In this document: positions 1-64,000 of the stretch, piece after piece
How the letters are laid out: every line of letters begins with the position of its first letter
Numbering within the stretch: position 1 is the stretch's first letter
DNA from: Bolinopsis microptera
Taxonomy: Eukaryota; Ctenophora; Tentaculata; Lobata; Bolinopsidae
Length of the DNA stretch: 64,000 bases
Assembly: GCF_026151205.1 (NCBI RefSeq)
Contig: NC_087083.1
Coordinates: forward strand, 5,000,460 to 5,064,459
Direction: 5' to 3'
Translations under genes and position numbers: made by a program
The notes under the pieces: generated by a model
Told to the model about the DNA's origin: nothing
The model's database searches: none
What the model saw: only the letters and a program-made list of their open reading frames with translations

Positions 1-3000
1 AGCCTTCAAGTAGACGTACAGATAGACAATCTCAAAAGACATGCAGCACAACTGGTCTAAATCTTGTAGAGATCAACATCAACGATCCACCTGTTGAGAC
101 TGAAGATCTATTGAAAACTCACAAAGATTTAAATGAAGACGTGGGTACTGAAGAGCCCATCAGCACTCCAATTTCAGAACAGGAGTTGTCTTCAACTAAA
201 CAATTGGAAGCTGATCATGAGCCGTCTGAAAAACCAATCAATGATGCGCTGTTAAATGAAAATGAATTTACAGCTACCTCTCTCATTCCTACACCTCTAA
301 TGAATGTTTCAAGCTCCGGAACTCTAAAATCTGTATCCAGTTCTGGTTCATTGCAAACAATGGAAAACTCAGAATCAGTTCCTCCTGCTGACAAAGCAAA
401 CGACAGTCTCAGGGCAGGTGATGTTCCTGATAAAGACCCTACCACTCCAACGTTATCAACATGCAGCTCTAGTTCTGCCCTCTCAAAAAGTCTCATGGTC
501 AACAGTTCGTCTTCAAACAGCTCTGAACAATCTGCTGCAATGTCTTTTTGTACTATAACTAATGAGCCAATACAACAGCTTGTTGTAGATGTTGTTGATG
601 AGGTGTCAGAAGATTGTGTTAGTGTCCCGTCTCCAGAACGTGGTGGTTGGTCTGAAGACGAGATTGACGAGATTGATGTCGACAAAGCAAGCAGTGACCA
701 AGATAGTAGGTCATCATTTGAAGTCACAGAACACAAGAGATGTTTGAGTATCGGCAGTACAGCTAGCTCTTCAATTCTTATGTTGCAGTCACCCTATGAT
801 ACCACAGATGGAGACAAAAGTGATAAGAGTGATATCAAGAGTGATAAAAGTGATGAGAAATCAGATGAAGATTCAATGAAAACCCCAACTGACCTACCTG
901 CTCCTCCGACACCTACATTGGAACTTGCACATCAAACAATCGTGGAGGAAGTACCAGCTAGCAGTGTTCCTGCACGAATCATAACTTCTCCAACCCACAG
1001 TGATCAGAGTGATCTCATGGTTATTTCAGAACCAGACACTGCTTCAAACAACGAGCTTATGAAACTCAAGGAAATACTTCATGCAAGGGAACAGAGGCTG
1101 TTCAGGATGAATCATGAGTATGTTCAAGTTCAGGATGAGCTGCAAAGTGAACGACAAAGAAGTCATAATCTTGAGCAGAATCTTAATCTTTTGAGTCAGA
1201 AGCATACTGTTTCTGTGGAGAGGCTTGAGGATGAACTGGCTGCTATGGATGATCTTAAGAATCATCTGGAGGAAGAGATACAATCTATGAGAAATCTTGG
1301 CGATATAAATGAGCTGAAATGTGAACTAGATGAAAAGGATCAGCTCATAGAGGAGTTAACCATGGAGGGAGAAAAGTTGGCCCAATCAAGCTTTAACAGC
1401 AGCAATAATGTTAAAAAACTTCGACAAAAAGAAAAAGAGGACGAAAAAATCATCAAGGATCAGTCAGAGAAAATAGAGTCCCTCTCAAGAGAGATTGAGC
1501 AATTGAAAGGGAAGATGAAAGACCAGCAGGCAACCGTTCATGAAAATGAACAAAACATATCAGAACTGAACTCTATTATAAGCTCCCAAAGTGAAGAGCT
1601 CTCAAACGCCAGAACAAAACTAGAAAACTGCGAGTCAGAAAATCTTGCCTTGAAAACCAAAGTGGACGGTTTCCAACTAGAAATAAATTCTCTTCGAGAT
1701 AGAAACGCTCAAGCTGAATCACGGGCCAACCAAGAAACCCTCAGTGCAAACATAAAAGCAAAAGAACAAGCCCAAGCAGCGGTGGAACAGCTGCAAGCCA
1801 GCACTGACTTGACCATCAAACAGCTAAACTCCCAAATCGAGGAGCAGCAGGAGGTGATTGGTCGGTTGGAACAGCAAGCTGTCTGGCGAGAACAACGTCA
1901 AAGGGACCAGATTCAGGAGCTGCACCTACGCGTTGAGGATGCAGATGGGCGCAACCAGGATATTTCAACTTCGATCACTGCGTCCACACAGCCACTTCTC
2001 AGGCAGATTCAGCTGTTTAAGGAATCTCTTGCTAATCAGCAGGCTAATTGGGAGAGAATTGAGAATGAGTTGAAGGATAAGCTGGATCAGGCAAGGTCGG
2101 AGTTATCTGGTTCAGGTGAGCTTCAGTTTTATTCCATTCTTATCTGAAATTAATCTACAATAATTTGAAATGAAAATTACTAAGTCAGGCTTATTTATTA
2201 GTTATGATTTTTTGTTTGTTTTAAGGTCCATAGTTTTAAATGAGAATGAACCTTAAAATTAATTAGTATTCGACGAATTCTAGAAGGCTAGTTGTATCTT
2301 TGTAATTTTCACAGTCACTGAAACCCTGAACTATTTTCAGAGATGGAGAAACGGGATTTGTCAGACCGACTGCAAGTAACAAAGAACAAAGTTTCCACCC
2401 TACAAACCCAAGTTGACAACACCCGGGCTGAGCGCAACGAACTAGAAGTAACCCTCGAGGTCGTCCAAAACAAACTCTCAATCCTGGAGGAAGAGCGCAA
2501 GAAAGACACCAACAAATCCGACAGTATAAAATCACAATTTGTGCAATCTCTAGAAGAGAGCCAGAAGGAGTGTGATCATCTCCGTGAGGAGTTACTCCGC
2601 ATGCAATCATACGTTCGGGATCTGGAATCCAATAAATCAGTGATGAGTGAGGTGGAAGATATTGCCAGCAGGAGTAGTACTCCCCCTATAGAGTTCACGT
2701 CTCAGACTAATATCCTGGAGAGATCCTTATTTGGAAGTAGCACTCCAATGTCGCCGACTCAGTCTATACCTTCGCATTCTTCGTATCTCATGGAGAAGAT
2801 GGCTTCTCAGCTCAAACAGTCACAGGTAAGGGGTTTATGTTTTGATTGTAGCGTTCATTTTGATTATTTTGGGGGGATTATTTTTTGTCTACTGATCGAA
2901 ACAAACATGGTTCATTTCCTCGCCAGTATCCAGATATATAAGTTACCTGATAATTAAACCATCTTGAATTTAAGACGAGCCATAATATTGTAATAGTGGT

Positions 3001-6000
3001 TGTCATAGAATAGAGATAATATATAAGCGTTTTATCGAGTTAGGCGATGGTCAGGGGGGCGGGGGAACCCCCCCCCCCCATGGTGAGATTTTAAGCTGTA
3101 AACTGATTCACTGTTGGCACATGTCCATTTCTAATACAATTAACGTTGATAAAAATAACCTCATGTGTTTGAGCCGATTGGCTCGGTCACAACACGTACT
3201 CAAATTACATGTGCTTTAGATTTTAACTTACAATTCACTTTAACATGTCAGTTCATCCTAAACAATGGTTTACATTTTTTACGTCGAATTTAACTAAGAT
3301 CACGCACAAGATGTCATCCTGACATTCCCTTCAAATTGAACTAATATCATACCACTAACAAGATATTATCCCTCTCAGAGTGAACTAACAAGATATTACC
3401 CCTCTCAGAATGAACTAATATCATACCACTAACAAGATATTACCCCTCTCAGAGTGAACTAACAAGATATTATCCCTCTCAGAGTGAACTAATATCATAC
3501 CACTAACAAGATATTATCCCTCTCAGAGTGAACTAATATCATACCACTAACAAGATATTACCCCTCTCAGAGTGAACTAATATCATACCACTAACAAGAT
3601 ATTACCCCTCTCAGAATGAACTAATATCATAGGGGGGGGGGGGGGGGGCCAATGGCATAAATGGAGAAAATGGAGAATTACTCATAGGTTTTTCCATTTT
3701 CTCCATAGAAATAGTCTCCATTTTATGCCATTTTATGCCATTTTATGCCATTGAAAACCTGAAAAATTTAGAATTTCGAGAAAAATTATTTTAAAAAAAG
3801 ATATTTTCGGCCAATAATGAACAGGGTATCATGAAACATGGAGAAAAGTGGTTTTCAGAAAAACTTTGAAAAATTTTGACTTAGAAAATTTTCGGTCCAA
3901 GTCATTTTCGATACGTACCTCCCGTATCGAGAGCTCCCGATTCCGAGCTCTTGTTGCAAAGGGGAGGCCTGCCTTCCGAGATCGCATTATCTCGAGTCCA
4001 AAATTGTGTATCGAGGGGAAGGTGTGGACTTCGAAAAAAATATTTTCGGCAAATAATGAACAGAGTAGCATGAAACGTGGAGAAAAGCGGTTTTCAGAAA
4101 AATTTTAACCGAAAAAATATTTTCGGCTTATAATGAACAAGGTAGCATAAAACGTGGAGAAAAGTGTTTTTCAGAAAAACTTTGAAAAATGTTGACTTAG
4201 AAATTTACCCCTCGGTACACAATTTTGGACTCGAGGCTTCCTCCTGGTAATACGTTCTCGGAAGGCAGACCTCACCTTTGCAACACGAGCTCGGAATCGG
4301 GAGCTCTCGATACGAGAGGTACGTATCGAGAATGACTCGGGCCGGAAATTTTCTAAGTCAAAATTTTTCAAGGTTTTTCTAAAAACCACTTTTCTCCACG
4401 TTTCATGCTACCCTCTTCATTATTAGCCGGAAATATTTTTTTAGTTTTTCGGTTTATCGAAGTCTGCACCTACCCCTCGAGGCTTCCCCTGGTAATGCGA
4501 TCTCGGAAGGCAGGCCTCCCCTTTGCAGTGCGAGCTTGTTTCGACTTTCGAGGATGTAGGTCTCACTTCTCAGTGCCTATTACTCTCCCCTATTACTCAC
4601 TCCTGCTGTAGCCTGTAGAAATAACTTGACACTAGGCTTGAGTAATTATGAGTTTGCCTGAAGTGTGCCTCTACTAACCTAGTGTAAGCATCTAGTAGCC
4701 TACTATGAGCTTTCATAAGCTTGTTACGCCCCTAGTTAACGTAAATAAACATGTTAGGATGTCCAGTTTAGGTGTTAAATGGTGTTAAAGATGAAATTTC
4801 GAAGACAAAATTCATGGCATAAAATGGAGAAAATGGAGAATTACTCATGGGTTTTTCCATTTTCTCCATGGAAAAAGTCTCCATTTTATGCCATTTTATG
4901 CCATTTTATGCCATTGGCCCCCCCCCCCCAATATCATACCACTAACAAGATATTACTCCTCTCAGAGTGAACTAACAAGATATTACCCCTCTCAGAGTGA
5001 ACTAACAAGATATTACCCCTCTCAGAGTGAACTAATATCATACCACTAACAAGATATTACCCCTCTCAGAGTGAACTAATATCATACCACTAACAAGATA
5101 TTACCCCTCTCAGAGTGAACTAACAAGATATTATCCCTCTCAGAGTGAACTAATATCATACCACTAACAAGATATTATCCCTCTCAGAGTGAACTAATAT
5201 CATACCACTAACAAGATATTACCCCTCTCAGAGTGAACTAATATCATACCACTAACAAGATATTACCCCTCTCAGAGTGAACTAACAAGATATTACCCCT
5301 CTCAGAGTGAACTAATATCATACCACTAACAAGATATTACCCCTCTCAGAGTGAACTAACAAGATATTACCCCTCTCATAGTGAACTAACAAGATATTAC
5401 CCCTCTCAGAGTGAACTAACAAGATATTACCCCTCTCAGAGTGAACTAATATCATACCACTAACAAGATATTACCCCTCTCAGAGTGAACTAACAAGATA
5501 TTACCCCTCTCATAGTGAACTAACAAGATATTACCCCTCTCAGAGTGAACTAACAAGATATTACCCCTCTCAGAGTGAACTAATATCATACCACTAACAA
5601 GATATTACCCCTCTCAGAGTGAACTAACAAGATATTACCCCTCTCAGAGTGAACTAACAAGATATTACCCCTCTCAGAGTGAACTAATATCATACCACTA
5701 ACAAGATATTACCCCTCTCAGAGTGAACTAATATCATACCACTAACAAGATATAACCCCTCTCAGAGTGAACTAACAAGATATTATCCCTCTCAGAGTGA
5801 ACTAATATCATACCACTAACAAGATATTATCCCTCTCAGAGTGAACTAATATCATACCACTAACAAGATATTACCCCTCTCAGAGTGAACTAATATCATA
5901 CCACTAACAAGATATTACCCCTCTCAGAGTGAACTAACAAGATATTACCCCTCTCAGAGTGAACTAATATCATACCACTAACAAGATATTACCCCTCTCA

Positions 6001-9000
6001 GAGTGAACTAACAAGATATTACCCCTCTCATAGTGAACTAACAAGATATTACCCCTCTCAGAGTGAACTAACAAGATATTACCCCTCTCAGAGTGAACTA
6101 ATATCATACCACTAACAAGATATTACCCCTCTCAGAGTGAACTAATATCATACCACTAACAAGATATTACCCCTCTCAGAGTGAACTAACAAGATATTAC
6201 CCCTCTCAGAGTGAATTAACAAGATATTACCCCTCTCATAGTGAACTAACAAGATATTACCCCTCTCAGAGTGAACTAACAAGATATTACCCCTCTCAGA
6301 GTGAATTAACAAGATATTACCCCTCTCATAGTGAACTAACAAGATATTACCCCTCTCAGAGTGAACTAACAAGATATTACCCCTCTCAGAGTGAACTAAT
6401 ATCGTATCAAGAGCAGATCAGGAGTTTGTCACTAAGCAAAGCGTCCTTGAGCGCGGAAATTACTAACGTCTCCAAGAAGTGCGGTGAACTGGAACAGAAG
6501 ATCGTGGACCTGCCTTTGATTAAGAAGGAGAATAAGGTGGGTATTTATTATATTATTTATTTAATTGTTTGTTAAATTGTTTGTCAAATAATTTTTTTAG
6601 AAACACACCATACAAACTGTACATAAAAATTAAGGTAACGGTACTGAAGATATTATGACACTATTCCTCCCGTTGTTATAAAGACTTTGTTTTGTTGTTA
6701 AACAATTCCCTTCCACAAATATAAATTTTTTAGTAAAAAACACGCAGAGTCACTCTAAGTCTAAAAGAAAATGAACCCTTCGCACGACTTTGGATCGGAT
6801 TAAATTTTGGCTCAAGAATTGGATCATGAAAAAGTACATTTAAAAAAGTACATTCACATACCCTTATATACCAAACCAATTTGGTGTAAAAATACAACAT
6901 TTACCACATTTTGGTTATATCGTACATTGTGCTAACATTTATACCACTAAGTTTTATTATTACTGTAAATTATATAATTGTGAGATGTACTGAGTAACAC
7001 ACACAACAACAGTAGTGGTTCGATGTGGTGAAAGTTACTGATACCATTATGGCTGAAGTGTATATTATTATACATATTTATTTATTATTATGTATATTTT
7101 ATGTAGGCTATTTGCATACTTTTGTTCGTGTTGGACGGAGAAATGATACGACCTTGTAATCACAAAAAATCGAAAAAGTATCCATTGAAATTTAAAATCA
7201 ATAATGATTCTAAAATGTATAATCATTGCTTACACTGAAACTCATAACATTATAACTGATACGATCTCTCTAAAGTGAACCTCAGTTCCGCTTACAGGCA
7301 GGCTGCAGATGTGGAGAGGGTCATCGCCATTTCTCATTTATTTTTGGAGGTTCAATTTTCGCTATTATATTGAAGGCTGGTAAAATAGCAATAATCATCA
7401 ATTAATTTCGATGATTTGACCATTCACTAAAACTTGTCCATCGATAAATGGTAGTGAAGGCGATTTTTTTGCTATCATAGCCATTTATTTAATTCTTAAA
7501 CTTTTTAGCCATTTCACCAAGCGAAAATTACATTCTCCATTTCTTTTTTTTAAAGTGGCGATGATTGTTCCAGACATATAGCACTAATCACAAAACAGTA
7601 CAGAGAAATCATCATAAATTTAACAATTCTTCGTGAGCATTAATATTCTTATTTAATAAGCACACTTTGCTTACACCCAAAAGATAACACAGTGTGAATA
7701 TACGTGAGCAGTAACTGAGTAACTTGGAATTTTTCATATACACAAACTACAATGAGTCCATGATGCGGTTTTTTCTTCCAAAGGAATCTGTTCCGGTAAT
7801 TATAATCTTTGGAATGATAAACTGCACCGGATTTGATGTTTGAGCAGTTGCGGTGATAATGTTCATTTCCATTCCTTCGCCTGGTATATCTTGTGTGATA
7901 TCTGAAGCTAACCCTAGAACTGCAAGTAGATTACTCAGCCTCAATTGGAGGCTAATGAAGAGTTGTTTTGTTTTGGTAAATAATTGTTTTTTGTCCCCGT
8001 TTATAAGCGGATTTATGACTGAGTTGATGGGTAGTATGATTAACGAGAATATGGGATATGTTGAGGTTGCATCGATCTGTCCAAGGGAATGTAATCCACA
8101 AACAAAAATAAACGGTACCCAGCATATGAAATCTGTTAATATAATCATCGCAATTTTTCTTTGGTCCTTTTTCCTTTCTCGAACCAACTGCATTTGATCG
8201 ATTTCTTCCAGTTCCACAGTTTCAGCCGATGTTTTTGTTTTGACAATGATGAGTCCATAGCAAAAGCAAATTGTTAAGAAGCAGAACAAGTTGACTCCTA
8301 AGCAAAGCCACACAAAGGCTTTTTGTGGATCATTGTTCTGGACGAAGTACTTGAAAAGACAAACTCCGTCTGTACCATAAAAATGGATTTTCTTTCGGTC
8401 AAGAGTCCCTTTGTTGTAATCACTTGTGAACATTTCGTCAATCAGTGAGTTTATGCGTTGCCATGAGGTATCATCTTGTAACCTTAAATTCCCATAGAAA
8501 CTTTTTATAACACCGATGTGAGTTTTTTTATCCACATACGGTAAAAACAATTTTACATTAGGGTTGTATGTCATTCCGTTAACAAACAAATCTTCAAAAG
8601 AGGATAGAAGAGGCGCAATAGCTATCATAAGGCTTGGAACAGTAACAATCATAATCAAACCAGCGATTTTCGATAAAAGGTTTTCTAGCATACTAAACTT
8701 TAAATTAAAAACTTCGAACAAACGGAACATGCTGAATGAAGTCATCGAAAATAGGGATATTTGTGCGCCAAATGTACTTACCACTCCTAGCGATGAACAC
8801 ATGGTGCTTGATAACCAGACATATTGCTGCTTGCAGTATCCTTCTCCATAAATGATGGAATCCATAATTGCAATGCAAAGCAGGTAAATACCTGTGAGAA
8901 GATCTCCGATATTGATGAGCAGCGCAAATGTTGTATTGATCACAGTGTTGTTTACTCCAATGTTTTTGGATAATGATATAAAATTGCTGATCATACGCGT

Positions 9001-12000
9001 AATATTTAGTATGACTGCAACAACCCCAATGATCCAACTGACTACTTTAAATAAAATCCCTGAAATTATTTGCCTACCACAGTCTTCACCACATTCATCC
9101 GAGTAGTCAGAGCATTGAACAATGCCGTTGCACATTTGTGTGCTGGGAATGAAGTCTCTGGTCAAATTACAAGAAAAAACGTTAGAACAGTTTGTTTCAT
9201 CGGAAAGGTCTCCACAATCGTCCACTAGATTACAAACTTTGTCATGAGTTATACAATGTTCGTTTTCACAACGAAATAGTTCCTTTTGTAAATACCTATT
9301 TGTAACACTTATAAAAGCTAAACTGGTCCCATCACGTGTGACAGATATAACATTATCTTTAAAATTTTCACCTCCACAGGCTTTCGTGAGTTTGGCGACT
9401 TTTAATGGACAAACCAGAGAGTGTAGACATCTTTTTTTGCAGGTCATATAAACGTATTGCTCACCATAAAAGCTTTTGCATTCATGTTTTTTCTCTGGTA
9501 GAAAGATTGACAACGCACTTACTCCTAAAATGCCGGTGTCTGGGATTTGGAAGGTTTCATGAGAGCACGATGAGATGTGCTGACCCATACTAAGAGCAAT
9601 TCCAGGGAGACAGTATGACACAAATTTTGTCGGGAAATTCTTAATGTCCTTCCATAGGCGTTTATGATAATACGCTTTACTTATAACATTTTTGGATGGT
9701 CTTGTTTTTTTACAAGCAGCTTCTTCCACTGAGCAGGTGTTTAAGCCATTACACATACTCTCCAGTTTCACAAATCCAGTGGTCTCTGGCCCACACTTGA
9801 ATACATTTTTACAAAAATGACCTTCTGGCAAGTATCGGAACGAAGTGCCAACTATGCAGGTCGGCCAGAGGTTCAGTTCATCTTCACCTCCGGTACAATC
9901 CTGAAATCCATCACTAAGCCACGATATGGGCAGACTCAGAGGCATATCATGACGATATCTGCGGGCACACGTTCTTTCAGTCATTTCATGACATTCCTCC
10001 ATATTTTCATCACTATGATCAACACAATCAAAATTTCCATCACAAATTTGATGTTTATGAACCTTGCATCGGAAAGAAGGTTCTTTGCACAGTACATCGA
10101 AATGGTCATCACACAAAGAGTTTACCAGAGGTAAATCCATACAAATGATTGTAGGAGACAAAGTTGTCATAAATCCGCTTATAGGACATGTCAAGACAGC
10201 TCGCTTTGCGTCCGTGCAATTCATTTGGTCAAAATAATTATTGCATAAAGGGATGACATTATCATCGTAGAACATAATATGTGATATATTTATGACAGAA
10301 TTTATGACAGAATATATGGGGTATTTACCTAAAGCTGCACATCTTGTAAAATTGTGAATTGGTATCGAAAGGAAATCGCTAATATGCTGATATGCTGATA
10401 TGCTGGAAATACATATCTGGGTATCAGATTTCAAATCCAAGTCAAAACAATTCCTCTCGTCTTCCCCACCATCACAATCCCACACTGAATCACAAATTTC
10501 AATCGGTCTCACATATGTTTGTGTTTTTCCTTTTTTGCAAATAATTCCATACAGAAAACCGTTGCAAAATGCTTCGTCGAAACAATCTAGAGAATCGCAG
10601 TGTAGGTCGCACAAAGAAATGATTATTTCAGAAACTTTTGGGCAAAAGGCTTTCATATCACAAGAAACAATTGATTGAAACAGTTTGTCATTTCGCGTTT
10701 TATCGCAAACCCAACTGTAATCCATAATTTCATGCCATTTTTTACCTCTGAAACGTACATTGGATGTATTGCACATAGTTGCATCGTAAATACCATCCAG
10801 GTCCTTCAGTTTATACTTTACTTCTTCATTAATCGAATGCAAAAGAAGCTGGTAGTTGAAATGCTTATCATTTGGGCATATTTTAGAAACATAAACTTGG
10901 TATAAGTTCTCATCCTCGTATAGAGATGGTTTGGAGATAAATGCAAGTACATAAATGACTGTATAGTATGTTTCTGACCATACACATTTCTGAACGTTAA
11001 AAAAATGATTATAAACACATACGATTTGAACTGTTGCACCGTGATGTAATTCCTTGCACTGTCCTGAGATAAAATGTTTGTTCTAAATTTATGTTGGAGA
11101 CTTGGAGAGGAAAGACTAGCTTGAACAATTCACGATAATAATCGAAACCCTAATTCACTGCAAGCCCTGATTTACTGCAAACCCAAATTTGCCGTGGCTG
11201 TTAGCTTTCTTTCAAACTCCACGGTAAATTGGGGCTTTAATGTATCATCATCTACAAAAGTAAGTAATACTGCAACATCCAAACTTCTAAGGCATCAGAG
11301 TCCAAGATCCTAAATATCGTTCACATACTACGTAATCACGTTTTGGAAAATGTTAACCCCCCTCCCCGTAGTCAATTTTACACACAACTAGGCTATTGTG
11401 TCAAAATTACACTAGCGTAATCACTTGGAAACCCCTTTCCCCCTCGGCTAATTACGTAATATGTGAACGACTACTATGCGAGCACGATGCGTCCTAAAAT
11501 TGAATTATGCGAGAAAAATGCTGACGGAAGTTGTCCAATCTTACCTGGTTTAGGGTTGCACGAAAGAATGATATAGGGTAGTAATTCTCCAGAAGTAACT
11601 CTTATGTTGTATGAACAATCATCGAACTTCATCACTTCGTCCTCACAATGGAGATCAGATATAAGAAGGTAGGGTGTGTAGTAACCAATTTCTGCATAAC
11701 TATACAATTTCTCTTCATCCATATAGTCCACCCAGTCTACAGAAGTTTCAAACCCCAGTTCTTGACAGATAAGGTTGGCTGCTTTGTTGGAAAAATTTTC
11801 TGCAACAACTAAACCAGCCTGAGGTTGTAAATTGTCAAGAGCTTTTCAAAGTAAGCATCCAATTTAATGTTATTTGTTTGTTACTAGTTAGAGTTTTGAA
11901 CATGGTTCCTCATTTATATTTAAGTAAGTTCAGCATATCACTTACAATAAAAACTGTAAAAACTTTCATAAAACTAGAAAATTACCCCAAAACTGGCAGA

Positions 12001-14355
12001 AGCAGCTTCAAGAATTCCGGAGGTTGATTTAGCAGGCACGTTTGGTCCAGTCATCAGTCGAAATTGTAGCCTTTCTGTGGGTTTTCAACGTTACGTGTTT
12101 ATTTTAAGGGTCATGTAATTTTGCTCGTAACTTTGAAAGGTATTATAGAATTTCTTTAATCGGTATGAGAAAACTGTGCGGACATAGACGAGCTTTTAAA
12201 GTTTAATGACAAGAAGAGGGTTAATCACGTGTGGTTAATCACGTTTGGTTAATCAGTAATCACGTGTGGGTAATCACGTGTGGTTAATCACGTGTGGTTA
12301 ATCACGTGTGGTTAATCACGTGTGGTTAATCACGTGTGGTTAATCACGTGTGGTTAATTACATGTGGTAAATCACGCGTGGTCAATCACGCGTGGGTAAA
12401 CTTGTGCCACTTAAGATTACCCACTCCCATTGGATTAGGAATTCAAGCTCTAAACATAATCATAAAAATATTAAAATCAGCCTAGAATTCATCTACCAAA
12501 CAAACTAACCTTGGGTGATAGAAACTCCGGTTTGATTTGATGCTGTGACATAGCCGATACAAGAGTAAATCAGTGCTAGTAGCAAACCACCGTGCATAGT
12601 TCAAATTCCTGTAGAATGGGAAAAGCTGGTTTAGGAAGTAAATGTATGTATATTTTCTCAGAGAAAGTTCAATTTGATAAATTAACAGGTCAATAAAGCA
12701 ATAAATTTGGTTCACAGTAAATTTAATTCACAATAAATTTGGTTACAAAAATTTTGGTTGCCATAATTTTAGTCACAAACTTCGCACATTTTTAGTCTAC
12801 AACAGTTTTAGTCACATTTTTCGACTTTTCGAGACTATTTTTCCTTGCATTTATTTGATTTTTTTCATTATTTAGCTATTGTTTCCCGATTTTGTACATA
12901 AAGTCATACTTTCAAGTTTAACGTCAGAATATTAAATGGTGTATCATAACATATAGCAGCGGTTTTAAAGGATAAATTCTAGAAGGGGTCATTTCACATA
13001 ATTACTTCAATGAGTTAAACTAGATGCAGATACTGCCTGATGGGAAAAGGATGTAAGAGAATGTGAAAGCATTAAAGCAGTGGATTACACGTGTAGGATT
13101 TGCTTAAAATTTAATAGAATTAAAGTAAAGAAGATTAAATATGAGCTTGCTTTTACCTTGATTCAACTATAACATGAACGTGCAAAAAATTCAGAATCAA
13201 GTAGAGCAAGGAAACAACGAGTATTATATCTAAGTAAGTAGTAAGTACCGTAGGTGGATTGTGGAGTTTGCAGATTTGCACTGACCGATCCTTCACTACT
13301 ATATAACATGGGTTATATTTGAATACCTTCTAATGATATCCATTGTCCACAGCCCGTTAAATATAGATAACTCTTTGTAGGTGACACTACATGGTCAGGA
13401 TTTTGTAATGAGATTTTGAAGTACAAAACAAACTCTTTAAGAGAGGACAATGTTATGAACGTCAATTCTTACAACTGAATTTAAGTACTGCTCACTAAAA
13501 TAGTAGGAGCTTGTATTTAAGATGAGTTTACTAATGAGGCTATCTCAGTCAATCATCGTAATAACATGATTGTAATATTACACTATAGATATTTAGTATG
13601 GTATGAACGGCACGCTATAAAATACCAATCTTGCCATCTAGTGCATATTTTAAGTAAAAATATTTAAAATAACGTATATTTTTGACGAGATATTAAAGGG
13701 CCACAAAAATTATATCCGTCATTTAAATGAAGAAAAAGCCGTACCTTTAATTTAAGAATTTAGTACCTTACTCCGTTTTACCGCGCCCTGATTTACAGTG
13801 AATCCTATTTACCGCGGCCATTTACTTCCTCAAATTAATGCTGAACATACTTAACATACTTATACTTATTCACATACTTATGTGAACAATCAAAACTCCG
13901 ATTTACTGCGAATTCAGATTAACAGCGGCCTTTCCCCAATACCACACCTTACAATAACACCATAACACTCTACCATAATACCCTATAAAAACACCTTACA
14001 ATATCACCCCAACACCCTACAATAACACCCCAACACCCTACAATAACACCCCAACACCCTACAATAACACCTTACAATAACACTCTACAATAACACCATA
14101 ACACCGTACAATAACACCCCAATATCCTACAATATCACCTTACAATATCACCCTAACACCTTACAATAACACCCTACAATAACACCTTACAATAACACCT
14201 CAATGTCCTAGGAGCTACAAACACGTTACGACACGTTACTACAAATGTACGGCGAGAAAGCAGAAGAAGTCCATGAACTTCAGCTCGATCTTACAGACGT
14301 ACGTGAAGCGTACAAAGCCCAGATCGAGCAACTTCTCGCTAAAGTTATCCGATAG
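1..14355 (+). CDS. TMF1: TMF1-like golgin (TATA element modulatory factor), 5' partial, four exons
   Basis: Exons: <1-2115, 2341-2825, 6390-6536, 14212-14355 (stop TAG). Exon 1 is open to the left edge, so the start lies outside; about 962 residues are in the window against roughly 1090 in vertebrate TMF1. TMF1 is a Golgi coiled-coil protein that binds Rab6. Order seen: a long acidic, Ser/Thr-rich region (about residues 1-340), then heptad-rich coiled coil. Family landmarks include PLLRQIQLFKESL near the end of exon 1, SQLKQSQ at the end of exon 2, and LLQMYGEKAEE followed by an LDLTDVREAYKAQIEQLL tail in exon 4, where vertebrate TMF1 has its conserved C-terminal TMF_TATA_bd block. Splice phases fit: 1 for intron 1 (G|AG), 0 for the next two. 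All donors are GT and all acceptors AG. The exon 3 acceptor sits at the edge of a minisatellite made of copies of itself. A complete opposite-strand gene lies in the last intron. Identity is strong; the exact exon 3 acceptor is the least certain junction. Confidence 0.9.
2826..3338. other. Start of TMF1 intron 2, no gene seen
   Basis: The intron opens with a GTAAGG donor. At 2906-2945 there is a short stretch resembling the tail of the CACGTG/CCAAT dispersed repeat found at 14515. A run of G then C bases lies at 3055-3080. No coding potential is visible. Confidence 0.5.
3339..6389 (+). repeat. Composite minisatellite of 3' splice-site copies (30-bp and 44-bp units)
   Basis: About 50 units, split by a transposon at 3632-4929. 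Two unit lengths alternate. Both contain the core ACTAAC-AAGATATTA-CCCCTCTCAG followed by AGTGAACTAA; the 44-bp form adds ATATCATACC. The array runs without a break into TMF1 exon 3, whose acceptor at 6388-6389 (CCCCTCTCAG) and first codons AGTGAACTAATATC are the last unit. Each unit therefore carries a branch-point-like CTAAC, a pyrimidine tract, an AG and a start-of-exon copy. Units differ by a few substitutions (ATCCC for ACCCC, CATAGT for CAGAGT), and short higher-order blocks repeat. Confidence 0.95.
3632..4929. mobile_element. Non-autonomous TIR element with 9-bp target duplication, inside the minisatellite
   Basis: The element starts with a long G run followed by GGCCAATGGCATAAA and ends with CCATTGGCC followed by a C run, so the termini are inverted repeats of about 100 bp built from ATTTTATGCC and GGAGAAAATGGAG motifs. 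It is flanked by AATATCATA at 3623-3631 and 4930-4938, a 9-bp target duplication that also rejoins the minisatellite unit. The interior (about 3785-4400) is partly palindromic: the stretch around 3840-4030 recurs inverted at 4160-4395. It has no transposase. Nine-base duplications are typical of MULE elements; the family is inferred. Confidence 0.8.
6537..7746. other. TMF1 intron, AT-rich, no feature recognised
   Basis: This lies between the exon 3 donor (GTGGGT at 6537) and the stop of the nested receptor gene. It must contain that gene's 3' UTR on the minus strand, but I could not place a poly(A) signal with confidence. Confidence 0.5.
7747..12597 (-). CDS. SRCR-LDLa-rhodopsin-type 7TM receptor, complete, nested in a TMF1 intron
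   Basis: Exons in coding order: 12597-12510, 12074-11986, 11818-11545, 11063-7747; 3768 nt, 1255 residues, junction phases 1, 0, 1 all agree. Exon 1 encodes a signal peptide (MHGGLLLALIYSCIGYVTA). Residues about 31-150 form one SRCR-like domain (LMTGP start, LICQELGFET core, LHCEDEVMKFDDC, closing ILSC). Residues 151-310 are cysteine-bearing and unassigned. LDLa repeats lie near 318-355 (CDSVWDCDGGEDERNC), 468-508 (CDGNFDCVDHSDEN), a degenerate one near 530-550, and two adjacent at about 746-809. Seven helices follow from about 825: TM1 has N in AVILNIT, TM2 has LLINIGDLL, TM3 ends FSMFRLFEVF in place of E/DRY, and TM7 has LPINSVINPLIN. The last two motifs recall LGR/RXFP and molluscan GRL101 receptors, but no leucine-rich repeats are seen. 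A surface receptor with a large ligand-binding ectodomain is inferred; the ligand is unknown. Confidence 0.88.
12216..12400. repeat. 14-bp tandem repeat carrying CACGTG
   Basis: About a dozen copies of GGTTAATCACGTGT, degrading to CACGCG at the right end. It lies in the first intron of the receptor gene. Every good copy holds a palindromic CACGTG (E-box) core. Confidence 0.9.
12598..13920. other. 5' flank of the nested receptor gene, no gene seen
   Basis: AT-rich DNA upstream of the receptor's start codon (on the minus strand) and still within the TMF1 intron. Its promoter should be here, but no TATA or initiator could be assigned. Imperfect 'TTTGGTTACAAA'-like runs occur at 12712-12800. Confidence 0.4.
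13930..14205. repeat. ACACCCTACAATA minisatellite next to the last TMF1 exon
   Basis: Degenerate tandem copies of a 10-14 base unit (CACCCTACAATAA, CACCTTACAATAA, CACCCCAA) fill the end of the intron up to the CCTAG acceptor at 14211. Confidence 0.85.
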
Positions 14356-15762
14356 TAGTCCAGATTCCAGAAAGAGCTGGAGGGGGGTCTCAGATTTAGT
14401 TTTTATTTGTTTGATTTATTTGATTTTGGTTAGTTTTGTTCTGGTATGTTCTTGATGATTGATATGACAGATAAGGAGGGTGTAGTGTAGTTGGGTACTC
14501 ACGGGAAGATGAATCACGTGACTATGGTTAACCAATCAGGTGCCAGCATCGACCATCTGAAGTTAGTGTCACTGTCACGTGTCTCAAAAAAAACATGGTT
14601 CACCTCTCTACCAGTATCCATATCTATTGGAGCTGGTTGATTTTTAGATTTATTCCGAATATTGTTTGCAGTTTGCTTTCCCTGATGAAATATTGGCATA
14701 AACAATCTGTTATGACAGTGGAATGTTGTAAAATAGTTTGATGATATGGATTTAACACTCGATTTGTTTCCCAATACAGACAGGCAGCAAGAACAATTGT
14801 TGATAAGCATGTTATTAAATAAGACGTGTTGAATTCGTTAATAAACACTAAAACACCCACTACTGTAACATTGGTTTAATGTTTTAAGATGAGTTAAAAC
14901 CTTTGTAAGATATATTTGTTGATAGGGAAAATCCATTGTAAGTTATGAGCTATTTCATGCTGGGCAGAGTTTTATTTTTGAATATAATTTGCATGATAGC
15001 AATTTTTCTGCTAACTTAATTGTTGATTTGAATTCTTACTTAAAAAGTGACTTCTTCATTATGACTTCGTTTCGGGAGTGATAAGTGATAACACCTGGTA
15101 ACTTGGTAAGAATGGAATAACAGCCCGTACTTTTTGTGAGAGCAATCCATCAGACGTGTAGGAAGGAACCAAGGTCAGTTCTCGCTTAACTGTTAACCGA
15201 TCATACCCGTCAAGCATTCCCCACGTAGACATGTTGTTACAGATGTAGCAAATCGTAGAACTTTCCTCGACGCGCCGATACCAAACGCCTCTTCGCTAAT
15301 GTGTATGCACTGCCATTATTTACGTTGCTGCGCGCGCGCGCCTAACGTAGCATATCATCACCAGTTGCATCTCCATGTCGATGAACCGTGCAACTATTGT
15401 TTTGTGTGCCAATTAAAGATTACGTTTATACAATCAACCAGTCGCATGATCGCTCTTTGCCCGAATAGACGAGCCTAAGTATACAGGCGGTTGGGATCAT
15501 GGAGGCTACCCTATAAATAATTTTGTTAATGTTGAACCGTGGTCCGTGATGGCTACTCCTAATTTCTTATTTCTGATTCAATCAGTGGCTAGCACGAGCG
15601 TCGAACTTTACATTTTCACTTCAGAATGATATAAATAAAACGCATGTTTTACCACAGGGTTATTAAAAATAAATAACGTTAAAACACACCGATTATCTCC
15701 CAAATAAAAGACTTCAAAATCAGCAGCAGGGGGGCGCTGTCTCTAGGAACTAATTAATTTGT
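14356..15762. other. Intergenic region between convergent TMF1 and eEF1G
   Basis: It holds both 3' UTRs. A CACGTG/CCAAT dispersed repeat lies at 14515-14640. The stretch around 15160-15420 is CpG-richer (GCGCGCGCGC at 15331). No coding exon was seen. Confidence 0.5.
14515..14640. repeat. Dispersed repeat with paired CACGTG boxes and CCAAT, copy 1
   Basis: CACGTG at 14515-14520 and 14576-14581 bracket TTAACCAATCAG and CCAGCATCGACCA. The tail ACATGGTTCACCTC...CCAGTATCCATATCTA is also partly present at 2906-2945. Related copies lie at 23977 and 27846. Confidence 0.75.
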
Positions 15763-18700
15763 CTAGAAAATGTGGTCCTTCTCGAATTGTTTGCCCTCCC
15801 AGTCGTCCATGCCTCCGTCGATGAATTTGGTCCAAAGTGCCTTTTCGTCCGGTTTGTTCATGTCCATTTTAGTACAATTGAAGTTTTCGATATCAATTGT
15901 CCAGTTTGTATCTTCCTGTGAATAAATATTTATCAGAATAGTGTTTATATTAGATTCTTGGAGGATTTTATTGATCGATTAATACAAGAATAAAACTGAG
16001 AGACAGTTAATAGTAATATCATCATACATCATCATGCAGAATCTGCTAAGAATCTCCAACGCTAATTATTCGGACTGATCAGTAATTACCCTAATTAAGT
16101 AATTACTCTAACACATTGCCCAGAATATTTAAGGACAACTTTCTGAAGTGCTCCAGGATTTGTCAACAAATTTAAGTGGTAGCGTCTTTCTGATTCAGAT
16201 CCGTTAAAAAAACGACCCACTCACATAGAAAAAGTTGTCTCCCCCTCGTCCAAGCCAGATTCCAGCAAGACGCTGATCTCCTTCGTCTCCAAAAATGTAC
16301 ATGAGACCGAACGCATACTTCTTCATAGTTTCCAGTCTCTGGAACATTCCTGTGGTATGGATGGTTAGTAATAACACCCTACACATTAACACCCTGACCC
16401 TAACCCTAACACCCTACACATTAACACCCTGACGACCCCGACCCTAACCCTAACACCCTACACATTAAAACCTAACACCTTACACATTAAAACCTAACAC
16501 CTTACACATTAACATCCAACTTGAATTTAGTTATAAAATTTGTAGTCATTTGATTATGATATGAGATAATATAGAGGAATTGAAACGCAAGGAATGCAAA
16601 CGATCTCCGAATATTTTCAATTTTCCCGTCAAGCCACTAGACCCACGACTTAGAACAGAATACATGAACCTACATTTTCTCCCCAACCGTAATACTGAAC
16701 TAAACTATAAAATATAATTTTAATCTGGAAAATCATTTGACATTTTCAAGTTATCAATTAAAAAATTAATCATAATTATAACGTACCTTTGACGAGGTTG
16801 TTGGTTTTTGTCGTCTTGACAAGCTCACTCTGGTACTTATACTCGACCTTCCACACTGACCATTCTCCATCGACGAAAGTGTCGTCAAAGTACTTATGGA
16901 TAACCTCGCTAGGATCGTTCCAGTAATGTCTGAGAAAGTGAGATTAGATAAAGGTAATATCTAACAGCTCTCGTTGGGTGGATTGAACATGGTCCTGACG
17001 ATGAATAATCAGAGGTGGAATGTTTCATAACAATAATATTAAATAAATAAAGTCACATTTTATACAGCAATTTATCGGTATTATCATTTGAGTTAGCCAT
17101 ATAAGAAAGTATAGCTGACGCTGTGAAGGCTGCAGCAAATCATATCAGGAGCACCCCTGCAGATTTCGTCGATTTCAGGTGCCGTCGGCACCATAAAAAT
17201 TAAAAGCAAACATAAATTTTTCCCCCTAAAATCGAATGCTTTCTGCGCAAAAAATTGACCTCAACAGAAAAAATTAAACGTGGCTTCAAATCCAAATTTG
17301 AACTAGAGATTTTTCACTTCCTCTCGATAAACTTAATTTTCAACCCAAAATAAAGTTTCAAAGGGGTAAATTACTCAGGTCAGGATTGTAGGCAATGATT
17401 ATGCCAAACCATACATTTTTGTAAATTCATTAAACTTTCAATTTAGCCAAAACACCCTATTTCGCAACATTTTTCCGGGGGGGGGGCTGCGCCCCCCTAG
17501 CCCCCGCCAATGTGGTCCGCCCCTTACCTGGACCCCGCTGGGGGCCGCGCCCCCAGACCCCTGCCACAGCTTGCAGCTTCGCTCGCCGACAGCCCCCCTC
17601 CCCCCCCCAAAGAAAAATCCTGGCTACGTGCCTGAGCAAAATATAGATTAAGGGCTTTTCAGATGATTTGGCTCCTCAACAGATACCGACGTACATAACG
17701 GTCAATATGTAGTTTAGGTTTACCTGGCCCGTAGGTTACGAATGTTATGTGCCCGAGGAGGAAAAAAAAAGCAAACTTAAGAAAATTTCTCGGGAACTTA
17801 AAAGTTCACCTCAAAACGAAATCTGCACCTATGATCAGGAGACTGTACACATATTAGATAACTAACAGTCTCGTGATCTTGAGTGTAGAAAGTAGGAATG
17901 TCAGTGTAGAAAGTAGGAATGTCAGTGTAGAAAGTAGGAATGTTAGTGTAGAAAGTAGGAATGTCAGTGTAGAAAGTAGGAATGTTAGTGTAGAAAGTAG
18001 GAATGTCAGTGTAGAAAGTAGGAATGTCAGTGGTTAGACGTACCTTTTGAAGTCATCCATGTTGAGCTTAGGTGCTGGTAGAGAGGAGAATGGTGCTGAT
18101 CTCTCTTTCTTTGGGGCTGGTGCAGCTTCCTGTAGCACAGATTTACCGTTAAGTTTAGTTTGGTATGAATTGTTAGCAAGGAATTAAAGTTTGGTATGAA
18201 TTGTTAGCAAGGAATTAAAGTTTGGTATGAATTGTTAGCAAGGAATTAAAGTTTGGTTTGAATTGTTTAAAATTTAGGTAATCACTAATCAGCCGTATAT
18301 GAAGAGTATAACAAGCGTTAGAATTTCCGAAGTACGGAAAGAGGGGACGGCTGATAAGAACTTAAATTATTAGCTATTTCAGGTTTAATAATTATAATCA
18401 GCCTTAGGAGGAAGGGGTTCGGAAATGCTAACGCTTGTGTAATTTCTTCACAACATGTATGTGTTAAAACAATTATAGAGTGGAATGTTGGGTCGAAAGT
18501 GGCCAAAATCTTTTGCTACATAAGGTTGTATTGTGCGAATGTAAATTGATATTTAATTGGTGCAGGGAATGCTTCTATATGGGTTTGTAGAAAAAATATT
18601 ATCAAGTTAATAATATTAATTAATTAATAATATTAACAAACCTCTTTCTTGGGAGCTTCTTTCTTTGCTGCTTCCTTCTTAGGGGCGGCGTTCTTCTGCT

Positions 18701-21700
18701 GCTTGGGATTGTTCTGCTGGAACAGCTTAGCTGAAAACATGGTCACGTTTAAAAATGATATTTTACAATCAATTTAAGACCTACAACATAAACGTATGGG
18801 GATACATTTCTCAGCAAGGTAAAACCGAGGAGGATTGTCGAGAGGTTTGTAAGTCCACACGGAATCTTAAGTCAACGCAATGGTTATCGGCTTGTCGCTA
18901 AAGTGAACAAAAATGAAGACATTTTTCTCACTAGATGTGTTTACAAAAACTATAAAGTTGTATTTGACTTATGAATATAATTCAATTAACAAACCATCGA
19001 ATTGTGCGGGCTTGACGCAGAGTGTTGTCTGTCCCAGGACTCGGGTAACCTCGTCTTGGTTCATGATAGTTGTAAACCATCGGGTGACATTCACGTAGCT
19101 GTTCCGTCTGTTTTCGTCCAAAATCTGAGAAAGATTTTATCAAATTTTAAAATTTTTTTCTCCCTAGTTGCTTCCATGATCCACCATTTTTCAACTCCAT
19201 AGATCAGAGACATGATAAAGCAGAATGTAACGTAACTTTATGAGGACGTCACAATAATGCATGTCACAGTCGACCAATCAGAAGCCACCACACAAGATGC
19301 GTGTAAGATGAAGGAACGCGCGCGCCCCTAAAAGTTGCACTCGTCGAGAAAGTTTGTTGGCTTTGTACGCCATTATTGAAATTCGAGAAGACCTTCCGGC
19401 GCGCCTTACTACAAATACAACGACTTTAAAGGAGCTTTTCTCCGTAAAACGTCAGTGGAGATAGGTTGCGAATACTGAATAGCCCCTTTTTGAAAAACAT
19501 CTTGGAGCAATAATTTAAACGCTGTTTTGACCGGCCATTTTATGTGAAAAAGTTGGCATTACAGGCTACAGCCCGCACGGTTTTTTCACACATTCAACAA
19601 TTGATCAACGCATTGGTTTCTCACATTTTTGTGTATGTTTTAATGTGGATTGTGGAAAGCGTTTTATAAATTCTAAGAATCATAAGTATAATCTCAGTTG
19701 CAACATTCATCTAAAAACACTAAAACCACATCGAGAAATTTCACAATGCCTACATTCCTCACACGAAGAACCGGCTACATTACACAGTTACACATGACAT
19801 ACAGACCGAACATTATATCAAGTTAGCGTACATTATGCTGCCAAATCGGACGATTTTTCGTTAAAAATACCAACAATTCAGAAAACCCCCCACCCCCTCC
19901 AGCCTCAGAGTCTTTCGGACCCTTTGTTGTTAGGCTACGGAATGCTCACACGAAATTACACACATACCATTGTGTAGAGGTCCCTCATGTACACCGCAAG
20001 AGAAAGATCAGCGAGTGTAACTGATTCACCGACAAGGTAAGTTCTGTTGAGGAGATGCTGGTCCAGGACGGTCATGAAATTTTTGATGTTCTCGTGGCCT
20101 TTGTTAACAACCTGAAGTAAAGTAAGGTAAAAGTAAGGTAAAAGTAAGGTAAAAGTAAGGTAAAAGTAAGGTAAAAGTAAAGTAAAGTAAAGTAAAGTAA
20201 AGTAAAGTAAAGTAAAGTAAAGTAAAGTAAGGTAAAGTAAGGTAAAGTAAGGTAAAGTTAAGTAAAGTAAGGTAAAGTAAGGTAAAGTAAAGTAAAGTAA
20301 AGAAAAGTAAAGTTAAGTAAAGCAAAGTAAAGATAAGTAAAGTAAATTTAAGTAAATTAAAGTAAATTAAAGTAAACCAAAGCAAACTCAAGAAACCTAA
20401 AGAAAACTAAACCAAAGACCATACTCACGTTTTTGTTGTTGGGCATGAGGCCCCAGCAAGGGTACAGGACTTGACAGGCAGCTGGGAATAGCTTAGTCTC
20501 TGCCATGTTCATGAACTGAGTTATTGTGGCCCGGGTAATCTCGTCGCCTCCCCTCAGGTCACAACCTCCAACTGAAATGGAGTCGATTTAGATTCTAATA
20601 ATTAGCGATCATTTCGGTTAGAAATAATTTCACTTCAAAATACATTGTATTGACATTTCACATGATTATAGGGCCCAAAACTAGTGTCGGTATTTTCAGG
20701 GCTTTACAAATGGAAGTTAACCTGATTTATACATAACTATTTCGAAATCCAAATAAATTGTACATCAATGTTACAATTAATTATACACAAGAAAATTTGT
20801 GTCTTTCTTAAAGTTTGTCTTTCCCAAGACCAAAATATCTACAATAAGGTAAGGGAACTATCAATGAAACTCAACACTACCAGACTGCAGCTGGAGTGAG
20901 AAAAATATATGTAAAACATCTGTAAAATACATTTCGGGTAAACTATAATATGGTATACCTTACGAGACATATTCAAATGGTAAGAAAGTTGGTGGTTTTT
21001 CGAAAAAAAAAAAAAACACCATTATTTTCCCCAAATTATTTTTCACGTATTTTCCTTAATTATGATTTTATCAATTTACCATCAACTTATCAATATAGTA
21101 AGTTATGTATACATACAGGGGGGGGGGGGGGGGAGTGGCCAAAAGTCAGTACCCATACGTTGGTCTTAATAGCTCAGTCACTGAGTGACCAATTGAAATA
21201 ATTCTTTCTGGTATGACTTACTACCACTGGTTCGAGGAATTTGTCAAATCGAAAAAATATTCGTGTTCATTTTTTTCAAATGAAGATTCGTTTTTGCATT
21301 TATTTGATAGTTTGGATATATAATAGTCGGATATATAATAGTCGGATCGAGTCAAACTTTATTGAATCGTGTTTGGCCATTTAAATTACGTTTGTCCTGA
21401 AAATATGAGAGTTCTAGCTTCTCAGATGCCCGAGATATGAAGCATAACGAGTTTTTTCATTACGTGTGATCAGGTTGAGGCTAGATCCGCATCGTGCAAA
21501 GAACCCAATTACGGTGTCGGAATGGGCTAATCATTGATTAGCCCAGAACAAACTAGAACAAACTAGAACATCAACTTTACAACCCGTTGCTGTGTCAAGA
21601 AAGGGCACACAATCGATTTATTAAACTATGGGAAAGAGAAAGAAAAAGCAATAAGAAGCTTACTTTCTACAATAAAGTTAAAGAGGCTTTCAAAGCGGAG

Positions 21701-24700
21701 CCGTACCTCACTCTACCGTCGAGAACTGGAAGCAACTTCGTGGCTAGGATCCGAATGAGTGGACATAAGCTTAACGTAGAAACAGGAAGATATGGGAGAC
21801 GAACTGGTAGTCGTCATTATAGAATCTGTGAATTCTGCAGCGAGAAGCCCGTGATGGAGCTCCTCCTTCCAGGTGTGGACCCGATCATAGAAGATGAAGA
21901 ACACTTCCTTAGAACATGTCCCAGGTACCATTCCAATAGGACTAACATGAAGGAGCCCACAAAGTCCTTGCTATTTCATGACATGAAGAGCCTCTTTCTC
22001 CCGGAACACATAGTGGAATTCACCTATTAGGGTTGAATTCCTGCTAGGGTTTGCGTGCTTTTCTCGCTCTTTTTGGTAGCTTCTATCTTGATCGATTTGC
22101 ACTCGCCTCTGGCTTTAGAGTGACACCACGACATTTTGGTAATGGTTTTCTCTCCCATTTGGATTACGGAATTTGGATTTATTTTAGCAACGCCGATCTA
22201 ACGTTATTATACTGTACTCTATATTTGTAAACCTTGTAAACCTTGTAAACCTTGATTACCCAATCAATTGTGCTAACGTGATAAACGAATTGCTCGATAA
22301 CTTCGTAATTTTAAATCTATTTCGCACCCTCTTTTAAGATTATATTAAATGAACTATTGCAATATGTTACAACGGAGTCTCTAACATGTTCACAAACACG
22401 AGTATAAGCAATTCAATGTTGATTGGGTGTGGCCCCCAAAAATCTTTTCAAATTTTGGTGACGGAATCCTCGAAAAAGTAGGTACAGTATGCCATCTGCA
22501 AAGCAACAACTCTCAAATATAAAACACGGCGGTGGTATAAGACCCAACGTATGGGTACTGACTTTTGGCCCCCCCTGTATGATTCATCGAACAATTTATG
22601 AATTGCTTTAGAAATGATATTTGACACATGATCCCATTAAAAGATGAAAAAGCTTCTCAAATATTGGGTTTCATTTTTGTAAAAAAGGAGATGAAAAAAT
22701 CCCCAAATATCATGATTTAATATGGGGTACGAAATTAGGCGGTTTTCGGAAAAAATTCCTATATTTTTGTTCCCAAATCATTAAGGTCACCGGAATAATG
22801 TCGAACATAAATAATAAATATGTCTCGTAAGGTAATGGAGATGAGTCCTACGAGCAATACTTTCTTTGTTTTACAAAACTAAACTTATCAAAAGTACGCA
22901 AAATTTATTTATACTTCACATGTACTAATTACACCACTACAAATCTATTACAATTATTGAGTTTTATGTAACGTTATAATATGTAAACGTTTTAGGCGGA
23001 TAAAAGCCAGTCCAAACCCAGGCTCCATATCATGAAGGTCTCGTTTTAATTTGTATTGAAAAGCAATAATATAAAACAGACGTCCCAACCAACACCTATT
23101 GCACTTAAGCCACATTCCCCAAATTCCCCACTACCTTAAATCAAATTCCCGACATTCCCCACTACCTTAAACCACATTCCCCAAATTCCCGCTAGGTCTA
23201 CAAATTTAAACGTGTACGTGTGAAGGTACATGTCATCAACTGGTTATCTGATACGAGGGAAACGAGTGTTATCTTAAATATCCGCGTATTTCACGTCCAA
23301 TAGCAGCACTTTCTTGATATCAAAGTTCAAGTGAGTCAAACTCAAATGATTTTGAATTCATGTGCTTCGAATCAGTTTTAGACATCCTTTTCTTGAATCT
23401 ATGATGCGTAAGCTATGGTATAAATTTCAAACGATCAATTGCAATTTGGGATCGTTTCAAAAATATGCATATTCATGTAGAAATATGAATGAAGAAATAT
23501 GAACATACCGAAAGAGGCGATGGCCATGGTATCGTTCAGACATCCTGCAGATGACTCGAATGCTGGAACCTGGAATAAAAAGAATGGTAAGTATTTCTGG
23601 AATTTATCGTATTTCTATCAAGCAAAAGATCGCGAAATTGTTTTGAAGTTAATAAAATGAGTTATTTGATTTGTCCCGACATAATAGTTAACGAATAGCG
23701 TTTCTTCATGAGCTGGGCAAGAAGCCAATAAACTTACAATAAAAGATTGAACAATTTTAATATACAATGGACTGCTTGATGATACGATTATATGCAGGAT
23801 GTTTAAAGGGTAAGAGCTAGTTAGATTTAAAATATTTGAAATTATACTAAAATAGAAAATATTGAAACTTTTGTGCATGATCATGTGTGATGTGAAATTG
23901 AAACTAACAGCTGTGTCCCGTGGGCTGTATCATTATAAATGTGGATTCAGGTGGGGAGGTGAGGCATATTTTTTGTCACGTGACAGCAATTTACCAATCA
24001 GCATCCACTACCGACCAATCAATTACTGCCACGTGCCAAAAAATTAGGCCTTCCCTCCCACCAGAATCGATATCTATAGTTGTCCCAATGAGAAAGAGAG
24101 GAGATCTTGACGGAAAAACTTTATAAGTGACCATTTAGAGTATTTATACAACTAAGACTATTGCTGCTTCAGTCATAGTTGCAGTCTTCAGCTCATAATA
24201 GATTTAACATTCCTTTCGTTTCAGATATTTGTGTGTAAAATGAGATTAAGATGACTGATTAGCGTTATTTGGAGCTTTCTTTAGTATATCCTGCTACTGT
24301 ACGTAATTTAATAAGAATGTAAAGATTACCATGTCATTAAATACAGAGTCAATTTACAAAGACTAAAAACAAACTAAACTAAATGGCTCAGAATTACAAA
24401 TCATGAACTGTTTGCATTTAATCTACGTAAATTACTAACTCCTTTAATTCCAATGTTTTACAAACGCCAGTCCAAAATCCCAATTTTGAGAGGGATAGAA
24501 ATTAGAATGCCCCAGATACTCCATTATTAGAGATGGTGTAACCTTCACAGCACAGTCAGACAAACTGTCACGTGTCGCACAAACTGTCACGTGATAATTG
24601 CACAGGAATAAAAAACCTTAACCTGGTAACCCTGGTGCCTGCAGAAGAGCAATTCTAACGTTAAATGCAAATCCACATTTTTTGTGAGCAAACCCAAGAG

Positions 24701-26490
24701 ATGAGGCGTTGCCGAGTAGCCAAAGTATGGTGGGAATCACCACACATGTGTAGCAGCGACAAGAGGTCCCATGGTCGCTTGATCTAGATTGGGCTCAACT
24801 GTCCGGCAGCCCTTAGTGGGACGGAAAATTAAAAAAAGAAACACCTACCATCAACTTAATTAAATATTTCATTCCGCAGGCCACCGTACGTTACCAGGGG
24901 ACTTCTTTATTGTGAAAGCAGTTCTGTCTTTATGTCTGTACTCATATTTTCTACAATCCAACAGAATGTGAAGGTCAGGGATTGGAAGGAGAGGAAAATT
25001 TCTAAACATTATGTTAAGTAGATAATTCTGAGATCTATCATCTATGCCACAGGAGCTGCACTTATTACTGGGACTTAACTATTACAAGGAAGGAGGGTGC
25101 AGTTCATGGTAAATGTTGGGAATCTCACAGGCAGTGGCGTAACTTAGGGCCCCGCAGACCCCGCTGTGCGGGGGGGGGGGGGGGGGGGGGGGTGCCGTAC
25201 TAGGGGGGCGCAATTTTCCTGAATTTTAGGCCCTTTCACTGAAAAAACGCCTTATTTGTGTATTTTCCTGTCCAATTTACCGTTCGGTGGACGCGAAAAA
25301 ATATTTGGGTTACCTTTTTTGCTTCAGGGGGGGCGCAATTAGCTGTAGGGGGGGGGGGGGGGGGGGGGGGCGAGAAAAAAAGTACCCGACCTTTTTTTTT
25401 TTCTTTTTTTTTTACGGACACAACAAATTTTAGGGGGGGGGGGCACATTTCGTCACTGAGCCGGGGGGCGCCAACAGGCAAAGTTACGCCACTGCTCACA
25501 GGATCTGTAATATCTATTGAACACCAATATATTACTGCTGCAAGGTACCCAACATTTGAAGGGAAATTCGATGATATTACAGGCAATCACTGACAAAGCT
25601 TGGCAGTTATTTTTCTTTAACAGTTATGGATAACATTCGACAAATATATGTTTAACTATCAACCCATGAGATACAGCTAAAACTATTTTAGAGATCATAT
25701 TTGGGTTTTTTGGCTTTATCACAAAAACGTTTAAACATCCGTTTAAAAACTACAAGGGAGGAACAAAGTCACGCCCTAGTTGTGATGTTCAACGATCTAA
25801 TATGTCAAATCCGTTCATGTGGTCAGTGTTTTTCTAGTGCTACTTTCAATTGGTATTTTCAGTTGTATCCCAGATTCGAGCCTTGCTATGAGTTTCGTTA
25901 CCATGAAAGCGGAGGCAAAACAAGAAACTCTTGTCTGTTTGAATGATAAGAAATGATTATGAGCAATGTTGTGTAGGACAGAGTCAAGTTATTAATTCCA
26001 GTTGTCAAATAATCATGAAAGGTGCTTTCAGGGTGCTGATGTTCTTTGTTATTGTGCTATTATATGTTTATAGGTTTTCAAGAAAGTTACAACATCGTCT
26101 TTTATTAAAACTAACCTGTCCGAATGGGAATTTAGCTGTGAAGGCTGGAGATTTGTTGGTAACACCAAACTCGAAGTCAGACGCTAGTTTTACGTCAGAG
26201 CCGCCGTATTGAGCACTGATCTGGATCAGTTGAGCTCTGGAGCTGTTGGGATAGCAGTAGAGTGTCTGAAAACAGAACGAGGGATGAGTTTCATCACAAC
26301 AAAAGTTAAGTTACTGAGGAAAACTAAGAAATCAAGCAATTGAGCTACGCATACGTGACTCAATGAGTCTCAACGATACACTTCAAACTCATCAGAAACT
26401 AGACTAACAGTTTAACACAAGCATGACACCACAAAATCTGCTAAAATCATCTAAAAAACTTACCCCATCGACACCGTTCTTTGCAGGCAT
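15763..26490 (-). CDS. EEF1G: Eukaryotic translation elongation factor 1 gamma (eEF1Bγ), complete, 11 coding exons
   Basis: Exons in coding order: 26490-26464, 26265-26116, 23569-23509, 20571-20429, 20111-19968, 19124-18995, 18730-18642, 18129-18044, 16929-16787, 16349-16225, 15915-15763; 1251 nt, 416 residues (human 437). All junctions are GT-AG and phases agree. The protein anchors the eEF1B GDP-exchange complex that recharges eEF1A. Residues 10-80 form a GST N-terminal fold (TLYCYPNSSRAQLIQISAQY, then KFPFGQVPAFE). Residues about 85-215 form the GST C-terminal domain (RTYLVGESVTLADLSLAVYM, then RWFTTIMNQDEVTRVLG). A Lys/Ala/Pro-rich linker follows (residues about 220-275). The C-terminal EF1G domain has LNMDDFKRHYWND, FVDGEWSVWKVEYKY, GMFQRLETMKKYAFG, WEGKQFEK and ends DHIF. 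The usual VFES segment is replaced by CLNDTMAIASF. The start ATG at 26490 opens MPAKNGVDG before TLYCYP. Confidence 0.96.
16376..16510. repeat. Telomere-like and CACCCTACACATTAA short tandem repeat
   Basis: ACCCTAACCCTAAC occurs twice (about 16398 and 16440) among CACCCTACACATTAA units, directly upstream of an eEF1G exon acceptor. It is too short to be a telomere relic with certainty. Confidence 0.8.
17152..17833. mobile_element. hAT-like element with 8-bp target duplication in an eEF1G intron
   Basis: ATCAGGAG flanks both sides (17144-17151 and 17834-17841). The left end is CACCCCTGCAGATTTCG; the right end, reversed, is CATAGGTGCAGATTTCG. The termini are thus imperfect inverted repeats around TGCAGATTTCGT. 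Inside, 17470-17635 is a GC-rich block with CCCCCC runs ending in a TCCTGGCTACGTGCCTG-type sequence, which I take as a fragment of a second inserted element. No transposase. Confidence 0.75.
17882..18032. repeat. 21-bp tandem repeat, about 7-8 copies
   Basis: The unit is GTGTAGAAAGTAGGAATGTCA, with TTAG variants. It abuts the donor of the eEF1G exon at 18044. Confidence 0.9.
18155..18262. repeat. 31-bp tandem repeat, three copies
   Basis: The unit is TTTGGTATGAATTGTTAGCAAGGAATTAAAG, split here only in description; three nearly exact copies and a partial one lie just upstream of an eEF1G exon. Confidence 0.9.
20113..20405. repeat. AGTAA/GGTAA pentamer array
   Basis: Copies of AAAGT/AAGGT AA fill the eEF1G intron next to the exon at 20111. 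The minus strand reads as a Thr/Leu/Phe low-complexity ORF, which is a repeat artefact. Confidence 0.9.
21116..22577. mobile_element. Inner TA-target TIR element (CAGGGGGGGCCAAAAGTCAG family)
   Basis: Left end CAGGG plus a G run, then GGCCAAAAGTCAGTACCCAT and ACGTTGG; the right end is its inverted copy at 22540-22577. TA dinucleotides flank both sides (21114-21115, 22578-22579). A TA target with CAGG termini fits Tc1/mariner-type elements; this is an inference. It encloses a LINE fragment and no transposase. Confidence 0.8.
21480..22255 (+). pseudogene. 3' end of a non-LTR retrotransposon (reverse transcriptase C-terminal region)
   Basis: An ORF at 21587-22030 lacks a natural start. It contains VARIRMSGHKLNVETGRY, then ICEFCS and EDEEHFLRTCPRY: a Cys/His zinc-knuckle-like tail seen C-terminal to the reverse transcriptase in many animal LINE proteins. 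The catalytic core is absent. After the stop, a 3' UTR ends in three copies of TTGTAAACC at about 22225-22252, a tail typical of LINEs without poly(A). It lies within the two nested DNA elements. Confidence 0.75.
23977..24090. repeat. Dispersed repeat with paired CACGTG boxes and CCAAT, copy 2
   Basis: CACGTG at 23977-23982 and 24030-24035 bracket TTTACCAATCAG and CGACCAATCAA. The tail ACCAGAATCGATATCTAT parallels copy 1. Confidence 0.7.
25132..25494. mobile_element. hAT-type MITE, 363 bp, 8-bp target duplication
   Basis: CTCACAGG at 25124-25131 and 25495-25502. Termini CAGTGGCGTAACTT and AAGTTACGCCACTG are perfect inverted repeats of 14 bases. The interior is rich in G runs (25167-25192, 25349-25370, 25433-25442). 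The termini and 8-bp duplication are those of hAT elements. It sits in the eEF1G intron between the exons at 26116 and 23569. A degraded relative lies at 43061. Confidence 0.93.
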
Positions 26491-27110
26491 GACGTTAAGG
26501 TGTGTAAATTAAAGTAAAGACTGATTCTGTCTAGGCCAGCATGGAAATTTCTTATTTAGCGCTCGATTCAGAGAGGACGTATTAGCTGGTAGCGCGCGCA
26601 ATTTTCATCGATCTCTTTTGATTGTGCGCTCTTGGTTCTGTAAACAACAAAAACCAAAAATGAATAGATTATTTATTAGTATTCAACTCTGTTCCATGGG
26701 TGAATTGTTAAGAGTCCTGTTTAATTATAATAAAATAAGATTATTCTCTGATCGCACCGATACTACGGCGAGTTTTTTTTGTAAAAGTTGATGAGCGAAT
26801 CATCGATTATTTTTTTTTGGCATCGTGAATTTTACACTCATTAGGATTCACTTTTTAACTAAGATTAAGGGAAATGGGGACGTGCACTTATTTCATGGTA
26901 TTTTCAACGAGTGTACCAAATGTAATAATTGGAGAAAGATTAAATGAAGAATTGGCGGCAAGGGTGACGCGCATGTCATTTAAAGAAACGTCGCGCGCGT
27001 ACGTTCCTTCGCGCCAAAATCAACTTTCTACATAGAACTCTTCTTCGCGCCAGCGCTAAAGTCACAGCTAAGCTCATTAGACACCGAACAAGTGGATTAT
27101 TTCAACTTTC
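26491..27110 (-). promoter_or_regulatory. Probable eEF1G 5' UTR and promoter region, CpG-richer than surroundings
   Basis: Upstream of the eEF1G start codon. GCGCGC islets at 26592 and 26992 and GCGCCA near 27010 and 27047 stand out in AT-rich DNA. The transcription start cannot be fixed and no TATA box was assigned. Confidence 0.4.
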
Positions 27111-28490
27111 AAGTCACAAAAGTTTGATGACGTTAGCAATTTTATCCTCTTATTTAAAAGCTATTTTGACCATGACATATACAAAGTTTAATTTACATAT
27201 CACGCCCCAAATCTTTCCTATCACTAAAACCGTTTTAGTTAATTTTATCACTTCACAGTTTCTCAATTGTAACGTTTACGTTTCTTTGGTAACAGAGGTG
27301 AACACAGCAAATATCCACTCGTCTCCACGCATATTCATAGAACATCATGTAAGAGGTGAAATCAGTTCGATTACTTAACTCAACTGCGCATGATAACATC
27401 GCGTTTTTAACTTTTATCATCATGGTGACTTCACGCGCGCATGCTGTATCAGGTTTAAACAATATTCTTCAAGATGGAGGAGGGACAGTGAATTAAATTA
27501 CAATCGGACATACGAGATAATAGGTTTTTAATCGGTGTTACATTTAAAGAAAATTCCAAGTTTTACATTTTTATTATTCGTCCTTATTCAATGAATATCG
27601 TTAGTTATAGACCCTGTATCACTACAATGAATATTTAACTGCAATATCTGAGCTCAGAGATTTTACTGGTAATCAAATTTTTCAGTTAACGCAAACACAA
27701 ACACACAGATATTTTGTTTCTTATAGTAATGACTGGGATGAAAATTGAATTTCGGAAGGACAAGGAACAAAATATGCGTTGCCTGGATCGGTATATTGGG
27801 TGTATCACCCGTTATATTGGGTGTATCTCCGATTATGGATGCGAACACGTGACGATGATTAACCAATCAGATTCCAGCATTGACCAATGAAAACCGAAAA
27901 ACACGGTCACGTGTTAAAACAGATTGACAGTGTAATGGCATGATCCGTTAAATGAACCTTCAGAAATGGCACATGATTTTATGTTGAGACAAAATTTTTA
28001 ATTGGCCCTGCATAAAATCGTGTTTAAAACGAGAGGTATTTTACTCGGACCAGATACGGCTACAAAAGAGATAATTTTATTTTGAGTAGATTTCTATTAC
28101 AGCGAAGACTTTTCGCTGTGATTTCACTCATGAATGGAAATTAATTTGAATTATTCAAACCATTCATATTTCACCATATTCTTTGAGTCTGGCCTGAAAA
28201 AATAGATGGACCGCTTTAATTTATTGATCATTCGTTTTATTCCATAATGTAATTTTACACGTAAGTTTTGAGTGTAAATATTTGTGTGGCTTAACATATT
28301 AGTATACGTGTATTTTTAAAATATCGAATATTTTACATTACTGCCCATCAAACGTGGAAAGTGTATAATATATATTTCGGGAGGTTGTGATTGTGAGATT
28401 TAGTCAAAGTGTGAAGATGTAAAAATGTGAGTGTGACCAAAAGTGTGACTATACGTGTAAGTGTGACATATTACATGGACTTTGTTCAAC
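27111..28490. other. Intergenic, no gene seen
   Basis: It contains copy 3 of the CACGTG/CCAAT dispersed repeat (27846-27913) and otherwise AT-rich sequence with short spurious ORFs only. Confidence 0.5.
27846..27913. repeat. Dispersed repeat with paired CACGTG boxes and CCAAT, copy 3
   Basis: CACGTG at 27846-27851 and 27908-27913 bracket TTAACCAATCAGATTCCAGC and TTGACCAATG, colinear with copies 1 and 2. Confidence 0.75.
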
Positions 28491-28493
28491 CGC

Positions 28494-28698
<205 letters not shown>

Positions 28699-29751
28699 CC
28701 AGGGGAGTTCAAGTGTAAAGTTCAGAGTGTGACATTACGTCATTCAGCAACTATAACACGTGACAGCGAGTGTCAGTGTAACTATGACGTCACACTCCAC
28801 AATTGTGACACGTGTCACGCGACAAAGTGTTGATATGTGCCATATTACAGCACACACACACACACGTTCTGCACTCTGTAGCGGCTCTATTACATCAGAC
28901 TGTGCGGCTATTATGTAATTTAACAAAAAATTACGTAATGTAACGAAATGTTACGTATCATTAATTAAGCAGCACAGGAACATCGTGCTGAGATAGTTTC
29001 AAATTACGATTCAAAGATGTTCCGGACTTCACTGTGATTATTTTTATATTTCTATTTCTGGCCATAATATAATATGTACTTGGTTAACATTGGATTTACT
29101 AAGAGAACACACTGAAACATACACTACTCTTATCAACAAAATGCTCTTATCAAATAATGGTAACTACTTGCACTGGGCCAAATCAGCAGACCTGTTAAAC
29201 TTTATTAGATTTAAATTATGAATTTAATTTAATTAGTTTAATTTAATTAGGGCGACTACTTACTAGTAGTAAGCAGTGACTGGACACAACTTCTCACAGC
29301 GATTTAATTTTTTTAAAGAGGCAAAAACTTGTTAGAAACAGAAACATTGGTGTCATATAGTTTTAAACTAATTACAACACCACAAATCTATTACATTTAT
29401 TGAGTATTATGTAACGCGATGGAAATATTTTAAGCGGGTAATATCATTACATAACATGAAGACTTTGTTGTAACTTTGTATGAAAAGCATTACGTAATAT
29501 AAATTATTCAAAATACACTTTTCTCCGTTTAAGAGATAAGAACAGCCGTTCTTGGAAAAGGTCATGTAATTTGTAATTTGTAATTTGTAATCACCTTATA
29601 AATACAAGTTACACGATATATAATGTTATTAAATGTGGTAATAAATACGGACGATAAAAATAGTATGATATTATTACACATAATATTACACAGTACGTGA
29701 TATTGTGTTGTTCTCTTATCATTATAGTTTGTGTGCCATCCTCCCACTGGT

Positions 29752-30006
29752 TACAATGTCACACAGCAATGTTACAATGTTACACAGCAATGTTACAGTG
29801 TTACAATGTTACACAGCAATGTTACACAGCAATGTTACAGTGTTACAATGTTACACAGCAATGTTACACAGCGATGTTACAGTGTTGGGAGTGTTACACA
29901 GCAATGTTGCAATGTTACAGTGTTACACATCAATGTTACAGTGTTACACAGTAATGTTATAGTGTTACACAGTAATGTTGCAATGTTACACAGCAATGTT
30001 ACAGTA
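29752..30006. repeat. TTACACAGCAATG minisatellite
   Basis: About 18 units of 8-13 bases (TTACACAGCAATG, TTACAGTG, TTACAATG). All three forward frames are open through it, which reflects the repeat, not coding. Confidence 0.92.
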
Positions 30007-31027
30007 AAAAAATAATTAGCCACGCCCAGATCTAGCTCGAACCTAAATTTACAGCAAAAACTCCAATTTACAGCGTCTGTTTTCTGTCCACCAAACACCA
30101 TGGTAAATCAGGGCTTTATTCTACAACAGTGCATCAGAGTCAAAACATTATCGAAAGCACACCAATTTTCAATTTAAGAGTGCTTTCAATTGGGACTCAT
30201 ATCTTGAGCCTTATTGGGCGCCCTACATTGTATGTATATAAAACAAGAGAAAAAATTTGATTAAACAGCTTTTTCCCCAGATATACACGACACGAGTCTT
30301 CAAAACACCATGTTTATAATGTAACTAAGTGATTGAGTTAGAGTTACACGAGTTGTGTTAATAACACCAAATTCACATTGTGTCCACCGTTCCGTTAATA
30401 AAGAGTCCATATTGCGGGTTACACACAAAATTGCACCACAGGTATTATAACTGGTAATGAATATTTCCTTATCTCTACATCCGATGCAGATGTTGAGTGT
30501 AACGCATATATATTATGCTGGAATATCATTAATGTAACGTTTATTACTCAGTTCAATATTACGTATAATATATATATTATATATAGTTATATATAACTAT
30601 ATATAATTTATACACATATCGATTATCGCTTATTTCCAGCTTAACGTTTTAGATTTATCCCTCAAGATGCAGTCAAATAAAGTTTGATAAGACTGCAAAT
30701 ATCATACCAGACCGTTGGTAACAATGATAAAAGTAGTAATGAGACAGCCAAAGAATAGAAACATAAGCAGAAACATCAAACCCCTTTGGTGAGTTATTGA
30801 CCCCAATATAATGTTTGTTCACATTGGATTTATTTTATTTCGGTTCACTTCCTTTTTGACCATCACGTCATTTTGTTTCACAATCACAGAGTAGACCACG
30901 GTGAACTATGTTTCCCACATCCAGAAACATCAACCCCTCTTCAGTCTTCACTTTATACAGAATACTGAATACCACGTACCACTGCTATATCTGTTTACTT
31001 AACAATAATTAGAACTGCTCCTATCCA
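30007..31027. other. Intergenic, no gene seen
   Basis: AT-rich; a TATATA-rich palindromic stretch at 30565-30615. No exon supported. Confidence 0.5.
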
Positions 31028-31272
31028 AGGTAAACAAACAGCACTCTAATGATAATAAGGTAAACAAACAGCACTCTAATGATAATAAGGTAAACAAACA
31101 GCACTCTAATGATAATAAGGCAAACAGCACTCTAATGATAATAAGGTAAACAAACAGCACTCTAATGATAATAAGGTAAACAAACAGCACTCTAATGATA
31201 ATAAGGTAAACAAACAGCACTCTAATGATAATAAGGCAAACAGCACTCTAATGATAATAAGGTAAACAAACA
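31028..31272. repeat. 30-bp tandem repeat, about eight copies
   Basis: The unit begins GGTAAACAAACAGCACTCTA and ends ATGATAATAA; two copies are shortened to 26 bases (GGCAAACAGC...). The multiple-of-three length makes a repetitive minus-strand ORF. Confidence 0.95.
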
Positions 31273-34200
31273 GAGCACTTTATTGTAACAATGGGAACAA
31301 TGCACTATGTTAACAGGACAGTTGCAGGAAGCAGTCAGCTGAAGTTATGCCAGGTATATTTATGTTATTAGTCATGATTTTTCCAGGCAGGTTTGGGTTA
31401 GAGTCTACACTCTGCATATTTACTTTAAAGATATTGAAACTCGATGATAGCTGAAGATTTATTGAATTTAAACCAATTTAGGGATTTCATAGTTCATATT
31501 TCTTGTTTTTATTGCCAAGCTTCTCATTTGACTAATTCTCAAAAAAGTAGTAAAAACAGTTCCTGGATTAAGCACCTGTGGTTTGAGTTTGTTAAAATGC
31601 CACAAAACTTCATACCATCACCACAACCACAGAACCGTCAACAAATGCATACCAAACATTCCCAGAAATGTTACAAATAGCCCATTTCTTCAGCCCTAAA
31701 AAGGTTCCATGCTGTGTCTCTGTGTGTCTTAATCCTGTCCTCTGATCCCCCATAAATGGACATTCCACACACAATGCGCCACAGAATGGACATTCCACAC
31801 ACAATGCGCCCGGAATTTTGATAAACGTGTATAACATACCGCTCTGTTCTCAGCATTCTGATACAATATCCTTACCAAAAAGGGTAACATTTTTCGTGAA
31901 AACTGGTATGTGATTAGGCTCGCATCACATTCCATAATCTTACACCATTGAGGGGTATTTCGGGAAATCAGTCCGTACTAGATATAATTATATTATGTGT
32001 AAGATATCACATTTGTAGAGGACCCAGAACACCTGGATCAACAAGACTTAATGTGTCACACACACACGCACACTTTCCCAAATACCGATCTGAAATTCCT
32101 CAGAACTCGATCCCACATTTTTGTGTCAGTGTTTGAATTCCAGAGTTGAATTCTACTGAGGCAGGGGAAGAGAGGTGTAAATTCCAGCTTTCCACATCGT
32201 GATGATTATTTTAAGAACATTTCAGTTTTTTCTAAATTAGACTCAGTCATGACAATGCTTTAACGAAGGTAAATTAAATAGATAAATCAAGTATCAAAGT
32301 TTCTACGTCATTCTCAAATTATTAGTTGGAAGTATTTTTTTAAACATCGTGATGAGATATATGAATTATGATACCCAAACTGTTGTAAGATTGCTTGATA
32401 TATTCAGCATCTGTTACAAAGCACATTTGGTAGCACGACTCGTATTATGCAAATATGTGAAATATGTGCGACATATGCGAGAAATATGTGGGATATTTCA
32501 AGAGGCATGGAAAATTTCCCACAAAAATGTCTAGTATGACCAGAAATCGGGCATATATATCCACGGGAGATAGTAAATGTAATCTTCTGTCCGCGGGAAC
32601 GGTTATGAGTTATTCGATTACCGTTTTACAAGGAATATATTGATAATAAGAGCACTAATCGAAGAAAATGTCACGTGATCATATCTACGAGCCTAGTTAC
32701 GTCACCCGGCCCCGGTTACGTCACATTGATACCAAATTTCCGTATTTTTAGCTGGGTTGTAAGCTGAGAGGGTGTGAGACAATGCTCGTTGGGACGGATA
32801 TCCATTTATCTCTCCTGACGTTGACTGCAGAGTACAGATGTCGATAATACTCTTGAAATGCTGATTAATATTTGCAGACAATTTGATGTATTTACACAAC
32901 TCCTCTGAATTGTAATAACAGTTAATGTCGCACATTATCGCACACTATAAACATTATCGCACATTATAAACTTTAACACAACTCCCCCGTACAATGAACC
33001 AAACCCCCATGATGAACACACACACAGACACACTCACAATAACTAGTGTATAATAACACTCTCTCCACCAATGAAATGCTTACTTTGTGCTGTTTTACGA
33101 AGAGAGGGACACCAGGTGGTAAATGTCGCTGGACTGAGCTAGGCCACACACGTACACCTATCACAATATTTACATAATAAAATTGTTAAGATTATTCGAA
33201 TTTTGTTTGATCTAGAGTGAATATCCGAAATGTTTTACAGGCTCTAATGATGTAGTTTTACAAAGAATTCAAGCTTCATACTGTGTGTTTCCCTTCATAT
33301 CCAAATGTAACATACTTACATAACATTATAGTTACTTACACTAAGTTTTTGTGTGGTGGGGTCGTTAGTGTGAGAGGTGTTTTTGCGTGTGATAATGTTT
33401 TATATTCAATAAAACGGTCAATGACATACCAGGTTATTGGTAAAGTTATGTTTAGAGAGTTTACTATTTACACGGCCCTGTGATAATTAGAGCACAAGCG
33501 CCTCGCAATGGACAAATATTTACAAATATAGCACGAATCACTGAGCCGTTACTATTGCTGTAAATATTGATCATATCATTGGCTCCATTTATTACAGGTA
33601 CATCAAGTATAAGTAGTACGTGTTTTTCCTCTCCAATCTCGGCAATGTTTGCAGTCAACTCCATTTGATTATGGAACCTCCATTTACCTCTCTCACAGGA
33701 GCGTAAAATAACACTGTATATTAGCTAGAGGTACGCTAGAGGTATGGTAAACTGTGCAGTAAAATGCATGATCCACCAGGAAATTCAGACGAATAATCTA
33801 GAAAGATCACGCAATAAGATTTACTACACAGCGCCTACATCATTTCCTGAACTAGATATAACACTTAGAATTAGTGTAACTTTACTATAAAGTATGCGTA
33901 GCATTAGACTCTGAAATAGTACGTACATTTTACGTGTAAAGTACGTGCACAATGTACTGTCACGTGTCACAACGTAAATCGCAGGGGAATATATAACATA
34001 TTAAACATACTCATAGCAATGTTGATCAGGACGCCGGCCTAAAAACAAACATTACCAAATACAGTCTCTTTCAACTTCGCAAATTATTATTATTTACACA
34101 GCACTCAGACAGTAAAACTATAAATAGAACGCTATTTAAAATACCACAGAGATTAGGAAGATAAATCATTCTGATTTCCTGGTTTTATTTCCTCAATATG

Positions 34201-36300
34201 TGTATACCAGTGCTACACAGGTATAGTACTCTATTGTTGTGTCACGTTATACATTTAACAGCAAGACTGTTTTAATAATATACTGTTATACACGAATACC
34301 GAGCTCTTTTTTCTGTGTTCATATGCCAGTGTAACTCACTGTCTAGTGTGTCTGTGTGCACTGTACAGCATTTGCTGCACATGCTGCACTGTAGACATTT
34401 CCAGTGTTATAATAAGGGTACACTAGAAGTCTTGCTGCTGTTTAATAATAATAATATATGCAGATTGTAGATCCTTCTGTTATAAGACACGATTTATAGG
34501 ATGCCATCTTAGTGGGTACTGGGTAGTTATCAACACTATAATACCTACACTCGGATATTATCAACTTTCATATCAACTCTTCTTTCAGAGAATGCACTTA
34601 TTACGATCGGATCAACATTGAATAACTGAATCGAGTGCTGAATACATTCACGAAATGCACCATGATTTCTGACGACTGTGAAGGTCCAGGTATATGACAC
34701 AATCAAATACTTCCCAAACATGGCTCATTCAGAGAGAAGGAAAACTTAGCATTGTGCGGAAAATCCGAAATTTGGTCATGATAATCTAGATCTGGTCTCA
34801 ATTCCACTTAAAGTACTTGATTCATTAATTCGAGAGGATTGCACAGGGTAACTACAGTGGGCCAGATGTGACGCAATCAAAGCTAACACTTCAACAGGCA
34901 GTATGTAACAGCCTTATATAAAATCTGTTCAGACGTCTATTCTGGTCCACACTGTAAAACTCAGCACACAATTGTAGACACACTTTTAGTATTTCACCTA
35001 ACTCAACACTAAGTCATTACACTGTGCCCCGCTTACCCACGTTTAACTGTAGTACACTGTGCAATGTAAACTGTGCACTGCTTCCCCACTGTAGCGACCA
35101 CACATAAATAATAGCTGTTATATTACATCGGAGGGGAGTGAGGCCGCCAAATTGTATTGTGTTTCACACATAGCGTGTAACTGTGTAAGTGAGTGTTATA
35201 TGTGGTTCTCATTAGAGGGGATATCGTGTGTGTCCCGGAGTGTAACATTTAATAATGTGGGTGAAGTTTATAGTTTATAATGTAACGTTTTTAGTTTATA
35301 ATGTAACGTGTTTAGTTTATAATATAGTTATGTAATACTATTACATAATGTAATAGCAATGTAACGAAAATTATGTAAAATGTGACATAATTTGTAATGT
35401 AAAAGTTCACGTATATCTCAGCTAAAAGTAACAATATGTGTGACGTTTATCTCAGTGACTGTAACAAACATTATGTATTACGAACACAAATTACACACCG
35501 ATTATGATGATCTCGGACCGAATACCGGTTTAGTTCCATCAATTAAACTTTTAACATGTCACTAGTTTACTGAACCAACTGCCAAAATATTGATTTTAGT
35601 GGACCAAAACTGGTCCGGGAATAGTAGAAGTTTCACTGTGAATGTGTGATGGTATGTATCACATAGTGGTAAAAGTGGTAAATGTGGTTAAGGATCTAGG
35701 AATTATAACAACCAATATCAGCAAATCCTCGCATCCTTCCGGTGTATATAATCAAATTACATTTTACCTTCAATAAGTGTAAAATGATAATAACAGCACA
35801 CAGTGGCTGTGTATAAGTTATTTGTGTTAAAAATTAATCCCATAAATTATGTGTGTGGCAACAAATATCTCAAATATCTTAAATATCTCACCGCATATTA
35901 TAATAAATTATCATATTATTATCTTTGACAGTCCAACTTTGAACATAGCATGTATTATTGGAGAGCATGTTTTCAGTGTTTGAGAGCGAAATGGTCAGAA
36001 TATATATTCAGGAGGGAGCAGTGATGTACAAATGTCACGTGATTATGTATTTTGTGTCACGTGATTATGTATTTTGTGTCACGTGATTATTTGAGTTTTG
36101 GATATAAATTTCAAGGTTTTGTCATATCAGACGATATTTTGTTTGTTAAACTTGGTTGGTAATTTTATTTTCAGCTAATTTTCAACTAAGTTATCAACAG
36201 CTAATCGATCAATCACTTACAGCTGGTCCAGGAGTAGCAACATATTGTATCATTGCTCCTATGTTGGCTTCAAATTGGTTACAGTTACTATACACTACTC
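31273..36300. other. Long intergenic region, no gene seen
   Basis: Scanned in all frames: only short ORFs without family resemblance or paired splice sites. Small features: a duplicated GGACATTCCACACACAATGC at 31758-31808, scattered CACGTG, and AT-rich runs around 35240-35480. Confidence 0.5.
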
Positions 36301-38636
36301 TCACTAACTTTGAGTAGTAGACACACACTCTCTCTCTCTCTCTCTCTAATAGACTAGTCTCTACACAGAAAAGTTTAACATTCTACGCGGGAAGAAGAGC
36401 TTGGTAACCTAACCGACTAGAACCAAACCGTCTGCACTTATACAGCATCACATAACTCAAACCTCCACAAACACTAGTGACAGGAACCCATATGTCCATC
36501 TCAACCGTGGACAGAAGTTTAAAACCCTCGCATATTGGACCCACGCAGTGCAAATACCAACCCACTCCCTCCCAATGCAGTACGAAATGTCGTGAACATT
36601 TCATGCCCATATAAGGTAATAAAACTGGGCCACAAGTCCACGACAAACTCTGATTTGATTATAGAAAGGAGAATGGGGTGATATAGTTAAAGGAGCACTT
36701 AGCAAGATTCTGGTATGTGTTGATAAAAACAAGGGGGCCGGGGGGCGAACAAATTTCTCTCTTTTTGTCTTGTTAGACACTGGTTGTGAACAAGAGTTGA
36801 AGTATTTGCTGGCACTAATTATAAGGACATACCTCTCTGCACAATACATTGTGTACACTTGCGGTGACGTAGCTACAATCGTGCAATTAAACATTTAACC
36901 TAATGCAATATATGATATTGAATTGGATTCCTAACCTACACTCGGACTGTTCGTTAGCTACATCCCGCAGATAACACGTGACATGACCACGTGACCGCAA
37001 CACGTGACTACATTACCGTCTCCTATTAGTCAGCACTAATTTATACAAATTCCACGCAGGACAGAGCTGGTGCTCGAATTATTACCAAATAAGGTCATGT
37101 TTTAAAAGAGGAAAGCTGAGCGCGGGCACGTGGGCAGTCATGTGGGCGGTGTCACGTGACAGATGCGCCCACGTGACTCGGTCCTGACAATTTCATTAGT
37201 CTGTTGTGGGGAAGTTCTAGATTTTCTACCTTGCTGCGAACACTACCGGCTCACCCCTTCTTTCTGCTCTCCTGGCGCACTGGTTGGAAGGTGTGTGTCA
37301 CGTGGCACGGATCCCGGCAGGTGATTGGCCAGTGTCCTGTGAGGGTAATTACGCATTTTGGACTGTGGTTTGAGGGGAGAATTAAAAGTTGTTAACAATT
37401 AGAATAGAAGCAGTATGATAAATATATCCTACACACACACACACGCTCACGGTCTCACATCCGCTTAACTTAAAATATCCATACATATCTTAAACATATT
37501 CATACATTTCTAACATTCCTAGAGTGTTCCACAGTAGCTTTATTACATAAATGTATTATGAGTTGACACACTCACGTTCAATAAAAGATTATGTGAAGTT
37601 CTCACTCAAGGATTAGAAATTTCTACAGATAGAGAATGCCAGTTTAAAATGAAAATTGTGTGATAATGTGAACATGTAATTATGCAGGGAACATGTAATT
37701 ATGTAGGGAGTAATTAATAATTATGCATCATGTATAATTAATGACGGAATGTATTTGTAGACCCTGTACTGCAGTGCAGTGTACGTGACTCTTGTGCAAA
37801 GAGTAGATATTAATTAAAGGATATATCATATAAAATGGTACAGTATAGATCGTGAGTCACGACTCTTCTACTGTACCACTCAAGTGTAATGTGGAGGATA
37901 TGAACGACTAGTGCACAATTCGTGCACAGTTCGTGCACAATTCGTGCACAGTTAGTGCACAGTTAGTGCACATTTCGTGCAGGTAATTCCAGGAACACAG
38001 CCCGCACATCTGGTGTAGTAACTGTTGCTCATTGTGGCTGTGGTCAGTCAGGCTGGGGGTTACACTACGTGTCACTTAAACAAGGAGGAGTAACCAGTGT
38101 AAGGTTATTTCGTCATTAAATTTATTTTTTATTCACATCATTTCCTGGTACGTCATCCGGGTCATGCCATACTTCTGATTAAGGAGCATGATTGGTTCAG
38201 TGCTGAAGATAGCAGTGTGTGTCCTAAAATGATGTAACTGGAACCTGGAAATATCGCACCTAAATTAAATCACACAGGTTATTGTGTGTAACCATGATAA
38301 CTGTAATTGCCATGGTAACGTGAGGGGGACTTTGCTGGGGATGTTGAGATTATTGTGATGTAATGAACAGTGGTGACAGTTAACATTACTGTTAACGTTG
38401 CAGTTAACATTACTGTTAACGTTGCAGTTAACATTACAATAACAGTTTACATAACACAGCGTAAACGTTAACATTACACATTACACATTAATCGTTACAT
38501 TTACATGTAATGATTGTGAGAAGTGGGAACATAGCATTCATATTACAATCGACATATATATTATATATATATATATTAAGATGATATATATTATACATAA
38601 ATAATATCATCTTAAATATTTCAGTTAACATGACAT
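36301..38636. other. Intergenic region with short repeats, no gene seen
   Basis: (CT)n at 36330-36348. Four CACGTG sites cluster at 36975-37175. GTGCACAATTC/GTGCACAGTT repeats lie at 37910-37982. GTTAACATTACTGTTAACGT units lie at 38378-38440, and an AT-rich hairpin at 38576-38625 (TTAAGATGATAT inverted). Confidence 0.55.
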
Positions 38637-38645
38637 AATATTTAC

Positions 38646-40096
38646 GATTGGGCGACTCCTGTCCGAAAGCGACATCTGTCCGAAAGCTGAATTAGGGATT
38701 TCGGACAGATGTCGCTATCGGACAGGAGTCGTTTTTGGCGACATCTGTCCGAATTTCGGATCATATTGTAATTTCGGTTCACATTCGCATTTCACAAGCT
38801 CACAGGTAATCTCGTGACGTTCTAAAGCTGATGTGATCCCTTAAGATCTGATCCATCGATACGTGATTGACTAGCTGAGAACAGGATCGTGCTAGCCGTA
38901 CCCTAACAAGCTGTCGATCACATCACAGGACATGAGTACATATAGGACAGCAGTATGTAGATCACTTATCGCAATCCACAATGGCAACCAATCTTCAGTT
39001 TATCCCTGGACGCAAACAAGGCTCGGAGAACCCTATCCTAAATGGCTTCAGATACGTCTTCGACAAGCGAAGTAACGACACCTACTGGAAATGTTAGGAG
39101 ATAGACACCTGGGCTTCTGGGGGCTACCAACCACAATCCATCCTCATGGACTACGAGCTCGCCATTCACAACGCAGTTGCTTCCGTGTGGCCCTCCACTA
39201 CCAGACGAGGATGTAACTTCCACTACAAGAAAGCCCTCCTGAAGCATGTTAAGCAGACCAACATCTGGGAGGAGTACCTGACTCCAAACTCTCCTGTTCG
39301 GGATTTCTTCGCGATGACTGGAGCTATTGCCTACGTACCGGAGACTGACGTCCCTCGAATCTGGAGACACCTGAAGCCCCTCCTTCCTATAGACATGGCT
39401 GAGTTTGCTTCATACTACGAAAACACTTGGATCGGGACATCAACCACCAATCCTAACTTCGCTCCCCACATGTGGAATCAACACGAAGCTGCACAGATGA
39501 GGATTCCTCGCTCATCCAACATCGCAGAAGGTTGGCATCACGGATACCATTCAATGCTGTCCTGCTCGAAGCCCACAATTTGGAAGTTCCTTGATTGCCT
39601 TAAAGCAGAACAAGCCCTTACAGACGTGAAGAAAACCAAAAGAGACGGGCGGGAACTACCTGAGCCACGTGCACCCAAATGGATCCGTTATGATCGACAA
39701 CTTCAGAGAATTGTAGATGATTACGACAACTACAGCAACCCTATGGATTTCCTTAAAGCTATCGGAAATTTGACTATGCTTTAGATTTGATTCTGTGATA
39801 TTGTATTATATTGAATTAATTTATAACATTTAAATAACATTGAAACTATTGTCCAATTTATCGACATCAAATTAAAATAAACTGTGGTAGTAAACTATGG
39901 CTCAGATCATATCTCAAATTGGACATGTTACGTATACAATTTAGCAAGTAACAGTTTAGATCATGTCTCTAATTGGAAATGTGTCGTATTGAAATCAGGT
40001 CACAATTTCGGACAGATGTCGTTTTTTTCTGGTACCCTGATTCGGACAGATGTCGCTTTCGGACAGATGTCGCTTTCGGACAGGAGTCGTGTTACC
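38646..40096 (+). mobile_element. MULE-type DNA transposon, 1451 bp, 9-bp target duplication
   Basis: AATATTTAC flanks both ends (38637-38645, 40097-40105). The inverted termini share ACTCCTGTCCGAAAGCGACA followed by TCTGTCCGAAA. The 16-base motif GCGACATCTGTCCGAA recurs several times subterminally (38670-38755 and 40003-40075). It carries a decayed MULE transposase gene. Confidence 0.9.
38981..39784 (+). pseudogene. MULE transposase with FLYWCH finger, broken and internally deleted
   Basis: The ATG at 38981 opens a FLYWCH-like start (FIPGRKQGSENPILNGFRYV, then NDTYWKC), cut by a TAG at 39095-39097. The same frame reopens and runs to 39784. This second part has MDYELAIHNAV, a WPSTTRRGCNFHYKKAL block and SSNIAEGWHHGYHS: the C-terminal half of a MULE transposase, including the C..H region and the N-(I/T)AE-WH motif of animal MULEs. 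Between the finger and this part, the segment that should carry the first catalytic Asp is missing, so an internal deletion accompanies the stop. The protein cannot be functional as it stands, though the 3' part is cleanly open and the copy is probably young. Confidence 0.85.
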
Positions 40097-40105
40097 AATA
40101 TTTAC

Positions 40106-41320
40106 AGTTGTGGATCGAACTCCCAACAAATTAAGATTCTGGGCGTTAATGAAGTAATGAAGTCCAAGTTTATCATCGTTTAGCTGAAACATGTTATAAC
40201 TGAATGCCGAGATGAATCATTAGAGTGTAGACTGTAGAGTTTGGTTTTAAAACGGTACAACTTCGTCACCAGCCGCAGAAAAACTTCGTCACGTACAGAG
40301 ATCACTTACAGAGACCACGTACAGAGACCACGTACAGAGATCACTAACAGAGACCAGTTACCACGTGCAGAGAATAAACACAGGTAATGTTTCGTAACGA
40401 TTGATCACATTTATTTTGAATTTATCATCTGATTTATTCCTCAATTTTGCAATCTGTTATGGATAGTGGAATGCAAAGACTATTTACGATTTGTGTCGCT
40501 AATTAAATTGTCTGATGACCTTTTGAAAAGAGAAACACAAGAGATATAGTCCTTTGTCAAATTGGTAAAAATAACCAAAAAAACCACCTAATATGAGCAA
40601 GCGAGTAACAAATTCAGAAACTTATATTTGGCATCATTGTATATTGTACTCAATCATCATATTGTTATAGCATTTGAAGCGTACGTGCTCTCGTTGAAAC
40701 GATAGAAATTTAAGATAAGAAATCCTGAAAACCCCAAAATCTAAATCATCAAAATTGAAGGAATTGTGCAGGAATTTCGTACAAATTTTCTGACATGAAC
40801 AAACAACCGATTATAATTATATAATTATGCAATTGTATAATTGTATAATTATATAATTATGCAGAAAAAATCTAACACCATAATAAAAGACTTACCCTCG
40901 CCAATTTCAACATATATATCCAACTAATATTTTATATATTTTTAAAAAGTGGTGAGTAATTTCTATACATTTTGTCGAACGTTTGAGCTAAAATTGAGCC
41001 CCAATGAATGAGTCATCATCAAAATCATTCGTACACTCATAAAGAGCTCAAAAATCAAGCTGTATATTGCAAAAAATAGTAAATTAATTTTAAATAGCCT
41101 TTAAAAATCAATTTTAATACACTAAGTAAAGGCCAAATGGAAAGCATCAAGACAAACTGAGCTCAAAAAAGCCACAGTCGACTTGCGAGAGAGGAAACAT
41201 AATTATTGATGGAACTATAAAATAGAGGCGAACATACCAATATACAACATTCAAGTCCAGACCAATTTAACAACTAAAACCCTCTTGAAGAGAAATTGCT
41301 CGTTGTTAAGGGACAAGTAC
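40106..41320. other. Intergenic, no gene seen
   Basis: ACGTACAGAGACC tandem units at about 40292-40375; AT-rich otherwise. Confidence 0.5.
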
Positions 41321-41325
41321 CTTAC

Positions 41326-41406
41326 TTAAAACTGTAACTCAGTAAGGAATGTACCGGGTGAGAGCAGGTAAATACCATCTGGTCCTTTATTGGTGTGCTC
41401 CATGCC
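41326..41406 (-). other. Candidate terminal exon of unknown gene
   Basis: On the minus strand, a TTATTTCAG acceptor precedes an open frame reading GMEHTNKGPDGIYLLSPGTF and a few residues more to a stop. The composition looks coding, but no partner exon was identified. It could be an alternative last exon of the cofilin-like gene upstream or of a gene spanning 43-48 kb. Confidence 0.25.
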
Positions 41407-41625
41407 TGAAATAAGAGGGTTAAACCTGATAAACTTGATAAACTTGATCACTTATTAGTTATTAATAAAAGTTCAAATAATTTAGATAATGCCAAATAGT
41501 ATTGAACAATATTTTTAAAAACTACTTAAAGAAAGTAGTACTATGTTTACAGTGTGTCAGTTTATCAATTAAGTAATTAAATAAATACTTACATTCAAAG
41601 AGTACTTGAGAGACCAACAATACGA

Positions 41626-42561
41626 TTAACATTCTGCTAGTTTATCCTCAATAGCATCATAATCCTGTGCCTCAAACATGTTGGCAGTTTGGATGTTGGC
41701 AAACGAATTCAACATAGTTTTGAATCCCTCCCTGAAAATAACCGTTTTTAAAAACATTTCCTCATCTCAATAAGGAGCTATCAAATGCAGAAGGAAAACT
41801 CTTGAAATTTGGAGGGGGTTCTTGAAACTTATAAATGACACGAAATGTTTTATTAGCAGGATCTTTCAAATAACATGTCTAATCCGTCTTCAGCTAATGG
41901 AATTTGAAATATTCCAAAAAGATTAAGCACTGATGGTGCACATACCATGCGCTGGAGTACACCATCTTTTGTCTGATCTTGCTGCAGGTGTCAGGAATCC
42001 ACTTGAATACGAGGACTTTGTCGGTGTCAGCGCCACTACGCTTGTTCTTACACACGTAATTCATTACTACAATACAGGGTTTGTTCTGAAACTGGTCCTC
42101 CTGCAAGTTGAAAGATTAAAGCAAAGTAAAATAAAAGTAACTAAAATAAAAGTCAGCTTATCCATCATAGCATCAGTTAAAAAAGTTATTTAAACATTTA
42201 TTGACATGATTCTTGGCAAAAATTAAAATATATGCTAACCTCGCAACACAGTGATCTGAGTAAATCTACTGTAGTTTTACCCTCGGGTAAATCTTTTGCG
42301 TAAACCGTCTTCTCGATCCTGAATTGAAATTCATTAAGATCAAAAAGTGTTTATTGGTGAAAAATGTAATGCAGACAATAATTGTCCTGAAAAGATAAAA
42401 ATCACGAATGAAAACTTTCGCATAATAAGAATGAAAACTTACTCAGCAATGGTCTTGCTCATCTGAAGAGTAATGACAACCATGATAGGGTCTCTTTGTT
42501 TTCTCATGGTTTGGAGCATCTGAGTATCTTCTTCGTTGAGGGAGTAGTCCAACTTAGGCAT
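41626..42561 (-). CDS. ADF/cofilin-family actin-depolymerising protein, complete, four exons
   Basis: Exons in coding order: 42561-42443, 42318-42240, 42100-41946, 41731-41626; 459 nt, 152 residues; phases 2, 0, 2 consistent, all GT-AG. ADF/cofilin proteins bind actin monomers and filaments and speed filament turnover in the cytoplasm. One ADF-H domain fills the protein. Its signature is in exons 3-4: VLVFKWIPDTCSKIRQKMVY then SSAWEGFKTML, matching the family's long actin-binding helix after W.PD, with the following beta strand and a DYDAIEDKL C-terminal helix. The N terminus MPKLDYSLNEED differs from classical cofilin, which carries a regulatory Ser at position 3; here position 3 is Lys and the first Ser is residue 7. 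The length is slightly under the usual 140-168. Divergence is high, so a cofilin-like paralogue is possible; GMF is less likely. Confidence 0.82.
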
Positions 42562-42939
42562 GGTTGTTTTGGACTTGTGAGTCTAGCTAATTTTTAATTG
42601 TTGTTATTTTTATTTTTAAAGTTTAGGAACAGTTTTTTTCGGTGATTTAAACCATGTTTGCCTGACATGCTTTCATAGTTTGATTCAATAGGTGACACAG
42701 TAATGTAACAGATTAACTACAGTTGGTGGCACTATGGTTTGAAGTGAGTTTGACATGGAAATTGAAGTGAAATTGGCAATCAGTTGATTCTGCTAAAGAA
42801 AGTTAGCTTCCACTCAAAACCTTTATTGATATTCTCTTTTTACAGACTTGTCACGAACTATTCAAGTTGTACAGGAAACAATGAAAGCTAGCTACACAAT
42901 GCACTTAAATGTTCCCCTCCTGGACGGGCAAAGGAAGAC

Positions 42940-42994
42940 TTCTCTGAAGACTTCTCTAAAGACTTCTCTAAAGACTTCTCTAAAGACTTCTAAA
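42940..42994. repeat. AGACTTCTCTAA 12-bp tandem repeat
   Basis: About four to five units at 42940-42994. Confidence 0.85.
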
Positions 42995-43060
42995 ACCTTT
43001 TAAACTATTTTCACAACTACAATTAAATACATTTATTGAGGATACGATGTAACAGAGTCA

Positions 43061-43255
43061 GGGGGCGCACCTTAGGGGGGCGGCATTTTCCTGGATTGTA
43101 GTCTGATTTCACGGAAAAAGCGCCTTATTGGTTACTACCCTGTCGAATTTAGCGTTCGGTGGACGTGAAAAAAATATTTGGGTACCATTGTTGCTTCAGG
43201 GGGCGCAAAAAATACCCGACCTTTTTTTTTTTTTAATTATTTTTTAGGGTGGCAA
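43061..43255. mobile_element. Degraded relative of the hAT-type MITE at 25132
   Basis: It shares GGGGGGCG, ATTTTCCTG, CGCCTTATT, GTTCGGTGGACG, AAAAATATTTGGGTACC, TTGCTTCAGGGGG and TACCCGACCTTTTTT in the same order, but the terminal CAGTGGCG repeats are missing. Confidence 0.75.
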
Positions 43256-43599
43256 GTCCCCATACATATCATCGTACTCCGATAGTTTCACTGTGTCCTA
43301 GTTTTTGATCAAAATGAACGAATTCATCGAAAACTGGAAAATCTTATGTCGAAAAAACAATGTCGCTCAGTCCCAAATATTCTGGAAAAATTATAAAAGG
43401 GCAATGTACTGATAAGTCTGATAACTACCTCTCCACTCAGACAGAACTCAGAAAGAAACCATCTTGTACTAATCATTCATTTCAGGTGAACATATACAGG
43501 CATTTTCATCATACTTTTGAACAGGAAATCAGTAGTTGTTATGACAATCGATAGTTGTACTCAGTTCCGTTCCAGCCAATTAGACCCGGCTTTAAATGA

Positions 43600-44900
43600 T
43601 CACCTGAATGGAAAAATAGGTAGAGAAAGTTGTTCCAGCACCGAAGGATAAAAAGAGCAGTACCAAAAGTTTTGACATGGGAGATCTTCATCCAAAAATC
43701 CTGAAGCCCAACTGATAAGAACAAGATAGAATGAATCATGATTGCACAGGTCATGCAAATATCAACGGGGGGATCATACACTTAGTACCGTACGTGACGT
43801 TGGGGGGGTGGGTCATATTTTCTTCCAAAAACACAGTTAGTACATGGTAAATTTCCCAGAAAAACAGTTAGTACATGGTACAAAGGGGGGTCTCCAACCC
43901 CAAAAAACCCATTTTACCTCAAATATCAATTTTGGGAATGGGTTTTTTGGGGTTTGAAGTTTTTTTGAATTTTTTTGAATTTTTTTCCATTTCCCCCCAA
44001 TGTTTCCCCTTTCCCTAATGTTTAATGAGCTGTTTAAAGCAATTTATGGGTGGGTATCTTATTTTATATACTAAGACACAGTTAGTACCGTGATTTCTCA
44101 ACAGTTAGTACCACAAAAGCCGGCAAAAGTCGCGAAGGGGGTGGGTGGGTCTTAATTGACAAAATTCCAAAATTACACTTAGTCGACGTCACGTACAGAA
44201 CTTAGTACCTGATCCCCCCGATATCAACTTAAACAAAGCTGGTTTGCCTGCTACAGGATCACACAAAACTCCACCCACCACAGAGGTTTGAAAAAAAACT
44301 TCACCCACCACAGAGTTTAAAAAGCGAGATTTGAAGAATAACTTTTAGAACAGTAGTTCTCACAAAGTTTTTACATGCTGCTCCAATATGGCTGAATGAT
44401 GACCTTGACACTTCCAAAGACTGTTACGTTAAGGTAACACTCACCATCCTCCATCTGACCTCTTCCTATAAGATGGTAACTGTAAAATCTATGACAAAAG
44501 CACTTATAAGTAACCCATTTAAGCAAGGGCTCATCTTGCAGCTGGAAGAGGCAAATGCCCACTAAAAACAACACCTTATTAACGAGATACGTCAGTTTCT
44601 AACGTAGACGGCTGAGTCAAGAGAACTGAAGAGAAGCAAAATAGACCTTCTGACAAATGTCCGAATAAAGAGTATAGTCAGCTACTAAAAGGAAGAAAAT
44701 GCCCACTGTAATATGGACTTTACTTCGAATAAACATACCTAGTTGAACCAAACAATAAATCCGAGTGAGGTAAATACTGATGAAAGGAAGTTCTTCCCTC
44801 CACAACCAGGCAGAAGCACCGACACAAAACTGAATACCCTTTAACATGGCAGCAACATTACTACCGTTGAGGTAAGATTGGCCAGCAACTACCACCCTCT
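43600..44900 (-). other. Candidate exons of an unrecognised membrane-type protein
   Basis: On the minus strand, open segments lie between plausible splice sites: near 44899-44733 (SNVAAMLKGIQFCVGASAWL), 44710-44645 (VGIFFLLVADYTLYSDIC), 44560-44445 (VGICLFQLQDEPLLKW) and 43708-43600 (HVKTFGTALFILRCW). They are hydrophobic and each follows an AG|TGGGC- or AG|TTGGGC-like junction, but I recognise no family and the gaps between the first three would be very short. They may be chance ORFs. Confidence 0.2.
43767..44220. mobile_element. TIR element, 454 bp, 7-8 bp target duplication
   Basis: ATATCAAC flanks both sides (43759-43766, 44221-44228). The termini GGGGGGATCATACACTTAGT and its inverted counterpart ACTTAGTACCTGATCCCCCC share GTACGTGACGT internally. 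The right end has one extra G, so the duplication may be seven bases. CAGTTAGTAC units recur inside. The 8-bp duplication suggests hAT; this is inference. Confidence 0.78.
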
Positions 44901-46040
44901 ATATCCAAATAACCAAGTTTAAGACAACAAAGACCACAGAATCTTCTCTTGTTCGCTGTACAAGCCGTTCCTACATAGCTTAAAAGCCTTGCAAGAACAC
45001 TTCACCAGCAAACAACCATGCTGGTCTATTTTAAGAGGTGGTTATAATGAAGGCGGTATACAACTTGTATCAAATTCCGCCGAATTTGTATTATATAAAC
45101 ATTATAACCTGTGAACCTGGGGTCCTCAGCCAAATAAGTTTTCGCCTAAGATAAAACTTTGGTCAGCGTAATAAGCTCCGATTGAGTTGACACAAAGAAA
45201 AGGGTTGTTTAAAGATGCGAATAAAATAATTTTACAATACAATAGATCGCACGTAATCCGATAAGCAAAATGTTTTACAATACATTTTTTGGAAAATGTT
45301 TTGCAAAGCGTAGACCAATTGTGCATAACTGATAACGTATATTCCAAGTCAGACTTCCAAATTTTGCATTTTGAATTAAAATGAACAGGAATGATACTTG
45401 TATAGATTTTTTGAAGTGGTGCAACTATTATTAAATATCACGCGCCTGGTCTGCAGTTTATTTGTTATTACATATTAACAATTTTAAATGTACAACATAA
45501 AATTACCTCTGGGAAAGATATGTATCATTAATCATGGAATTATTTTGTAAAACGCGCAGTGTTGGTCGGGGTCGCGTATAGTGTTATCAATATAACAAAA
45601 ATAAAAATAAAATGTTGGTAATTATTATTTTTTCTTTTTAAAAAAAAACCATTAGGACTGTGGTTTCAAATTTAAAAAATTTGAGTTATAGACAAAATTC
45701 AATGATGTAAAAATGACATATCTTACTGGGCCGCGCTCAGCCTGTCATTCCGCCTTATCTCTCCCTGCGGTTTCTTTGCGTTCGCGACTATACCCATTTG
45801 TGATTCCACTGTGTGGACGCAGGTATGACAAATCATATATTTTCGTAAAGTACATCCTCTGACTAGGAAATCACAAGTTTAATCAGTTCTGGGGACTGTT
45901 CCTGGACAGAGTTATGACAGTTTAAAGCTTCCGCGCCGCGCAATAGCCCCAAAATGGCTAAAAATGTACACCGTCGTAGAATAACTTTGCGAAGGGAATG
46001 CGCGAGCACGAGAATATGATAGTTAATATTGATTTTCGGC
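44901..46040. other. Intergenic, no gene seen
   Basis: AT-rich. A CpG-richer patch (GGTCGGGGTCGCG at 45565; CGCGCCGCGC near 45930) is the only compositional change. Confidence 0.4.
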
Positions 46041-46044
46041 CCCC

Positions 46045-46113
46045 GGAACGATAGCTTAGTTGGCTAAGAGGGCGATTGACCGTGCTAGCTGAGGGTTCGA
46101 ATCCCGGTCTGAC
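46045..46113 (+). repeat. tRNA-like sequence, probably a SINE head or tRNA pseudogene
   Basis: It contains a good A box (TAGCTTAGTTGG) and B box (GGGTTCGAATCCC) at tRNA spacing, ending TCTGACC. The acceptor stem pairs at only about four of seven positions, the T stem at three of five, and the anticodon arm is poor. This fits a tRNA-derived SINE better than a working tRNA. Its body and tail could not be bounded. Confidence 0.65.
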
Positions 46114-47697
46114 CTTTAATTTAGTTTGAACTGAAATAAGTTGTTTACTATTTTCATCAAAAAGCTTCTCTAGTGTTAAGTTAATATTGATTAGTTTATC
46201 ATATTACAAGTTGTACTATAGGATGAAATGCATAATTAGAAATGGGAAAGCAGCTATACGCAAAGCGTCATTATGCTACAATATTATAGTAATAACATTG
46301 TTTGTCTCAGATTATTTTTAATACAAGAAGCGACCAGCATCGCATCTTCATCGATTAGTTCGGAGTCGTCGCTACATTGATTTTTAATTGATGCTATATA
46401 GCAGATATGAGCAGCTTTAATCAGTCTGATTTGGTAGGTTTTGGGCTGGGCACAGTTTGCTAAGGATTCTGTTTCTATCTGTTGTAAAACTTGATGGTCT
46501 GCTGTGAAAAGAACAAGGCAGAAGGCTCTGGATTGGTCTTTTAAATGCCTTTCTCAACGACAATCCCTCCTTAGCAGTTACTTATATTACAACTTTTTGT
46601 TCGGACTATTGACATGTAGTGTCTGGAGAAGGAGGGCAACAAAGGAGCACTTCTCAGTTGTACAGTGGGCATTTCTAGACGCTGCTATCCATTACCTTCG
46701 ACATCTGAAACAGATTTTAATATAAGCAACCAATTAATAATACGGGTGAGACTTAAGTTTCAGTGAAATTAAATCTGACACTTGTGTGCAGTAATGAGAG
46801 AAAATCCAGTGCATCTCAAACTGCTAAACTTGGCTTACTGTTTGAGAATCGTGACCTGGAATTGTTGAAATTCCAGCCTCCAAGATCAGAGTTGCTTTTA
46901 CGTCCTCTTAAGAGGCTATCGAGATTCCACACTGTGTATGCTCTTTTCTCTGTACTTCCGGGGGTTGTATAAACCTGAGAAATTGAACAGTTCAATACCA
47001 GAGAGAATGCTGAAGACTTTGAAAGTTCTGCCAAAATGTTTATTTTCTATACACAAATCCGAATTTATCTCTTTAGTGGCGATTTTAGACAACATTTACC
47101 TTCTTTCGGACTAAACTTTGAAACTGAATTGAAGTTTAAATGATTGCCTCTAGAATGATATAGACAGCTCAGGAAAAACACCACCAGAAGTTAAGAAATG
47201 GTGGATTTTTAAAGCAATAAGCTTAGATTTTGAACAAAATCATTCGACGCGAAAGCGCGGCTTTACGCGCGCCATTTAGCGCGCGCGAGTTTAATTGTCT
47301 GAAAGGGCTGACATTTCATATTTGACCAACAGAAAGACAATGTGACCGACATGAGATACTAAAACTCTTTCGATAGACTAAAACTCTTCTAGACTGTTCT
47401 TTATGGCGGGAGTTTATGAAATTTCAAGATTAAGGTCAAATCCAGACTATCTTAAGCTTTAGAAAATGTTAATGACGCGTAATGCGTATACAATTTGTAC
47501 GCGTAAAAGGGTGTTGACAACCAATAAATACTGGTGTCGTACACTGTCAGACACCTTACTTCTTGATAATATATGTATAGGTTCAATCTTATCAGCACTG
47601 ATCTGTTGAACATAATCATTCATGACCCGTATCTAGAGACATATCTAGTTACATTTTGATATGGTTGGGATATCAGTTTCACTTTCAATTTATTAAA

Positions 47698-47840
47698 ACC
47701 CACCTGAGTTGTAGAACAAGAAAGTGTAGAGGAAATCTTTTAGCTTGCTGTTTTTAAATGGAGGATATCTGACGTCGTTAGCGAACTCCATACCAGCGTT
47801 CCGGCAGTGCACAGATTTGTAGTTTGTGAAGCGTCCTGGA
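47698..47840 (-). other. Candidate internal exon of unknown gene
   Basis: The minus strand shows acceptor GCCTCCAG, then an open frame containing FTNYKSVHCRNAGMEFANDV and RYPPFKNSKLKDFLYTFLFY, then donor CAG|GTGGGT. Composition and both splice sites look real; no family was recognised. Confidence 0.35.
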
Positions 47841-48527
47841 GGCCAAGTGTTTAGACTTGATTGTGAGGTGAACAGTGATTGTGTGGATGAAAGGAGATGT
47901 TTGAAATAATATTTCACATTAATTTGTCTATTTCGATTACATTAGTCCAAATACCATGGCAAAGTATGCTGGTTAAATTCTTGGACCGATGCCAGGACTC
48001 ACCGTCTTTATTTTGGAAGGAGACATCCACTCCTCCAGGTTTCTGATGGTGTGGCCTATTTCATGGTCTGTGAAACGAATATCTGTGAAGTATAGTTCTT
48101 ATTCTGGCTTCCTCATATCCTTAACCACTGCTTCCGCATCTAGTCAGTCCTGAGGATATTACTGGATAATGATCAAGTTTAGGAATAATTATTACTGTTC
48201 TGTAATCTGTTCACTGATCACTATTTTTATGATATAAATTAAAGTTGAATCAAGATCTTAGATGGTTGGTCTATGCATTCCTCTCTTATAATTGTATATT
48301 AATGTTAACTATGATCTCGCATTTATCAATTATCAGTATCACTAAGGTTACTGAAAAGGGGATAAGCACCTCAGGCTATCCCAACAATTGCGGGAGAGTA
48401 TTCAGTACCCCATCATTATATCGCTAATTTCTTCGGTATTGCGTGATTTTCAATCAGGTGCACTGAATAGTGAATATCGACTTTATCTTTTTCAGTTTTT
48501 GAGCAATCATCCTGAAACTTTGCTCAC

Positions 48528-49196
48528 GATTCAACAACTTTTGCTTTAGCTCCCGAACCAATCTCAACTGAAAATACATACATTACACAGATCTTAATAA
48601 TTTCGGGTACATAGATTAAATGTTACAGACTTTTCTGATCATAGCGGAAATGTGACACAGATTTGAATAATTTCGGGACAAAAATGAAATGTAACAAACC
48701 TTCTGATCATGGTGGAAAATGGAAATGTGAGAGACACAATAGTATACAGTACGCTGCAAGTTCTGTGAATAGGGATTATATTAGGGTTTCTCACGATTCA
48801 ACAACTTTTGCTTTAGCTCCCGAACCAATCTCAACTGAAAATACATACATTACACAGATCTTAATAATTTCGGTACATAGATTAAATGTTACAGACTTTT
48901 CTGATCATAGCGGAAATGTGACACAGATTTGAATAATTTCGGGACAAAAATGAAATGTAACAAACCTTCTGATCATGGTGGAAAATGGAAATGTGAGAGA
49001 CACGATAGTATACAGTACGCTGCAAGTTCTGTGAATAGGGATTATATTAGGGTTTCTCACGATTCAACAACTTTTGCTTTAGCTCCCGAACCAATCTCAA
49101 CTGAAAATACATACATTACACAGATCTTAATAATTTCGGTACATAGATTAAATGTTACAGACTTTTCTGATCATAGTGGAAATGTCAGAGACACCT
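48528..49196. repeat. 267-bp direct tandem duplication, 2.5 copies
   Basis: Copies at 48528-48794, 48795-49060 and 49061-about 49196 differ by only a few bases. Each full copy contains a spurious about 90-residue ORF starting at the same place (48663, 48929). Confidence 0.95.
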
Positions 49197-50400
49197 CAGT
49201 TTAGTATAATGTACGATACAAAAATGGTAATTATTTACTACTGCACTGAACCATCAAACAAAATAATGTTAATACAAAAAATTTCAAATCAAATAATGAA
49301 ATCACAGTACGTACCTATGAATAAATTTAATGCTGTGAATCCAAGAATAGAGTGAATATATTAAATAAGAGCTCCAGCTCTAAATTCTAATCCTCTCATA
49401 TATACAGAAACAGTTTAAGAGAAATTGTACGATTATTTGTATAAGCTATTAGCTAGTACAATTTACGAAGCAGGCATTTACATCTTCAATAAATAAAGCC
49501 CCCCACGGCCAGACCCACTGCTTAAGTATAGATAATTAAGTGGTACCGTTTGCTTATGTTAACTAATCATTTTAAATAACAATTTAACTGATCATATTTA
49601 ACATAATTGCCCGCCGAAAACCACGTGGAGGTGATACCTTTTTCAGCTTTTTATGACCTTAAAACATTGAAAGTGTTCTTATATGTGAAAGATCATTATG
49701 TAAGAGCTATGTTAGCTATATAATAGCTAATAAGGTAAGACTGAATCAAATTAGAGTGTCAATGTTTTAAGATCAAAATTATTTGAATAAATTGACAGAA
49801 TAAATTAGGGTTAAGTCATGTCCCATATACTTGGGCTAACTGTGTGTCATGTTCAATGTTTAAAGTAGTATAAAATTTGAACATAAAGCGGTAAAACAGT
49901 AACTTGAATTGTGATTATCGTAAATTTATCTTATTAACATTATACATATAAAATGACTTGAATCATTTAATTAAAAGTAGTTCAATTTACATTAAATATT
50001 CACGTATGACTTGGTATTACACAAATACTGAAAAACAAAAGTTATGAAATAGTCAACACTAGACTAGTCTGGGGATCTCTATTCTAAATCTAACTAAATT
50101 CATTGACAAGCTGATGACAATCAAAATTTGTGGAATCAACAGTGGATACTATATATTATATAAGCTATACTGGGCTAAATGGGACCTGAAGGGTCTTGAA
50201 TTATCTTGAAACTGACTTTGTACTTATAGATATCACTCCCTTTTATTAGAAACAACTATAGTTGTTAAATACTAGACCCCTTAACCTTAGCCTAGATCCC
50301 CAGACTAATAGAGGAACTTGAAGTTCGCATATACTTACGCTGGTAGCTCTTAAAAATGAATCGAGCTCATAATCCTCGACTAGCCTGATCACAAATCATT
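49197..50400. other. Intergenic, no gene seen
   Basis: AT-rich, short ORFs only. Confidence 0.5.
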
Positions 50401-50402
50401 TA

Positions 50403-50915
50403 CCTTACAAGACATATTTATGGCGGCCTTATTTGCGACGACCGAAATTTTGGCGGTCCGAAAATATGGCGAAATTGAACAAAAACCGTCAAATTTCGGA
50501 CGTCACAGAAAATAAGGGTATTTTTCATCATTTTTTGTGACAGTAAGCAGTAAGGAAATTTCTGAAATTCGGTAAAATCATGTTCAAACTTAGTCTGTAT
50601 TAAGACTGTAAGACTTTCATGTTAGTACAATGTACATACATGTATTTTAATGCAAATTTAAACTGTATTGCTTGACATTCAATTCGTCATTGGTGTGGTG
50701 ATAATTTGTCCCAAGATGCCAGAATTTATTTATTTATTTTACTTGATATTACTTTTTAGAAACAAAATAAAGCAGTGAAGGCACAGTCATTGAAATAAGC
50801 TAAAAGATAATGCGACGGATTCTATTACGACGACCGAAATTTTGGCGGTCCGAAAATATGGAGAAATTTTCGGAAAACCGCCACATTTCGTACGTTATAA
50901 ATATGTCTTGTAAGG
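50403..50915. mobile_element. TA-target MITE, 513 bp, CCTTACRAGACATATT family, copy 2
   Basis: CCTTACAAGACATATTTAT at the left end is perfectly inverted at 50897-50915, with TA on both sides (50401-50402, 50916-50917). An internal pair of direct repeats (CGACGACCGAAATTTTGGCG... at about 50437 and 50827) lies near each end. Confidence 0.9.
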
Positions 50916-51227
50916 TAGAATGAAATGTGCAAATACATTTTTAAACATACAACTAGGAGGCCAACTTATGAGCGACTAAAATCTAAGAGGTATTCAGATA
51001 AATATGTGCACTTCAAGTGATATATAATATATAAAACAACAACAATTTTACTATAATAGTATTATATTATAATATCTGCAGGGCAACCTACACCTTCCCT
51101 GGATTTAATATGATGTCTAGCACCTTATTCCTCAACAGGGCCATTGTATAATCTCCCTGCATTAGAGCTTTGAATAAATTAATTGTAAAAATATGATATA
51201 ATATAACTATGATTTAATATTGAAAAA

Positions 51228-51380
51228 TGTCAATAAAATAAAAAACCAAATAACTGTAATAATTGAACAAGCAAAATGACTTAAGTACTACTTATACTTA
51301 GTCAATAAAAATGTCAATAAAATACAAAACCAAATAACTGTAATAAATTGACAAGCAAAATGACTTAAACACTACTTAAT
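51228..51380. repeat. About 80-bp tandem duplication
   Basis: ATGTCAATAAAATA...AAATGACTTAA occurs at 51228-51290 and again at 51308-51372, just downstream of the 1352-residue ORF. Confidence 0.85.
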
Positions 51381-51424
51381 ACTAAACACTGACCACTTAA
51401 CTTGAATAATACCTGAAATAATCA

Positions 51425-54400
51425 TTAAAACAGACCTTCGTCAAATTCAGTTAACATATATCCATGCGCGTTTGATTCTAGGTAAAGACTTTGGAGCGTG
51501 TATCTACATGCAAGCATGCGCTTCTGCAAAATTACCAACTGTTCTTGAGAATGGGAATTTATACATGATCCAAGTCTACTAGGATCTATGTCTGATTCTT
51601 CTTCATACAAAGTCAAATCGTTTTGGTCTACTTCTAAACTAAGGGTTTGAATTTTGTCTTGGAGTTCAGTAACAAAGTCATTTAACTTATGGATATGTTG
51701 TCGAACATGCGTAATGTAATTTTTCTGTGCCTCATAATATGGTGCCATATCTTTCAATAGGGCAGGTGGATACTGTTTTTGTATACTGACCAATGACCCG
51801 ACAACCATATCGAATATTATCAAGTCTTTGTCAACGTCGTTGTATATTTTGGCTAGACATCTAACTTGAAAGCTATTTTTCAATCGCTTATAATCCTTAT
51901 GATCTATTGCAGGCAATTTTTCAAGAAGTCTTTTAAAAGTTTGGGGCAACTGGATTTGAGCATCATTGATAGTTTCTATCGAAGTTTCAGATAGAATCTG
52001 GTTGGATATATTGATATTAGTACTCTGATCATGACACACAAGGTGTTTTCCTGAAACTAACTCAACCAAATTTTTGTAAACAAGCCTATCATCTTGACTT
52101 TCAATTTTGAATTTTATGTTGTTGTATATGGCCTCTTTTGTTTCGAGAATTTTTGAGATACTGGAAACTTTGATGTTGTTGATACCAAAGGGAGGAAAAA
52201 ATTTACCTTCACAGACTGAACAATCATCTGCAGCGCATCCACAAGACTTATAACTGAACACAAAAAAATCCTTTTGTGCAGTAGATACATATCTGTCATC
52301 ACCATTGCAGACTAAAAATGGAGAGAGCCTTTGTAAGAGGAAAGGAAAATCTTCGCACTGTTCAATGAACTTTTTAGAATATGAAATTTCTGGGCGCGGA
52401 GAATTTTTCAGAAAATTTGTCATCTTTTTCGAGTACCCACTGCTCATATTACTGAAGTGAGTTCCATGATAGTGCCTAGTTGCCTCTAACCGCCTCATGA
52501 CATGCAATAATAGCTGAGGTTTTGAGTGCTGTTGGTTCGTAAAATTTCTAACAATGTTTTTTAACTGCCGAAACATGTCTTCGTGACGGCCTGCGTTGAA
52601 GCTGATAGAATTTTGAAGCTCAAATGCAATAGGCAGGTAGTAGATTACATTCACACAGTAAGTGGACCTAATGATTGTTTCTTTACTAAATCTTGGAAGA
52701 ACATTTTCAAGACTTTGTAGAAAGTAAAAAAGCAAAAAGGTCAAGTTATGCAGCCTTACAGCTTCGTAAGAATTCCTTTTAGACTCATGCTTATAGCCGT
52801 AAAGTTGAAGTTCGCACAATACCCGATAGTAACCAACAACAGTACATTTCAGACATTTCTCAATTATGGATATAGTGAATAGATGGCCACATTTATGACA
52901 TTGGTCAATCAGTCCAGAGGGGAAATATTTCTCTTCAAGATCTTTACATATATCAACTAAAGCTTTTGCCAATGATTCAGCAGATTGTTTATCTTTAAGC
53001 AAATAAAGCTCATCTCCTGTTTTGTGTACTATAGCATGGATTGCTTTAAGGGTACTATAATCATTATCATTAAGGTGAATAGAGCCAGGAATGTACTCCA
53101 AAGATTTTTTGAGGAGACCTTTCAGATCATGTAAAACCTCTAGTGGAAGTACTGACCACTTGTGTAGGTTAAGGAGGGATAGATCAGTATAAGGATGATT
53201 TGATAACATGGCTGGCATACTTTTAATACCACAAAGAAATTGTACGTGTTTTTCCCTAGCATCCGCTGCATCGACAAAGGGTATTTTTGCCTTTTCGCAA
53301 TACAATCTAGAATTAATTTCCTGAAGATTTACATTAAGGTTATCTCCAGGTTTATCAAAGAAGTTTCCTTTGCTTGCAATTAGACGCTTGTCACTAACTG
53401 ACAAGTGATCATAGGTCAACAAGTCTTTGTATGAAGCGTATTGCGAAATATCCATAGGTAGGGAGCACAGGCGGTATGGTCCGCTCTTATTTTGGCCATT
53501 TTCACTACATCTAACAGGGTTGTCCCCAAAGGAAATTGTGAAAATATCGTTGAAACTTATACCATTTACTGATTTTGGAGTAGATAATGTAAGGATATCA
53601 TTCAGGCGCATTTTATCGAATTTTCGCTCCGCCTCAGTGGTTGATTTCGACAAACCAAGCACATAAATTTGTGGAGTCTCAATTTCTTTTTGCATATCGT
53701 CCTTGTCCATGCCAGGAGGGCACACATATGTTGCGATATTGTAAATTATTTGAAACGTGAATTGAACATGTGATCGATTCGCTATGGTTGCATGGTCATA
53801 CCATATCCCAATCTCTCGGGTTGTTTCGTATTTTCTTACCAATTTTTGCAACTCTCCTTTTTCTAAGTTTTGATGACAGCTGTTTAATATTCCATACTCT
53901 TTAAACATTTTCAATATTGTTGCCTTGGTCAGAGTGCTGTAGTAGGAGGGTTCTTTAGCGCGAAGGTATTTTTCATGTTTATGAAGAGTAAACTCGCGTA
54001 ACTCGTCGAAAGTCACTTTGCGTAATTCTAAGTTGATTTCAATTTTTTCACCAGTTACGTGATGGGTGGCAGTGATTGTTTCTGCCGATTGTGACTGACC
54101 TATCAAAATTATCTTATCTTTGACAAGGCGATTCATCTCAGCTATTGCAGACTTTTTGTTAGGAAACCGTGGAAATTTATATTTGCCAATCAGTTCGAAT
54201 TGCTCTAGTTTGGCGCGTCGCCGGAATCCAATTTCAAAAGCACTGAACAACGTACTAAAACGATCTTGATCCCCATTTTCAAGCTTTTTTATATGATGCA
54301 TCACTATTGTTTGGGCATAGATGCCTGGCCGAGACGTGCCCCCACGAGATCCTATGATCTGATACTTTTCACCTAATGCCTGAAAGAAAGTTTTCTGCTC

Positions 54401-55483
54401 AGTACCAAATTCTTTGATATGTTTTTCATAATCTAACAATAGAAGGTTAAAATCGAGTTCAGGAATGGATGACTGTATGTTCTTCATCTGTACATTAGGA
54501 TGCAATGCAATAATTTCATCAACTGTTTTGTGTACTTTTTTCGGTTTGCAATATAACTTTCGGTCCAAAGATACTATTTGGTTATTGGGAATGGCTGTCG
54601 CAAAGTATAGAAGCGCTGACTGTTCGTTAAGGTTTTTCTGAAAGATTTCTAAGTTTTCGGCTACTTGATCTGGAAGATTTTCAGTGACTAAACTGAACTC
54701 ATCGAATGCGGTATTGTTTAAATTTGATAACAAAGTATGCACTTCTAGTGAGCTTTGACCGGATTTTAATCTAGATTCGTACAATTTAGTTACAATAGAT
54801 TTTAACTCTGTGTCAGTTATAGGATCATCATTTTGAATGCAAATTTTGCAAGCAGCGTCTTTAACAAATTCTTTCATAGAGAGATGCTGTTCGGAAGAGC
54901 TCTCGAGGGTATTTTTTGCGAAGGACCTGAATTCTTCATCAAGGCTACTTAACTTTATTCGCATTCGTGCAAAAAACTTTTTACAAGATGGTCCCTTGTA
55001 GTAGCCTAAGAATTTTGGCATTCTATCTAAAACTGAAGATTTTGTATTTTCAAGATGAGCAGACTCCTTAAACAAATAACCTATAGCACATATGCAGTTA
55101 GGCAATTCGTTTATACTTTCAAGTTTTGTTAGACATTTTTTAAGTAACTCGTTCTCTGTCAGTGGAGCATCAAATATATTTAATCGCTCTCTAACATCAG
55201 AAACCATGGCCGTTACTGGAGTAACGACGGAAGAACTTGAAGGTAGAGAGGATCTTTTGGAATCAGGGGTGAAAATTTTTGGAGTTCTCCCAGGTACAAA
55301 ATCACAATCAACAGCCATCGAAGAACTAGAAGAAGTCTTAGGAGTTTTACATGCGACTGGAGTGTAATTTAAATTACGAATGTTGATTGTACCTTTAACT
55401 TTTCTTACCTTAGGAGTTGTTTGAACATCCAAATTGGATTCACTGATCCTACGTTTGTTTTCGTTGATTGGAGTTGTATCCAT
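51425..55483 (-). CDS. Large intronless ORF, 1352 residues; probable transposase-like protein
   Basis: It opens with ATG at 55483 and is uninterrupted for 4 kb, in strong contrast to the split host genes. The first 100 residues are basic and Ser/Thr-Pro rich. Family-like blocks further on: a segment with GIWYDHATIANRSHVQF (about 560-590), SFGDNPVRCSENGQNKSGPY (about 650), LPLEVLHDLKGLLKKSL (about 785), Cys pairs CHKCGH...CLKC (about 865-885), NAGRHEDMFRQLKNIV (about 965), CGCAADDCSVC (about 1085), and a C-terminal coiled coil (about 1255-1310). The order of GD, HD and GRHE blocks, with a Cys-rich insert before the last, is what a DDE-type transposase would look like; D at about 651, D at about 785 and E at about 966 are candidates. 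I cannot name the family. No terminal inverted repeats around it were found, so domestication or a recent copy with unseen ends are both open. Confidence 0.75.
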   Translation of the reverse strand: MDTTPINENKRRISESNLDVQTTPKVRKVKGTINIRNLNYTPVACKTPKTSSSSSMAVDCDFVPGRTPKIFTPDSKRSSLPSSSSVVTPVTAMVSDVRERLNIFDAPLTENELLKKCLTKLESINELPNCICAIGYLFKESAHLENTKSSVLDRMPKFLGYYKGPSCKKFFARMRIKLSSLDEEFRSFAKNTLESSSEQHLSMKEFVKDAACKICIQNDDPITDTELKSIVTKLYESRLKSGQSSLEVHTLLSNLNNTAFDEFSLVTENLPDQVAENLEIFQKNLNEQSALLYFATAIPNNQIVSLDRKLYCKPKKVHKTVDEIIALHPNVQMKNIQSSIPELDFNLLLLDYEKHIKEFGTEQKTFFQALGEKYQIIGSRGGTSRPGIYAQTIVMHHIKKLENGDQDRFSTLFSAFEIGFRRRAKLEQFELIGKYKFPRFPNKKSAIAEMNRLVKDKIILIGQSQSAETITATHHVTGEKIEINLELRKVTFDELREFTLHKHEKYLRAKEPSYYSTLTKATILKMFKEYGILNSCHQNLEKGELQKLVRKYETTREIGIWYDHATIANRSHVQFTFQIIYNIATYVCPPGMDKDDMQKEIETPQIYVLGLSKSTTEAERKFDKMRLNDILTLSTPKSVNGISFNDIFTISFGDNPVRCSENGQNKSGPYRLCSLPMDISQYASYKDLLTYDHLSVSDKRLIASKGNFFDKPGDNLNVNLQEINSRLYCEKAKIPFVDAADAREKHVQFLCGIKSMPAMLSNHPYTDLSLLNLHKWSVLPLEVLHDLKGLLKKSLEYIPGSIHLNDNDYSTLKAIHAIVHKTGDELYLLKDKQSAESLAKALVDICKDLEEKYFPSGLIDQCHKCGHLFTISIIEKCLKCTVVGYYRVLCELQLYGYKHESKRNSYEAVRLHNLTFLLFYFLQSLENVLPRFSKETIIRSTYCVNVIYYLPIAFELQNSISFNAGRHEDMFRQLKNIVRNFTNQQHSKPQLLLHVMRRLEATRHYHGTHFSNMSSGYSKKMTNFLKNSPRPEISYSKKFIEQCEDFPFLLQRLSPFLVCNGDDRYVSTAQKDFFVFSYKSCGCAADDCSVCEGKFFPPFGINNIKVSSISKILETKEAIYNNIKFKIESQDDRLVYKNLVELVSGKHLVCHDQSTNINISNQILSETSIETINDAQIQLPQTFKRLLEKLPAIDHKDYKRLKNSFQVRCLAKIYNDVDKDLIIFDMVVGSLVSIQKQYPPALLKDMAPYYEAQKNYITHVRQHIHKLNDFVTELQDKIQTLSLEVDQNDLTLYEEESDIDPSRLGSCINSHSQEQLVILQKRMLACRYTLQSLYLESNAHGYMLTEFDEGLF

Positions 55484-55945
55484 GACTATGTTAAAAACGA
55501 AATTTGACGAAACCTGATCGATTTAAAAGCATTTAAATATAAAGTAAACAATAACATCAACGATTAATACATTGCTACTTATTTCGTTATTTCAGCCTTG
55601 GAACAATTTTTATAAGTAGTAGAATTGTAAATTGCAATCGATCGAGAGACAGTTCATGATGAGCAAACGAAATATTTAGCAAAGACAGCTTCATAATTGA
55701 TTTTTTACACCTGAAAATAAATTGCTTGCGGAGTGTCTATATGAGAATTTCGCACTCTGTGTCGAATTCGCTCAATTTGATATTGCGCGCTGATATATGA
55801 TAATCGAAATCGCTAATATCGCCAGCACAGGCCTGAGGCCCTGTGCAAAATAAAATTTAAAATCATTTTTAATCATTTTTATGTAAACTTTTTCAAATAA
55901 ACTTCACCACAAATTTACTCAGCACCCAAATTCATTTTATAGTTA
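55484..55945. other. Upstream flank of the 1352-residue ORF
   Basis: AT-rich with several TCGA palindromes; no promoter element assigned. Confidence 0.4.
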
Positions 55946-57292
55946 CCAGTTCACTTGTAGCGCGATGCACTGCTGGGTCGCGCCGCGCATCAATGATCAA
56001 ATAATTCTTCTCGCAACCACTTCGGTAGATCGGCGAAATGCACCACTGTGCCTCACCGAGCTGCGAAGGATTGACATCGTGAATCAACCAGTTCACCATT
56101 ACAAGGTACGAACATGATCATTAAACTTTAAATGATTAACTTAAACTGTACAATAGAGCTTTATAGTTTATAACTGATCAGCTGCATGATTTAATATATT
56201 AGTTTGAGTATTTATAGTCTATAAAATGATACGAATGATATTATTGTTAACATTATATCTATTTACTATATTATAACATAGTTATCAATTATTAACAATT
56301 ATAATCTGTCAATAGCAAAAATAAAGAACCGTCAATTACAAATTACTTATTATTCATATTAGAAACTAGTGGCTCTATTGATCAAAATTCTAACCGTTCA
56401 TAAAATGACCGCAAATATATTTGAATAACATAATTTCCATTGCCAAATTTGCAGAACTAAAATTTTAGAAATGTTGCGATTGTTGAGATATAATTTTCAA
56501 TTACAAATTAGTCGCTAGTGTTGCATTGCTAATTACGCGCGGCGCAAGTGACCGTCCGTTTAACACACTCGCTGCTAATAATGTATGCGTCTAAAGCATA
56601 GTTAATGGAAGGCGCGCCGGTGTAATTTTTGCGCGCGAATATTGGATTTAAGCGCAAAGAAACCGCAGGGCTATTTATGAACATAATAGCCTGAGGTCCC
56701 CAGGTAAGACATATCAAACTCGTGGTTATATAAAAAGGTGAAAATTAAAGTAAAACTGTATGTAAAAACAAAAAATGTATTAGTTGTAAATATATTAGCC
56801 ATTGCACAGAAGGAGCTCAAACCAGGTTTTTGGAGGACTTCGCCGCTTCGACGCGCCGCGCGAACTAGCATTCTTGCTTTCTAGCATTCTTGCATTCTCG
56901 TCGATCGTTGCTCTGCTTCGTTTGACGTTTTACTAACCATGTGCTTTCGTGCCACTGCGGGCGCGCTTGTTTTACAAGTCAGGCGGGCGCGCGCTTCTAC
57001 AAGCCACAAGCGCAAGGGCTCTGGATAAAGCAACGTTTGCAGTTTGACGTTGTGTGCCCGCCGCGCACAAGTGCGCGGCAGTAATATCATGGCTATTGGC
57101 TTTCGCAACGGTAAAACGAAAATCTTGACGTGAGACAAATATTGAATTACATGACTATGTTGATTCACGATGTCAATCCTTCGCAGCTCGGCGAGGCCCA
57201 GTGCAATGCATTTTGCCGATCTACTGAGAAGAATTATTTGATGCGCGTTTCGGCCCAGTATTCAGTATTGCATCGCACTACAAGTGAATTTG
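55946..57292. mobile_element. 1.35-kb unit bounded by 140-bp GC-rich inverted repeats
   Basis: The left arm (55946-56095) begins TTCACTTGTAGCGCGATGCA and ends near GGATTGACATCGTGAATCAA; the inverted right arm occupies about 57152-57292. Identity between arms is high. Internally, AT-rich DNA gives way to a CpG-rich block (56535-57080, several GCGCGC). No ORF of note and no clear target duplication. A foldback or TIR element is inferred. Confidence 0.7.
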
Positions 57293-57603
57293 GAGTATGA
57301 ATATCCATAAATGTTGTTATAAAAATTACGCCTTGAATATTTTATTGTTTGAGTAACCTTTGCGCAGGATTCATATATGTTTTAACATTCGACAGTGTCC
57401 CTTGAATTAGTTAGTGCAGCTGATTGTTGCCTCACGTTGTCAGTTGTAAGCTCGCCGCGCTCGAGTTCGCGGCTGTATCGTGGCTTCCGCCCGGATACTT
57501 TCACTAAGTGAAATATGAAAATGGGGTGTCACGACGTGATCAGTGATACAAGCTGAAAATTGGTAAAGTTGATTGGTAAATTGTTTTCATGTTCCTGAAA
57601 AAG

Positions 57604-57730
57604 TTTGTAGCGCGATGCACTACTGGGTCGCGCGCGCATCAAATAATGCTTCTCGCAACCACAGAGGTAGATCGGCGAAATGCACCACTGTGCCTCACCG
57701 AGCTGCGAAGGATTGACATCGTGAATCAAA
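57604..57730 (+). repeat. Third, solo copy of the 55946 arm repeat
   Basis: Starts TTTGTAGCGCGATGCACTAC and ends GGATTGACATCGTGAATCAA, in the same orientation as the left arm. It lacks the outermost TTCAC. Confidence 0.85.
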
Positions 57731-58190
57731 TTCTTAATATTATATTATTATATATATCCTTAGCAGTATCCACATTTATAATGGACCAAGTGCAATATCC
57801 ACATCAAACCACGTTTTTAAATTCATGGGTGGTGGCAGTGGTGAGGCCTGTCGTTTCTGTAACAGCTTCATTGATTCTCCCGTACACCAGCTCCTATTGT
57901 GTCTGGAGGTGCAAGACACCAGTTACCTGCAACTGAAAGAAGAGCTGGGTGGGCAGACTCACATTTCTATCTAGATGAAGTGTTAACAAAAAGCAGCACA
58001 CAAAAAGCATTCATTAGGAGGGTCGAATTTCTTTGGGGACAAAATGATGCTCTCCAGGATTTATCCGACTAGAAAGATCATGAAATAAAGACTCTGCAAA
58101 CATCTCAGAGAAATATTACCACCATAAAGAACAAAGAGGGAGTATCCTGGACCCCGAAATCCACCACTTTTCTGTACTTTCAGAGGTACC
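57731..58190. other. Region upstream of the LINE, nature unclear
   Basis: Short ORFs only. It could be 5' LINE sequence or unrelated flank; no endonuclease motif seen. Confidence 0.35.
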
Positions 58191-58199
58191 TGTTAGATG

Positions 58200-60055
58200 G
58201 CCTCTAGTTGAACAATAAAACCCGTATTTGTCGTATGTACATCCTAAATTATTAAAAGAACTTGAACATAATTCAAGTTTTGTTTCTGCTGTGACTAAAT
58301 TATTTCAAACATGTGCTTCAAGTGGAAAAATTCCAGAACAGTGGAAGACAGCAAATGTTACATCTCTTTATAAAAAGGGTAGTCGGAAAGATGCCCTAAA
58401 TTACAGGCCAGTGTCACTTACATGCATTTTATGTAAATTATATGAAAAATTAGTAAGGAGGCATATTATGAGTTTTGTTAGTAAGAAAATAAATCCAAAC
58501 CAGCATGGATTTGTAGAAGGTAAATCTTGTTTATCTAATCTATTAGAGAGTGTAGAATGTATCATCGAACTATTAGAAGATGGTGCACCCGTAGATGTGT
58601 TTTACTTAGATTTTTGTAAAGCATTTGATAGTGTTCCACATCATAGACTACTTACAAAAATGAGAAATTTGGGTATAAGTGGTAACACTTTAGATATTGT
58701 GAAAGACTTTTTATCTGGAAGAAGATTTAAGACATTTGTTGGTGGAGCATATTCCTACCTTCGTGATGTTTTATCAGGCGTCCCACAAGGGTCTGTTTTA
58801 GGTCCTTTATTGTTTGTCATTTTTATCAATGACTTGCCTGATTGTATTAATGGTATATCAAAACTGTTTGCAGATGATCTTAAAGTTATTATGGATGCCA
58901 ATGACACTGAAAGCACTTTCAATATGTTAGAAAGCTTGCAAAACTGGCAAAATGTGTGGCTGTTAAAGTTTAATCCTAGCAAATGCAAAATAATGCATGT
59001 TCCATTTAATGAAAATCCCCTTCAAGAATATGTATTTAGTGGTGTTACACTTGAATGTATTGAAGCAGAGAAAGATCTTGGAGTTTTAACTTCTTCAGAT
59101 TTGAAATGGTCGAAACATATTAAAAGTTGTATTAGTAAAGCAAACAGTATGATTGCATGGGTTACAAGGAATCTCATTATAAGAGAAATTAATGTTATGA
59201 GAAATGTTTATAAAACTATAATAAGACCCCACTTGGAGTATTGTGCTCAGTTGTGGTCTCCACCTGCCTGCCATGGGAATTGGGCTACTATCATTGAACT
59301 GGAAAATGTCCAGAGAAGGTTCACACGCCTTATTGATGATATTGGAACACTTCCTTACAGTGAAAGGTTGGATGCCTTACAGATTACAACACTCGCAGAG
59401 AGACGGGTTAGAGGAGATTTGATTGAAGCCTACAAAATTGTAAATGGATTGGTTGAGTATGGAAAAGATATTTTCAATTTAAGTAGATCGGGAGATAAAA
59501 TTGTTAGCACTAAATCTAACAATATTGATAGAAATATTAAAACCTTGTCTAATAATTTTTTATCAGAGCGTGTTATCAGCTTTTGGAATAAATTGCCATC
59601 TTTTGTTAGAAATTCAGTGTCTGTTATTGATTTTAAAATTAATCTAGAAGAATTTAAAAAGACTAATAATTTAGTAGACACAGGCAATTTTTGGGAAGTG
59701 TCAAATATAGTTTTAGCAAAAATAGAGGGTGTAAATTATATCGAAAAGAAGAAGCAACAAGTCCAATATTTATATAAAAATCCTCGTGTTGCCAAGAGAA
59801 AGGGAATAAATATCTCATGAATTTGTTTTTTATTTATTTATTTTTAAATTAACGGTTTTTAACTTTTTAAACTTTTTTATATGTAAATAAATTATGACAA
59901 TTATGTTAGTTATAGAATTTGTTTGTTTTTTAATGACGAAGGCTGTGAAATGTTCACAGTTCTGATAATGAGGAAATCAGAAAGAATGTTTAAAACTAGT
60001 GATGATGTTTATGTCATTATTCTTAATCTAATCTTAATCTAATCTAATCTGTAAA
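58200..60055 (+). mobile_element. 5'-truncated CR1/Jockey-type LINE
   Basis: It spans the reverse transcriptase ORF and a 3' UTR ending in ATCTTAATCTAATC-type short repeats at 60018-60052. The endonuclease region is missing, as expected from incomplete reverse transcription. The 5' boundary is approximate. Confidence 0.8.
58228..59820 (+). CDS. Reverse transcriptase of a non-LTR retrotransposon, N-terminally truncated, core intact
   Basis: There is no natural start; an in-frame TAA lies at 58216 and the first codon of the open stretch is TTG. From residue about 30 it reads as a LINE RT: PEQWKTANVTSLYKKGSRKD, NYRPVSLTCI, QHGFVEGKSCLSNL, FYLDFCKAFDSVPHHRLL (first catalytic Asp), SGVPQGSVLGPLLFVIFIND, and LFADDLKVIM (the catalytic FADD). 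Then come the LGVLTSSDLKWSKHI thumb motif and a C-terminal domain ending KNPRVAKRKGINIS. No frameshift or stop breaks the 530 residues, so the copy is young or lightly decayed. The motif set matches the CR1/Jockey group. The enzyme would copy element RNA at a nicked target; without the endonuclease half it is presumably inactive. Confidence 0.9.
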   Translation: MSYVHPKLLKELEHNSSFVSAVTKLFQTCASSGKIPEQWKTANVTSLYKKGSRKDALNYRPVSLTCILCKLYEKLVRRHIMSFVSKKINPNQHGFVEGKSCLSNLLESVECIIELLEDGAPVDVFYLDFCKAFDSVPHHRLLTKMRNLGISGNTLDIVKDFLSGRRFKTFVGGAYSYLRDVLSGVPQGSVLGPLLFVIFINDLPDCINGISKLFADDLKVIMDANDTESTFNMLESLQNWQNVWLLKFNPSKCKIMHVPFNENPLQEYVFSGVTLECIEAEKDLGVLTSSDLKWSKHIKSCISKANSMIAWVTRNLIIREINVMRNVYKTIIRPHLEYCAQLWSPPACHGNWATIIELENVQRRFTRLIDDIGTLPYSERLDALQITTLAERRVRGDLIEAYKIVNGLVEYGKDIFNLSRSGDKIVSTKSNNIDRNIKTLSNNFLSERVISFWNKLPSFVRNSVSVIDFKINLEEFKKTNNLVDTGNFWEVSNIVLAKIEGVNYIEKKKQQVQYLYKNPRVAKRKGINIS

Positions 60056-60148
60056 ACAAAATACTTTATTACATAATAGAATAACTTTACCACCAAATTA
60101 AACCAATTCCAAATAAATACCTAATAACTAAACATTATAAATACTTAC

Positions 60149-60440
60149 CGATTGGACGGTAGTGTGCTGCCAATGTTCCACTCCTCCCCAGTCCAATCGG
60201 TTATCCTCCTTTGCTTGTCATTGCTAGAAAAGGTAAACACGGTTAGAAGTATTCTGTCACGAAAGAGAGAGAAAAGTGTGAACAGTAATAACAGTACCAA
60301 TGTGGTAGGAAACCAGGGCTCATGCTGCCGCTGAGCTAAAGCAGTAGAGGGGATGGCGGCTTCTCTAGGATCTAACACGTCCTGAAGCAGACCAACACTA
60401 TGTCCCAACGCACTGGTGTTGGGATGTCTGCCCCCGGTGC
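60149..60440 (-). other. Candidate coding exon with one membrane segment, gene unknown
   Basis: The minus strand shows acceptor CGGACAG, an open frame including HPNTSALGHSVGLLQDVLDP, HEPWFPTTLVLLLLFTLFSL, and ITDWTGEEWNIGSTLPSN, then donor CG|GTAAGT, a perfect consensus. It has one hydrophobic stretch of about 15 residues. No family was recognised and no neighbouring exon found. An inverted pair ACCGATTGGAC/GTCCAATCGGT (60148-60158, 60191-60201) lies at its 3' end. Confidence 0.4.
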
Positions 60441-61417
60441 CTGTCCGGGTCAATAAAGCAGTCAAGCATCATGTATGTTATGTTGAGCATTCTCAACCAA
60501 CAAATGTGGGAACTCCCACGAAAGACCAAAACAGATCTGAAGAGACACTTAACAACATTGGAAAAATAGACTTCAATTTGTTTATATAATTTATAAAGCG
60601 TATATTATTGCCCACGTTAAGGGGCCTGTTAATAATTTGTTAAATTATTAGCTATTTTAGATTTAATAATAATAAAATTCATGTGAACGGGTTATATTAT
60701 TTCCACATTTTGTTAAATAAATTAACAATCAACATGAGACTAATTCTTTATATATATATATAAAGAATTAGTCTCCCCTAATATATATATTAGGGGTTGT
60801 TTACAACAAATTTTAACCGGTATTCGGTAACCCTCACCCCTTCGTAATCAGTTGTACACATAGCTATTTTTCAAATATTATGCACATACTATCACAATGA
60901 CCCTATATAACAAGAATTTCGTCGCGGTAAGTATCTTTTATAACACATTAGATAGTGACAATACCGAACCTGCTCGATAATGTAAACAAAAGTATACTTG
61001 TAAGCCTCATTTCACCCTCTCAAAAGGTGGTTAGCCTCATTCTCATCTCGAATATTTAAAGCTTAGATCTCGATCAAGTATAATCACTATGGATTATACT
61101 TGCAACTTGGATATCTTGGACGTAACATGAGAAAGTTCTTTTTTGAAAGTGATGTGGCTAATTCGTTAGCCTAATGACCAGGGTCTGCTATGCGTGTAAT
61201 TAATTAACACATAACTGGCATCAAGCGCGAAAATTTACCCCTTCTATATATATAATTATAGGGGAGTGGTCTATAGTGAAACAAATTTTTTTAGTGAAAC
61301 AAATTAAAAATTTTATCCTTTATTTTACAATCATAATATAATAATATTTATAAGCCTCCGTTTTGAAAGTTTTAAATTTTAATATTATATTCCCATTTCT
61401 ATTTAAAATTCAATTTA
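60441..61417. other. Intergenic, palindromes but no gene
   Basis: Includes the two abutting perfect palindromes at 60736-60796 and AT-rich DNA; a CCCCT...AGGGG AT-rich hairpin also at 61237-61265. Confidence 0.6.
60736..60796. repeat. Two adjoining perfect palindromes (40 and 22 bp)
   Basis: GAGACTAATTCTTTATATAT and its exact reverse complement occupy 60736-60775; CCCCTAATATA and its reverse complement occupy 60775-60796. Confidence 0.95.
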
Positions 61418-63158
61418 ATGTATAGTGAGGTTGAAAACTATAGACCAATATCCCTTACTTGTTTAGTCATGAAAGTTTTTGAGCGCATTGTTAAACGTAA
61501 ACTGCTTTCTTTGACAAGTACCCTTCTTGATCCCAGGCAGCATGGTTTTCTAGAGCACAAGTCATGCACAACCAATATGGTTGACTTTTGTGATAGCCTG
61601 GCATTGTCTCTTAACGAAAACATTATCAATCATGTTGTGTATTTTGATTTTGCTAAGGCATTTGATTCTGTAAATCATGATATCCTTCTTCATAAGCTAA
61701 AGACCTTATATAACATTGATGGTACACTTCTCAAATTTCTTACCAATTACCTTCAAGGCCGTTACCAAAGAGTGGTTATTGGTAATGAGATGTCATCTAC
61801 CCGGAAATGATGTTCATTTTTGGTATGTTTCGGACGAAGTATTAGGAAAGATTGAGGGATTAAATTATGCTACTAATAAAGAGAAGCACAATGAATATCT
61901 TGTGTGTCATCCTCATGTTGCTAAGAAACGCTTTATTAACTTACATAGTAGTGGAAAGTATGTAAATTAGATTCATTTTATCTTGGTTGTTTAGGCCAAT
62001 AGATTTAATCGCATATAATCTTGATGGCTCTCCTCTTGTGTATGTAGAGTTAGAAAAAGATCTTGGAGTCGATGTTACTCCTAAGCTAAGTTGGAATAGT
62101 CAGTGCGACAGAATTTATACTAAGGCCTGCCAACAACTTGGTATGGTCAGAAGAGATGGCCATATTGTCATTGATCAGAAACGTCGCCGGGCGCTTTATC
62201 TCTCCCTGGTTCGTAGCCAATTCGAAAATTGTTCCATAATCTGGCGCCCTTGTAATAAATCACTTAGTGATAAATTAGAAAGTCTCCAAAAGAGAGCTAT
62301 TAAATGGATTCTGTCTGAAGAGGGCCGCAGTTATCCACCTGAGCAATATGTCAAAAAGTGCAAGCTTGTCGACATTCTCCCTTTGGCTCAAAAGTTTGAC
62401 TTGAATGATCTTATTTTTTTCCACAAAGTTCTTAACAATTTAATTCCTGTATCGCTGCCTCACTATCTCTCTTTATATCAGGGCACTTCTCGACTAAGAC
62501 GTTGCCACCTCGACAGTCTGTCTATTGTGTCATCAATTTTACCTAAGTTAAGTCAGAATTCACACACCACATGTACCTCAAATAGCCCACTAGCAAAATC
62601 ATTTTTCTACAGAACCCATATACTGTGGAATGGACTCCCTTTACAGGTAAGACAGATTGTGTCTACTAGTCTTTTCAAAGCTGAGGTCACTAAGCATCTA
62701 TGGAAATGTTTATTGGATAGTGAAACAACAGTCTAGCCTAGTCTCTTTGCTCCCCATATTATTAATATTTTTGTTTTATTAACTTTTGTATCTACCTTCC
62801 TATACTTTCAACATCATATCACACTTCACCCGCACACCTTCTCACACATTAATGACCATTTCAGACCTGTATCTAATGTATCTGGAATTTGACGTATTGA
62901 AATACAAATTTTGACTCTATATCCACAGTTATTCACCATGGATTTGTTTGTTATTAAATAGTTTTTCATAAATTTTTGGATTTAGATTAATTCGATGTAA
63001 TGGGTCCAAGTTACTGCGGACATAGTTCACTATGTGTTTACCGTGTTTGGGTGCCCATCATATTTTACAGATGGGGGCGATATTTTGAACGATTCTATTT
63101 TATATTCATCTATTGCTGTACTCTGTAAAATTTGAAAAGTATTTAATAAAAAAAAAAA
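61418..63158 (+). pseudogene. Chimeric, broken LINE reverse transcriptase with poly(A) tail
   Basis: 61418-61800 encodes the N-terminal half of an RT (NYRPISLTCLVMKVFERIV, QHGFLEHKSC, VVYFDFAKAFDSVNHDILL). At about 61801 it jumps to FWYVSDEVLGKIEGLNYATN...HPHVAKKRF and a stop (to 61970), which is the extreme C terminus of a protein like the LINE at 58228. From 61987 to 62736 the C-terminal half of an RT resumes (EKDLGVDVTPKLSW, QKRAIKWILSEEG). The PQGS and YADD blocks are gone, so it is dead. A 3' UTR runs to AATAAA and an A tract at 63147-63158. Confidence 0.82.
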
Positions 63159-64000
63159 TAAGTCAATATCTGGCCGCTAAAGCCACGCAGTCTTGAAAAC
63201 AGGATTGAATTGTTTATGATTATACGACAAATAGAAATAAATTTAAAACTATCCGTGGTTTTTTAAAATAAATTATAATCTTACCTAAATCCAAAGCTTT
63301 GTAAAATTTATTATTAGATCATAATATATCGTCAATTCTAAATATTTACAATGCAACATTTCATTAATCTACATACAAGCGTACTCCAGCCCCTGCACGC
63401 ATCTATTCTTATGCGGCTCGGCTCAAGCCGCGCACGCACATATTATTTTATACTTTTTGCTTCCTAATAAATATTGTGTCAATGTGTACGTCTAAATGTT
63501 CATGTTTTGTGTAAACCGAATCCAATTGAGATTAGTGACAAGGATAAGGACCCAAGTGCCTGTACGGCTTTTTCGGACCCCTGTGGACCACTACTCTTTA
63601 AATCGCTCTACAACTATTGAACATTTATAACTGTTATATTATATATAATATATAACGTCATTTGACAATTATTATCATTAATCTACAATCTAACTGTCTT
63701 GCTGAGGGGGAGGAGTAAATGTTGGAACCCTGTTCTTGGGTTAATTAAATAACAAATAATACTCAATTATTATAAATACAAATTAGATGAATAAAGAGGT
63801 TATACAAATCTTGTGTCAAAAGTAACCTTGTTACTCTACAATGTACTCTCTTAAATAGTGAATGATTGATATGGTGTGACTCAGTAACTCACACTACTCT
63901 GCTCTGACTAATAGTTAAAACACATTTCAATACTAAACTAAACAATGTCTTTTTTACTATTAGATTAAACTACTATTAAATTAAAACTACTACTCCTGAT
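63159..64000. other. Right edge, no gene seen
   Basis: AT-rich DNA with one CG-richer spot at 63410-63440; no coding exon supported. Confidence 0.5.

Follow-up and report, generated by a model that had tools for sequence, protein, structure and literature searches.

A tandem array of splice acceptor copies before exon 5 of TMF1 in the ctenophore Bolinopsis microptera

In the TMF1 gene of the ctenophore Bolinopsis microptera, an exon is preceded by dozens of near-identical copies of its own splice acceptor, which raises the questions of where the copies came from, which of them is used and whether their number matters to the gene. The stretch of DNA analysed here (the window) comprises 64,000 nucleotides and corresponds to positions 5000460-5064459 of contig C12 (NC_087083.1) in a genome of 264.65 Mb. 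A preliminary description of this DNA had reported a minisatellite of acceptor copies leading into what it called exon 3 of TMF1. The observation was confirmed and is right in substance.

The assignment of the gene to TMF1 was borne out by matches to both TMF1 domains, TMF_DNA_bd and TMF_TATA_bd. TMF_DNA_bd (Pfam PF12329) was found on the long exon 3 with an E-value of 1.1e-11 and TMF_TATA_bd (Pfam PF12325) spans three exons, with an E-value of 7.4e-25 on the joined stretch of exons 4-6. The exons were placed by eye from splice signals and reading frames, giving a six-exon model in which the exon at 6390 is the fifth and not the third. Exons 1 and 2 are located upstream of the window and exon 3 runs from there to window position 2114. 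The start of the gene, located some 1.1 kb before the first position of the window, reads MSWFKASLSQYAQDALSQAQ, which we take to resemble the human TMF1 protein. The remaining exons are as follows:

2341-2825 (in-frame part 2343..2825), forward strand: TMF1 exon 4, an open frame ending CAG/gtaagg, where PF12325 begins and from which it continues into exon 5.
6390..6536, forward strand: TMF1 exon 5, 49 codons beginning SELISYQ, fed by the last acceptor of the array (ungapped Pfam alignment, 87.7 bits).
14212..14355, forward strand: TMF1 exon 6, the last exon, with the stop codon (PF12325 positions 73-115, 53.4 bits); this part of PF12325 has a single place above the cut-off in the genome.

The acceptor array extends from 3354 to 6389 and was parsed into 48 near-identical units, so that the earlier figure of about 50 copies is a fair one. 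The 47 units upstream of the last one consist of 26 units of 30 bp, 20 units of 44 bp and one unit split by an insertion. TRF calls tandem arrays at 3337-3631 and 4930-6399. The extent first given for the repeat (3339..6430) describes a real array, but it includes a transposon-like insertion at 3632-4929 which does not belong to the array and had been missed. The parts of the array are:

3354..3631, forward strand: 5' part, units 1-7, with unit 7 split (unit parse).
3623..3631 (left) and 4930-4938 (right), no strand: 9-bp target-site duplication AATATCATA (sequence read).
3632..4929, no strand: non-autonomous DNA-transposon-like insertion with G/C-run ends which splits unit 7; it has many copies in the genome and is absent from a second TMF1 copy.
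4941..6389, forward strand: 3' part, units 8-48, in which larger blocks of units are repeated (unit parse).
6155..6364, forward strand: a run of seven 30-bp units, which alone among the upstream units are in frame and open into exon 5 (five with a canonical AG, two with CATAG).

The insertion is 1.3 kb in size and carries AATATCATA on both flanks, a 9-bp target duplication that presumably fits Mutator-like elements. With 3634-4929 as the query, at least 22 near-full-length places were found in the genome, its own included, among the best 40 of 1892 candidates scored.

The last (48th) unit provides the acceptor at 6389/6390 and borders exon 5. The 44-bp unit is formed by the last 24 nucleotides of the intron and the first 20 nucleotides of the exon with two differences, a tandem unit spanning the boundary, and this composition indicates that the splice junction was its source. 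Both differences in the exon part between the unit and the true exon 5 are synonymous in the exon frame (TCA/TCG and TAC/TAT). The 30-bp unit lacks 14 bp situated between two ACTAA words. A 35-nucleotide unit pattern, with up to three mismatches, was observed at 74 places in the genome, all of them in the two TMF1 loci (48 and 26), and the reversed pattern used as a control gave no match in the whole 264.65-Mb genome; chance is thereby excluded. Larger blocks are also repeated, as the 11-unit block BBaCCBaBata is present both at unit 10 and at unit 28 of the unit string of the window. A run of seven 30-bp units beside exon 5 has a probability of about 0.01 if the order of units is random, a figure for a run chosen post hoc, and a run of at least seven anywhere in the array has a probability of 0.22. 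The excess of 30-bp units by exon 5, singled out after it had been seen, is thus a weak one. The 5' edge of the array was also examined for the decayed remains of an ancestral acceptor. This idea was rejected since the alignment was at chance level, a score as high being reached in 2373 of 5000 shuffles and in 132 of 470 intron windows.

The same contig carries a second copy of the TMF1 locus at a distance of 185 kb, in which the array consists of 26 units and lacks the insertion. The similar stretch covers approximately C12:4992683-5011510 and 5171133-5194435. This second copy contains TMF1 exons 1 to 5 without exon 6. The compared part of exon 3 is 99.53% identical between the copies, with three amino-acid differences and no stop, the compared part of exon 5 (6410-6536) is 100% identical, and the last acceptor is unchanged. 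The unit strings of both copies begin with cBaCCB and end with ata and differ in the interior, that is, the edges are shared and the interior has been homogenised. The array therefore differs in length between two loci of one assembly, with 48 units at one and 26 at the other, and the loci may be alleles or paralogues.

The second locus raises the suspicion of an assembly artefact, in the length of the array or in the locus itself, which would then be a second haplotype placed in line. The high identity in exon 3 and the position of both loci on one contig would be expected in that case. The two arrays have different unit orders, however, and outside the shared stretch the sequence that was read showed nothing but short dispersed matches. 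No second full copy of the 3 kb at window 24000-27000 was present among the best 40 of 1175 candidates scored, the second locus is without exon 6, which has its single place over the cut-off, and no N occurs in the window or in the second-copy and flanking stretches examined (L003-L007). We regard an artefact as improbable and a partial duplication as likelier than a misplaced haplotype, and the existence of the array survives in any case. It is scarcely credible that the repeat was imported, as a satellite or mobile element which landed at the junction and donated its acceptor. Splice sites derived from transposons are a known phenomenon and this array does contain a transposon-like element, but the array of the second copy is uninterrupted and lacks the element, and the unit pattern matches nowhere in the assembly outside the two TMF1 loci. 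A dispersed-repeat origin was rejected on the grounds of this restriction.

Many of the units carry splice signals. A canonical CAG was found in 43 of the 48 units, in agreement with the dozens of near-identical acceptors first reported, and CATAG in the other five, where the displaced TAG would meet an in-frame TGA immediately. The branch-point-like motif, said earlier to be CTAAC in each unit, is CTAAC in 46 units and TTAAC in two, and its A is 20 nucleotides from the G of the AG. In the array of the second copy, 23 of 26 units have a canonical AG. The acceptor G is altered in 5/48 units of the window and 3/26 of the second copy, with no sign of protection, and it is the second most variable position of the window array, in which the units are not independent of one another. 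Selection on the acceptor bases, looked for through unit variability in the arrays, thus received no support.

Frame computation was used to follow the outcome of each acceptor. A stop is reached from 37 of the 42 canonical acceptors upstream of the last one in the window, at codon 8 (20 acceptors), 18 (11), 28 (two), 38 (three) or 6 (one), and the other five stay open. Counting all 47 upstream units, seven, grouped at the 3' end of the array, are open and in frame. The second copy gives a similar picture, with stops from 20 of its 22 canonical upstream acceptors and an open frame from two. The preliminary description was correct in that the 30-bp unit is open and encodes ten residues (SELTRYYPSQ) and in that the 44-bp unit brings an early TAA into frame, which is reached at codon 8. 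The balance it had implied between in-frame insertions and stops is not seen, as stops result from 37 of the 42 acceptors.

The conserved domain was used to compare three versions of the protein. The version made through the last acceptor aligns without gaps to positions 13-115 of TMF_TATA_bd with 87.7 bits. One inserted unit lowers the score by 11 bits to 76.7 bits, and with seven inserted units the score is 79.5 bits and the match covers only 25-115, the exon-4 part being lost. The version of the last acceptor is therefore the best fit to the domain among the three. The final unit had been proposed as the working acceptor of exon 3, and the ungapped alignment across exons 4 and 5 supports it as the acceptor of the real exon, although the exon is number 5.

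We consider it likely that the array is a minisatellite of the 'mirage' type which is tolerated by splicing. A 44-bp segment across the intron 4/exon 5 junction, including the branch point, the pyrimidines, the AG and 20 nucleotides of the exon, would have been duplicated in tandem. The loss of 14 bp between the two ACTAA words would then have given the 30-bp type, unequal exchange may have spread both types of unit, and the transposon-like insertion would have entered one copy of the locus. The protein would have remained unchanged since the junction is retained in the last unit. This scheme builds on what can be seen in the sequence (the anatomy of the array, the uniqueness of its unit, the identity with the junction, the different lengths at the two loci and the frame outcomes), and the order of the duplication steps is a presumed one. 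Splicing most likely settles on the last acceptor. The core signals of the upstream units are almost equal to those of the last unit, and local sequence alone does not favour the latter; from exon-definition reasoning, the last acceptor would be favoured because it alone precedes a real exon together with the donor of that exon. Upstream acceptors would be rarely used and would mostly give early stops, presumably followed by RNA decay.

Repeats called 'mirage' minisatellites have been described in the lancelet genes for the globins BflGb6 and BflGb9, Adh3 and troponin C, and PGBD5 repeats were likened to them (PMC3087553, PMC3902484). As in the TMF1 array, their units are in tandem across an intron/exon boundary and many contain splice signals, the number of repeats varies between haplotypes and the cluster edges escape homogenisation, according to the parts of these reports available to us (PMC3087553, PMC3902484). 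Unit counts and sizes differ. BflGb6 has 6 and 3 units, each of 150-160 bp, and the Adh3 units measure 10-72 bp, whereas the two TMF1 arrays contain 48 and 26 units, of 30 or 44 bp and in two frame classes, numbers far above those given for lancelets in the available text. In the literature covered, likewise in part, the name is used only for lancelets (PMC3087553, PMC3902484), and no mirage in a ctenophore was found among the literature matches listed, which were open-licence papers. The kind of repeat is therefore known, if seldom reported, and the present case adds its unit number, its two classes of reading frame and its phylum.

The remaining alternatives involve use of the upstream acceptors. 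The use of these acceptors might rise with copy number, the stop-bearing products being degraded, so that the length of the array would tune TMF1 output. The 37 of 42 canonical upstream acceptors that lead to a stop and the lengths of 48 versus 26 units at the two loci would suit such a mechanism, as would the VNTR in intron 18 of human ABCA7, whose length is inversely correlated with expression and of which a retained unit gives an early stop in the available portion of the report (PMC5954066). The effect of length on ABCA7 splicing described there is, however, skipping of exon 19, unit retention being unaffected by VNTR size (PMC5954066), and the lancelet mirages are reported, as far as the accessible text goes, to leave regular splicing undisturbed (PMC3087553, PMC3902484). 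We find this tuning of output unlikely. Its more elaborate form is rather improbable, in which up to 42 extra canonical acceptors would divert pre-mRNA to products with a stop, in proportion to the number of acceptors, and the block of in-frame 30-bp units beside the exon would be kept as a buffer, such that a slipped choice would still give protein. It is also very improbable that the 3' in-frame 30-bp units would be spliced in to give TMF1 isoforms with one to seven ten-residue repeats of the SELTRYYPSQ type in the coiled coil. The seven of 47 upstream units in the window (five with a canonical AG) and three of 25 in the second copy (two with a canonical AG) which are in frame and open would permit it, but one unit costs 11 bits and breaks the ungapped domain match, and each unit adds a proline and ten residues, which is no multiple of a heptad.

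Other repeats at splice sites are comparable to the TMF1 array in part, as judged from the accessible portions of the sources. The ABCA7 VNTR, with a 25-bp unit and about 12 to 427 units, also starts at a splice site; its first two bases are the exon 18 donor and one unit is sometimes retained (PMC5954066). It is located on the donor side, being described as intronic next to exon 18 (PMC5954066), whereas the TMF1 array is on the acceptor side. In human CBS, c.844_845ins68 duplicates the intron 7/exon 8 junction and the more distal of the two copies is used in splicing, although the source words the sites as donors, and the 31-bp VNTR c.1444_1467+7(16_21) by its name spans the end of an exon and seven intron bases (PMC2630376). 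These differ from the TMF1 array in having one extra copy (ins68) or in being on the donor side (VNTR). Human UBC is, like TMF1, a tandem array of splice sites, with dual-specific AGGT sites between ubiquitin monomers (PMC10809524). No AGGT occurs in the TMF1 array outside the insertion, and the array is thus not a dual-specific one of the UBC type. Variable internal repeats at exon-intron boundaries were also reported to have given 27 intron modifications in human segmental duplications (PMC2812944), and a C. elegans minisatellite was found to be enriched near multiple alternative splicing decisions (PMC4039745).

The ctenophore case suggests that a splice junction can be multiplied to dozens of copies in animals that are only distantly related, with the reading frame left intact. 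It also offers a natural competition test, as 48 acceptors have nearly one core sequence and differ in position, and the choice of a site by features beyond the site itself becomes testable. Competition between duplicated 3' splice sites is the subject of classic work.

The occurrence of arrays at other splice sites was examined at kinase exons. Thirty-two exons were hand-picked from 136 matches as partial-domain matches with an intron likely nearby, and none of their 5' ends has an array at the acceptor. On the donor side, the analysis covered the first 16 of these loci, and the arrays were compared with the exon sequence by eye. TRF arrays start approximately 7, 9 and 16 nucleotides into the intron from the eye-placed donor at L076 (about 1179-1363 of the reverse complement), L080 (from 1167) and L075 (from 1259), respectively, and at L087 an array lies 9 nucleotides past the domain match, with the donor unplaced. 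Arrays near exon ends are therefore not rare in this sample. In TMF1 itself a second, unrelated minisatellite was found:

13944..14199, forward strand: units of the ACACCCTACAAT type without AG, ending 12 nucleotides before exon 6 (TRF and AG scan).

It is contained in an AG-free stretch of 284 nucleotides, the longest on the forward strand of the window. Two of the five TMF1 acceptors (exons 2 to 6) thus have an array versus none of the 32 kinase acceptors, a comparison that is suggestive and was chosen after TMF1 had been seen. An array at 16372-16514 looks similar to the ACACCCTACAAT-type minisatellite.

The last TMF1 intron also contains a nested gene:

7747-11082, reverse strand: receptor gene with LDL-receptor class A and 7tm_1 domains (Pfam matches).

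It is 97.07% identical to the copy in the duplicate over the compared stretch, with indels of which some are not multiples of three. A reverse-strand open frame of 1365 codons at 51425-55522 gave no Pfam match at an E-value of 0.001. The open frames at 58219-59820 and 61376-62736 look by eye like LINE-type reverse transcriptases, and a 266-bp unit is present at 48523-49185 in 2.5 nearly identical copies.
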